Source of the DNA: Hirudinaria manillensis
Taxonomy: Eukaryota > Annelida > Clitellata > Hirudinida > Hirudinidae
Length of the DNA stretch: 64,000 nt
Assembly: GCA_034509925.1 (NCBI GenBank)
Contig: CM067526.1
Coordinates: 9,379,629-9,443,628, forward strand
Reading direction: 5' to 3'
Under the pieces are notes generated by a model. The model was not told the DNA's origin. It did no database searches and saw nothing but the letters and a program-made list of their open reading frames with translations. Numbering within the stretch: the stretch's first letter is position 1; each line of letters opens with the position of its first letter. The position numbers and the translations under genes are program-made. Positions 1 to 64,000 of the stretch are shown in pieces.

Positions 1-1
1 T

Positions 2-127
2 CTCGTCGTCAACGACAGGACGAAATTAAAAAGAAACGAAACCGGGTGTCTGCTGCCGGAAGGGTCTTCTTTCGCGGAAACGTTGCAACTGATGCAAGAA
101 ATTTCCTGCTTCTTCGTCACGCTGTGA
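2..127 (+). CDS. CPSF2: CPSF2 (CPSF100) 3' end, first array copy, partial
   Basis: The window opens inside the last 41 codons of a CPSF2 copy. The frame starting at base 2 reads through to a TGA at 125-127 and is identical to the C-termini of the two complete copies that follow. The remainder lies to the left of the window, so at least three units exist in the array. The 3' flank, with an AATAAA about 95 bases after the stop, is repeated after each copy. CPSF100 is a non-catalytic subunit of the mRNA 3'-end cleavage and polyadenylation complex. Confidence 0.9.
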   Translation, partial: LVVNDRTKLKRNETGCLLPEGSSFAETLQLMQEISCFFVTL

Positions 128-341
128 TGAGGTCAGATTTTTGATGGTTGCTTCTATTAATTTTTCTCCAGATCAGATTCAACGAATTGTAAAAGAAGAT
201 AATTAAGAATTTTTATGAATAAACAACTTATTTAATTGAATTAAGTCTTGATTGAGTTTGTTAATTGAATTGATTCAACAATTAAATGTGCATTTTGCTT
301 TATTCTAACTTTATTATTTTTGATAAACTTTTGTTAGACAT

Positions 342-524
342 TTGATTTTCGAAATGTATGGTTTAGCAAAAGTTTTAAGCAATTGTTTACTTTTGCGCCC
401 CCGTAATTTTTTGATTAAAAAATTTATTAATATTCAGAATCTTTTGCGTCGACCTGCTGGTCGCGGCGCAAGCTCTATCCCAATACTCAGCCAGCGAATC
501 GTAATTAACTGCTCGAGTTTCTAG
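342..524 (+). other. Leader ORF of 60 codons just upstream of CPSF2 (also at 2889-3071)
   Basis: A 60-codon frame starting MIFEMYGLAKVL ends 11 bases before the CPSF2 start codon and is repeated in the next unit because the unit is repeated. It has no recognisable domain. It may be an upstream ORF in the 5' leader, or simply open by chance; the copies being identical adds no evidence of coding. The leader turns GC-rich from about 448. Confidence 0.25.
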
Positions 525-535
525 CGTTAAATAAA

Positions 536-2674
536 ATGCCGTCGATTATCAAATTCACCGCCCTTTATGACGATAAGGTCGAGACGCCATCTTGTTACAT
601 GCTCCAAGTGAACGAAATAAAAATACTTTTGGACTGCGGTTGGAACGAGAGCTTTGACGTGCGCCTCGTCGAGAACGTCAAACCTCACGTCCGCGACATA
701 GACGCCGTGTTCCTCTCGTACCCCGACCTATATCATCTCGGTGCGCTGCCCTTCCTCGTGGCCAAGATGGGCCTGTCGTGCCCAGTTTACGCCACCGTAC
801 CGGTTTCGACCATGGGCCAGCTATTCATGTACGACGTCCACTCGTCCAAAGACGACGTGGAAGACTTTGATTTATTTTCTATCGACGACATCGACACGAC
901 ATTCGACAGAATCAGGCAACTCGCTTACGACGAGTCGGTCAGCGTTCTCGGCAGCAGAGGAACGACCCTGCAAGTGGCCGCCTTACCCGCAGGTCACATG
1001 GTCGGTGGAGCGATGTGGAAGATAGTTCAGGACGACGGAGAAGTCATTGTGTACGGAGTCGACTTCAATCACCGCAAAGAAAGACACCTGGATGGCTGCT
1101 CGTTCGGAGGCATTTTCCGACCTCAGCTTCTCATAACGGACTCCTTCTCTTCTGATCAGGTCCGACTAAAAAGAGTCTCCAAAGATGAACAGCTTGCTAG
1201 CACGGTTTTGAAGACGCTGGAGAACGGCGGGAACGTTCTCGTACCCGTGGACACCGCAGGCAGGGTACTCGAGGTGGCCTACATTCTCGAACAGATGTGG
1301 GAAAGAGAGTGTAGCTCTCTTACAAATGCCTACAAACTGGTACTGATGAGCCGCGTAGCTCACAGCGTCCTGCAATGTGCCAAGTTGGTAAAATCGGAGT
1401 GGATGTCCGAGAAGATCAGAAAAGCCATGGAGACGCATCTGACCGACGATTTTCAATTCAAGAACCTTCGAATATGCCACAACATGGAGGAATTGGATCG
1501 CATGTCGGGCCCTAAAGTGGTCTTGGCAAGTAGTGCCGACATGGAGAGCGGCTACTCTAGAGACTTGTTCGTCGATTGGTGCGAACGACCCAACAACGCT
1601 ATCATACTCACCAGTCGTACTTCTCCTGGAACCTTATCGCGTGCGCTCATCGACAATCCAAATCAGAAATCAGTCACCCTCAAGTTGAAAAAGAAAATTC
1701 AAATCTCCGAAGCCTCTGAAATCAGCGAATACCGAAAGAGGAGGCAAGCCGAGCGCATCAAGATCGAGACCGCCGAGGACGTCTCGAGCCCGGATTGCAA
1801 AGACGACTCGGAAGATCCATGCACGGCGTTCAGGATCGGCCACGACTACACCGTTAAGAGACCCCTGAAACGAAAAGCTCAAAACTACCCAAAACTGTCG
1901 AAGAGACCGTGCCCCATGTTCCCTCTGGACAAATGCTACTACAAACAATCGGATTACGGGGCACATTACGACCCCCAACTCTTCTCTAAAGACACGGTCA
2001 CGAATAACAAACGGATCGAAGAAACACCCGTAGAAGAAGAGGTTGAAAAACCGATGACCAAGAGCGTGTCGGTCGATCGCACTCTTGGAATCTCTGCTGG
2101 TCTGACTTTCATTGACTTTGACGGAAAATCGGACATTGAGTACTTGCAGAGTGTGGTATCGCAGATGAAACCTCTGCAAATTATACTTGCCAAGGGAGGA
2201 TCCTCTTTGTCGTCAAAACAAGAGACGGAACTTTCCAAGAGCTGCAACAAAATAATCTTCCCAAAATCGAACGAAGTCATCGACGCCACAATTCGTTATT
2301 GCGACTCAGTGGTAGAAGGGTCTGATGCTTTGATGAGATCTTTGCAGTGGAAGAAGGTGAAGAACTACGAGGTAACCTGGATCGATTCCGTGGTCCAAGA
2401 GGTGGAGGAGGGTCAGGTCCGACTGGAACTACCGCCTCCGGAGGTGATGGAGTCGAAAGACAAAATCTTCGTCAACAGTCAGAGACTCTCCTCATTCAAA
2501 GAACACCTGGTGAGGCGAGGCTTCAAAGTCGAATTTTCCACCGACGGTCTCGTCGTCAACGACAGGACGAAATTAAAAAGAAACGAAACCGGGTGTCTGC
2601 TGCCGGAAGGGTCTTCTTTCGCGGAAACGTTGCAACTGATGCAAGAAATTTCCTGCTTCTTCGTCACGCTGTGA
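536..2674 (+). CDS. CPSF2: CPSF2 / CPSF100, cleavage and polyadenylation specificity factor subunit 2, array copy 2
   Basis: Uninterrupted 712-codon frame starting MPSIIKFTAL, where the human protein starts MTSIIKLTTL. Order: metallo-beta-lactamase fold (about residues 1-240), beta-CASP domain (about 240-365, containing NVLVPVDTAGRVLE), a lysine/arginine-rich linker (about 370-480) and a conserved C-terminal domain beginning near residue 520. The zinc-binding HxHxDH motif is absent: the site reads SYPDLYHLGALP, as expected for CPSF100, the inactive partner of the CPSF73 endonuclease in the pre-mRNA 3' processing complex. At 712 residues it is somewhat shorter than human (about 782), mainly in the linker. 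It has no introns, unlike every other multi-domain gene here, and is clearly GC-richer than the surrounding DNA. The ATG was chosen by alignment to the family N-terminus. Confidence 0.95.
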   Translation: MPSIIKFTALYDDKVETPSCYMLQVNEIKILLDCGWNESFDVRLVENVKPHVRDIDAVFLSYPDLYHLGALPFLVAKMGLSCPVYATVPVSTMGQLFMYDVHSSKDDVEDFDLFSIDDIDTTFDRIRQLAYDESVSVLGSRGTTLQVAALPAGHMVGGAMWKIVQDDGEVIVYGVDFNHRKERHLDGCSFGGIFRPQLLITDSFSSDQVRLKRVSKDEQLASTVLKTLENGGNVLVPVDTAGRVLEVAYILEQMWERECSSLTNAYKLVLMSRVAHSVLQCAKLVKSEWMSEKIRKAMETHLTDDFQFKNLRICHNMEELDRMSGPKVVLASSADMESGYSRDLFVDWCERPNNAIILTSRTSPGTLSRALIDNPNQKSVTLKLKKKIQISEASEISEYRKRRQAERIKIETAEDVSSPDCKDDSEDPCTAFRIGHDYTVKRPLKRKAQNYPKLSKRPCPMFPLDKCYYKQSDYGAHYDPQLFSKDTVTNNKRIEETPVEEEVEKPMTKSVSVDRTLGISAGLTFIDFDGKSDIEYLQSVVSQMKPLQIILAKGGSSLSSKQETELSKSCNKIIFPKSNEVIDATIRYCDSVVEGSDALMRSLQWKKVKNYEVTWIDSVVQEVEEGQVRLELPPPEVMESKDKIFVNSQRLSSFKEHLVRRGFKVEFSTDGLVVNDRTKLKRNETGCLLPEGSSFAETLQLMQEISCFFVTL

Positions 2675-3082
2675 TGAGGTCAGATTTTTGATGGTTGCTT
2701 CTATTAATTTTTCTCCAGATCAGATTCAACGAATTGTAAAAGAAGATAATTAAGAATTTTTATGAATAAACAACTTATTTAATTGAATTAAGTCTTGATT
2801 GAGTTTGTTAATTGAATTGATTCAACAATTAAATGTGCATTTTGCTTTATTCTAACTTTATTATTTTTGATAAACTTTTGTTAGACATTTGATTTTCGAA
2901 ATGTATGGTTTAGCAAAAGTTTTAAGCAATTGTTTACTTTTGCGCCCCCGTAATTTTTTGATTAAAAAATTTATTAATATTCAGAATCTTTTGCGTCGAC
3001 CTGCTGGTCGCGGCGCAAGCTCTATCCCAATACTCAGCCAGCGAATCGTAATTAACTGCTCGAGTTTCTAGCGTTAAATAAA

Positions 3083-5221
3083 ATGCCGTCGATTATCAAA
3101 TTCACCGCCCTTTATGACGATAAGGTCGAGACGCCATCTTGTTACATGCTCCAAGTGAACGAAATAAAAATACTTTTGGACTGCGGTTGGAACGAGAGCT
3201 TTGACGTGCGCCTCGTCGAGAACGTCAAACCTCACGTCCGCGACATAGACGCCGTGTTCCTCTCGTACCCCGACCTATATCATCTCGGTGCGCTGCCCTT
3301 CCTCGTGGCCAAGATGGGCCTGTCGTGCCCAGTTTACGCCACCGTACCGGTTTCGACCATGGGCCAGCTATTCATGTACGACGTCCACTCGTCCAAAGAC
3401 GACGTGGAAGACTTTGATTTATTTTCTATCGACGACATCGACACGACATTCGACAGAATCAGGCAACTCGCTTACGACGAGTCGGTCAGCGTTCTCGGCA
3501 GCAGAGGAACGACCCTGCAAGTGGCCGCCTTACCCGCAGGTCACATGGTCGGTGGAGCGATGTGGAAGATAGTTCAGGACGACGGAGAAGTCATTGTGTA
3601 CGGAGTCGACTTCAATCACCGCAAAGAAAGACACCTGGATGGCTGCTCGTTCGGAGGCATTTTCCGACCTCAGCTTCTCATAACGGACTCCTTCTCTTCT
3701 GATCAGGTCCGACTAAAAAGAGTCTCCAAAGATGAACAGCTTGCTAGCACGGTTTTGAAGACGCTGGAGAACGGCGGGAACGTTCTCGTACCCGTGGACA
3801 CCGCAGGCAGGGTACTCGAGGTGGCCTACATTCTCGAACAGATGTGGGAAAGAGAGTGTAGCTCTCTTACAAATGCCTACAAACTGGTACTGATGAGCCG
3901 CGTAGCTCACAGCGTCCTGCAATGTGCCAAGTTGGTAAAATCGGAGTGGATGTCCGAGAAGATCAGAAAAGCCATGGAGACGCATCTGACCGACGATTTT
4001 CAATTCAAGAACCTTCGAATATGCCACAACATGGAGGAATTGGATCGCATGTCGGGCCCTAAAGTGGTCTTGGCAAGTAGTGCCGACATGGAGAGCGGCT
4101 ACTCTAGAGACTTGTTCGTCGATTGGTGCGAACGACCCAACAACGCTATCATACTCACCAGTCGTACTTCTCCTGGAACCTTATCGCGTGCGCTCATCGA
4201 CAATCCAAATCAGAAATCAGTCACCCTCAAGTTGAAAAAGAAAATTCAAATCTCCGAAGCCTCTGAAATCAGCGAATACCGAAAGAGGAGGCAAGCCGAG
4301 CGCATCAAGATCGAGACCGCCGAGGACGTCTCGAGCCCGGATTGCAAAGACGACTCGGAAGATCCATGCACGGCGTTCAGGATCGGCCACGACTACACCG
4401 TTAAGAGACCCCTGAAACGAAAAGCTCAAAACTACCCAAAACTGTCGAAGAGACCGTGCCCCATGTTCCCTCTGGACAAATGCTACTACAAACAATCGGA
4501 TTACGGGGCACATTACGACCCCCAACTCTTCTCTAAAGACACGGTCACGAATAACAAACGGATCGAAGAAACACCCGTAGAAGAAGAGGTTGAAAAACCG
4601 ATGACCAAGAGCGTGTCGGTCGATCGCACTCTTGGAATCTCTGCTGGTCTGACTTTCATTGACTTTGACGGAAAATCGGACATTGAGTACTTGCAGAGTG
4701 TGGTATCGCAGATGAAACCTCTGCAAATTATACTTGCCAAGGGAGGATCCTCTTTGTCGTCAAAACAAGAGACGGAACTTTCCAAGAGCTGCAACAAAAT
4801 AATCTTCCCAAAATCGAACGAAGTCATCGACGCCACAATTCGTTATTGCGACTCAGTGGTAGAAGGGTCTGATGCTTTGATGAGATCTTTGCAGTGGAAG
4901 AAGGTGAAGAACTACGAGGTAACCTGGATCGATTCCGTGGTCCAAGAGGTGGAGGAGGGTCAGGTCCGACTGGAACTACCGCCTCCGGAGGTGATGGAGT
5001 CGAAAGACAAAATCTTCGTCAACAGTCAGAGACTCTCCTCATTCAAAGAACACCTGGTGAGGCGAGGCTTCAAAGTCGAATTTTCCACCGACGGTCTCGT
5101 CGTCAACGACAGGACGAAATTAAAAAGAAACGAAACCGGGTGTCTGCTGCCGGAAGGGTCTTCTTTCGCGGAAACGTTGCAACTGATGCAAGAAATTTCC
5201 TGCTTCTTCGTCACGCTGTGA
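3083..5221 (+). CDS. CPSF2: CPSF2 / CPSF100, array copy 3
   Basis: Encodes exactly the same 712-residue protein as the copy at 536-2674, 2547 bases further on, and I saw no base difference between the two coding regions where I compared them. The same domains apply: degenerate metallo-beta-lactamase, beta-CASP, basic linker, C-terminal domain. It is the last complete unit. Its 3' flank carries at least two single-base differences from the flanks of the earlier units, near 5360 and 5383, before homology stops near 5408. Whether all copies are expressed cannot be seen; each has the same roughly 400-base upstream segment. Confidence 0.95.
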   Translation: MPSIIKFTALYDDKVETPSCYMLQVNEIKILLDCGWNESFDVRLVENVKPHVRDIDAVFLSYPDLYHLGALPFLVAKMGLSCPVYATVPVSTMGQLFMYDVHSSKDDVEDFDLFSIDDIDTTFDRIRQLAYDESVSVLGSRGTTLQVAALPAGHMVGGAMWKIVQDDGEVIVYGVDFNHRKERHLDGCSFGGIFRPQLLITDSFSSDQVRLKRVSKDEQLASTVLKTLENGGNVLVPVDTAGRVLEVAYILEQMWERECSSLTNAYKLVLMSRVAHSVLQCAKLVKSEWMSEKIRKAMETHLTDDFQFKNLRICHNMEELDRMSGPKVVLASSADMESGYSRDLFVDWCERPNNAIILTSRTSPGTLSRALIDNPNQKSVTLKLKKKIQISEASEISEYRKRRQAERIKIETAEDVSSPDCKDDSEDPCTAFRIGHDYTVKRPLKRKAQNYPKLSKRPCPMFPLDKCYYKQSDYGAHYDPQLFSKDTVTNNKRIEETPVEEEVEKPMTKSVSVDRTLGISAGLTFIDFDGKSDIEYLQSVVSQMKPLQIILAKGGSSLSSKQETELSKSCNKIIFPKSNEVIDATIRYCDSVVEGSDALMRSLQWKKVKNYEVTWIDSVVQEVEEGQVRLELPPPEVMESKDKIFVNSQRLSSFKEHLVRRGFKVEFSTDGLVVNDRTKLKRNETGCLLPEGSSFAETLQLMQEISCFFVTL

Positions 5222-5408
5222 TGAGGTCAGATTTTTGATGGTTGCTTCTATTAATTTTTCTCCAGATCAGATTCAACGAATTGTAAAAGAAGATAATTAA
5301 GAATTTTTATGAATAAACAACTTATTTAATTGAATTAAGTCTTGATTGAGTTTGTTAATTGGATTGATTCAACAATTAAATGTACATTTTGCTTTATTCT
5401 AACTTTAT

Positions 5409-5576
5409 TTTTTTTTGACTTTATTATTTCCAGGTATATTTTAAGAACAAAACTATTGTGAGACCTCTTAATGTAAACACTACTCTCAAGTAAGAAACAA
5501 AACATTCGAATAAGACGGCGACGTCGTTACTCTTCCGATAATGGAGATTCTTTAGCATAATGAAATTAATATCAAT
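5409..5576. other. Array boundary spacer
   Basis: Unique AT-rich DNA after the CPSF2 array. It contains a second run resembling the T-rich unit end (around 5419-5430), which could have served as microhomology for the duplication. No gene seen. Confidence 0.5.
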
Positions 5577-6125
5577 ATTTTTTTTTATTTATTCGATACG
5601 AACGAAGGACCGAGGCCTCTGACACGTTCCGAAAAACAACTGAAGCGCAAATAGAACATAAACAATCGCCATTCGGGCTTTAAAAAAAAGACAAAAAAAA
5701 CTCTTGTACAAATGTAAACTCTTAGGGTTCTTGGTATTTAAGGTATTGGTTAAGGTTTAGTTTGCGGATCTCAGCATTGAAGCGGGACGTAGTTGAGAAG
5801 TTAACGACATGGGCTGGCAGTGTGTTCCAGGATTTGACAATTCGATTGCAGAAAAAGTATTTGGAAGTTTTTACAACGGAATTTGTTTGTCCTGAGTTTG
5901 TAGTTGTGGCCTCTGGTCCTAGTGTATGTTGATCTGTTGAGAATAGTGGATATTTTGCTATTAGTAAGGCCTTTTATTAGTTTAAAACATATGGTGAGAT
6001 CGGCCAGTAGTCGACGTTTTTCTAGGGTGGGTAATTTAAGAATCTTTTGTCTCAGCAGGTATGGATATTTGGCCAGTGTGGGAATGGCCTTGGTGAATGG
6101 CCACGAAAACTCTCTTAGACTTTGA
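5577..6125 (-). mobile_element. CR1-like LINE, 3' end (RT C-terminus plus 3' UTR), decayed
   Basis: On the minus strand, 5725-6120 reads as the C-terminal part of a non-LTR reverse transcriptase ORF: LPTLEKRRLLADLTICFKLI, then IVKSWNTLPAHVVNFSTTSR and a terminal FNAEIRKLNLNQY. One frameshift lies near 5885. The 3' UTR continues to about 5577 and ends in an AATAAATAAAAA-like tail, typical of a LINE terminus. It is 5'-truncated and inactive. Confidence 0.8.
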
Positions 6126-6149
6126 CAAAGAGAAGGACGAGATGAAGCG

Positions 6150-7430
6150 CAGAGCTAACAACGTCTACCCTCCAAGCCAGGCACTAACGACGCGGACCTC
6201 TTTAGTGCCTTTGGTGAAAGTAACTTAACTGTAAAACCTCGAGTATTGAGAACCAGACGCCTTGGACGAGACACAAAAGACTTGTCTGCAAATAATTCCA
6301 TTTATAGAATTATTGTCTACTATCGTCCTGGAGGTTTCGATTTAGAGGTTTCCAACTATGCCTGTGAAAGTATTAAATGCCTATATCACCTCTGCTCAAC
6401 TAAGCACACCATCTGTCTTCTCGGTGACTTAAATCTTCTTGCCTTAGATTGGACCCACCTCACAGCACCCAACAATAACATCTACAAACATTTCTTTGAA
6501 TTCTTTAACAACTGTGGCCTCCATCAATTTATAACAACTCCTACACGTCAAGTAAACATCCTGGATCTCGTTTTTTCAAACGATTCCCAGTTTATCTCAA
6601 AGATCGAAGTGATGTGCCCCATCTCAACTAGTGACCACAATGTAATTGTTCTCAGACCAAATATTCTCAGTTATCTACCTATAAACCAACAACTGTTGCC
6701 ATCATCTTTTGACTTTAAGAAAGGAGATTGCTCGATGATTAATGAATACCTCCCATATATCGATTGGAACGCAATATTCCAGTATTGCCCCAATGTGGTC
6801 TCCTGCTGGATTCAATTCAAGCAGCAGATCGATCTGGCCATCCACCTGTTCATACCAAAATTTTCACTTTTCCATCAAAAATGTAAAACCAGATACCCCC
6901 ACTTCATCAACAAACTGCTTAAAGAAAAGTCTAAACTCTGGAAGGCTTGGAGAAAACACGACAATGATGTAAACAAAAATACTTATTCTTTGTTTGCTAA
7001 GAACTGTGCTGCTACGACCAAGATCTATCACCAATCCCAGGAACTTCAACTACTCAAAAGTAAGAATATCGGCCAACTTTACAAGTACGCAAACAGAAAA
7101 ATGCACATGAGGTCTGGGATATCTGAGGTTGCGCTCTCGGATGGCACCCTAACACGCGACCCATTGACAATCGCTGGTGCCTTCAACAACTATTTTTCAA
7201 CAGTCTTCACTATTGGTGATGGCAACAACCCTGGCACTTTCTTCAAATGTAATGCCGGACATTCATTTCACACCTTATACAGTCTACTTGACACTTCTTG
7301 GACTCAAGCCATCACTGTCGGCAGGCCCGGATGGCACTCCGAACATATTCTTGAAAAAATGTGCCTCAACACTAGCTATTCCACTATCTCACCTTTTCGA
7401 CGCATCCTACAAAGATCATAAATTTTTGGG
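6150..7430 (+). mobile_element. CR1-like LINE, endonuclease and start of RT, decayed
   Basis: The plus strand holds the C-terminal half of an apurinic-type endonuclease domain (IIVYYRPGGF, then ICLLGDLNLLALDW, ILDLVFSNDSQF and TSDHNVIVL). This is followed by the linker typical of CR1-like elements (SKLWKAWRKHDND, YKYANRKMH, GAFNNYFSTVF). The RT begins in a different frame (SLSAGPDGTPNIFLKKCAST), so there is at least one frameshift near 7270. It stops near 7430, before the catalytic RT motifs. It lies back to back with the minus-strand LINE tail at 5577-6125. Confidence 0.8.
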
Positions 7431-7767
7431 CCGGCTGTATGCGGTAATTCTGTGGTGTAATTGGTTTCATTATTATAACCTCATAAATTTAGCTTTAGCA
7501 TTGGTTTATTTGTTGTTACTTATTATATTTAACATTACTTAAATAATTCAGCAATTTAAGAAATTATTTCAATACTTCTAAGGTCATTCGAAGAGCTAAC
7601 AATTCGTCCTATGGCCTATGCGCTACCGCTTGGAGTTAAAATGTTAACAAAATCCACAGATTAGCGAAGCGATTGCAGGTTTTTGATATATGAATTTACG
7701 TTTATCGATGAATTGACTAACAAGATTTTAGTTTGTCACTTAAGAAACCAAATTACCTTGTTTCCAG

Positions 7768-7978
7768 GTGGGAACAGTTAGGGCAAACTGTTGGTTGGTT
7801 CGAGATCTTTGGTTGGTTCGATGTACCTTTTGGTGGAGTGAAAAACTCAGGCGTCAGAAGAGAAGGAATCGTGCAAAGCATCAGCTTTTACACTGAATCA
7901 AAAACCACCTGCATTCAAATTTCTAATGAGATTAAGGATGCATTCGTTACTTCACGATCATTTAGTGATACTTGCTAA
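7768..7978 (+). pseudogene. Orphan terminal exon of an ALDH8A1-like aldehyde dehydrogenase, frameshifted
   Basis: After an acceptor (TTTCCAG, ending 7767) the sequence reads VGTVRANCWLVRDL, then in another frame DVPFGGVKNSGVRREG and SFYTESKTTCIQIS. This is the C-terminal signature of ALDH8A1-type 2-aminomuconic semialdehyde dehydrogenase (NCWL..LPFGG.K.SG..REG, then a C-terminal FFTEIKT). The shift is explained by an extra TGGTTGGTTC at 7810-7819, an exact copy of 7792-7801. Removing those 10 bases in principle puts the two parts in one frame. No other exons of the family were found upstream, where LINE debris lies. It could be a pseudogene fragment, or a live exon hit by a sequencing or assembly error. 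Confidence 0.7.
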
Positions 7979-8605
7979 GACTCTTTAACCCGTTGATTGA
8001 CATCTTGTTTTAGTTTTGCTTAAATTCAAGAATAAAATATTTTTAATATTCTTGGGCCGGGCATACTTTGACTGTTGGTAACTTTAACTAATTTAGACCA
8101 CATTAGGTAAAAAAAAAAAACTGGGCATCTCCCTAATGGCCAATTAGCTCAAGAGACCCCCCAGGCTTGCCCTGTAATTAATATGCTGATTGCCGACGCT
8201 CATTCGCTTTTATGCCGGTCCGACCGAGTACTTTTTAATTACCTATGTACACTTCCGCCTAAGCAGTGAATTAGAGTACCTTTGCATAACAATGAGAGTA
8301 ATAAATGTCTTACTTCGAATAAATTATTAGGTGCTAACCTCGTTTTTAACCCTGGTTTTTAATACCTTAATAAATATGTTTTCTTTGAACTCATAATAAG
8401 CAGAGCAAACAAAAAACTCAGAGTTACGATTTTACTAAGCTTTAAGTCACTGAGGCTAAACTGACATATATATATATATATAAGTACAACGACTAGGTTT
8501 CTGTTTAGAAATAAAGAAGATAATTTCAAACTAATTTCAACCTGAGATATATAATAATAAAAAAATAATCATATTTAAAAATAATGATATTAAAATAAGT
8601 ATTAT
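7979..8605. other. Intergenic, no gene seen
   Basis: AT-rich spacer with an AATAAA at about 8032 that may end the dehydrogenase transcript, a poly-A run near 8108 and a (TA)n microsatellite at about 8466-8482. No coding pattern. Confidence 0.5.
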
Positions 8606-8632
8606 GTGATGAATCAATGGCATTTCTACAGA

Positions 8633-9120
8633 ATGTCGACAGGAAATAAACGGAGAATAACGCAGTTTTTGGAGTCTAAATGCAGTGAAACTATGACACG
8701 AATGAAGCAACAAGCGGTAAAAACTATTAAAATTCAGAACAAACAGCTTCGGCAAGCTACAAGACTGGCAATTAATCTCAGGATTGTTTGTGGATGAACT
8801 TTTTTGAGTTGTATAAGCTCCTCTAGTTCAATGAAATATTCGTTAATATTATTAAATCTACGAATTAAAACGAGTCAATAAATCAGTGATTTTGATAAAA
8901 AACAATGTTATTTAAATAAAAGCGAAATTTTAAGAAAAACATGAAAATGATATGTAAGACTAGAATAATTTCTAGAAGGTTGAAGTCTAAGCAAAGAACT
9001 CCCAGACTTATTGGCCAGAATAGTACTGGTATTACTGGCGCCCCGAGATGCAAATTAAAATCCGATGTGACCAAAATATCAACATTAAAGAATAATTACA
9101 GAAGTTTGCGACTTTGTTAA
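8633..9120 (+). CDS. Possible two-exon gene for a small basic protein, unrecognised
   Basis: A candidate first exon, 8633-8785, follows a good acceptor-like TTTCTACAG and starts MSTGNKRRITQFLESK. It is rich in K, R, Q and likely helical. A second open stretch, 8959-9120, reads TRIISRRLKSKQRTPR onward and ends in TAA. Joining with donor GTTTGT at 8786 and acceptor at 8957-8958 keeps phase 0 and gives about 104 residues, strongly basic. The second acceptor is poor. I recognise no family. It may equally be two chance frames. Confidence 0.3.
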
Positions 9121-9394
9121 TCCGGAGGTGAATCCATATCAATTATTTGGCTCAAGTGAAAGTGGTTTATCCGTCATTGTGCACGTAACAAAATACAAAT
9201 TGTTCATTACCGATATGTAACCATTAAATTGGCATTAAATTATTGGTATAAAAATACTATAAAATACTAGGAAGACGTGCAAAGTCTAGACGTTGGTGTG
9301 GTTGTCGGCATTCAAGTATTTATAAGAAAATGATAGGATTGGAGTAACGCAAGGGATAGAAAGTGATGCCTACGATGGATAGATGGACATCGAA

Positions 9395-12300
9395 CTAAAC
9401 AAATCTCCAGACTTCCAGGCATTTCACTATAAAATCTTCGCTTTCTGTCAGTATATCATTCCTAAATGTCGGACACCTTTGAGTTCTTCCATAATAAAGG
9501 TCCCCATCAAGCCAAAGACCAACTGCCCCCCTGAAAAATAATTTTTTTTTTCTGCAGGTTTTTCACGATATTAAGCACTTCCTAATAATTAATTTTCCTT
9601 ATTTTGATCCCATTGTGCTTCACGGAATTGGGTACATTTGGAAATATATCGTAAGAATATTGAATGTAAAAGAATAAATTTATTCCGCGAAAATATTTAA
9701 TCCTTCATTGTCATTTCAGTTTAATTCAGTCCAATCTGCAACAAAATCTGGAGTATCGCCTAAATGATTTTATATATTTATTTTTTTAAACTCATGTTAT
9801 GCCATACGTGTTAATATTTGTTTTAATAAATTTCCAAATATATGCTTAATTAAATATCTAATTAAGATAAACAAACATTGTCTCCATCTAATCATTTTGT
9901 CAGTTTCAAAATCATTTGCATAATTAAGCTAATAATTACTACAACGAATAAAGAAAACGACATACTCTCCAGATCCAATTGAAATGCTTTCAAAGGGGGT
10001 GTATATAAAGTAGTTGTTTAGACCAGACCATCCAAATTTCTGAATGAAATAATGAATGATTCAAACTTAAACAGCTTTGTTCCACTTATAAATCGCAAAC
10101 GCGTAAGAATAAATTTCATTAATATGGAGTGAACGAAGCTTTCAGTGACTAACCCTGAACTTTTCGTAGAACGTAAAGAGATAGCATTCTCCATTACCAT
10201 AAAACGTATCGCATGGTTTTATTGTACAAGACAACATGGCTCCAAATACCTAAGAATGGATGAAACGTAGTAAATAAACAGTTGACTCCTCACAAATGAA
10301 ATATGAATTCCGTTTGGACCTTTTTGGGACAGTTGCTGCAGGACGAGTAGGACGCTAACTTTTCGCGAAATTGGCTAAGATGCTCACCAATCAAGGTGCG
10401 GGGCGAACGAGCGGACGGCAGTTCAAATAAGAAACACATGCTGAAACGAGTGAATCAGGATTCGAAACTCATCGCGAAAGCACCGTCCTAATTATCTTCT
10501 TATGTAACGGACTTCAATAAGCAGCAACCGAGGTCGGGATGATGGGCCGGATGATTAGATGTAACGGATGTTATCCGCATTATCGCTTTTCTTCCCGTTT
10601 TGTTATATTATTGAATATAATAATGAAGGAGTGACAGCCAACTTATGGCAACAGGTCGTATCAGTTTTCCGTGAATTTCCAGAGTCAGGAGACAGTAGTA
10701 TGTTGTAGAGTCTATGCATTTTAGTGTCTGCCTATGAGTTGGCTATCACTTCTCGAACATTAGTTTAATTCTAACCCAGCCGCACTTCTAGTGCTAGTGC
10801 TGATTTTGTTATTAAATATTCCCAAAGTACGAGGTCCATACGAAGTTTCTTTTCGAATGTATTAAGATCTAGATGAAAAGATTGATAAATAGACCTTTAG
10901 GTCTATAGAAAAAAATGGTAAAGTGCAGCGAAAAAGATTCATCTTGGAGGATTACCGTTTTACCAATCACGGCGCAAATAAAACATCTTTGATATACATG
11001 TATCATGAGGCAAATATTACAACGTTAATATTCTGGCACATTTATTTAACGAGGAGATTTCTAAAGGTTAAGAAGAAAAGTCAATAGCTGTAATTACAAG
11101 TATTATAATAATAATTATTATTATAAAACGTATTATATATTTATTACTAACTTGACTCTTATCATCCTTCACAAGAATCATGGTCGGTCCTTCACTATTT
11201 TCAACCTTCCTGAATAACGTTTTGAGACTGAACCCGTGAATCTCGGTGCTGTACAAAAGATCCCATTTGCAACCCTCAGCACGTGGTGGAAGGTGGAACG
11301 TCAACTTGAAAGCAAATCGAAAGTTTTGTAAATTGCTTGCAAAAAAAAAAAAAGAACAAAGTTCACTAGTACTATGTCCATCGATCAATTTATCTGGAAT
11401 TTGTTTTTAAACAAATTTGCGTTCGTCTAAAGAACACCCTCTTCATGTAAAGTGATGTTAAAAGTACATGTATATTATTGAATATGTATTAAAGGCGCTC
11501 ATTAATTTGAGAGCATTTACAGACCAAGATTCAAATCGAGGACGAAAGTTTCGCCAGGTTTTGACAGCCGTGCAACGTGCTAACCTAGCAAATCGGCAAA
11601 GTGGAACGAAATGCACTGCTCACCAAGTGCCCATCAATTGTTTACAGAAATCAATGCTGCATAACATTCATCCACCGAGGTGTTTCAAATATTTACATTT
11701 TAAGACTTCCTTAATATTTATACATTTGTTCAAAAAGATTCCGAATGACGTTATATTTGTGATACTTAACCAATACCTGATAATCACGGTTGAATTATTT
11801 TTTTAAAACTTCATCCACGGTTTCACCACAAAGTTTAAAAATATGAACGTGTTTTTATGGAGCGTTTGTGGCGAGTTGATTGGTACGTAAGCCATTGAGC
11901 TAAACCGACGCTCATATAAGGAGAGGCGACTATTTTAATAAATAAATTAAAGTATATCCTAATTAATATGCAAAGATTCGAGAATTGCATGATTCGTCGA
12001 CAAAGTATTCTCCTAACATGGTAAGGAATTGGTATTGAAGTCGTAAACTACTGACAAGTCGAAAGATGATGTCAACTGATAATTACCTGCTTCACATTGA
12101 GATGATCGAGCACATGAGATTCACGTAAAAGTTCGGGCATAGGTAGTTTCTCAATCTCCGATATCCTCAGCGCTCTCTTCACCTCCTGGAGGTTTACGAT
12201 CTACGTGAAGTCAAAACAAGATTAGGTATCGATAGCAAGGAGCCGAGCTTCGTTAAGTTCAATGTTGTTAACACTTAGATAACACGACCTTCCATTCTTT

Positions 12301-15300
12301 GGATTTCTTCCTCTCTTCAATCTCCTCGACATTTCCCGAGCTGAAGCCCTCGTGTTGTTTCTCTTTCTCCGAGCTACGATCGGCCAAAACGAACCACGGC
12401 TCGTCAAAACACGACTGGCTTTCTTGAGGGTTCGGATTCCAATATAAGAAGAAAGAAAATAGCATCGCAGTTCTGCAGAACAATTGTTATCAATATATCA
12501 TGGTGACGATGCAAGTCAATGCATCAGGAAAGTCATGAAACACAAGTCAAAATAACTTTTCTTGTTGCACAGTAAACAAACAGTCGCTTTTCATATCTGA
12601 TGAATTCTTCGATTGGTGTCCGGGGATAATTTTGAAGTGGAGAAACACATCCTCGTCTTTGTCTTCTTCGTCTTTACGTAATACGAAATTTAACAATATG
12701 AAATGAAAATAAAAAATAAAAGCACAATCGAAATTAAATTTGTAAACGTTATTATATTATATAATTATTATTAAATATAATGTGTTATATAATCGGTTTA
12801 TATAATTAATAGATATAATATATTATATAATAATTATTAAATATAATGTGTTTAATAATAATAAACATATAATAATAATAATAGTAATAATAGATATAAT
12901 AAATAGAATAATATTCAATGTTTAATAAGAATAATATTTAATGTTTTTAAGTAGAAAAAAAAATACAAAAACTCGTTCCTACCTCCTGTGGACTCGAAAG
13001 ATGAGCTCAATTGCTCCTTAACTTTTTTCGTTAAAACATCGATCGGTTTCAGAAAGAAAACCCGATCCCCTTGTTGATCAGAAGATGGCGACGGGGTCGG
13101 TGATGATGGCGATGCCGATATGGCTTGTAGCTTTGGATTGCCTTGGATCAATTATTTAATTAAAGCAACACCTAATTAGCACTTTCGATCGATTCCCCCA
13201 TCAGCAATTTTCCAGCGAATGATTAACTCTAATTAAATTACAAATTATAGACGTAGCTATTGAGAAAAGCAATGAAATTCTGCACGTAACTACGAACATT
13301 TTAAAGCGATCGTCTGTTTCTAATGAATAAATTGAATTATAACGACGAATTAATCAGGCGGTTGATTACTTGACGTGGTTGAAAAGAGATGAGACGAAAA
13401 GTCATCGATGAGAGAACTTGAATATGAGGACAGCGAACTTAAAGTTCTGGAAACGAGTTTCGAACCGCTGGGACTGCTGATGGTGATGTTCTCCACGGAA
13501 GTGGATCCTCCACCACCCAGCGACGATCTGTCGATTCCAGGTGCAAGTATGGGACTACTCAGCTCCGACGATGAAGATTCTAATCCTCCGAAGCGGAACA
13601 GGTTTCCGACGACGGAAAGCGGTCTTTCTTTGCGCATACTGGTCGATCTTTTTTTCTCAAAGACTTTCTGATCTAAAGCTGCCGCCGAGACTTCGGGGTC
13701 CTTTGTATCTTCTAGTTTTCTCGTTCCATCTGAAGTTTCACTGCAACTCCTCTTTTTAACCGTTACAACTTCTTCCTCTTCACCGGAGACTCCAAGAGTA
13801 ATATCAAGGTTTTGGTTTGAATTTTCCTTTGCCTTTTCAAACATGTCTGTAATTTGATGCTCTTTTTCTTTATCAGGTTTTAAATGGTCGCTGCAATCCA
13901 CAGCACGTTCCAGTTGTTTGGACAGTTCTTCACCTGTATCTTTTATTATAATCCTGCCAGGACAGATTGATACCATAAATTCACACGACATTAAACCTTC
14001 TCTAGTATATTGCCTAATATTCTGAGCTTTCTACCTAACTTTTACTGCCAACATATTATATATTTTAAAATATTTGCAACGAATATGAACTTTAGTTTAG
14101 GTATGGATGAGTACTGTAGTGCCCATACTAATGAAGATACCTTCATTTACTTTATTACTTACTGGTTTGTATCGTTCAGCAAGGATTCTGAATTTTTCAT
14201 GAGGGTTATACTCCCCAAGCTGATGATGGGTATGATTGTGCTGAAATCTTCGATATTTCCTTCTTTGACTTGGACATCACAAGGATCGGGATCAAACATG
14301 ATGAAGTCTGAGCTCAACAGCAGCAGTCCCGACACAGAAGACATCTGAAAAGTTTCATCAAAACCTTCTTCCTTTATAAATCACGGGATTCATGTAAATA
14401 GAGTTTAGCAACCGTCGGATCCCTCATGGCAAAACTTGCATACCGACCGTGTTTTTGTCCTTGAAGTATTTCGCTGGAACTTTGACGAACTGGAAACTAT
14501 TCTCCACTGAGTCTTCGGTGGATGACGAACCAATCTTCTGCAAGTTGTCGATGGCGATGTGTTTGGTCACGTTCAGGATCGGTTTTATGCCGGTGAACAG
14601 CAAGTCCTGACAGAAGAACGTTATAAAAGCTCGTGGAAACACGTCAAAATAATAGCCAACTGACAGACAAGCGACAAAGTTAACTTGCAGATTGCATCCC
14701 GCAGGTAACTATAATCTTTGCCAAAATACTAACTCGGGCTTTAAAAAAAACAATCTGAATGTTCTCCTTGCTAGTTAGCTTTAACCTATAGCTTCTTTAA
14801 GTAATGAATTCACTAGTCGAAAAAATACTTCGAGCAATCACAAGCACGCGACACAAGTTTATAGGTCCCAGAGTCATTAAAAAATTGGTGGCACACCATG
14901 CAAAGATATTAGCAAAAACAGTCTACTGTTGCTTATAATAATGTACAATTGTTGCTTATATTTTACATGGATGCGATACGCATATATTTTATATATATAT
15001 ATATGTGGATGCAGTTTTAGTTTCAGTTTACCTCACTTACAATTGCAATTACAATTACATTTCATTGTTTGGCTCGGACTTAGGTTGCTTTAACAGAGGA
15101 ATAACCAAAAACAACAGTGGGTTCAGATACACCAGTTTCATTTTTTGCTTGCAGAATAAATTGAAGTAATTGAAACTAATATATTAAGTAATCATTTTGT
15201 TTTAATAATTCGCGATTAACACCAACGACACACCTTCTTGCGAGACATTAACGCCAGACTAATAGCTAATAATAAAGTGACATGAATATTTATATTTATA

Positions 15301-18300
15301 ATAATATTTATCAAAGTAAATCCATTGTTGAATAAAATATTAATTTCAAATAAATGCAAGTTCCCACCTGTCCTCCATATATCAATCTCTGTAAGGGCTG
15401 TTAAAAAATGAAGATTAATGTAATGGATAGGAGATAAATTATTGCTAGATTTTTTACAGTCATATAATAAAAAGTTATAGTTGCATTAAACTCCGACAAT
15501 ACAAAATAGCTTAAGATTAAATCAAATCGATCTATGTCACTTAGATTTTATATTTAGAAAACCTTATGTTTCAAAATTCCAAAAGTCTGGTACTTCCGAT
15601 CTTTTTGTTTTTGCATCTGTTTTGTTTCGAAAGCGAATTAAACAGAGATGACCAGCAGGATAAAACTTTTTAAAGTTGATTTTTTTTATATTGTTTCCCC
15701 CCCCCTCCCCCATGAAACATATATTTATAGAAGCAATAAAAATCTTGCTTTCCTTAAAATATTGGACAGCCTTAAATATTGAACCATTAATAACCTAATC
15801 TCGAATTGCTGCATTTAATAACCCAAAATGTTTTTAATGATCAAGTAAAATATTAATCTGCGATGTATTAATTCTAATCTTACAGTAAACTCAATAATAT
15901 ACACGTAATGTACTTGAAACCCAATTAATAAATGGTTAGTCTTAATATAGAATAATTTAGAATTTCTTTTAATTCAACAAAATAAACAAATTTGTGAAAA
16001 AATCACAAACAACAAATATTCAGTATAACCTACTAAATAATTAAACAAATCTTAAAACAAGAAATATGATGAAATCGCAAAGATATTACTACGAACGAAA
16101 TGAATAATAATAACAACCTTGTACGATAGGAGCTCCACTTCGATTTGTTTATTTTCAAATTCAGGTACGATCATGGTAATTGATTCTGTGTTTTCCATTT
16201 CTTTTCGATGTGTAACGGGAATAGAAGCTTCGGCGGTTGAGATTTGAGAATTTTTGTCCGTTGGCTCGACGTGTTCCTCGGATCGACAGGACGAATACAA
16301 GTCGTCGGGAATGTAAAGGGTCTTCGAATGTTCAAAAGATTTCAGTCGAATAACCGACAAAACTGAATTCAATTAGAACCTGTTTGTGTTGTTTCACGTC
16401 ATTACATTTTGATGTGTCATTCGGATTGCCATAATCCAGAATATGATATTATCATTTAATTTTAAAATTACTTTTGTTTCAAAAACAAGTTGACTAGATG
16501 TTGTTCTAGTGTTATTACTACTAATCATTACAATGATAAGGATGACCTCAACGAGAATATCGACAACGATGACGACTTCTCGTAGATTTTAAGAGCAGAT
16601 AGAGATGGAAAAAAGTTGCCGCAGAAATAACTCAGCTGAGAAATTAGGTCATCTATTCAAGCATTATTCAAGCAGATCTTTCGAAAAAAAAGGGCCAAAA
16701 CGAAACAGGGCGCTTGTCCAATATGGAGTTTGCTCGATTTAATCATCGTTGCTTAATAACTCATGAATTCATTCCCCTCGTGGCAGAATGAGGTCACGGC
16801 CTATTGATTCCCTCAACTCAATCCATAACGCAACCAAATGAAGCTGATTGTCCGAGACACGCTCCATGTTACCCTCCATTTTTTCTCATTTCTCAGCTGG
16901 GGCTCCATTTTTGTGAAAAACGTAAAATGTTTTGAACATTTGCATTACTTTTACTTTTCATTAGAAGGCAATGAATTAAAGAGACGTTGAATCACCAGAG
17001 CCTTTTTCCTATAGAATTAAGTAGGTGCAAAGTGAAACGAATTATGTTACATACTTTTAATCACAATTAAGTATCTTGTTACTAAACATCACACACAAAA
17101 ATTATCAACTGCAAAACTAGAACAGTTATATCAAAGTATTAACCTGTCCCTCAAAAATTGTCTCAGAATGGAGTTTGTTGATGGTTTTGAGTTCGGAAGA
17201 GGTCGTGCCATGGTGGGCTGCCAAACTCCTTAGAGTGTCCCTACCCGTCACCTGAAAGTTGTAAAATGCAACTCAAGCACAACAAGCAACAGTTCCATGT
17301 AGATATTACTCTGTGGACGAAGCTCTATTTATTGCGCAAACCATTTACAGTCGTAAGACACTTTAGCTGGGGATAGGCCCGAGCGATTTAATTTACTTTT
17401 AATTTAAACATTAAATTAACCAATTATGTCAATCAGATTGAATGAATAGCCAAATTTTAGATTTTTAGCATTTCGAGGGAGACTTTCATTCCGCTATTTA
17501 GATATTAATATTGAGGCAGAACTGATGGTCATCAAAGTCGTATTTTGTCCATCGTCCCAGGAATAGCGTTTAATATTTTCTTTATTATTATTATTGTTGT
17601 TGTGTCTGAATCTAGGAATAGCGAATGACGAATCCTGATTGGACATCTAAGAAGCATATTATCTGACCATTTATCCAGGAATGAAACAAAGATCCTCATC
17701 AGTATGCAGACACACGTAAATCAGATTTTGTGCCTCCTTCCAAGCATGAAAATGTCCATAAAATAGAGGCTTTTGAGGTATCTGTTACCTGGTGCTAACA
17801 TAATTCTCTAACTATCGGGTGAATAATAACGTTGTTTATTGCCAATTTAATAATTTGATCGAAGGCTACTTCTTCTGGCACCAATTGTCAGCTTTGGAAA
17901 ATAGAAACAATAAAAATTTTACATGCAAATGTTAGACCTGCTAAATTACAATAACTTATAGGCTTGGGCTGGAATCTAGAGCCAAAGTAATGAAACTGAT
18001 TTAATTAATCACCAATAGATAGTCTATTTAGTTTCATTATGCGAAGATTATTAGAAATCAACGTGCCACATTTACAATGCCATATAATTTATTTCTAAAG
18101 AGCAATTTCGGAGTGAAGCGAAATCGATATTGAGTCAGAAAAATAACCTGATACTTAAAGGTTCCACTCGGTTGTAATGGAATTCTCTGACGTGTCTTTC
18201 CTGTTCCTGTCTCCGACTCTTTGTTGGGAGGAACACATTCTGTAGTTCAAATTAAATATCGTTTACCTCTTGAATCCCTGACAAATGACGAATGGCTAAT

Positions 18301-20539
18301 GCTTATAAAATATTAAAGCGTTCCGAATGGTATGGCATGTCAATCGATATTCATATCGCGCAAGCATGAGATTTTGGCAAAACTACAGTTAATAAATTTT
18401 TAAGAAAGTTGAATGACAATCTCAAAATTGGAAACTGTCTAGAATGAAGAACGATTGGAATCAGATCCCAAATATCGATCACATGAACATCCCTGTGGCC
18501 TCACAAGTTTCCTGGCTTACTCATAACATCTAAAATATGTCATGTAATGAAACTATCCTTCTATTCTATCTTCTTCAAAACAGTCCAGAAATGTGATCTA
18601 GTTATTCCTCTAGCTAACAACTTCAGTTCTTATCGAGGCATAGGTCTCACAAAGAGGCCACTTTAGCCACGTCCAAAAACAAAACAATCGTCTGATCTTC
18701 ATTTCCAAATATCTTGATGATAATAAGAGAATGAAAGCTTATTTAGCTACATTTCTTTTCGAAGCCTGTGGTGGTGCTGAATGCCAGTCGATCTTGCTAA
18801 CGAAAGCGTCAAGAGCATTCAAAAGCTCAGAAGACATTGGATCTCCCATCCAATCCCAACACGAATAGAAATCGCATTAGGGAGCCCATTCTCTATTTTC
18901 ATGTAAAAACGTTTTGGTCCAGTTAATGGATCCTGCGGTCATTTTTATAATAAAGTCATCGCAAAAGTATTGCGATTTTAATTTTTGTTATTTGTCCTGG
19001 TTGTCTCCACGGGATTATTTGGTAAACTTCGACGCAAAGCCATGATTATCCCTTTTTTCGTTCAATTACCGTCAGATCGTTAAAAAAAACCTTTCAATTA
19101 TAGAGTTCAATTACCATTAGTAAATAATTAACTAGTTATCATTAATAAACTAACGGAGAGCAAACGTCCTGTTCTGGTCATCCTGGAGCAGGCATCCGAA
19201 GTCAAAAGACATCGGTCTGTGGTCGTCATCGGACCCATCAAGGTGATCTGTTAATCCCTTTCGAAGCCTATAAACAGCATCAATCAAAATGGCCTTTGTT
19301 TTTCATTATGATGGATAAAGTGACTAAAGTGCTTGCACAAACGTTACTAAGACATTGTGAACAATAAAATCGATTTCAAGAGACAGGAAGTGACGGTGAA
19401 CGACATTCACTTTAGGTTATATTTAGGTTCAGTTTCAGAATATGATGTGGTACCACATCTTTATTCTTCGCTAGAAGTGAATTTAAGAAAGACTCGGGTC
19501 AATAGGATAGTAAACTTAAAGTGATACTGCAATGCAGAACAAACGACCTTAGTGGGCAATCACTCTAACGCCCAGAGTCACATGCAAAGACAGTAAATTA
19601 ACGAAACAAGATTTAATTAACATAGCCCTACTTTTGACGAAAAAAACATCAATATATGAAAGTTAAATAGCCACTAGTTCGAATATTGGGACGATGGAAA
19701 GATTCAGGTGGGGCTGCCAATGTATCACATAACGGCCCCATTCGGCATATCAATAAATTCAGATGTCGAGGTTAAATTGATATTTACAACTGTCTTAACA
19801 AAACTCCAGCATAAACCATTGCAATCACAAACCACTGTGCAACTAATAAGAATCATAACATAAATATTGAAAATAGATGTTATCTTCAAAAGGAAGCGCT
19901 CAATATGAAATCTTAAGGCGTACTAAGCGGGGCTTAAGTGTTCCAAACTGACTGATAGAATCGTTAGAACCTTATCAGAATAATATTGAAGAACTTATGA
20001 TGAAATGGGTCCGCCTTCAGATTCATGGTTGAATTTGCTTGTTGCATAGTTGAATTGTTGACTGCATTAATAAAATGTTATGTACATACGACTAGAAATG
20101 AAATGATTACATATTTTAACGATCACCTGTTGAGGTGACCAACGATCACCTTATCCTGGCGTAAGAAAGTGCCCGAAGGAATATCTCTTCCAACTATTTT
20201 AACTATCGCATTAAATATCGTAGAACAGAGGAGCGCCTCAAGGGCGGGCCAAACCGGTCTTCAGCAAAAAATTACGTCCCGCGCACCTCTAATATGTACA
20301 CGATTATCCTTCATCCAATCCTCATCGGATATTCGACTGAACTCATTTCTCGACAGCGAGTGATATTAAAATAACTGAATTTAACCGCACCAATGTCCCA
20401 CACCAACAAAACCATACACCCCTTAACTTCAATGCACAAAGGAAAATTTTTATAAAGAATAAAGACATACACACCTTGAGGGTAATTCGAAAGCTTGCTT
20501 GGCTTTCTGCTTGAATGATCTCCTCAAATCCGCGCTCAT
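9395..20539 (-). CDS. OXR1: OXR1/NCOA7-family protein, full length (LysM, GRAM-like, TLDc)
   Basis: Sixteen exons, all phase-consistent, give 865 codons (human OXR1 about 874). In transcript order: 20475-20539, 19155-19267, 18148-18239, 17144-17251, 16118-16321, 14436-14606, 14163-14344, 13370-14001, 12983-13141, 12557-12671, 12289-12472, 12087-12200, 11152-11304, 10154-10249, 9966-10039, 9395-9530. Domains: LysM in exons 3-5 ([19 protein letters not shown], then TLYIPDD); GRAM-like segment in exons 6-7 ([30 protein letters not shown]); long Ser/Glu-rich disordered exon 8; the conserved [10 protein letters not shown] and EPWFVLADR block; then TLDc at about 685-865 ([53 protein letters not shown]). 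OXR1 proteins protect against oxidative stress and TLDc binds and regulates the V-ATPase. Exon 8 may begin at 14001 or 14013; both keep frame. Confidence 0.9.
12740..12935. repeat. Nearly pure A/T repeat inside an OXR1 intron
   Basis: Made of recurring ATTATTAAATATAATGTGTT-like words and (AAT)n or (ATA)n runs. It has two related copies about 70 bases apart (near 12768 and 12834). Low-complexity expansion in the intron between exons 12983-13141 and 12557-12671. Confidence 0.7.
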
Positions 20540-21583
20540 ACTTTACTCCATTTGATGAAATACACGCTCCTTATTCGCCATAATTCCATCACAGCTCATA
20601 TCGAATGATTACATTTATTATTACTATTTGGCATATCATTACTCTCGCAAGTGGCTAGAATGTTGCCATGGACATTCTTCCAAGTGCACAATAAACGGTG
20701 AGATGCCACGCAACCTCCTGCTATGGCTGGGCAAGGACCAGTCGTGCACCTATTTATAGCGCCACGGAACTCCCGTCGTACAGAAAGCAACAAATGTATC
20801 TCACGCAAACCAGCTGCATCAGCTGCGCGAACGCCGCACATTCGCGACGGACAGTAACCCATCGTACTAATCCCCACGAAACTTATATTTCTGCCACAAT
20901 CAAACAATCGATCCATTGTCTCATTGAACCAACCAATATAACGTGTAATCTTAGTAATATCGTTTCCTAAGTCTAAGTTTGTCTTCTTACCCATTACCCA
21001 GCCACAACTAATACATCCATTCAGAACTTGTATTCTCATTTGTAATTAAGATAAAAACAAAACAACCAGTTTCATGTTTAAAACTGTTTATGTATTGATA
21101 AATTGTCTCAGTTTAACCAGTCTGCACAAATCCAATTAGCCTGCACTGCATGCAGAACCAAAGCATTAAAATACCAGATTGCAAACGTAGACATGTCCAA
21201 TATATATTTACAAAGTGTAGAAATCATGAGATAAATAGGATCAGAATCCATCACTAAATCATCACCAACATCACCATCAGTTTGACCACATCCATGATTC
21301 AGCCATTGCAACACTCCAGCATGTACCATTGAACAGCAACCACAGATCATCATACACCTAAGAAAAATCATAACATCAATATTAACATGTGTCAAAAGTA
21401 CATTCAATATGGTTAACTCAAATTATGAATTAACTGATGCCAATTACCATCTATAACATGAGAACATGCTGCTGATTTTCAGCTTTCGCACGTCTCAAAG
21501 CGCCTTTGCTCGGGCGTTGCGGCATTGTGCCGGGACGCTCGGCACCGTTTAAATATATAAATTCAATAAATAATTAATACTTC
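20540..21583. other. Spacer between OXR1 and TARDBP, incl. TARDBP 3' UTR
   Basis: Upstream of the OXR1 start (minus strand) and downstream of the TARDBP stop. The half nearest OXR1 (about 20690-20880) is richer in GC and probably carries the OXR1 promoter. The half nearest TARDBP is AT-rich and probably 3' UTR. The long minus-strand frames here (for example 20596-21039) have no recognisable domain and look like chance. Confidence 0.45.
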
Positions 21584-23444
21584 CTACGTACCGGTCCAGG
21601 AACCGGTTTGAGACTGTCCATCTTTGCCCCAGCTACCACTGGAATAGCCCAGTTGCCCAGGTTGTTGGTATGTTCCATATGCTGAGTAGGTTCCAACTTG
21701 CTGTGATGTATCAACCTGTTTTCCACTCTGAGAACCAGTGGTTTGACCAGAAGAAGTGCTATAACCAATGGATTGATATCTACTGTTATCCCCAGCTGCA
21801 CCAGGATATCCACCAGCTCCTTGTCCAATCATGCCACCCTGACCCATCATGCCCAATATCCCTTGAGCTATAGCGGCCTGTGCTGCTGCCGCAACAATCG
21901 CAGGATTAACAGGAAAAGCGCCGGCATTGGCTCCGCCGGTTCCAAATCCCATATTGAAAGAGTTTGGGTTGGCAAATCCTGCCACGGCTGCTGCAGCTGC
22001 GGCGGCAGCCGTGTTGGGATCAATCAGGGCACCCTGGCCGTGCATGCTACCGGCTTTAGCCCATCCTTTGCTATGCCATCCGTATCCATCATCTGCATAT
22101 TTTTCAGCATTCTTCGGAGTTGCAGTTCCAATATGAACACTGCAATTCTTTATAACATGGTCATCGCCATAGAGACTTTGTGCCACATATGGGTCAGCAA
22201 ACGTGACAAAAGCAAATGCCCGGAATGGCTTTGGTATGAAAACTTCTCTGACTTCCCCAAATTGGGAAAAGTACCCCTGGAGATCATCATTTGTCATATC
22301 CTCAGTACATCGACCAACATAGATCTTGTTACTCATTTCACTTGATATTCCACCTTCCTGGAGAGAGATAGCCCAAGCCTGCAAATAATGAATCAATTTA
22401 AAATTTGAACTATAAAAACAAAAACAATAATCTTAAATGGTAAACTCTAAAAAGACTACCTTTGAGTTCGGGATCCGAAGGTTGCACCATCTGCCATCAA
22501 TAAGATGTCTCTGAGATAGGGCTTTCACTTGAGATTCATAGTCAGCAAATCTTATAAAGCCAAATCCCTTGGACTGCTTAGTTTTCAGGTCATACTTCAG
22601 CTATACAAATAAAATATAACTTGTTCAAATAAATGCTTGATTGGATTTTTATTTTGATCTCTTACCTGAACCATGGTCAGTTCTCCAAAAGCAGAGAAGT
22701 ATTTCCTAATATCATCCTCTGTAGATTTCCATGGTAGTCCAAGAACAATAAGATCACTACATTTCAGCTTATCTAACTTCTTTGTTTTCACAGTGGGATT
22801 TTCAAGAGAATCACCCTTTCTCTTCTCTATTAAGCATTTAAATCAGTAAATTAAATAATGACATCTTAGCCTTTTGAAATTAGTTTCCATGTGCAATCAA
22901 CCACATGCAATCATCATACAATCATCAATGTATGTAATTTATGCAAAAATAAAACCCATGCTCATAAGTGTGAAATTGTGGTGCCATGAGCATAAAAAAC
23001 AGATGGTCAAATAATAATTGTGCTATACTTCATAAAACAAAATACCTCCAAATCCCAGACAAACTTTGAGGCATGTAATGTGGAAGTCAAAACAAACACA
23101 TGTCCAACAGCGTGTCTGACAACCAACCCATTTCACACCCATTCGCAGGGCTTGTCAAGTCACAAAAATCAAATTAACCACATACTACTTGTTTTAAGTT
23201 GACAACCTTTTGGATAGACTGTCTGAAAAACGTAGCTAGACCACCCCTCATCTGGAGCCAGTAAGCGTCCTTCACTGAGCCTCACTCCTCTCACAGCATT
23301 AGAATCTTGGGCGCGATACTTGAGTCCGCTGACCCCGGGGAACTGTGCCACTACAGTGGAGAGAAGCAACTCACCATTCGGCTCAGTGGGAAGCTCTATT
23401 GGCTCATCACCGTCATCATCAACAACTTGCACGTACTGGCTCAT
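21584..23444 (-). CDS. TARDBP: TDP-43 (TAR DNA-binding protein) homologue
   Basis: Four coding exons: 23186-23444, 22666-22826, 22460-22600 and 21584-22378, phase-consistent, 451 codons (human 414). Exon 1 is the N-terminal oligomerisation domain ([20 protein letters not shown]). Exons 2-3 are RRM1 ([20 protein letters not shown] as RNP2; SKGFGFIRF as RNP1; [14 protein letters not shown]). Exon 4 begins with RRM2 ([39 protein letters not shown]) and continues into a Gly/Ala/Gln/Ser-rich tail. That tail holds an alanine tract and the conserved helical segment ([25 protein letters not shown]). TDP-43 binds UG-rich RNA and controls splicing and mRNA fate, mostly in the nucleus. A basic KKRKG...KTKKLDK segment between domains 1 and 2 fits its nuclear localisation signal. 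An acceptor directly before the start codon (CTTTTAG) implies an upstream non-coding exon. Confidence 0.95.
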
Positions 23445-25451
23445 TTCGTTTCTAAAAGAAATTTGAATTTTTGATTAACGGAAATTTTATAAAACCTTGG
23501 TCATTCGTCATTCGAAAATAGCAAAAATAAAACGGGTGCACCAGCATAGATTCGATAGAAAATATTACTCACCGCACAAAAATCAGAAATTCAACAAACC
23601 AATCAAAAACCAACAAGCACAATCACACCAACACAGCAACACGCCCGACAAGTCCAAAATGGCGACAATGCACAATACGTTATGAATGCACGGTGTTGAT
23701 CGAGTTCATTCATGTAAATCCAAAAACACCTGATATTTTATTAATTTTGTAAATAAAATCTTATTAACTAGGTAGAACAGTATTAATAATTTAACCCAAA
23801 TATCAATAAAATTTCTGTTCAAAACTGAGGGTTTACTCTCGATAATTTTCTATTCTAATCATTAGATAAAAAAATTTTTTGCATACTAATAAAAATAATT
23901 TGTTATAATGCAATGCAATTTTATTTATAATATAAAATTTAAACTGCGCCCAGATGAAAATTGTAATGTGGTTACGATACCTATCTCTCAACTTGAATCA
24001 TCCGATGGCAGCATGGACGTAGATTCAGTCACGGAACAATTTTAATAACCTAGTTATGTAAAAGACGTTACTAAACAATAACAATAATAGCTGCATGTTG
24101 TTATAGGTAAATATTGTTTTATATCAATTATTTATCTTTAATATATTTTAAATATCATTAGTGTAATATTTAGGCATACGAATTTTTATTATTTATTAAC
24201 GGGATTCATTAATACCTTTCTTCATTGAATTCTTATCAATACTTGTCCGATTCATTCTACATTCTGGAAATTCGTGGTAAACTGATAAAAATTTTCTCTG
24301 GCTGGTCACTTAAAATTATCTCAAATATATTAGAGCATATAGATCGTTAGATATAATTCTGCCATTTTTGAGATATTAATGAAATGTTCATACCATAAAA
24401 CTCGTACTTTCTAAAGTCAAAGAATTGCGCTTGAATAGATTCAAGAAAAAGACGTGACACCAAAATTGAGATATTTAAATGCAGTAAAACGTAATCTAAT
24501 CTAAAAAGTAAGAATAATAATTAGTGTATTGTGTATTTTTTATTAATTTCATGGATATTATAAGTGTTCTCCATTAATTAAGATACAGCCACTTTCGCAC
24601 TATTTCATCATACCAGTTAATATACTTCTCATCCGTCTTCAGATTTGATTTCAATGATCCTTTTAACCAACATTTTTTTTGAGTCACTGTTGGCGTCTTC
24701 ACATTGCTTTGCTTTACAATATCTCTCAAGTGCAATTTTGATCTATTAATTAATGTGATGACTTTAGCCAAAGTCATTTATTTCATATTTTTGTTAAGCA
24801 TTGCTGAGGAAGGAAAGCCCACTAAGGATTAATTTCTTTGCCAGACTCCTCTGAAAACACCTCCAACATCATCCTCCAAATTGGTGGCACCATCAAATAC
24901 TAAGGTATAATTTAAACCGAGATGTCAGCTCCTTGTCAATATCATTTGCAATCATTTCCGCTTTTTCATCGATGGAAAGAAGAGCTAAGAACTTTTCCGC
25001 GGATGCTTTATCTTCTACAATTTTTAACATAATACTGAACTCAATTTCATTCCTTACAGAAGTACTTTCGTCTTTCAAAATGGAGAACTTTTTGTTTTTC
25101 AATGTCATCCTCAATACATTGGTAGCCCGGAAGCTGTGTACTTGCTACTATAACTTGATTTATCACTCTGAGTTTTGGTTCATGGACGACTTCCAATCCA
25201 ATAATTTCAAGGAAAAGAATTTAATGATTATTAGTACAAAACTCTGAATATTTTTGGTTTAGATATAGATAACAACATAAACAAGCATAAAACACTATCT
25301 AAATCTATGCAAATATAAAATTTAAAAAACATAAACAAATTTTTATAGCCGTAATTATTATCTATTTTCGTACGGGTTCCATCTACCAATAGCTATAATT
25401 GTAAGATATTAGCGGGAGAACTGCAGTTAAACGTAAACAGTGATTGGAGCC
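23445..25451. other. Spacer between TARDBP and HAUS7 promoters
   Basis: TARDBP and HAUS7 are divergently transcribed, so this contains both promoter regions and the TARDBP 5' UTR exon (probably near 23550-23680). 23690-24570 is very AT-rich with no coding pattern. A degenerate transposase-like frame at 24893-25114 is listed separately. Confidence 0.5.
24893..25114 (-). mobile_element. Possible decayed hAT-type transposase fragment
   Basis: The minus-strand frame reads LKNKKFSILKDESTSVRNEI, then EFSIMLKIVEDKASAEKF and FLALLSIDEKAEMIANDIDK. The FSIL-DEST-SV spacing followed by an EKF-LLSID block resembles the catalytic-region start of hAT or DUF4371-like transposases (F-LLLDESTD...). It is short, isolated and not continued. 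It could be another gene relic. Confidence 0.35.
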
Positions 25452-28400
25452 ATGGATTCCTCTTTCGAAACAATTGTTAAAAATAAGTTGGACGTAAGTT
25501 ATGTTATTATTACTTATATCGTATTTGATATTTCAATTTTGCTTAATGATATCGGAGTTGTATGCAAAAACTTAGAGATCATAACGCGGTGAACACATAA
25601 CATGTAGCCTCATGAGTTTTGAATCAATTCTTGTTATGAAATTATATATATACTTAGTAGGGTAGTTTGATTAAAGGGGCATACTAAAATATAAAAACTT
25701 GCCTCTTAACATGCTTGAAAGACCTAACAAATTTTGAATTTCCAGTTTCTTGCTTGTCCTCTAACAAGAGATATGGACATATCCTGGATATCAGACTTAG
25801 TATTTTCACCTAGCAATCATAGACTTGAACTCTTAGAATGGCTAATTGTAAGGTAAATGTTATTCAATTAACAAAAATTATTCAAGTGTTGCCACTATAC
25901 AAACATTTTCTTATTCTTTAACCTTATTTTGTCAACATGCAATTGTTATGTGAAAGGTTTGACCAAAGTCTATCTGAGTGCTTGGGATGCAGGGACTATG
26001 TTCATGAGGGCATGGATTCAAGAGTCAAGCGTAAGCTTTATATAGAAAGCTTTGATATTCTTAAAGTCATTCTAATTATTGTAGTCGGGATGAAGTCTTG
26101 CATTATTTACCCATATTATAAACCACAAATTGACAGTTATTCACATATTGTCAATCAAATTTCAGGAATTCTTGATATTGCTTCCTCTCTCTGCTTGTGT
26201 TCACCTGATGACACCAACCTTATAAAAGTGAGATTGGATGATTTTGTAAATATTACCAACTTATTAAGTATAAAGTATTAAGTATAAAATAAGTGCCACG
26301 ATCAATGTTGTTGAAAGTATGCCATTCATCATGATAATTTTGGCTGTCAACAAAAGAGATTTTTGTGATCAATAACTAGTAATTAAATAATAGTTAAAAT
26401 AAAGATGCTGCTTTACAGAAACTACAATCAAATTTCATCTGCAAATTAATATTGGCAAAAGCTAAAATTATAGTTATATATATAGGTTCACTCAATTAGT
26501 TCCATAGATTTTAACTACTCTATTAACTAGGTAAAAGCCTCTTCACACTGTGAGAACTTTCAAGTTCATTCATTTTTATAACAAATTCACTGAACATTTT
26601 GTAATGTGACTGAAGTGGATAACACTTTAGGAATAAAAGGTGCCAGCTTTCCATTAGAGATGTTCCTATTAATGGAGAAAACAATGCTGTGGCAACTTGG
26701 GGGCAAGGCAGAAATGGGAATAAATTTTACAAGGTTAATAGAGACAATTTGTATGGTATTATCACTAGAATGGGCTGAGATTGATTGATGCTCTGTGGGT
26801 ACGATTGGCGGTGAAGATGAAGGAATGCAGGAATAGTATGGGGATAAAGTAAAATGGCAGGGATGGAGCAAAAAGTGGAATCCTATGCAAACTTCCAACA
26901 AAGCAATTCTTTGTCAACAGTGGAAGTTGCAGTGGCTTCATATTCTGAATTATTACAAATTGTTGTGATGGCTCCAGCTTTTCGCTCTGAGTTAACTTCA
27001 TCTGCATCAATTTTGCATATTACAATACTGTTCAGAAATTTAAATGTCCACACATTTTCCCCTTTCATTAGTTCAGACTTTTAAACTGGATTGAAGCAAT
27101 TGTTGCATTCAAGTCAAGTAATTTCATATTATTAGGTTATTTATGAAAGTCATTGCATTCAGAAGCATAATATATTGCAACATCGCATGACCATCATTTG
27201 CCATTAACATAAGGACAACTTATCTGAACAGTTCTAGTATATAAATATATTCTAAATGAGACTTGGAAGTAACTGGATTTGATAATTTATTGCAATTATG
27301 GAAGCTTGTAATTTCTTGATAAAGTTTAACTTATTTCTTCTTATTAATGATAAGCCTTTCACCTTATTTTACATTACATAACATGTGAATTTTTGCAAAA
27401 TTTTGCAATAGACTTGAATTTATTTTGTAGGGAGTGACTGTGGGTGAACCCCAGATGTCCTTTATTATGGTGCTGATTGATCTTGCATGTTCCTCTCAAG
27501 AACTTGGGCAGGAGTTGGTGTTGAATTCAATAGATTGAATTTTGTTATGGAGGCTGTTAAATTAATTAGTTAACTAGCTAACTTCATAAATATGTAATGC
27601 TAAAAATACCTACTTTTATGATCTGTTTATTATTATCAGCACTAATTGGGATAAACTGTCAAAAGATTGCTTGGCTCTTGATAAAATTTGTTGTGAACCT
27701 TTGACAAAGATCTATGGTGAAACCTTGGATCTCCTTCCACCTGACTTACGCAAAATTATTTCCAATGAATCACAAAAATCAAAACGGTGAATTTTCAGAA
27801 TTCTTTTTTCATCAATTTTGACATTTTTTATATAGTTATAATTTTGTCTTAGATCTTCAGTTGTAGCAAATACTTCTGTAAAATCATCATCATCATCATC
27901 ATTACTAGCAACAGTTCCAGATGTTGTTCTATTGAGATCAGAAATGGAGAAACTTGATAAGATGTTGGATGAGTTCAAAGGTGAACCTTGTAAAACTCAG
28001 GTAAGCAGTTAGTGAATTGGACCTGAAGCGGTCTTGATAATATCAGTACAATTATTATAGATTTGATAATATTTTAAAAGATGCAACCGTCTAGGATATT
28101 AATATCCAGATGATCAAAGTGTTTTAGAAGTATATTATGTACTAAGCTCAATTGTTAGATTGCTATAGACTTTCTCTAACTTAATTATTAACATTTAAAT
28201 TTTATTTTCTGTTTTTTTGTTAGCCATTTAGCAAGTTTGGAAACATGGAACACCAGATTACTTTATTGAAGTCCTACCTCTTAAATCTTGACAAGCAGTT
28301 GACTTCATTTCTTTATTGGTCCAGTGAGATCAAGATGAACAAATCCTCAGATCAGCAATATGACTTGGGACCTCATTTTGATGTTGTTAATGCTCTGTCT

Positions 28401-29846
28401 CAAGAATTTTGTACAGTGAGCATTCATAGTGCCAAAATAATCTTATTCAATGCTTAGTTCAATATTTTTAAAATCACATGGATTTTTAAATGACCTCATT
28501 CAAAATAATTTAAAGGAAGTTTAGAATGAAATTTGAGGATTTGTGAAATTTCTATAGTAATCGCTTGCCTGATTTATGTAAAAGTTTCATATTTTGATTT
28601 GTTAGAACCTCCTTTGTGCTTGGCAATAGAATTTAATGAATAATTCAAGTTTTAATGGTCTTAAATTGGGCATTGCTTGTTTTTTTTAGCTTCTTTCTTC
28701 TTTGACCTCTGTCAGGAATAAATATGAAGCCTTGAGTTGTGCCATGGAAAATATTCCAAAGAATAATGATGGTGAGTGCTTTGAAGTGTTAAATAGTTTT
28801 TCATATTCATTTAACACTTTACATTGTTGTTAGAGAGACTCATCCTGTCCAGATTCTGACCCCATAATTTCTTTCTTGACTTCAATCCTATCTAAATGGA
28901 CTTTATATGTCAAGCTTCATCTCCTACAGAGCTTCTTGCTGGTATAACACAAGACTCCATCCTTGGACCTTTAATCTTCACCACTTACACCTCATCTTTG
29001 TCCAGGACTTCAATGCATTGTTTCATTAATGTGCTGATGTGCTTCTCTGACCAACTAGATACACAAAAATGCACCATCAATATCTGGCATCTCATATACT
29101 AAATTCAACTAAACCCCTAGAAGTCTGAACTTGTGTTCACTGGGGCATCTGCCAATTTTAGAAATCTCAATCCTCTTCCCTCCATAAGCCTAGCTAGTAA
29201 TCTTCTTCCATCTTCTACTACTCTAAAACCAATTGGTGTTTTTGATTCTCAGTTAAGTGTCAGAGAATGCAGAGGTGAGTCTGTGGTCCGATCCATCTCA
29301 CTGGAAATGCCTCATATCTGCCCACTTCTCTGGCCACTTCAAGCTGGCCATGCTTGTTCTGCTTGGTCCCATTCTCAATAGCTCTGACTTACTAACCATC
29401 CCTACTAGAATCACATTCAGAATATAGATCATTTATCACAAGCTTGCAACATCCAACAATGCCATATCCTCACCTCTTCATCTGGAATCAGCAAACAGTC
29501 AACAGCCTCCTTTCATCCACCTCCATCAACTCCATAATTCCATAGTCCATAAGTCATCCATCAACAGAGGTTTCACGTATCTCTTGCTGTCTGGAACAAG
29601 ATGCCCTCATCTGTGAGAGCCCAACCTTCCCCGGAGCTCTTTGAGTGCCATTTCTTCATGAAATTCACAATAGAGGCATAGAAGCCTAATGATTGCAATT
29701 TATAGATTTGTCTAAAATTCTCACAATTATAGTCCTCATTTTTAAAATCTTATTTTGTAGAGCAAGTCAAAGAGATACTCCAAACTTTAAGGCTATGCCA
29801 GGAAGCCCTTCGACAATCCATTGCTTTGAAAGATGCTTGTAACTAG
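25452..29846 (+). CDS. HAUS7: HAUS7, augmin complex subunit 7
   Basis: Ten phase-consistent exons: 25452-25493, 25746-25852, 25957-26030, 26166-26227, 27431-27519, 27640-27786, 27853-28000, 28224-28415, 28690-28771, 29761-29846; 342 codons (human 368). Start MDSSFETIVKNKLD, then FLACPLTRDM, LVFSPSNHRLELLEWLIVRF and the hallmark SSLCLCSPDDTNLIK (human LMLCAPDDQELLK). A helical C-terminal half follows, ending ALRQSIALKDACN. Augmin binds existing spindle microtubules and recruits gamma-tubulin for branched nucleation. The exon 5 donor (GTTGAA) is weak and was chosen because it alone keeps frame. Exon 7 encodes six serines from a (TCA)n run. The last intron has been enlarged by a LINE piece (28880-29690). 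Confidence 0.9.
28880..29690 (+). mobile_element. CR1-like LINE, 3' half of RT, decayed, in HAUS7 intron 9
   Basis: Starts at a degenerate strand-loop before RT motif B (GITQDSILGPLIFTTYTS, family consensus GVPQGSVLGPLLF). It continues through a damaged catalytic region (INVLMCFSD where H-YADD-Q is expected) to the conserved C-terminus (VWNKMPSSVRAQPSPELFE). Several stops and shifts. Same orientation as HAUS7. Confidence 0.7.
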
Positions 29847-30427
29847 GCTTTTAAGTTCACCTGACTTTAATGAGGGTGTTTGTTTAGTTTGACTTTGCAA
29901 ATTTGTAATTTTTGAAAGATTTTATGATTTTTATGACTTCATAAACTAATATTCTCAATCTGGTTAGAAGGTGAGGTCTGCAAATGCAATTCATGCCATG
30001 ATCCAAAATGTTTTAGCCAGCAAAATCTATGTTGAATATGTAAGATAAGGATCATCTTGGATTTAATTAGTTAGTTGTTATATTTGCTAAGAGCAGTGAA
30101 GCCCAAGTCGCTTGGACATTGCTTTTTCATTGCTGATCACTTACTATATAAAATAATAAATCATATTCATGTAACAATCTGTTCATCGACCAGAGACAAT
30201 AAATTATTATTTCTTCAAATAATATCACAAAGTTACATTTTGGATGCAATCTCACACCGTATGCTTACTTTATCGAAACCGTTAAAGCAGGGGCGGGAAC
30301 ATGCATCATGTGTTGATTTTTATTGGTGCGCGTAAGAGGACAAAAAAGTTCAATAGTTTAAAACAATTTATGAGGCACGTCTAACTAGCTTCGGTTGGCT
30401 TACTAACTCCATCTATATTTAGCTGTA
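29847..30427. other. HAUS7 3' flank, no gene seen
   Basis: AT-rich DNA with the probable HAUS7 3' UTR. At about 30286 a CAGGGGCGGGAAC-like word resembles the end of non-autonomous hAT elements, but no partner repeat was found. Confidence 0.4.
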
Positions 30428-30439
30428 TTGATATTTACC

Positions 30440-32035
30440 TGTGTGATGCTGCAGATTAGCTCGTTCTCTGGTCATGCTTTTTGGAGCGATGGTTTTAGAA
30501 GTTTGATTAACCGGCATCCACAAACGTTTGGCAGCCTCCTTCGACTCCCACGGTCTCCAACACGTCACTCTCAAGGCTACACACTTGACCTGCTCATCAC
30601 CTTTATATCATTCGATAGCCTTCTCTCCAACATTCATGTTAAGGAGACCACCTATTCCGACCATCACCTCATTTCATGCAATATCTCGATTGACAAACCT
30701 CCCCCATCCACTCGAATCATCTATCGACGCAATCTAAGTAGCATCAATTGGGAGACCTTCGAGCTTGACCTTCTGGACACTGCCGATAAACTCTTAAAGT
30801 GCGATGCTGCTTCCGACAATTTCGCTGAGATTGTCCACAAATCACTAAGGATCTTTTCGCTAGGCATGCTCCTATCAGAATACAGGCCAACCGAGTCGGA
30901 CATCTTCCAAACTGTCAACTATCCAAGGAAACAGTCGAAGCAAAAAAGAACTGCAGACGACTGAAACGTCGCTACCTTCGAGAGCGCTCGGAGGCCGCCA
31001 AGCAGCTCTACAAGTCCGCCAAAGCGACCGCCAGGAATGCTATCCTCAACTCCAGGGCCTCCGCCATCAACTCCTACGCGATTTCTCGTGCTATGTAGCG
31101 CGCCCTTCAAAGCCTCCTTCATACTCGCGCACCGCAATGTTATAGATGATTGTCTCGCTCTTCTCACTTCATTCAATTCATTCTTCATAATCAAAACAAG
31201 CAACATTCACGATTCCATCACTGATAACATCGGCAAATCATCCACCTCACCCTTCCGCGCCAGGCAATTCACAGGTACTTCAATGTCGACACTCCCACCT
31301 ATGTCCTAAGAAGTTCTCAAGGCTATTCGCGCACTACCAAATTAGACATCTCTTCACGATTCCTTTCCTACTGCTTAACAAATATGCTCTGATTCTATCT
31401 CCTATTCTATTCAAGCTAACAAAGCTCTCTTTCAACATTTGTACTTTTCTCTCTATCTTCAAAAGAGCCCAGGTTATCCCTCTCCTGAAAAAAAAAACAA
31501 ATCTTAACTGTTGAGTTTTCATGCTTAAAAACTTGTTTTGTTAAAATAGTTTGAATTATTATATTAATGGTTTTTGGTTTCACTCTCCTTTGTTTCGCTT
31601 CTTCTTCCTGTGAATAAAGAGGTCTGGTGTAGTTGGACTTTGAATTCGATATATTCGAGGTTTATTTCAACATTAACTCTGCCAACCCTGCAAATTACTG
31701 ACCAATCTCCAACCTCTCCACCATGCCTAAATTACTAGAGAGACTCATCATGTCCAGAATCCGTCCCCATATTACCTCTTCCTCAACCTTTTCGCCTTTT
31801 CAATCCGCATACAGACCTGGCTTCTCAACAGAAACGGCCCTCTCCCAAATCTTCAACGGCCTCTCCAAAATATTCGGAAACCGCAACTGCGCAGCCATGG
31901 TTGGCCTCGACCTCTCGGTTGCCTTCGACACCATCAATCACCATATGCTGCTGGATAGACTCAAGGGCGATTTCGGGATTGTTGGACGTGCCCTATCTTG
32001 GCTCCAATTCTATCTATCTAATAGGATAGGATAGA
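30440..32035 (+). mobile_element. CR1-like LINE, endonuclease to RT motif A, decayed and interrupted
   Basis: The endonuclease end (YTLDLLITF, YSDHHLISCNISI) is followed by the arginine-rich linker (LKRRYLRERSEAAKQLYKSA). After a broken, foreign-looking stretch (about 31300-31680) comes the RT start: MPKLLERLIMSRIRPH, FSPFQSAYRPGFSTETAL and motif A GLDLSVAFDTINHHMLLDRL. It ends abruptly after SWLQFYLSNRIG. Multiple stops and shifts, inactive. The minus-strand frame at 30919-31206 is a shadow of this. Confidence 0.75.
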
Positions 32036-33611
32036 AGTGGATTATTTGCCTGCTTGAATTGGGAAGAGAATGAAATCTGGCAAACAGTGAGAGATAAAAC
32101 TCTAGTTTGGGGGTTTTGGCCACCTACTTCCATCAGAAATGTTTCTATAGCAAAGGATATGAGTGTGGAGCCATTGTTGAAGATGTTGTTGAAGCCAGAA
32201 GAAAGTCAAGAATGGCTGAGGACATGTCAAATATTTAATTGGAAAATGGCAAAATAAGGAGACAAAAATAGGCAAAATACTTGTACTGTGGCACACCTAA
32301 AGTTGTTTAATGTACAATTTCAATTTTAAACAATTTTGCTTACAGAACAAGGAAAATAGCATATTCAAGTAGTGATGATGAATGCCTTTTGTCAAAGCTA
32401 AGGTATATCTATTTGAACATGTCTTCAATTTGTTTTAGATTTCTCAATTTGTTGAGTAGACTATAGATCTAATTTGTTCTCTTAAGTAATTTCTTGTAAC
32501 GCACAGTATTAACTGGTTAACAAATTAAAAATTGCACAGGGAACCAAAAGATAGCCAAAAAAAGATAAGTGAATAAGCCAATCCCACATTCATCAAAATC
32601 ATTTCTACATGAAATCTATCAAACAGTAGGAGTAAGAAACTTCACCAATCATTGATCCCCATTAGCTCATTTACATTAGTCACAGGTTCTTTAGTCAACT
32701 TAATCTTTGTCATTTCACTCATACCAGATGTCCAGGCCATTTCATTCTACGTCACCACCACCTCACACATATCAAACATCTATGCCATTTCATTTGCCAT
32801 CACTTCATCAGTCAACTCAACTAAAAGTTTAAGGTACATTTGTGAGATGAGCAAAATTGTAATATTGTAAAATAAATTCACTTTCATTCTTGATATGTTG
32901 CTAAAACAGATATGGAGCAGGCTGTTAAGGAAATTATTTCAAATCTTGAAACTCTGATTAATGAAGACATATGACCAAAGATATGGCCAGAGAGTTTAAC
33001 CTTACAGAATAGTATGGTAAAAAGGCCCTTGTATGGTCTGAGATAATGAATGTTGTGTTTGGTTAGTCAAATGGCTTTAATGTTAAACATTTTATAGCTT
33101 TCAGCCATATGCTACTTTTCTTAATCAGACGTTCTTTAAAAATGAAGATTTTATATGTATGGTCTAGTTCATCAGTGATTATTTGCGGTAGGTTTTATGT
33201 GGTCTATCCGCGATTAATAGTGCTGGAATATGGCTGGGTAGCCCATGTGTAACGGTTGGAATTAGGCTGTGTAACTCGCGACTGAAGACCGAGATTTGGC
33301 AGGTCAACCCGAGACTAAGCCGGGCAGCGCGCGCACGTCCTATGCCCCCCCCCCCCCTCCGCCCGAGGACAAACTCTACGCGGTACCGGTGATAAGAAGC
33401 AAAATAAGCTCATCAGGCTCTAGGAGGCTTTGTTGCTTACCCCTAAGAAATATTGAAATGACGTCTCCTTAAAAACGCCATCCTTTCGCAGTTTTGTCCG
33501 CCATATTGATAATCTGCACGGCTACGCAATAAAAGCGGCTGATGCTCGAGGATCCTTGCCTTTCGTAAAAGGTCGTTTTTTTCTCGAATTTATAGTCGAG
33601 TAAACTTTGAA
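32036..33611. other. Intergenic, mostly AT-rich with a GC-rich patch
   Basis: 32036-33170 is AT-rich with no convincing gene. 33180-33470 is GC-richer and contains a 13-14 base C run at about 33344, followed by TCCGCCCGAGG. It directly precedes the FkbM gene and may be its promoter. On the minus strand at 33504 an ATGGCGGACAAAAC start-like word occurs, but no continuing gene was found. Confidence 0.4.
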
Positions 33612-35345
33612 ATGTCTTTAAACTCACTGGATAAAACGATTCGAATGTCATTTAAGAAAAAATTACTAACGCTTTGTGTCGCCCTGTCTGTATCTGTTTT
33701 AATTTATGTATCTATCCCCAACAGAGTGGTTAGTAGTTCTTTTTTTATTTTCCTAGGCATAGGAATTATCTTATGTGCAAATAATACATGTTTATCACCA
33801 ACACCGACAGGATAAAGCTTGCTTTAAAGCATTTAAGTGCTTCTCACTCAGTTTTAATATAAAGGATATGTTGAATTGGCGAGTCGCAACTTATCGAAAA
33901 CTCGGCTGATTAGCCATCAAAGATTCATGCAGCAGAATGATTAATGTCGACCCCATCGATAGCATTACAAGCAGGTCGCGACAGCTTGTAACCCGAACAT
34001 ACCGCTCTCAAATTTATCATTCCCGTCCGGCCAGTCCCGCTAAATGCGAAAGTTAGGCAAGAGTCGGCTCGGCCCGCTATTTACCGTTTTAAAACAGGCC
34101 CGCTCGAATTGTGCATCCATCCCATACAAGAATCTTAAGAATCACGCAACACTGTACTACAAAATCATCTATAAATTTTTATTATTATAATGTAAAAATA
34201 ACGTCGCATCCATTGTTTCTGGAGCTAAATTGGTCATATGTATGGTAAAATATGCAAATCTGAGTTGAGAACATAACGGCCCGCTTTAAAGATTGTACGC
34301 CGGCCCGGGCCTTGCGGGTCTCTACTTCAAACCATCAAAAAAAAATGAAAATGCGCTGATCAAACGTTCGAGAATATGTTAATGAGACTCTTCACTCAGT
34401 TTCTCTGTGATACATGGAAGATCATTCTAAAAAGAAAAGAAAATTAAAATTATCATCCTAACATTGCTGTTACGTTATAGTCATAGCATCGCTTAGAATA
34501 ATACAAATGCAGATGCCACGATTTTTTGTTATTTTGTTATAATTTCTGTCATTTATCTCATACAGGAATCAATACTTTCCGATCAGGATTTTAATGTATC
34601 GGATTTGTTCAAGCAATCAACTTTAATGAATGATGAAAAACTTTTATTTTACTTGAGACGCAAAATAATGAAGTTGGGAAAGCCTGGAAATAATTCGAAA
34701 TTTCCAAAAGGGATTCATTGGTCGCAAATGGACGAATCTCAACTCGTTGATGGCATGCTAAACAAAAGCAACGGATTCTTCGTAGAGTGTGGTGCATCAG
34801 ACGGAGTTACCTACTCCAATTCTTTGTATTTCGAGGCATCCAGGCAATGGACTGGATTACTCATTGAAGCCAACAGAAATATGTTTCGAAATATAATATT
34901 ATCCGAACGAAATGTCCATGCTTATCAAGGATGTCTGTCGCCTAATACTTATCCTCAAATGCTCAAGTTTAAAGAATCTAACTTCTTGGGAGGCCTGTCA
35001 GACAAGTACGAAGGAGCCAGGAAAAAGGCCATGGAACAAATAGGGGGAAGCGATGTTGTGGTGGAATGCGTGCCTTTATATTCACTTTTACTGGCTTTGG
35101 AAGTGACTCACGTCGATTATTTTTCCCTTGATACAGAGGGTTCAGAATTAGATATTCTGCAAACTATTCCATTTGATAAGATTAAAATCGATGTTATATC
35201 GGTGGAGTGGATAATCTGGCAAGCAAATAAAGCGGACGAACTAGATAAGAAAAACAAGTTAAAGGAGTTTATGGCAAAAACCGGTTTTTACCAAGAAGCC
35301 ATTGAACATAGAGGTGACCTCTTTTTCAAAAGAAGAGGGCTATGA
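33612..35345 (+). CDS. Membrane-anchored FkbM-family methyltransferase
   Basis: Two exons, 33612-33728 and 34566-35345, give 298 codons. Exon 1 encodes a short basic N-terminus and one hydrophobic segment (about residues 17-34, LLTLCVALSVSVLIYVSI), so a type II membrane protein is likely. Exon 2 encodes an S-adenosylmethionine-dependent methyltransferase of the FkbM type. Motif I is FFVECGASDGVTYSNSLYFE with the following GLLIEAN acidic loop; the later motif is DYFSLDTEGSELDILQTI and then VISVEW. Animal relatives are single-pass secretory-pathway proteins of unclear substrate. The donor (GTTAGT at 33729) and acceptor (CATACAG) keep frame; an additional 5' exon cannot be excluded. Confidence 0.8.
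34030..34335. mobile_element. Possible non-autonomous hAT-like element in the FkbM intron
   Basis: Two GC-rich ends with GGCCCGCT words (around 34070-34115 and 34277-34320) frame an AT-rich centre, as in hAT-type miniature elements whose ends read like CCGGCCCGC. Terminal inverted repeats could not be aligned cleanly by eye. Confidence 0.3.
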
Positions 35346-36390
35346 TTGGTTGTTAATCTTTTAATTATATTTATATTTTATCCAATACATTTCATTAGGC
35401 TTTATGATAAATGATTGCTTATCATTAGTTTTTAATGTGTGTTTCAATGTTTAAATATCGCTTAAACATGGTTTTCCTGATTTTGAGGTCTTGTATTGCA
35501 AAGGTTGTTTACAAATTTTTTTTTATACCTTTATTAAAAAATTATATTTGTTATTTGAAATAAATTTGTGCTCAACCATAAGAGGGGGCTGATTACTCGT
35601 ATCTGTCATCTCTTCAATGTTTTTCCAAATCCGTTTTAGTTTATTATTGACATAGATATATAGAGATATTGCTAGTTTATAATATACAAATGGATGGATA
35701 TTACTCATCCCATATATCGCTAATTAAAAAATAATGAAGTTATTCAATAATATTCGGTAATATTTGGGAAAGTTCCGATATCAATACTTATCACTAAATA
35801 ACTAAATTATGGATGACTTTGCTTTCCTCATCGTTTAGTTCGGAGTTAGACAATTTATTAATAATCGTTTCACCATCAACAAAATGTATTCACTAATGTG
35901 TGGCGTGTCTCACTAATGGGATTTTGTGCCTGTGTAATGTGTTCATTTTTACACTCACTTGAATGAATTTAGAACCGCTTGAGCGTATAATTTTAATTTC
36001 CAATCTTTGCGCAAGAAGGAAATGACAGTGCCCCACTCAGACAATTCAATGAAATGGCGAAAATCAAAGTACGACATTTTTATGTATTAACCTTGGAAAA
36101 GTGTAGCATTTTTCAAAAAAAAAACTACAGGGAAAATTTCATGAAAAAATGTCATTATTTACTGCTGCCTTGATCGATTTTATAAGTTGGATAGACGGTT
36201 ACAATGGCTTTCGTGTTAAAGAAAACATGTTCTATATAATATAAATTTTTATTTTTAATTTGATGAAATAAATTATGTTATTGCATGCATTTTTGTGCTC
36301 CTGATTGTTCATTGTTCGGAGATACTACGTTTCAAAAAGATCCCAGCAAACACATCCCGGGGGCCCGCGAGGGCTAAATGTGGGTTGCCC
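35346..36390. other. Intergenic, no gene seen
   Basis: FkbM 3' flank followed by AT-rich DNA with no coding signal. A GC-rich patch at about 36355-36395 precedes the repeat pair. Confidence 0.5.
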
Positions 36391-36775
36391 GTTTTGCCAG
36401 CATCAGATAAACAATTTTGATGTTATTTAGTTTGAAAAGTAGTCGCTGGTGCAGAGGATATTATTTAACGTGAATGAGCTCACTAAATAACTTTTGGAGT
36501 TATTTAAAGTGAGTTTTCACGAATTAACGGCTGAACAAATAGGCAGAGCTACGACTGGTGGAGTGTTGTCTTTCTAAAGCCGTACACGGAATAAAGGGTA
36601 GAGGGCGGGTTTCCCGGCTTGCCTGCATTAGTTAAACTAACTATTTATGCTATTTAGATTGAAAACTCATGCTAAATAAGTCGTTGGTGCATGTTATTTA
36701 ACGTGAATGTGGTCACTAAACATTTGGAGCTATAATTAAATATATTTAGAGCGAATTTTCATAAAGGCGTAAAAT
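36391..36775. repeat. Two diverged tandem repeat units of about 160 bases
   Basis: Unit A (about 36391-36540) and unit B (about 36615-36775) share the order TTGCC-GCAT-AG-TAAAC, TTATTTAG-TTGAAAA, GTCG-TGGTGCA, TTATTTAACGTGAATG, TCACTAAA, TTTGGAG and TTTTCA. They are roughly 70 percent alike by eye, offset by about 225 bases. No coding potential. The family is not recognised. Confidence 0.6.
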
Positions 36776-36899
36776 GAGCGGAGCGTAATGAGGCGCGGGT
36801 ATTATAAGACCAGAGTCTTCGTCTCTTGGTCCGATTTGCTGCATCGAAAGTTGAGCGATTTCCAGAAAAATGCTTTTTAAAAACAGGTGTCCGCCATCT

Positions 36900-36925
36900 G
36901 CCTCTGACTATCTATCTATCTATCC
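36900..36925. repeat. (CTAT)n microsatellite
   Basis: Short tetranucleotide run, CTATCTATCTATCTATC, about 100 bases before the SINE-like element. Confidence 0.7.
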
Positions 36926-37039
36926 AGTTACTTGCGCAAAAACTGAAGAATAACGGACTCCCACTGATCCTAAATTCATGAAGAGAAAAGTCACAAGATG
37001 ATTGACTGCGGTATATTTTTTTTTATCTTTATTAGATAA

Positions 37040-37262
37040 GGTATACATTACCGGTTAAAGCGCGTTTGACTGGCGCCCGCCTGGGTTCGATTCAGAGCCT
37101 CGCGCGCATTTCTAAAACAAGACAGGATGTACCTTCCTGAGATGGAGATTGGGTCCATTGGATCAGGGATACCCTGGGTTAGGCTTTGTTCGGAATTTTT
37201 GGCAGTCATGCATATGTGTTAAATTCTGATTGCATTATGACGATAATAAATAAAATAATTGA
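37040..37262 (+). mobile_element. tRNA-derived SINE
   Basis: A tRNA-like head has a D-arm-like GGTTAAAGCG at 37053-37062 and a perfect internal promoter B box, GGTTCGATTC, at 37084-37093. These are spaced as in a tRNA gene with a short anticodon region (GCGTTTGACTGGCGCCCG). The matching acceptor stem is missing, so it is not a functional tRNA. A roughly 130-base unrelated body follows, ending in AATAAATAAAATAATT. This is the normal build of a polymerase III SINE. Confidence 0.65.
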
Positions 37263-37796
37263 CGGCAGCTTAAACAATTATAACAATGTTGCGCTAGATT
37301 TTACCAGCAGCAGGACAAAAAATTTGTAAATTGAAAACAGCGTTAAAAAGGCTTCAGAGTATCAACTAAATGTAGCTCCTCCCACTATTGTGGCTCCTCT
37401 CCTCGAATTGCGTTAGGATCAATAACGGTCAACGGTATGGATCAGAATAAAACAACGGCAATTATGTTCAGATAAGAACGTTAAAAAACTCACATATAAA
37501 TGCATTTTTAAATATAATCTTAGCTTCAAGCGACTTAATATTCATTCTTGTCTTCGTTCAATATTTTCATGAATTTAAAGTCTTATTTCCTAATCTGTAC
37601 TCAAACGTTATTTAGAAAATATAGAGTTAATTGATTACACATAAATGTATTAAGAGAAAAAGTAAGATAACTTCAACCAATTATAAAAACACTTTAGAGC
37701 TTATTTAATTTTCTATGTTTATTTCGATTTTCATTGACAGGCGTGATTGGTGCGGTATTCTAAATCGCCTTTTTGAGATAAACAGATTAAGGAACT

Positions 37797-38587
37797 ATGG
37801 TAAAGACATAATTCTTTTTTTTCACATAATATGCTACAAACTTATTTATCTTGCATGGATGTTATAAGATATTGATTGCTTATTGATATTTAAATGACTA
37901 TTTGCTATTTTTCTATTTCTACAAATAAATCATTGTTTCAATAAAATATAAATTGTAGGCCGACGAAATCAGCCCTAAAGCTTACCCTTTGGCTGATGAA
38001 GCACTTCAAAAGAAGATCCTAGAAGTTGTCCAGCAGGCAAACAGCTACAAACAATTGAGAAAAGGAGCAAATGAAGGTGAGTTCCTAAATAACCATTTGT
38101 CCTGCAGTTATACCACCTAATACATTTTTTCTTTGATAGCCACAAAATCACTTAATAGAGGCTTGTCCGAATTCATAGTCATGGCGGCAGATACAAAACC
38201 AATCGAGATTTTACTGCATTTGCCCCTTGTTTGTGAAGATAAGGTATTTATAAAACTTGGTTTTATGTTGATTGTTATTTAATATCTGCCAAATATTTCA
38301 GAATGTTTCATATGTTTTTGTAAAGTCAAAGACAGGTAAGTTATCTTTATCTAATTCAAGCTCATAAAATGCTGAACAGGTTGATCTGAGTTATATCACG
38401 ATCCTCTGTCCATGCTGAGTTGATTTTTGCAAAATGATTAAATGACATATTCTTAATTGTAGCACTAGGCAGAGCTTGTGGAGTTTCGAGGCCTGTTGTT
38501 GCTTGCTCAGTCAATTCAATCGAGGGATCCCAGCTAAAGTCACAGATTGACAGCATCAAGGAATCAATCCAGAGTTTGATACTCTGA
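37797..38587 (+). CDS. SNU13: SNU13 (NHP2L1, 15.5K), tandem copy 1
   Basis: Exons 37797-37799, 37959-38076, 38140-38243, 38302-38335 and 38463-38587 give 127 codons (human 128). The first coding exon is the ATG alone, followed by donor GTAAAG. Protein: [90 protein letters not shown], ending SIQSLIL. This is a complete L7Ae/NHP2-like fold. SNU13 binds kink-turns in U4 snRNA and in box C/D snoRNAs, so it works in both the tri-snRNP and rRNA 2'-O-methylation. The invariant [17 protein letters not shown]-binding loop is intact. Confidence 0.93.
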
Positions 38588-40579
38588 TGGGGAACTTCTA
38601 AGTTTCTTCTCAAATAATATCAAGACCTTCAAATATTTTGCGAACTGTTTCAATAGGCATGTGACCTTTATGATATGTCTGGTGATTAAGTCATTATCCA
38701 AATTGACTTAAATTGCAATTGAATTCACATTTTTATAAATTCAGAAAATAAATTATTTTTTGTCAGAAACTATTGGTTTGTATAATAATATATGCATGGC
38801 CTCCACAAGAGCATGGTTTCAAATATGACAATTTATGGAAGTCTTTGCTATTTGTGTGCAATTTAGCTAATGTTTTATTTTTTGGAGTGGCTTTATGATA
38901 CTCAAAAACAGATTGCTTGACCTGATTTATTAATCCTGTCTCATCAATTATTCATGTTTGTATTGAGACAGGAGAGCTGGCAATAGGTCCAAGGGATCAT
39001 GGCCTGGGTAAAGGGTTGGTTAGTGAGGGAAATCCACAAGGGAAAATGAGCTAATTAAAAAGTGATTTGTATTTATTGCATTCTTGAGCCCATTGAACCT
39101 TTAGGGTCTAGATCTGCTATTTCCTCATAGAGGAATTGGCTGCCACTGGTCTGTCTTGGTATCTTGTATATGACATATAGTTGCTTCCTCCTTGCATCGG
39201 CAGGGTCAATTCCTAGGAGCCTCATGACTCATTCTTGGATTACCAGGGGCCTTCCACAATAGTATCCAATATTGTAGCACTGTGTTCCTAGATCTGCTTT
39301 CCTCTCCAGATACTTCATTGCCTTCTGGAGTTCTCCAATTTGTCCTTCTCTCCTTCAAAGGGAATGGTCCAAGGTGAAGGTGGTCGCCAGGTTGCTTTTA
39401 ACAACCACGAATTGTCAGGCATTTTGTCTACTCAAACTTGCATACCCTCACATTTAGGGACATTGTCCAGAGCCAAAAATGAGCCGCCTCCCTCACGTAA
39501 CTGTCTCTTCAAATGAAGTGGTTGGACACCGCATTTTAGCTGGTGTATCCCATGACCTTACCGTGATCTAGTTTGGCCATCAGCGATTGTTGTGTAGTTA
39601 TTTAGCGCTTTTTGTTCCTTTTCGACGCTTATTTAGCAAGGACGGGGGTATTCCTTAGCGACCATTTGAAACCCGGTAGAGTTTTCCTGAGGATAGTAGG
39701 CATATTCCTCGTTTTAATCCATAGCTAATGCAACGCGTTGAACCGGGGCCAATCGACTGAGGACAAATGAGCGGTCCGGGACGGACGGTCATATCTAGCG
39801 TGTCGGACTTGGGCAAACAAATTCGGCCCCTGCAGTGCTTAAAGGCTTTACTTTTATTTCGTTACTTAATAATACTGGCATTTGTATACCTATGTAGGGA
39901 TTTTCAATTTTTTTTGTATCTGTGCGGACCATAGACACTACAAGACTTTTAAACGTTGCCCGAGATGCCGTAAAAGTTAGGTTAGAGGTAACCTGATGCT
40001 AACGTATGAGCGTTCTCGGGTTAGGTTTTATCAGGATTTTGCTTTATGCCGTCACGCGTTTTGGTCTATATCCTGGAAATATTAACACAGCTAATAATAA
40101 CAGATAATTTTAATATGTTAAATATATTTTAATATAGTAGTAAATATTACATCATCACTTTTTTTAATAAACTGGAGCTCCTACTCTTTTACGCCTCTTC
40201 CCTGCACACAATGAATCTTACTATGGATACTTAACATTAAATACCATCCCTCACTTATAAGCCACCATTGGCTAAAACCAAATTTTTTTTACCTTGAGCA
40301 CTTAAGGGTTTGGACTAATAGTTTGACCGTAAATCTAAATAATTTGTGAGTCACAAATTCACGTTTATGAAATTTTAAAAAATGATATATTTAGTTTTTG
40401 ACAATAATATGTAACTTTTATTCGTCAATAACAATTTATTACTATTTTAAATATCTAAATTTAAAACGGACTTCGGTAATAAAGAACGCTCCAATATCTT
40501 TGGTTGATTATATTTCTCACTTCTCTACCGTACCGCGTGGGGTTGATATTGCATCGTTTGACTTGTTGAATCATTCGCA
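38588..40579. other. Spacer between the two SNU13 genes
   Basis: AT-rich and GC-mixed spacer. 39090-39480 holds a decayed minus-strand coding-like stretch (listed separately). 39500-39840 is GC-richer and without a gene. No other coding pattern. Confidence 0.45.
39085..39475 (-). pseudogene. Decayed coding-like stretch of unknown family
   Basis: The minus strand reads QIGELQKAMKYLERKADLGT, then CYNIGYYCGRPLVIQ, an in-frame stop, and RLLGIDPADARRKQLYVIYK. Base composition is unlike the AT-rich flanks. It looks like the remnant of a transposon-encoded or host gene. I do not recognise the family. Confidence 0.35.
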
Positions 40580-41454
40580 ATGGTGGGTTATCCCTGTAAT
40601 TAGATTAATATTTGATGTGTGTCTTACGATGCACCGATAATTCTTGGAATAATTTCAACAAACACCTAAATTGTAGGCTGAAGAAATTAGTCCTAAAGCT
40701 TATCCTCTGGCTGATGAAGCACTTCAAAAGAAGATCCTAGAAGTTGTCCAACAGGCAAATAGCTACAAACAATTGAGAAAAGGAGCGAATGAAGGTGAGT
40801 TCCTAAATAACCATTCGTTCTGCAATTACATCACCTAATGTAATTTTTCTTCGATAGCCACAAAATCACTCAACAGAGGCTTGTCGGAATTCATAGTCAT
40901 GGCGGCAGACACAAAACCAATCGAGATTTTACTGCATTTGCCCCTTGTTTGTGAAGATAAGGTATTTATGCAACTTTGTTTTATTGATTATGAAGCTGGA
41001 ACTTACAATAGGAACATTATAACAAATAAGTAACAACAATACAGCCACGAGCAATATCATAAATTATGTTGCCGTAATAGTATTACAAGAGATATTATAT
41101 TGGTTGATGTCTAATATCTACTTACTTTTTCAGAATGTTTCATACGTTTTTGTAAAGTCAAAGACAGGTAAGCACTAATGTGACAGTTTGTCTAATATGA
41201 TATTTAATTTATTAAAATGCTATTCCTTAATGCTGTCCAGGCTGACATGAGTTGTGTCATGATCGCCTATCCACGCCTCGTGCATGGATTCTTGCGAAAT
41301 GATTACATGACAAATGTTCTTAATTGTAGCACTAGGCAGAGCTTGTGGAGTTTCAAGGCCCGTTGTTGCTTGCTCAGTCAATTCAATTGAGGGATCCCAG
41401 CTAAAGTCACAGATTGATAGCATCAAGGAATCAATCCAGAGCTTGATACTCTGA
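40580..41454 (+). CDS. SNU13: SNU13 (NHP2L1, 15.5K), tandem copy 2
   Basis: Exons 40677-40794, 40858-40961, 41134-41167 and 41330-41454, with a first exon inferred to be the ATG at 40580-40582 (followed by GTGGGT) by analogy with copy 1. Exon lengths are identical to copy 1 (118, 104, 34 and 125 bases). The protein matches copy 1 except Glu for Asp in its second or third residue; about 19 other coding differences are silent. Intron 3 is longer here (172 against 58 bases). It lies convergent to, and 166 bases from, the POMGNT1-like stop. The first exon is the uncertain part. Confidence 0.9.
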
Positions 41455-41620
41455 GAAGACATCATCGAAGTTGTCATATTGTAAATAATAGGACAGATTT
41501 CTGGACTGCTAATGTCATTTTTTGAATAAATGAGTTCATAAAAAAACCATTATTGTTGTTTATAAAACAGTCCTCAATAAGCATTTGGAATGGTTATTTT
41601 GTATAAAAATTTAAATCGTC

Positions 41621-44600
41621 TTAATTTGTTAATTGATTTAATTTAAATGCTCTGTGTTCCACTGGCTTCAACGAGTAGAATGGTGATTTTTCCCCAATTA
41701 GAATGACTTCTGCTTCCATGTAGGTGAACCTAAAATAATTTAAGATTTTTGTGAAAACTTCCCTGGGGTCAATGAGCAATTTTCAAGTGAATGCAAAATC
41801 AACAGCTTATTTTAGGTCCAATTAACTCAATTTAGAAAAAAGCATACAAATGTCTTGTAATTTCTGCAAGCTTCATTATTTAAAAATGGTGCCTGGTGTA
41901 GTAACTATCGTTTGAACATATTTAATAAATAACAGGTTTTCATGCATAAACTTGAAGCTGTGTCAATGCTTAAGGGACTGGTGACTCATCAGTGGTGAGC
42001 TTCACAAATAAAACAGTATTGTATGTTATGGTGCATGTAGTAATAGAATCAGCTGCACAAAATAGCAGTTCATGCTGATCCCAACTTTATGAAAACGACT
42101 ATTGTACCACGCTGTTGCCTGTAGAAAGAATCATGATTTACCAAAATTGGGTGTTACTGCTATTGCAACAACATGGTGCAAATGTTTATAATCATAAGGT
42201 TTATGAAAGAAATTTTAAAGCAAAAACTCCAGTATTTTGGCTATTAATATCAGTCCTTAAAAACAAATGAACATGTCTTAAAGTTCAGTTTTGGCAATCC
42301 TGCATGAACCATGAAAATAGTCTCAAAAGCCATAGGTGGAGGACTCCTTATTTAGATGAACAAACATCTTTCACTTTTTGAAGACATATTTTACATATAT
42401 ATATATATGTAATATATATATAATGAATTAAAAGTTGAAGCTCACCTTAGTGTATTTTTGTGCAATCCACGAATTTTAAACTTTGGAGAATATAGGAGAT
42501 TGAAACATCTGCACAGACTTTCAAAAGTTTTGCTGTCCACAGACTGCTCAAAATACACTACATGTGTTCCTCTGAAAGACGATATGTAATCATATGTAAA
42601 TTGATTATGGGTATCCCTTAATCTCTAAGAGGATGGCTTTTAATTTCAATGAGATTGCTTGAGATCAAGCTAGCATTCAATTACTGTTTCTATAAAAAAA
42701 AAACATTGGATTGAAAATAGGCATACTTTGTCAACTTCAATCCAGGTACTTGAATGCAGGATTCAAGATCCAAGAGTGGCACTAAAGATGCATGTTTTAT
42801 CAAATTCTCCAACACACTGTCATACTCAGATTTCTTAAGATTTGATATACTAGCAAGTTTTACTGTCTTAGACCTGCAAAGCAGAAGAGATTCATTTAGA
42901 AAGCTAAATAAGTCCAATAAATATTTACATTGTCATCCATTACATTTTACATATTACATGAAAAATATTTATAAAACAAGTTTCAACACTTTTTTTACAT
43001 TAACTGGCAGTTATTTCATTATCAAATTACAGATGGGTAACATAGTATAGTATTGGCACCCATGCTATTATATTTAGTTGTAATAAATTTCTATTGTTTC
43101 AGGTAGCAAAACACAATTATTACATTATTTTTAGTACATTTCAAAATAAAAATGTGTTTTTCTTCAGTAAAATTGTATTAAATTTCTCCAAAGCTAAGCA
43201 TAGCTTAGCAATGTATCCAGATTAAGGAGTAGAATCTACAAATGTGGATGTGCTCAATTATAAATATATATTAACAGTATATATTATAGTGGCTCATATA
43301 TTAAACATTTGTTTGAAAATATTAAGACCGACTTTTTCGATTGGTTCCATTAAAAAACTATTAGCAAATTTTGTAAAAGAAATATTAAATTAATATTTAA
43401 TATTTAGAGGTCACTCAAAACTACCAAAGTTTTCTCATATGAGACTAATTTCTGATCTCCTTTTTTGGCTGTCTTTACTTTGTGATCCAAAAAAGATCTT
43501 GTCTTCATAAACCATAATCCATAGTCCCACTTTGTCAAATTGTCAAACCGCTTTCAATTGGGGCCAAAAAATGAAGTTTGTTTCTTGAGTCTAGGTTTTG
43601 CAGTTCCTTATTGTCTTTTGACCATTCCATCAAAATATCCCACAACAAAATAACTTCGTCAAATTAGCTTTGTTTAATTTATACGAATATACCTAAATGC
43701 AATATCAATCAGTGGCCTTTTTGGCTAAAAAGGAAATTTTTAATAAGAACAGGACATAGTACACGTGGACATTTAAAGGTTTTATTTTAAACAAAATTCA
43801 ATCTGTGAGCACAACCTTCCCTGGAGCTCTTCAAGTGCCTGAAGACCCACCTCTTCAGGAAATCATAACAGAGGCAGAAAAACACACAAGGCGCCTCTGA
43901 CGCTACGTACATGGAACCAAACTATTATACTTATTATTATTTATTAAAAGTTAAAATTATGAGCCAAGCCTTTGAAACCATACATATGATTCTCCTTTTG
44001 TCATACTCCTTTATTATATTTTGAAGTCTAACAGAGGCACCTTGACAACATTAAAAAAATCTTTAAAGTGATGTCTGTCATCTACTGTTCTACATTCCCT
44101 CATCAGGGATTTGTTTGTTTCACAGGACTAAAACAAATTTCCACGCATTAACAAACCATTTGCAATGGCCTTGAAAGAGGTCCATACACACTCATCAGAT
44201 CAGAAGAAATCATTAGACAACCTAAGAAACACACATAAAAGTCAGGCAAGTTCATGTATGATGTATTGCACTTCATTTGATGTATATTGCATGTCAATTG
44301 GTACACAACATGTTGAAATCTTCAATGCATACATTATGAAAAGAAGATCAATGTTAATGAATTTCCCAGATACCATCAGGTACTCATTAAATATTCAAAA
44401 GAAGGACCAACAAGAAATATATGTGCTTACTGAAAAAACATTAGAAATGTTCCAATAGATGGTAATATTTATTAATCTTGTAACAATGTAGTTACATTTA
44501 TATTTATTATGTTCATGAAAAAAGATTCATTACATTACAATACTAAGTTTGGAATCTTTGTGAATTTGATCTTCTGGAGAAAGTACAATTATGAGTGACA

Positions 44601-45468
44601 TTTAAACAAAGCTGTATTAAATTGTCCTAATTGGACTCAAAGCATTTTACTTAAACATTGGTATTCATCTGGGGGTGGGGGAAGTTTTCCCAGGAAGTGA
44701 ATTTTAAATTAAATTTAAAACAAGTCCACCCTTAATGCATGTAATTATACTTTTCTTAGGGGTGACCAAATAATTAAACTAATAGAGAATGTGAAGATAT
44801 TTTTTTAAAGAATGAATGAAATTGAGAAATCTGAATAGCTAACGTGCTATATCTCCTAGGCTTGTTGAAATAATCCCTAATAAATTCAGCATGTTCAGTC
44901 AGTCCCAGATATTCTCTCCTAATGGTTCGTGACACGTCAGGAATCAACATCTCCTTACCCTCTGGTAATTTCCAACCAAACCAAGATCTGTAGAATATGA
45001 TTAAACTTGTACGTTGGCAGAATGAATTGCATGTGCAATGACACATTGTATTGTATCATTAGTTAATGGAATACCCAGACAGATAATTTGCACTCATTAT
45101 TGGCTATTATGCTAAGAAAGAATCCTAACAAACAAATGAAGTGCAATACATCATACAAATGGAGTGAGGTGCATCTTTTGCTTATTCAAATAATCATAGA
45201 ATACAAACCTAACACTGCAACAATCCAGCATATTGTTCACCATTTGTGTACCATAGAATGATTTTTTCAGCATAAAACCTGATCCTGGGAATGTCTCCCC
45301 CCTATAAACCAAGTCTGGTCTTTGGGAATGTCCGTCAAATCCTATTTAATGTTAGCAACAGTCACAATGTGATTCACTTAAAGAATATAGGGTTCATTCA
45401 TAACAATTGGCAAGCATGCATAATGTCAGTCATAATGTAAATAATTACAATAACAACTGAATCTCAGT

Positions 45469-45504
<36 letters not shown>

Positions 45505-45878
45505 GTAATGGACAGTTATAATGACAACAACAGTTCAACAACTTTTTATAATATTTAATAATAGTAACCAATTTATTAATATAGAGCTAAAGAGCTAAAA
45601 ACCAGAATAAGTAATGAAATGCCAAACCGTGCTCATTGAAGGCCGTGACTCCGGCAAGAGAGTCGTCTTCGTCGAGAACCTCAAGGGTTTGCCCAAAAAA
45701 GGACAGCAGGTCTGCTGCTGGCAACACCTCCTCTTCCAGGAAGATTGCATATTTCTGAAATTGAATGAGGCACTTTTAGCAATGTTAACAAACTTCAAGT
45801 CTTGAGATAATCTATAGTCCATAATTATAAATGCAAACAAATGTCCATGTCTAATTAGAATAATTAATTTCTTGCAAG

Positions 45879-45911
<33 letters not shown>

Positions 45912-48900
45912 TGTTACATTATCATATATTTCTTACATATAATTAATCAGGTAAATCAATAATAATCATGGATATTATCAATATTATAATAAAATAACAA
46001 CAAATAGCAATTGATGCCACTAATGAATAACTCAAAAGATGATTTAGCAAATCATTCAGAAGAACAAAAGGAAGAATTAACTGCACTAGGAAACATGATC
46101 CAAACAAGATCCAAAGCATCCCTCATGAGATCTGCAAATAGATTAAAAAATGGTTTCAACATTCAAAATGACTCATGAAGCAGCCAATGTCTAGAACTTC
46201 AAGAACCAAAGCTAGTTAGTATTGACAACAACAGAACTAGGGCACCCTGCACCTATTAATATATTATGTGATTATATGATGATTGACTGAATTTTGCTTT
46301 GACTTAATCTAATTTAAACACATCTAATTCGTTTAGTTAAGATTGTGAATTTTTGCCTAAAACAAACAGGAAGAAAATTTAGAATTGAGCTGATTATTGA
46401 TAACATTGGCTGAATGAATGAGGATATCTGATAAATCGATATAAATAAAAGTATAATCAGAGTAGAAAGGAATTCTTACTTATGTATTTTGTGCTGCTTT
46501 TCAATTGACGAATTGTGATGTTGAACAGGGAAGCAATATTGCGTGACTCTTCAAACTTCTCATCAGACATCATCTTCATTGCACATTATCAGATAATTAT
46601 TATTATTAATATTAATATCCTTAACTTTAATAATGTTCTTAACAATCAACGCTGACTGACCACAACATAATTGATGTCCAGGCCTGGAACCTTGAAGAGA
46701 GCTTCAAGCTGTTTTACAGTTGATATTTGACTCAGACCTAATTTCACATACAAATTAATGTAAATATAGTTGATTTTATGATTCATACATACGTGAATTA
46801 TTCATTTGCATAGCATCGGAGCCTCAATTCATTTATATAGCGCTCCTTCATGAGGACACTCGTGGCAGTGTGAGTCAGGCCATTACTGCTTCGGCAAGCG
46901 GGATCGATAACATCCGAGCTAATTCGCAAGCCGTGCAATATGGTAACCGACTTGAATTTTTTAAATATGAAATTCAATACAGCAACTTGAAAATCAATTC
47001 TATTGTAACTTAAGATAAAAAAATTATTCAGAGTTATTAAACAAGGTTGTCTAATAATAACCTGGTATGAGTACAATTGGTGTTTTGTATATCAATGGTC
47101 CTTCAAATGTTTTGTTTGGCAATGGGAGGATCTTTGGGTGTTCATCAATATTTTTTGCTAAAAGTACACCCAGAACTTATGCATCAAACAGCAAACATTG
47201 AAGAAACAATAACAATAATAAATAAATAAATAAAAAATAAATAAATAACTAATAATAACTAATATGAAATACCTGAACAAAAGTCTTCATAGCCATCATA
47301 AGTCTTACAAAAATTTCTCCTTGGTATGTTCTTCTTGAGACTTAAATCAATCTTCTTGTCCTGACCCTTGACTAACGTTTTAACATTAAATAAACACTTA
47401 AGTCTCAATTAATAATATTGTATTCACAGCAAAATAAATTTACAATTTTTCTCGATGCAAAACGTTGACGAGATAGAATAAGGCCAGCTGTCTTTCCCAG
47501 CTGGTTCGATCTGAATGAGACAACAAAGAGAAAATGGCATCAGATGTTACAGAACAAAGCAAAAGCTTTAAGCACTGACATCTTCGTAGGGAGTGAACCC
47601 CTTGAGTCCTGACTTTCCGACAAAGATCCAAACGTCTCTGAAGCCAAGATCTTTGATAAAGTTGCTGCCAAAAGAAGCCAGAAGATCCATGGCTTTACTG
47701 CTCAGCCTGTAAGGAGACAAAGACGACATTGAATTTTGTTTCTCATGTTTTGTTTCTTCAGAAGATTGCTTAGGCCATGACACAAATATTTGTGGTTTCG
47801 TGATTATTTTGAGCAGTACATTCTCTGTGATTTTGAAATGCAAGGCATTAGTTGCACCAATTAAGTGACAACTGACGAGCAATTACGAAAAAAAATTCAA
47901 CGAACGCAGTTTTTGCTTCGTCATGAGCCAGTGCAATAATCATTTCATTATTTTTCAAGCCCAGCAGAAACTCCTCCAATTTTGTGCTTTCTGTTTGAAA
48001 TTAAATTTAAAAACATATTATAAAAATCCATTGCAATGTTTTATAACCCACATTTTAAGAATACTTTTATGTTATTGGAATCTCAAAGTGAGACTGAATC
48101 TCAAAGTAGTTTATTTATGTAAATCTTACTAGTTAGATGTATTTATTAAGTTAGCAAGTAAAAAGCAAGATGCATATAAATACCTGAATCTAGGCTTAAA
48201 TGGATTAATTGTACGATTGCAATTACAACATTCAAGAAAGAATGAACAATGGAAGAAATAAAAAACAATTTAACTCAAGAAAAGTTTGTTTACAAATTCC
48301 ATGTTTGCTCTGTAAAAAAAAAACAATTTATGACTTGTGTGGGAGAGATTGCATTTTACATTACTTAAAGTTGCCTGAATCATCTGCATATCATTCTCTC
48401 ATTTCTTAGAATGATTAATGCCAAAAAATTGAGGCCAATCAGAAGACAATGATTTTAAGACAGAGACACAGTAATTTATATTAATAAATTTATTAATAAA
48501 GATTTAGAAAAGGAATTGAAGACACACAACAGATGCATAGAATGATCACTGAGCATACATTGATCAGTGAAAGAAGAAACATCGAAGCAATGTCTTAATT
48601 AATTGGTCAATTATTAAAAAAAATCTAAATGACATCCTCACTCTCTGCACTCTCGTAAGTGTCAAACCTCTGCACATCCAGAACAGCACCACTGCTGGAG
48701 TCGATGGAGACCACAGAAATGCCACGACCGGGGTCGTTCAGATCATTTGAAATCACGCTGTCAACAAAAAGGCCTGTTTTTGCATGTGATGTTTATGATG
48801 TTAAAATGTGTTAAAATTAGTTTAACTTCATGTTCCATCACCGTAAGAAACTCCCAGACTTGTCAAAAATCATCATTACCATCAGAAACAACATGTGCTT

Positions 48901-51900
48901 TACATTAATTAAGCAGTGCTAGACTTTAATGCATTAAATTAAGGAAAATATTTAACAACACAAGTATTTAATGCTTTTAATTATTTATTTATTTATTTAC
49001 AGAATAACATTATTACATTGCATGTACATCATGTATAACATGCATGTTATTCCCCTGCACAAAACTGATTCCAAGGACAATATCACTAACTACAGACCAA
49101 TTTCAATCTTGCCATACTTCTCCAAGTTCTTTGAAAAGGCAATCTTCAATAGAACTACATCATTTCTTAATAAATACTCAATAATTAAAGATGGCCAATT
49201 CGGATTTCGACAGAATCACTCAACTTACATGCCCATATCTCTTATCCACTCAAAAATATCTTATAAATTGGAACAAGGCCAATCAACTATCGGGGTATTT
49301 CTGTTCTTGGCAAAAGCTTTTGACACGGTCAACCATAAAATCCTGTTGGAGAAACTTCATCATTACGGCGTCCGGGATAAATGCTTGCTTTGGTTCCAGA
49401 GTTACTTATGTGGTCGAACCCAGCAAGTCTTCTTCAGCAACACCCTTTCCTCCATGCTGCCAATCTCTCTAGGTGTGCCGCAAGGCTCTATCTTGGGACC
49501 ACTGCTGTTTATAATCTACGTCAATGACATGTGTAATTCCTCTAACAGACTGGAATTCTTGTTGTTTGCTGATGACACAAATGTGTTTTTATCGGATCAG
49601 GATATCGACAGGCTATATGTCACCATGAACGCTGAACTGCAAAATGTCACAAAACGGTGCAGGGCCAACATTCTATCTCTCAACGTTAAGAAGACTGTCT
49701 ACATGCTGTTTCATAAAGCAAGAAAGAAACTGGTCCTGGAAAATTATAACATTCTTATCGGCGATATTATTCTTTCTCGTGTAGACACCTGTAAATTTCT
49801 AGGCATTTATATTGACCATCACCTCACATTCAAACATCATATCCAATATCTTACTAATAAGATTTCAAAAAATATCGGGATTATTTCACGTATCCGTCGA
49901 TATATCACTTCTACTATTGCCATCTCTTTATATTACTCATTTATATTTCCATACTTGAACTACTGCAACCTCATCTGGGCATCAAACTACTCATCTTATC
50001 TATGTCCTCTGCTTAATCTACAAAAGAGATACTTACGCATAGCCCTACGCCTGCCCTACACTGCCCATACTGAACCCACTTTTAGAAAATTCAAAATTCT
50101 CAAAGTCCATCAAATAAATTACTTCCAGGCTGGTATTTGTATGTTCAGGCACGACCATAATATGCTTCCACATTCTTTCCATAAAATCATTTCAGCACCT
50201 CCAACCTCACATCCCTACGATCTCAGACAAGCCCAGAAATATAAACCCCCCTTCTCAAAATCCAACACTTTTCTTAGATCTATTCAATGCTCAGGCCCCA
50301 ACATATACAATAAAATTCCTAGTATTATAACCCAGCATTCCAGCTTATATGCCTTTAAACATCACTTAAAAAATTTCATAATCAATTCACCATTCCACCA
50401 CTAATCCCTTTTTCAATATCCGACTTATTCTTGACACTTTACTCATGTACTACGTATCACATTTATTTATGTCGTAAACGGTTGGCCACCCAGCGGGATG
50501 TAATCCCTTCTGGCCTACTGGTGTTATTATTACTGTGCTTTTTTCATTGAATAAAGAGAATCAGTGACAATTTTTTATGCATGTACATGTTGAACATCAC
50601 ATGTAAGGGCATGGGAAATTTGAGTACATTGAACCACGATCAGCCATTGTTCTAGCAGACAATCCCAGGGGAGTTACCTCCCATTTATGGTATTATAAAG
50701 ACTGAACAATCTCACTCACTATCTTCCACGAAAGCAGACCTTTGGGAGTTCAACGTTTTTATTTCCCGTGTAAACATGAACTGGCAGCAGATCATCCGGA
50801 CAGCTCTCCGGCAGGCCACAGTTTATCCAATAGTCTCCAAGTTTAACCTGATCATCAAACAATCGAACTGAAAGAGTCTCACTCTATTAACGCTTCAATT
50901 AATTCAATGATTCTGGAATTTGTAATCGTGATTTTTAACGATGATGATGCACGAAAGAAAAATCATTAGCCGATATCCAGCCAAATATATTTATTTTGAA
51001 AGGTGAGCAATTTATCCTAACCTTGTCTTCTATTTGTGTTCTTTCAATCTTGGCCACCTGTTCATCCGAGCTGCTTTTGTTTGCTTCTCTAGTGATGCCC
51101 ACTGAAAACATGAACTAATCAATTAAAGTGAAGTAATTATCAATTGATGAAGTCATAAAAACTAAAATAATGCTTCTCTTTAGTTGTTATTACATCATTT
51201 TGAGTAATAATGACCAAAATGTCGGATATAATTTAGTAAAAAATTTTAGGCAGTAAAATGACTAACACAAATAAGAATAATTTATGATAATTAAAAAAGC
51301 ATCTTCACTGAATGGATGTCACTGAAGTTTAAATTGGTAGCACAACTAATGCAGGCATTAATAAAATGTCAGAAAAAAAACTAATTCATTCATAATTAAT
51401 TTAAATGCATCACAGATGTGGATATATGTTCTTAAAAGTGTCATCCTTTCATTTCTCTAATATTCGGTAATCTCTAATCTCGTGACTACAGAACTCCTTT
51501 TGCCACATCCAGTATTAAATGTCACTCCATCATCTGTTTGGGTCCCACAGTTTATTTTAAAGTTTCTACACATACATCTTGCCAATCTAATCTTTGTTTT
51601 TTCAAGCTGCTATGCAAACAATTAATAATTGACTCATCATAATTTTCATAGTTTAATATTCACCGAATCTGTATATTTTTTCAAATTATTAAATTGTAGG
51701 ACATCCACCAGCAGGAGTACTCGCTTAGGACGATCAGACATAGTTTGCCTATTGCTTAATTTTCCTTCGTAAGTGCACGCACTTGAATTCCTTATTGTTT
51801 TATCTCGTGTTCAGCACATTTTCTGTGATTAGTTTGACTTTTTTTATTGATTCCCAAATAAAGATAAGGCATGTAAACAATGTTATGTAAGCAAAAAAAT

Positions 51901-54900
51901 TCAAAGATCAGAGCATCATGTAGTGTTTCCAACTAGTATGACTTGTGATATAAAGTGTAATAAAAATCTGTCAATAAGTAACTAACGAGGAACAGAAAGA
52001 CATCCCTCAATGAATGCTTCTCCTGCGTATACCTCACCATCCTGTCTCTTTACCAACTATAAAAGCAAAATTTGGCTGTCCATAATTTAAAAACCACATA
52101 AAGAGACCATAAAAAAAATTAGCATAAAATATGCTACATTCATAACTGACTCATTATCAAGTTTTAATCTGATGGCTTTCTACCAATAACAATAATAACA
52201 ATGATATAAAAATATCATGCCATAGGTTACTTCCTTAGAGGGAATAATTCCTTTCAGGCAACCTTGGTTTCACTATTATATTTTGTTCTTTTCCAATTTG
52301 TGTGGTGTTGTTAATTTTGGTGTCTCCAAAAAGATGAATAAATAAATAAAAATCAGAAAAGATTTAGGAAATCACCTGTTCAATAGCTTTTGAAGGAGGT
52401 ACCAGGTTTTGCTGGCCAATCATGACGAATGCATCTCGGAATTCGAGGTTACTCACGAATTCGCTGCCGAAAGACCGCATCAATTGCTTGGTGGCTGAAG
52501 ATAGACTGGCCATGCGAAAATGACACAAATGATTGAATGAAATGATGTACACGAGTATGACAAATTGTTATGTAAAAAAAGTAAAAATCTGATTATCTGA
52601 TAACATTATTGATTCCAAGCAGCAAAACATCAAAAGGGAACAACTCACTGCAGTGAAGCTTCATTTGCACTCGAGAGGAGGACAATGTCGTGAACATCCA
52701 CACCCAACTTGAGGTATCTCTGCAGGATCTCGTCTGCTCAACAAGAAGATGACCTCAATTGAACATTTCAAAGAACTGCATAGTCCCTTGGATTCAATTT
52801 ATTATTTCTGCTTTTTTATTGAAACTCATTGAAAAAACCTAATTGCAAATTATAACTCAGAAGAAGACAAGAATCTGACCTAAGGGAAAAAAAACTGCAA
52901 GCAGATTTTATAGACACCAATTTCTAACAAAATTCATATCATAAGAATCAATAATAATCAATCATAAGAAATAAACTTGAATGTAGAATATTAAAAATAT
53001 GCCAATGCAATCATCACAAACCATTTTCATGAGTGTCAAATGCCCTAACATCATCCACATTCATTGAATTTCCTGCAGAACAAAGTGAATCCTAACTAAA
53101 CAAAAACTTTGTTTTTGTTAATAGTTTGAATTTATAAAAAATCTAAAGCAGAGGTATTCAACCTCGAAGTGTCCTGCCAAGGGGTATGCAATGGACTTCT
53201 TCACAATTATGTTTAGTTATGATGTTTTCTTAATGCCAACTGATCATATATAGAAACTATATAAGCCAATCAATGGACTTAACTGCACTGGAAGCATATT
53301 ACATTCACAAGTTTACCATGATTTATTTCATGAATTCAGATAAAATTTCAGCAGAATTTGTAATAAAAAATTGGAAATATTTCAACTTCATTAGGCATCA
53401 TCTTTAGTTGCTTAGCAGTCAGATAGATTTAGTGTCAGTTGTTTTTTTGTTAGATCAGATCCAAATAACTGAAAAAGAGCATCCAATTGCTTTCATGAGC
53501 ATTTTCAATAAAACCATTAGAAAGTCAAATTCTGAAATGGAGAAGCCCATTCAATTCGCTACATAAATCAGATTCCAGATTCTTTCACAAAAACTGGTGA
53601 TGCAAAGATGTTTTTTATTTTTAATGTTAAATAAATGTTTGCTTGAATTTAATATAGTTTCTAGTTTGTGGGAATAGATAATGAATAGATAGTGGGAATA
53701 AATAATGAAATGCATTCTTATTTGCATAGAACTGCATATTGACTGGGTTTTGACCTATAAAGAAAGTATGATTAAATGATGTTCGTGTTAATAGACCTAA
53801 ATAATGTCCAAAACACTTCAAATTTGGCAACAATATTGTCCATAAAAGGAACAAAATCAAATTTTATCTTTATTACAAAAAAATAATAATAAAACACCTA
53901 ATAATATATATATAACGTTAAAAACTATTAACTAATGATTTCTGAAGGATCTTACTCTCATTCAGTTGGCTTAAAAAAGTTGTGGTTGAATATCTTTGTT
54001 TCATGTTTTAAATGAAGTTATGAATAGCAAGATTATAAAGGAAATGAACATTAGTCAAGCAATTTTAAGCTAATCCATTATTCGTTTTATTCAATTATTA
54101 TTCAGTTTGTTGAATGCAATAAATAATTAATTAAGATTTATCATTAAAAACACCATTAGGGTTCCATAATTAATGGAATTGATTGCTGTAGTGGCCATCA
54201 CAAAATCAAGAATCAAATCAGAAAGAAACATATGTAAATGTCAACCAAGAGATGTAGAAAAACAAGCCATGAATTCTGTTCCACAAAAATTCACTAACCA
54301 TTTATCTTGACCAAATTTATTCCTCTTTTGCCATTATGTTTTTCAGGGGAAAAAATTCTGAATAAAGAATAGAAAGGTGATATTATTTTTTTTATTAGAT
54401 ATTATTCCAAGAGTTGTGTATCGCCATCAAAAAGGTATATAAAGTATAAGATACCATGTTAACCTTCTTTTTCTTTTTTTTTTACAATATTTGAGGTATT
54501 TTATTATCTCTTGACAGCTACAACCCTTTAACTGGCTTTACTGAAAACATGCTTAATTCAGCCTTCCTTTAGAAAGGATTTATGCCTTATTAAACAATAA
54601 AATTTTTTATCACTTCTTAGTTTACCTTTAGAATTCCTTAATGAACCTGATACCATCTGAAGGTACTTTTTAATAAAACTGACGTTTAGTGTCACTATCC
54701 AAGGGCTCTCCATTTTGCAGAATGGGTATCAAGTATTACATATAATGACTGTTGCAATTACTGCCAAGAATGCAAGAATATTATGCATTAGGCTAATCTG
54801 CAATACTAAAAATTATTACTTAAAATCAAACACTATTAAATATCAGAATTGTAATTGTAATCACACCAGTTCATTTGTAGAGCATTCTGAATGTGCTTTT

Positions 54901-57900
54901 CCATTTATATTTATGGCACTCCTCCATGACAACTTTTGGCAGTAAATCTGAGTTGCAAACATGACATACCACAACTGTTGCTGACAACATTGCATGCAAG
55001 AACCCAACCATCTGAGCTGACTCAATCTGTCTGCCCATTTACACAGCGTTATCACGTCGAGGTGCTTTGTGATGGTGCAGGCTGACTATTAAATGAGACA
55101 TGTAACTCTGTTGCCCTTGTGTTGCCTTTTAGCATCTCATGCAGTCATTATATGCATTTATACATCTTGCAGCCCAGAAAATAAGCTCATGTTAGAATGA
55201 TGTTTACTTTCTTGGATTCTGATTACAAAAGCAATCTGTCTTAAAATCTTGCCAATTTAAAATTGAAAGTATTAAACTTCCTTTCCTAAAACAAATTCAA
55301 CTTTCTGAATCATTGACATCCTGGTCACAGTTTTGACTGAGTTAAGTGAATCAAGAATTACATTTCTTTTATACATTTTTTCCCATTACATTACAGGGAA
55401 AAAATGTCATATATTCAGGCATTTCTGCTTCAAAATATGCAAATACTGTGGGAAGGAAACCACCATTGCCCATAAAAAAAATGTTGAAATTAGCCATTTA
55501 TAAATAATAAGAATGTAATAATGATTTCTAATAACAATAACAGGCATAAATAGAATCCTTCATTACCTATTATCACAGAGCATTTTTCACACCATGTTTC
55601 ATACCATAAAACCTCAGAAAAGATAACACACAAATAGAATTTGTGAGTCAATTAATAAGAATGAATTAAAATTGATCAATGACTCTCATATAAATATTTT
55701 CATGAATTTCATATAAAAGTTTGAATCTAATAAACCTGAAAATTCATGCTCCATGGCATTTCTGTTTGATCTTTTCAACTTTAGGTTTCCCAAAGTTTTA
55801 TTCAAAATATCACAAGTTATTTATCTCAGTATAATGAAATTGTGAAATTTGTAAATCTAATGTGTTTCATTACACCATTATGTCATATGAAAAGTTGGTC
55901 CACACAAATCAAGAACATATTTAGAACATTATCATCAAATTATATAATGTGCCTGTGCCAAAATTAAAAAGCACATTGCAAATGATAACGACAATTTAAT
56001 TCAAGCTTTAGAAAATGAAATTAATTATGATATAAAACAGGAAACACTAAAGTTTTATATGATTAGATTGTTATTTTTTAAAAATTTAACAAACTGCAAA
56101 GCAATACCCAGATATCATTGTTGTTGCTGCTATTCACTCAACTTGAACTACTAATAATACAAGCCATTGATGCATTGATGTACTTTTTCTTAATGCCTAC
56201 CATAAGAAGTTGGTTCTACTTATCTTGCTAGCTATAAGCTGTTTTAAAATCACTGGTGAGGAAAATTAACATCATCATAATTTACTAGATTTTAAAACTA
56301 ATTATTCAAAATATGATTTCTTTAATGCTCAATATTGCTCATAACTAAGCTTGAGTCGATGGTTAGAAACAATAACATCAATTTAATTCAAATAAAATAC
56401 AGGAAAATGTTATCAGTTTACAAATTTAAGCTCTTTTGACTATTACTCTATATTGAGAATTTGAAAAAAGTTATAGTTCAGTTTAAACAAACTTTATGAT
56501 TAAATCTTCTTCAATTTAAAAAATATATTAATAAATAATTTTATTGAGATTTTACATGAAAGAATTGGACACTCACACATATCCATTAAAGCAAATGGTA
56601 GGCTGGCCATCACTACCTACACCAGACTTCAATAAGTATGAGTATTGTCCAGCAATGCATGATGTGGGCTGTCCACAACTGCTGTTTCTTACAAGGACTA
56701 AAAAAGAAAGATCAAAAGGTGAAAGAAACTGAGGTAGTTGCTTTGCCAAATGGCATGCCTTACAAGCAGAAGTCAAACAAACAAACCTTCACCTTCAGGA
56801 TTTCTAAGCTCATTTGCTGATCCATCTAAGTAAATAAAAAAGATTCTAACTAATTACTTTGCTTCTAATTAAATATTAGGGTCATTTTTCTTGTCTGTGG
56901 CTGTTTGGCCACGTTTCCATACAAGTATTTAGAAAAGTGAGGATCTATGAATGGTAATATTGTTGACAGAAATGATGACGTGATATTTCATTAGATTATT
57001 TTATTATACCTCGATAAATACAAAAACACGACTGCTGCTGTTAATGATTAAACAATTCCGACCTGAACTTGAATGGCTCTTTTGAACAACCCCGTTGAGG
57101 ACGTATGAGTCCAGCAAGAAGACCGTAAAAAGCACACTTAACACCCATATGGAAAGATTTCTACAACCTTTCAATAAATTTAATGTGTAGGTTAATTACA
57201 TTTTAATATTATGTATATTATTACATTTTATATAACTAATGTAATGAATGAAGGATTGTAATTGTTATTAATATAGTATTATTGTGACATGACAACATCA
57301 TTTAGTGTTTCATTCGAAACTTTAATGATATGATTTTAAACTTAAAAAATAACTTGCTAATTAATAAAAATCAATTATATATGAGATAAACTTAATGAAT
57401 ATCTAATCAGCTCAATGTAAATTACAACATGAATTAAATGAATGTGAATTTAATAACTAGCAAATACATATATAAATTATAATGATTGAACTTTTTCACA
57501 ATCCATGTATTTTACACCTTAACTAAGCAAATTTAATTTCAAAACTGCCACAATATACCATTCTTAATCTTTATTCAACTTTATTATCTACATATAGTTA
57601 ATGTTTATATAGGACAGATGTATATTTAATGTCTTAACAGATGAGAAAATTGATCAAAATAAAAAAAAACTGTTTGAAGACTATGCAACTCTAAATGAAA
57701 AAGATTTACAAGTAATTTGAACTACAGGTTTGTTGTAAGTATTCGAAGCTTGCAGGGTTGGAAAAAAGTGGTTTGTTTAACTAATACTTTGAATATCTAA
57801 GGGCCTTTGCAATTAATAAAGCGAAAATTTAAGTCACATTCTAACCGAATTTCAGTGTTTAAATTTGTGAACCTACTTCCAAAATATTTTACAATACACC

Positions 57901-57934
57901 TTCTGTGGATCCGCGTCAATATCATTGGCCTCAT
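41621..57934 (-). CDS. POMGNT1-like type II membrane protein: two ILEI/FAM3-type stem domains plus GT13 domain
   Basis: About 25 exons, roughly 819 codons: 57900-57934, 57010-57160, 56793-56825, 56577-56697, 54299-54357, 53022-53072, 52649-52733, 52376-52505, 51987-52056, 51022-51101, 50730-50847, 48651-48773, 47906-47990, 47580-47706, 47273-47360, 47062-47157, 46661-46737, 46480-46573, 46082-46131, 45628-45754, 45209-45341, 44844-44987, 42727-42873, 42446-42571, 41621-41729. All phases agree except exon 2 to 3, where one base or a micro-exon is unaccounted for. Order: signal anchor (LSIWVLSVLFTVFLL), Cys module (SCGQPTSC...ICFNG), ILEI-1 (GKRGINLVKIN...FRDAFVMIGQ), Cys module (NCGLPESC...VCF), ILEI-2 (GRGISVVSID...FRDVWIFVGK), GT13 (KTPIVLIPG, FLEEEVLPAADLLSFF, MLIPDVSRTIRREY). 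Human POMGNT1, a Golgi enzyme extending O-mannose on dystroglycan, has a single stem domain. The metal-site and WDWDMW motifs are altered here, so activity is doubtful. Confidence 0.8.
43800..43885 (+). mobile_element. LINE tail fragment in an intron of the POMGNT1-like gene
   Basis: Matches the extreme C-terminus of the LINE at 28880-29690 (PSLELFKCLKTHLFRKS; compare PSPELFE). It is followed by an AT-rich 3' stretch. Only the last few dozen codons remain. Confidence 0.6.
44255..45157. repeat. Perfect 25-base inverted repeat flanking an exon
   Basis: 44255-44279 is the exact reverse complement of 45133-45157, about 850 bases apart. The arms flank exon 44844-44987 of the POMGNT1-like gene. 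They could be the ends of an old inverted-repeat element, or could pair in the pre-mRNA around the exon. Confidence 0.65.
45469..45506. repeat. (AAT)n microsatellite
   Basis: About twelve AAT units; a second, shorter run lies at 45882-45912. Both are in introns of the POMGNT1-like gene. Confidence 0.85.
46826..46930. repeat. Dispersed repeat with TTTATATAGCGC core, copy 1
   Basis: CATTTATATAGCGCTCC followed by TCATGAGGACACTCGTGGC and CAGTGTGAG matches the repeat at 61559 onward and, more weakly, at 54898 onward. It lies in an intron of the POMGNT1-like gene. Confidence 0.6.
48960..50560 (+). mobile_element. CR1/L2-like LINE reverse transcriptase, antisense in an intron
   Basis: An intact 477-codon frame (48971-50404) covers the RT domain from VIPLHKTDSKDNITNYRPIS to the element's C-terminus (IYNKIPSIITQHSSLYAFKH). 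The motifs include GQFGFRQNHST, LGVPQGSILGPLLF and the FADD box (FLLFADDTNVFL). Motif A reads GVFLFLAKAFDTVN: the aspartate expected before L-KAFD is phenylalanine, so the enzyme should be dead. The endonuclease is missing (5'-truncated). The 3' UTR contains a CCACCCAGCGGGATG segment and ends near AATAAAGAGAATCAG at about 50556. Still-open frame suggests a fairly young insertion, on the strand opposite to the host gene. Confidence 0.88.
53148..53220. mobile_element. Possible hAT-like terminal sequence
   Basis: CAGAGGTATTCAACCTCGA resembles the CAGNGGTTCTCAACC start of many hAT miniature elements. No second end was identified. Confidence 0.25.
54890..55090. repeat. Dispersed repeat with CATTTATAT core, copy 2 (two units)
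   Basis: Two units, starting near 54898 and 55036. The first shares GAGTTGCAAACATGACAT, ACAACTGTTGCTGAC, TGCATGCA and ATCTGAGCTGACT with the 61559 copy. Lies in a POMGNT1-like intron. Confidence 0.55.
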
Positions 57935-58596
57935 GTTGCATTAAATTGTAAATAGATCAGTTTCTATAAATTTCTCGTACGATATTTCATACAAAATAAG
58001 AAATATAAATAAAAGTAAATGTATATGTCATCAATAAATAATTCGATCCAAAACAAATCAGTTGAAGCCCCTCCTAAAAATCCAATAACTAAGCCCAAGT
58101 CTGAGGCTACGAACGCCAGTGATACACGGGGATCAACATACATGTTATGAATATGAATAGAAGGTGTGTAGTTAAACACTTATATTTTGGTATTTTGTGT
58201 GAACATGGCACTTAAATAATTACTTTATAAAAAACTGATAACTATAAGAATTATAAAAATGAGAAACAAAAATAGCTGAATCGATCATTTTCTTTATCTA
58301 TAAATTGGATTACTTCCATTTTCTTTGCTACATTTTATTTTTTTTTAGATTGTACAATCTTGATAGATTTCAGTTTTTGGTTTTGTTTAGATCAGATCTT
58401 TAATATAAGGTATATTTCGGTGAACTGGTTTTTAATCTTTTGCGAATAAGGTTTTTCGGCTAGTCGAAGTTTGTGTTTGGGTGTTGGGTAGTGATACACG
58501 CAATAACATTAATAAGAATAACGACTAAAATATGTTTTGACAATATATTGAAAATTTTTGTGATTGGGTTGTTTCATCATTCTTAAAGGTTGAAAG
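57935..58596. other. Divergent promoter region between the POMGNT1-like gene and SMIM15
   Basis: AT-rich spacer, with the two genes transcribed away from each other. A 41-codon plus-strand frame at 58027-58152 overlaps a hydrophobic minus-strand frame at 57964-58179; neither is recognisable. 58300-58596 probably contains the SMIM15 5' UTR. Confidence 0.45.
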
Positions 58597-58830
58597 ATGT
58601 TCGAGTCTTGGGACTGGCGCAAGATGCTCATGGACATAATTGTTTATGCTGGCACAGAGCCTTGGTCATTTGTTTACTACGTACTTCTTTTCTTGTCTCC
58701 ATTTTTCCTTGTTAGCGCTTATCTATCTTATCATCTAGCCAAACAGATTGAGGCTAAAGAAAAAGAAAAGAAAAAGAAGCTGAGAAAAGAGTCGAATATT
58801 TCCAAAGCAAGAAGGCAGAAAACTGAATGA
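58597..58830 (+). CDS. SMIM15: SMIM15, small integral membrane protein 15
   Basis: A single-exon 77-codon frame. It starts MFESWDWRKMLMDIIVYAGT, has one transmembrane segment (about residues 25-45, FVYYVLLFLSPFFLVSAYLS) and a long charged coiled tail (HLAKQIEAKEKEKKKKLRKE, then SNISKARRQKTE). The layout and the LAK-IEA-EKE-KKK and NI-KA-R signature match vertebrate SMIM15 (74 residues), a conserved protein of unknown function. An acceptor-like TTCTTAAAG just before the ATG suggests an upstream non-coding exon. AATAAA is at about 59244. Confidence 0.85.
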   Translation: MFESWDWRKMLMDIIVYAGTEPWSFVYYVLLFLSPFFLVSAYLSYHLAKQIEAKEKEKKKKLRKESNISKARRQKTE

Positions 58831-59982
58831 AGCCTAAGCATAATTCTACTTTGATTGAATTGATTGATTCCATTCAAACTCTCACTGTAGTACAATCAGT
58901 AAATAATGCAGTAAGTGCATTAAATAATGTTTAATGATGATATTGTCTGAGTGCCTGGTTCTGACTCAAAATAATAAGTATGAGAACTTGTAAATGCTTT
59001 ATCTTGTGTGTACTTTACCCACATCTTATTTTTACAAATGTGAATGGTGTTTCCATGATTCTGCTGACATTCCTGAAGTGACCTTATGTGGCTCTGAGTG
59101 ATCATGTGTTTCTCTGAATTAAGTGAGTTAATGTTGGCTATGGATTCTCTGTCAGTTACTTTATGCTTGAGACATATGGATAATTGGATAAGTGTGGCTA
59201 TTAATTATAGTGTCGTGACTCATGTTTTCTGATTAAAAGTTAAATAAAACGAAAAATTCTGATCTGTGTCTTCAAGAGGCTCCAGTTAGTGAAGGGATGG
59301 TTTGACTTGTCTGTCAAAGGGTCATTTAAAAATTATTTGGTCGGTATCTCAGACCCTTCTGTATTTATGATAATGAGTTTCCGTTGGTTCTGTTTCTGTT
59401 AATCTACACTCGATTTTATGGTAAACTTTAAATTTATATAAATTGTAGGTTGGTTTGTGCTTCTCAGGCACCAGTTTTTCTCTGGGAGAATTGACCTCTC
59501 CCCAAGAGGTGTTGGGTGTCCCTGCTAGGCCTACCCGCACATCTTTAAATAATTTCAAATTTTTAAAATTGATTTTTCTAAAAAATTGACTAACATAAAG
59601 TCTCATAAATTAAATCCTTAATCGACATTTCCTGACAATTATCCAAGGGCAGCTCGTTCCTGCATAATTGCAGGAAGTCTTACCCTTGATCTTTGGGGAA
59701 ATTTGGCAATTTCGGTTCGTCGATAAGTTAAAGCTGCGAAGCAATATTTCGAGAAGAGTGATGTTGGACTTTGGGTTTGTGTGGGAGGTATGTGTTTTTT
59801 TTGTGCGAGAAACGAAAACCTGTAAAAGAAAACTCGCAAAAAAAACTTGCTTCTAAAGGTCTATTCTTTATTGTCCAGCTACCCAATTGAGGCCATATTT
59901 AAATCTTTTACTGTGGTCGAAGTGTTTTTGGTGATTTCGATTTTGTGGTTGACTTTTGAAGTTGTATTTAACCAAGTTAAGA
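58831..59982. other. Spacer after SMIM15
   Basis: SMIM15 3' UTR, then AT-rich DNA. 59640-59980 is open in several frames (for example LLSSYPIEAIFKSF onward at about 59870), and could contain the 5' leader or an extra exon of the next gene, but no frame is convincing. Confidence 0.4.
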
Positions 59983-60677
59983 ATGGAAATTGCATCGACT
60001 ATTGGAGAAGAAGTGGAATCGTTTACGTTATTGATCAAGGTATTTTTTTTATAGAAATAATCTCTCTATAAGTTGTGTTTATCAGTTCAAAGAAATATAC
60101 GAGCATAATATAGATTAATGATAGAAAAAATACAATTGTAACATTGGAAAAAACCGCTTATACAATGTTATCAGAATTTACCAGAGGATCAGTGTGTAAC
60201 CTCGTCAGAGTGTTTGCTGGATTTCATAAAAAGATTGACTTGGCAAGAAAATGTTGAAATTAATGAGGCTGGATCTAATAGTTACTTTGTTCAATTTATA
60301 AATGTCCCAACAGGTTTGAAAAATTTAAATTCTCTCAGAATTACCAGTTTGCCTGCACATTTAAAATTTTAGATGTGGAGGAAGTCATGCACCAGTTGAA
60401 ACAAGAAACGTTCAGGGGAGCAATATTAGAAGTCACTCAAGTTAAAAAAATGAGGAAGCTATATGTGGCTAATCTCAAAACAAATATACAACAAATTGAA
60501 ATATGTTTGTATTTGGAACAACCTATTTTTGTGCCACCATCATTTGAAGGTGACTACAGAGTTGAGGTGCTCCACATAAATAGACAAAAGAAGTTTGCTC
60601 TTGTTAAAATCCCTGATGAGGCAGGTCAGAAAGCAACAATTTCAATTTCATCGATTTTATTTGAATTGTATGCATGA
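59983..60677 (+). CDS. Unrecognised protein, three exons, 166 codons
   Basis: Exons 59983-60039, 60175-60313 and 60373-60677 join in phase with good GT-AG sites (GTATTT, TTATCAG, GTTTGA, TTTTAG). Start MEIASTIGEEVESFTLLIK, then NLPEDQCVTSSECLLDFIKR, FVQFINVPTDVEEVMHQLKQ, RKLYVANLKTNIQQIEICLY and FVPPSFEGDYRVEVLHINRQ, ending ISISSILFELYA. It alternates charged helical segments with beta-like strands. No signal peptide or membrane segment. I recognise no family. An upstream exon cannot be excluded. Confidence 0.6.
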
Positions 60678-61555
60678 CCAATTTATTATTGATTAAACAA
60701 ATTTGTTGTAATTGATGTCATAATTTGGATAAGGATTGTATTATGGTTTCACCGAGATGAAATTATTATTAACAGTGTGAAGTTGGTTATTTGTGACATT
60801 TGTGTTATTGATGAACCTATAAAGAACTTCCTGGATGTTTGTCCAGTTTAAGGTCGTATATATAAATGACTGACGATAAATCTTATTTTGGTTTCTTTTT
60901 CGGAGTCACCTAAGGGGAAACTGACAGTTAGGGAGGGGGTATTCTGGCAATCACACTTATATTTGCATTACCAAACTGGGTGCCAGAAACCATTCAAGTT
61001 TATAAATCTAAACCTAAACCTGAAAATGAATGCATAACATTAATAAATGAATGGGGGTTTAACATATCTTCACTATTTCTTGCTATGTTTTTAGCTATTA
61101 TATGATGTCCTTGTATTTTGGTATTGCAATTTCAATTCAGATATTTCTGATTATTTAAATAAAATTTAGATTGACAAAAAGAGTTGAATCAAGTCTAACA
61201 AAAGAATCAGGAACCTCACTGAATTATAAAAATTAAAGTTTTCATTTAGCTAGCTAAACTCAGATACCATTAATAAACTAATATGTTAACATTAGTTAAA
61301 CAAGAAAGATTTATTCTCAACCCTTAGATATTGGCTTATATACCAGTGTCCAACATAGTGACATACTGGGTGAAAATTTGAAAATATCTGAATACCAATG
61401 CAAGGCAAAAGCAAGAAATGCAAACCAATCAAAGACGAGACGGGGATCGAGAGGCAAAGGATTTGTTAAGAGACAAAAGTCACCCGGTGGTAAGATGTTG
61501 TTTTGTAATTTTATTTGTATGTAACTTATGTATCACTGTAGGCATAGCTTCAGAG
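60678..61555. other. Intergenic, no gene seen
   Basis: 3' flank of the 166-codon gene and AT-rich spacer leading into the dispersed repeat. No coding pattern. Confidence 0.5.
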
Positions 61556-61805
61556 GTGTTTCCATTTATATAGCGCTCCTCCCCCAGGGCACTTGAGGCA
61601 GTGCGAGCCTGGTTGCAAACATGACACCCTACAACTGCCAATACCGTCACATGCAGGAACGCAACAATCTGAGCTGACTAACATTGCTGACCATTTATAT
61701 AGCACCACCTCATAGATGCATTTTCTGGAGGCTGGGTGTCGAACACAACATGTAACAACTGTTGACTTTCTAATGTTGCACACTGGAATGCTACCTGTTC
61801 AGCTA
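61556..61805. repeat. Dispersed repeat with TTTATATAGCGC core, copy 3 (two units)
   Basis: Two units about 130 bases apart (61562 and 61692), each starting CCATTTATATAGC and carrying CAAACATGACACCCTACAAC or GAACACAACATGTAACAAC, then CTGTTGAC or CTGACTAAC-like ends. It is the best-preserved copy of the family also seen at 46826 and 54890. Confidence 0.65.
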
Positions 61806-62679
61806 TTTGTAATGTGACTGGAAATGGCCTGTAGAGCAGCTTATGTTTAATTTAGTTTAGATTGATTTTTTAATTAGTTTCTAAAAACATTTTTTTAGCA
61901 AGTAGCAGCGAAACACAGTATTCTTTGCCAAGCCCATTAACATGCACATCTGCAGTTGGACAGTTTTGCCCACAGCCTTTGCTACCCTTGCCCATTATTC
62001 CACCTCCTCTGATAAATGTCAGTTGATGTAGTTATTTCCTATAAATGATAAGTTCTTACAAACATTAGATATTGTAAGAGTGTAGAACTAGTTGAGAGAG
62101 TTGAAAGTGAGCCTCAAAAATATATTATACTTGTATTTGTGAATATTCTTGTTAAGATGTTACTGTGTAAAATCTTTTAATTAAATTTATTTTAATGTTG
62201 TTTTTATAGTGCTGCTTTTGTATTTGATGAAATTGCTATAGCTTAGTCATCCTTGATAAATGATACTTTGGCTATTAATTTATTAAAATGCAACAACCAA
62301 CATTTCTACTAGTGTCAACCGTTAACGAATTTCCTTTCATTTAAAAAATTCAAAATTTATTATAAAAATTAATGAAAAAATTGAAGTATTTTTTTTTATC
62401 AGTTATACTATTTTAAAAAGTATTGGTTATAGTGATTTCAAGACTGGTGGCCAAAAGTATTGGCAATATCAATACTTTTGCAAAAAAGTATCAGCAGTTA
62501 CTGTTACCATAATACAACTTCAGTATTAAAAACAATTTGTTTAATAGGTTGGAATTAGTGAAACTGGAATTATGTTGGAACTGAAAATATTTTATCTGGT
62601 GTGCCAAATAATTTTCAAATTAAAATCCACAAATTCAATAAGAATATTTATAATTGCTCGTTAAATTTTTATTTATCAG
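61806..62679. other. Intergenic or 5' part of the next gene, no exon identified
   Basis: Mostly AT-rich. Because the next gene's first recognised exon follows an acceptor-like TTTATCAG, an upstream exon may lie here, but none was identified. Confidence 0.4.
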
Positions 62680-63708
62680 ATGAATTTTGACAAAAATTGT
62701 CCTCATGTTCTTGAAGGCTTACCTTTTGTTGAGGTAAAAGCAATAATTTTATGTGAATTTAGAGTTTTTCCAAGATTCAGAAATTATTTGTTTATATGTA
62801 ATTATTAATAATTAATAAAAATTATTGATAATATGTCTAAGAAACTTCTTTGATTTCGGTAAAAATTGTTCACTTTCCTTTGACGTAATGCAATATATTG
62901 TATGTAAATATTTAATAATTCAAGTAATATTAAATTTAAATGGATAATTTGAACTAAGTTATCTTAACAGTGGATAAAGCTTGAGGAGGTGGACAGAGAA
63001 AAATGTCAATTGATGAAGAAATTATTAGTTGAACTGAGGAAAACTATGGCTTATGGCTGGAGGATTTGGATTGATGAGAAGAATCACAGAATTGGTGTTG
63101 GCCATTGTGATGAGATGAAGCTTCATGCTATTCTTTCTATAGTAAATACTATGATCACTCACATGACTTCAACATTCTTGCTTTTACCAAAGGAATTTGC
63201 CATGATTCTCAAATCCTCAAAAGGATACAGGTTCTGCAAACTAGTTTTTTTTATTCTATTTACAATTTTGTTGTCAAATTATAATTGTCATCATAATCAA
63301 TTAGTGATGGAGAATAAAAATTTCTTTAAAAAATGTTATTAGGTCTTTAAATGGATTTCTATGCATGTTTTTCAATTTTATTTGTTTTATTTGTAAAAAT
63401 TCTACAATGTTCATAGTGAAGGTTGTTTCATGACCCTTTTAGTTTTCTCATCAAGTTTTTTGAGAAGAGAGGGCTCAGAGTTGTGTATTTCTATGATAAC
63501 ATCAAACAAAGAGGAATGGTTCTTGGAGAAAACAGAGACGTTGCAAGATTTGCAGCTGAAGCCTTGACCAATGACTTTTGCCAAGAGATTTCTGAAGGAA
63601 CGTTAGTTACAGATGCACATGTTAGGGTTCAAGATTGGAATGCTTTTGCAGCAAAACTCATGAAAGAGTACCTGGTGTATATTTCATTAACAGTGGATGG
63701 TTATGGCA
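62680..63708 (+). CDS. Protein with a KH-like pattern, 5' part, runs off the window
   Basis: Exons 62680-62733, 62971-63230 and 63443-63708 join in phase (donors GTAAAA, GTTCTG, GTGAGT; acceptors TTAACAG and CTTTTAG) and give 193 codons, continuing beyond the window. Start MNFDKNCPHVLEGLPFVE, then WIKLEEVDREKCQLMKKLLV and WRIWIDEKNHRIGVGHCDEM. Next come LPKEFAMILKSSKGYSFLIK, KFFEKRGLRVVYFYDNIKQR, GMVLGENRDVARFAAEALTN and DFCQEISEGTLVTDAHVRVQ. The order 'strand, I-kSSKGysfLIKffEkrGLrVvyf, GmVLGenrDVArfAAEAL' resembles a KH RNA-binding domain, with a possible half-KH before it, but the GXXG loop is not canonical. Family not identified. Confidence 0.55.
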
Positions 63709-64000
63709 GTGAGTATTATTAAATTAAGTTGCAGGAATGATTTTTATTATAATACTTTTTGTTTCTTTTTAATTCTTCTATCCTTAAAATGATGACTTCT
63801 CAGATTTAATGAGATTAAACTTTTAATGTAATGGCAAAGTCTTATTCTTTACCGAATCTGCAACCTTGGATGGAGGCACTATACAAATGGCAATTGATTA
63901 AGAAGTGCCTTGACATCCCTTAAAGAATTGGCATAAGGTGCTCAGGATCAGTAGAATGGAAATACAAGTATAAACTAACACTAAAATTTATTTGTAGTAC
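63709..64000. other. Intron of the KH-like gene at the window edge
   Basis: Begins with GTGAGT at 63709. No further exon is recognisable before the end of the window. Confidence 0.5.

Follow-up and report, generated by a model that had tools for sequence, protein, structure and literature searches.

Results

The window analysed here, 64,000 nucleotides of Hirudinaria manillensis DNA, carries on its minus strand (57934-41621) a POMGNT1 relative whose FAM3/ILEI stem is doubled. The reading that we favour, with modest confidence, is that of one gene encoding a type II membrane protein, probably of the Golgi, in which two FAM3-type domains precede a probably inactive GT13 domain derived from POMGNT1. 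That it forms a single transcription unit, resides in the Golgi, binds sugar, lacks activity and serves as an adaptor we infer from the evidence set out below. An earlier note on this DNA had proposed that two ILEI domains, both complete, accompany a GT13-like domain here, and both Pfam and PDB matches bear this out; the ends it gave for the stretch, 57934 and 41621, coincide with the start and stop codons of the predicted model.

Gene model

The predicted spliced model has 26 exons with a frame open for 849 amino acids, GT-AG borders at all 25 introns, and no internal stop or frameshift; its exon joins are predictions. Exons 1 (57934-57873) and 2 (57160-57063), on the minus strand like all the exons below, contain the ATG, a short, basic N-terminal stretch and a single hydrophobic segment resembling a type II signal anchor, with a 19-residue hydropathy maximum within residues 1-60 of 1.95 (2.48 in a paralog on contig C4). 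A linker after the anchor is encoded by exon 3 (56825-56793, phase 1-1), the least certain exon of the gene, which is absent from the alignment guided by the C4 paralog. The first FAM3/ILEI domain (56697-51987; Pfam ILEI E 7.8e-18) occupies exons 4 (56697-56577), 5 (54357-54299), 6 (53072-53022), 7 (52733-52649), 8 (52505-52376) and 9 (52056-51987), and is followed by a linker between the stems in exon 10 (51101-51022), entered in phase 1 from exon 9. The second FAM3/ILEI domain (50883-47444; Pfam ILEI E 8.8e-22) spans exons 11 (50883-50720), 12 (48757-48642), 13 (47990-47906), 14 (47706-47580) and 15 (47510-47444). The POMGNT1-like GT13 domain (47371-41621) is made up of exons 16 (47371-47273), 17 (47157-47062), 18 (46737-46661), 19 (46573-46480), 20 (46131-46082), 21 (45754-45628), 22 (45341-45209), 23 (44987-44844), 24 (42873-42727), 25 (42571-42446) and 26 (41729-41621, including the stop).

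With the C4 paralog as guide, the donor at 51987 and the acceptor at 51101 are both recovered, the 3' end of exon 10 is placed at 51058 versus 51022, and exon 11 starts at 50847 versus 50883 in the window model. The domain search that the earlier note had called for returns ILEI twice (PF15711, E 1.7e-39, 134.6 bits, against a cut-off of 27) together with GNT-I (PF03071, E 8.4e-10, 38.4 bits, against 25.4). Antisense within intron 11 lies an ORF of 482 amino acids (48956-50404, plus strand) that, judged by eye, we take to be reverse-transcriptase-like; it is not part of the gene, yet lies between two exons of the second FAM3 domain.

Two FAM3-type stems

The FAM3 chains are the best solved relatives of both stems. 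Among PDB chains the first stem matches FAM3C (5lc2, E 2.8e-14), aligned from the first cysteine onward, and the second matches FAM3A (7ecq, E 3.4e-24) and the POMGNT1 stem (5ggj, E 3.5e-13); among the alignments listed, the last cysteine is reached in four of four for the first stem and two of five for the second. Each ILEI block begins with a Cys-x5-Cys segment (CGQPTSC...ICF in exon 4, CGLPESC...VCF in exon 11), which had been read as an extra module preceding the domain. This segment aligns with the FAM3 N-terminus and is simply the normal first part of the domain, and a separate cysteine module is thereby ruled out. The proposed duplication of a module-plus-ILEI block thus stands without the module: the five comparable splice phases within the two stem blocks and at their ends agree, which fits and supports duplication of an exon block as the likely origin of the doubled stem.

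The three residues that contact GlcNAc in the POMGNT1 stem (R129, D179 and R207) are all present in the second stem only (R, D, R), the first having Asn in place of Asp179 (R, N, R); four of the five FAM3 domains of the family formed by the window, C4 and C5 genes retain all three. The two stems are 28% identical to each other, and the second groups with the single stem of the C5 gene and, weakly, with that of POMGNT1. The split between the two stems predates that between the paralogs.

Paralogs in the same genome

A search with the window protein recovered the unlinked paralog on contig C4, which has two ILEI domains and GNT-I above the Pfam cut-off in the same linear order. Splice phase agrees with the window gene at 23 of 24 C4 introns, including the one between the stems, although the C4 exon model was guided by that of the window gene and is not independent of it; C4 differs in the phase of its first intron and has a single exon in place of window exons 10 and 11. 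A third gene, on contig C5, has one ILEI domain and GNT-I by Pfam, in an analysis that covers its exons up to base 6941 of L028. When the DNA upstream of it was aligned with first stems, that of the window scored 62.3 and that of C4 36.4 (reversed controls, 31.0 and 35.0), the window alignment ending on the already known FAM3 start of the C5 gene, and we take the latter provisionally to be single-stemmed.

Searching the genome with Pfam GNT-I gives 11 matches, all on contigs C2 and C11, where two GnT-I-like genes lie, and misses the window, C4 and C5 genes; the catalytic part of human POMGNT1 gives nine, on C11, C2, the window and C5. Neither of these exon-by-exon searches found a canonical POMGNT1, and a diverged gene could escape them. 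Human FAM3C, searched in the same exon-by-exon manner, which could miss a diverged gene, gives four matches, two in C4 and one each in the window and C5 genes, and no isolated FAM3 gene. The PMT and dystroglycan families both have matches in the genome. Innexins have 46, as would fit an animal that is neither a sponge nor a placozoan.

The GT13 domain

The GT13 part is closest to POMGNT1 (5ggf, E 8.5e-40) and matches GnT-I much more weakly (E 7.7e-07); 104 of 355 aligned residues (29%) are identical to human POMGNT1, and it is from sequence alignment at this level of identity that we read the catalytic changes described here. At the GnT-I positions Arg, His, D213 and D291, the first two of which we take to be R117 and H190, the window gene has S/L/E/F, the C4 paralog N/F/E/F and the C5 gene D/V/G/E, and the GnT-I-like genes on C2 and C11 have H/D/D at the three of the four positions covered, with base and His intact. 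The equivalent of the DxD motif is LEEEV in exon 21 (45754-45628, minus strand), in which the metal-ligand residue, Asp in POMGNT1, C2 and C11, aligns with Glu as it does in C4; C5 has Gly. In the catalytic-base motif, encoded by exons 22 and 23 (45341-44844, minus strand), WDMW of POMGNT1 is replaced by WFGW, preceded by CCS.RS in both the window gene and C4. The base (GnT-I D291) is thus Phe in these two genes, Glu in C5 and Asp in C2 and C11, and the window gene retains the Trp that precedes the base (W290) as well as the first residue of DxD.

The substitution of Glu for Asp at the metal ligand is mild, and Glu may still serve there: according to the available part of a published article (PMC7948508), the last residue of the DxD motif may be either Asp or Glu, some GT-A enzymes lack the motif, and even active ones show poor conservation at most donor contacts. 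Because the base is Phe and the UDP-contacting Arg and His are lost in both the window gene and C4, we consider transferase activity unlikely, and the domain looks catalytically dead. Among open-licence PMC texts, titles and the beginnings of abstracts yielded no article on inactive GT13 or POMGNT1 pseudoenzymes.

Alternative interpretations

One gene is likelier than two because the C4 paralog repeats both the architecture and the splice phases, including those of the intron between the stems. Position 48773, considered as a boundary in the earlier note, is not one: it falls midway through the second ILEI domain, in intron 11 and 16 bases short of exon 12. A sensible break would instead lie between exons 9 and 10 (51987/51101). 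There, two neighbouring genes, an isolated FAM3-like membrane protein and a downstream single-stem POMGNT1-like gene, would be separated by an in-frame TAG (51984-51982) that unspliced exon 9 reaches after the first FAM3 domain. The ending it would produce, EGCLSVPR-stop, recalls the EGCI that FAM3 chains reach near their end, and there is an AATAAA at 51848. However, the TAG arises from the splice donor itself (C|GTTAGT), the exits of exons 9 and 15, the last of the two stems, and the entry of exon 10 are all in phase 1, and in C4, which keeps the linear order, an unspliced exon 9 would not meet a stop until 11 codons later. A search for ATG-started frames of at least 19 residues inside the inter-stem intron found no second anchor in the 885 bases of the window gene (best hydropathy 1.35). 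The corresponding C4 intron (170 bases) does contain an ATG frame with a Leu-rich run derived from an ATT repeat (hydropathy 2.14), which meets no stop before the next exon, so that a separate start within it is conceivable. The RNA fold around exon 9 is not notable (z 0.54). Taken together, we regard two genes as quite improbable; a short ending of the window gene after the first FAM3 domain is conceivable, and a short FAM3-like form could coexist with the long one as alternative transcripts.

The function originally suggested was that of an active transferase of the POMGNT1 type, in which the pair of lectin stems engages two sites on a densely O-mannosylated substrate. The GT13 fold is clearly POMGNT1-derived, and with PMT and dystroglycan matched and no canonical POMGNT1 found, something may have to do the work of POMGNT1; the DxD region remains acidic (EEE), and Glu is able to coordinate metal; in C5 the base position is acidic, and the first DxD residue and the Trp persist. 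The Phe at the base, the Arg to Ser and His to Leu changes at the UDP contacts, similar changes in C4, and the Asn at D179 in the first stem all argue against stems that guide an active enzyme, and we judge this unlikely. Less probable still is a decaying pseudogene that lost these residues once selection on it ceased. The changed catalytic residues and the reverse-transcriptase-like ORF in intron 11 would suit such decay, as would the codon comparison with C4 in two regions: the excess of third-position differences is small in the C-lobe (87 versus 75 and 75) and absent from the anchor region (33 versus 36 and 28). Against this, 26 exons are free of stops and frameshifts, the codon differs at 158 of the 267 residues identical between the window gene and C4, and third positions vary most, with an excess, in both stems and the GT13 N-lobe.

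Discussion

In the reading that we prefer, one gene for a membrane-bound protein with a probably inactive transferase domain, the product would act as a lectin or adaptor on GlcNAc-bearing glycans. The second FAM3 domain is the likely sugar-binding part because all three residues by which the POMGNT1 stem contacts beta-linked GlcNAc are present in it; the first, with one of these changed, is more likely a structural or partner-binding site, and the GT13 fold would be kept as a scaffold. The POMGNT1 stem is reported to bind fukutin and to aid it (PMC8478517, available in part), and the window protein perhaps holds substrate for another enzyme in a comparable way.

More tentatively, and as a possibility about which we are doubtful, the at least three genes may form a conserved subfamily of POMGNT1-derived pseudo-glycosyltransferases that have kept the GT13 fold but are now membrane-bound lectins, and that chaperone the building of O-mannose glycans without transferring sugar. 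In two of the three genes the lectin would be double-headed and the new motif CCS.RSWFGW would replace the catalytic base. In a genome with matches to PMT-type O-mannosyltransferase and dystroglycan, and with neither a canonical POMGNT1 nor an isolated FAM3 gene detected, the subfamily would also carry the classical FAM3 lectin function. The presence in one genome of double-stem and single-stem forms, with GT13 parts that seem inactive, should help to order the evolutionary steps. POMGNT1 is a muscular-dystrophy enzyme, and the architecture ties to it the cytokine-like FAM3 proteins, a relation called obscure in print (PMC9802357, in the part available).

The window protein is of the FAMP-1 kind, and its architecture, which had been put forward as undescribed, is already known. 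Tandem FAM3-like domains followed by a POMGNT1-like C-terminus are reported for FAMP-1/M70.4 of C. elegans, for many nematodes and for amphioxus (PMC9802357, accessible portion); the window protein likewise has two tandem FAM3-like domains and a POMGNT1-related C-terminal domain, the likeness to POMGNT1 being weak in FAMP-1. According to the same portion, the Fam3L2 domain of FAMP-1, with all three contact residues, binds GlcNAc and Fam3L1, lacking two, does not, and in the window protein too one stem keeps the contact residues and the other not all three; a further likeness is that no isolated FAM3 gene was found in the same genome. FAMP-1, as far as that account extends, is described as lacking a membrane anchor and having a mass of about 70 kDa, whereas the window protein has an anchor and 849 amino acids. 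The two are likened here by description, and we take the missing anchor as a difference, not as a defining trait. If the transferase domain is truly inactive, FAMP-1 biology in the worm (thermotaxis) may rest in part on lectin function alone.

Human POMGNT1 (5ggf, 5ggj) shares with the window protein a type II anchor, a FAM3-type stem and a GT13 domain. Its single stem lacks the FAM3 cysteines and its catalytic residues are intact, whereas the window protein has two stems with those cysteines and changed catalytic residues. GnT-I/MGAT1 (1foa, 2am3) belongs to the same GT13 family and to our knowledge has no FAM3 stem. Both stems align with FAM3A, FAM3B and FAM3C (7ecq, 2yop, 5lc2) from or near the C-x5-C start; the FAM3 proteins are isolated domains without GT13, whereas the window model continues from its first FAM3 domain into a second and into GT13.

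Gene structure and domains

The gene on the minus strand at 57934-41621 is modelled as 26 exons with a single open frame of 849 residues and GT/AG borders at all 25 introns. A Pfam domain search of the product returns two ILEI domains and one GNT-I domain, all above curated cut-offs, bearing out the earlier observation of two ILEI domains plus a GT13 part at this locus. The GT13 part matches human POMGNT1 with an E value of 8.5e-40 and GnT-I with one of 7.7e-07, indicating that it derives from the POMGNT1 side of the GT13 family. The second FAM3 domain is interrupted by intron 11, which contains an antisense ORF of 482 aa (48956-50404, plus strand) that by eye we take to be reverse-transcriptase-like. 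A small ORF on the opposite strand, immediately upstream of the gene (58594-58830, plus strand), presumably resembles SMIM15.

The earlier note had described a separate Cys-x5-Cys...ICF/VCF module before each ILEI domain. This was rejected because FAM3 chains align from those cysteines on: alignments of the first stem (exons 4-9) to FAM3A, B, and C all begin there, as do those of the second stem (exons 11-15) to FAM3A and C, with the FAM3B alignment beginning four residues later. The last FAM3 cysteine is reached in four of four printed alignments for the first stem and in two of five for the second. The Pfam ILEI model spans only 90 positions, so the rest of an ordinary FAM3 domain looks like an extra module. 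By these alignments the stem region is predicted to be two full FAM3 domains and nothing further.

One gene or two

The splice between the stems is the weak point of the model, because exon 9, if unspliced, reads EGCLSVPR-stop, much like a FAM3 C-terminus, and is followed by AATAAA at 51848. The first stem could thus end at exon 9 as a FAM3-like protein, with the second stem starting a separate gene, but we consider this improbable. The donor itself supplies the stop (C/GTTAGT, spliced after the C), the exon 9 exit and the exon 10 entry are both phase 1, and so is the exit of exon 15, the last exon of the second stem and the match of exon 9. Searching with the window protein also identified an unlinked paralog on contig C4, where a spliced alignment (score 932.8) covers both stems and the GT13 part, and the protein has two ILEI and one GNT-I Pfam matches. 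Of its 24 introns, 23 have the same phase as their window counterparts, including the inter-stem intron of 170 bases; the first intron differs in phase, and a single C4 exon corresponds to window exons 10 and 11. That inter-stem intron does contain a frame that starts at an ATG, includes a Leu-rich run, and stays open into the next exon; this counts against the one-gene reading there.

With the C4 protein as guide, the window DNA scored 956.2 (75.1 for the reversed C4 protein) and 18 of 26 exons were recovered at both ends, including exon 9 and its join to exon 10 (51987-51101), although this is not independent proof since the C4 model had in turn been built with the window protein as guide. 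The other eight (exons 1, 3, 4, 10, 11, 22, 24, and 26) were missed or differed at one end, and two additional short exons were proposed.

Age of the stem doubling

Within the single-gene model all five comparable splice phases of the two stems agree: phase 2 at the end of the first stem exon (exons 4 and 11), phase 1 before the helix exon (6 and 12), phase 2 after it (7 and 13), phase 0 before the last stem exon (8 and 14), and phase 1 at the end of the stem (9 and 15). Linker exons 3 and 10 share an entry phase of 1. The entry phases of the stems differ (phase 1 for exon 4, phase 0 for exon 11), and intron 5/6 is present only in the first stem.

The window stems share 28% identity over 162 residues, while each is 40-41% identical to its C4 counterpart. 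An unrooted nine-domain tree separates the window and C4 first stems from all others (99.6/100); the second stems join the single stem of a relative on contig C5 (86.7/83), and then the POMGNT1 stem (77.4/77). These identities and the tree place the doubling, as judged from sequence, before the window/C4 split. Of the two, the second stem more likely corresponds to the POMGNT1 stem, the deep order being weak at nine sequences.

The GT13 domain

The GT13 alignment comprised the window, C4, and C5 proteins, two GnT-I-like genes (contigs C2 and C11), human POMGNT1, and rabbit GnT-I, with C5, C2, C11, and rabbit GnT-I entering only in part. We take the UDP-contacting His and Arg of GnT-I to be H190 and R117. 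Passages of PMC7014118 give D213 as the sole metal ligand of GnT-I, D291 as its likely base, and a conserved His and Arg as UDP contacts; in PMC7948508, E211 and W290 touch GlcNAc. At D213, D291, His, and Arg, respectively, the window protein has E, F, L, and S, C4 has E, F, F, and N, and C5 has G, E, V, and D; the C2 and C11 genes both keep D213, D291, and the His at the columns covered. The window domain retains the E211 and W290 equivalents.

Not all of these changes weigh equally against activity. The final DxD residue of GT-A enzymes can be Asp or Glu, and some lack the motif, so Glu at D213 may still serve, and donor contacts are mostly poorly conserved even in active enzymes (parts of PMC7948508). 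Loss of the predicted catalytic base is firm, and the domain is probably a dead enzyme, a pseudo-glycosyltransferase. Because the losses are common to window and C4 paralogs, they are not a recent accident. When these two genes are compared codon by codon, the excess of differences at third positions is largest in the stems (111 and 119, vs 52-81 at other positions) and the GT13 N-lobe (121 vs 89 and 74); it is small in the C-lobe (87 vs 75 and 75) and absent from the anchor region (33 vs 36 and 28).

Genome setting

In the 148 Mb genome (23 contigs), PMT-family matches occur at one place, DAG1 (dystroglycan, PF05454) matches at three (C10:9245664, C11:4974474, and C3:661501), and the GnT-I-like genes number two. 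Neither a POMGNT1 with intact residues nor an isolated FAM3 gene was detected by exon-by-exon searches, a limited approach: in one such search the genes of the window, C4, and C5 went undetected. Six of eight ILEI (PF15711) matches lie in other genes (C8:219514-222039, C8:482679-494382, C8:1703057-1703317, and C6:3301247-3301399), several of them clustered on C8. Judged by eye, their products are Cys-rich, look secreted, and resemble neither FAM3 nor POMGNT1; three ORFs taken from the loci lack a Pfam match. Innexins form a large family, with 46 matches over many contigs.

Window positions 1-5361 and upstream hold a CPSF2-like gene in a head-to-tail array with a unit of 2547 bases. ORFs at 509-2674 and 3056-5221 match PDB CPSF2 6urg (E 8.3e-171), positions 1-2814 are identical to 2548-5361, and a 40-base probe has five matches between -7040 and 3148. 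The array is either a recent amplification or an assembly artefact.

Comparison with known proteins

The earlier note had put the architecture forward as a candidate for an undescribed one, but it is already known from C. elegans FAMP-1 (M70.4), which has tandem FAM3-like domains and a POMGNT1-like C-terminus, and is also reported for many nematodes and amphioxus (PMC9802357, in part); a section of PMC8478517 lists M70.4a as the Caenorhabditis orthologue of POMGNT1. The PMC9802357 supplement aligns FAMP-1 with the catalytic domain; that supplement aside, no statement on loss of GT13 catalytic residues in FAMP-1-like proteins was found in open-licence PMC texts. According to passages of PMC9802357, the POMGNT1 stem touches GlcNAc through R129, D179, and R207; in FAMP-1, Fam3L2 has retained all three and binds the sugar, and Fam3L1, missing two of them, shows no binding. 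All three are present in four of five FAM3 domains of this family; the window first stem has N in place of D179, and retention in the second stem suggests that it may bind GlcNAc.

With a hydrophobic segment in residues 1-60 (hydropathy 1.95 across 19 residues), the window protein is expected to have type II membrane topology, in common with POMGNT1, whose stem binds and helps fukutin (PMC8478517, in part). The window protein is best explained as a FAMP-1-like membrane lectin whose GT13 domain would act as a scaffold.
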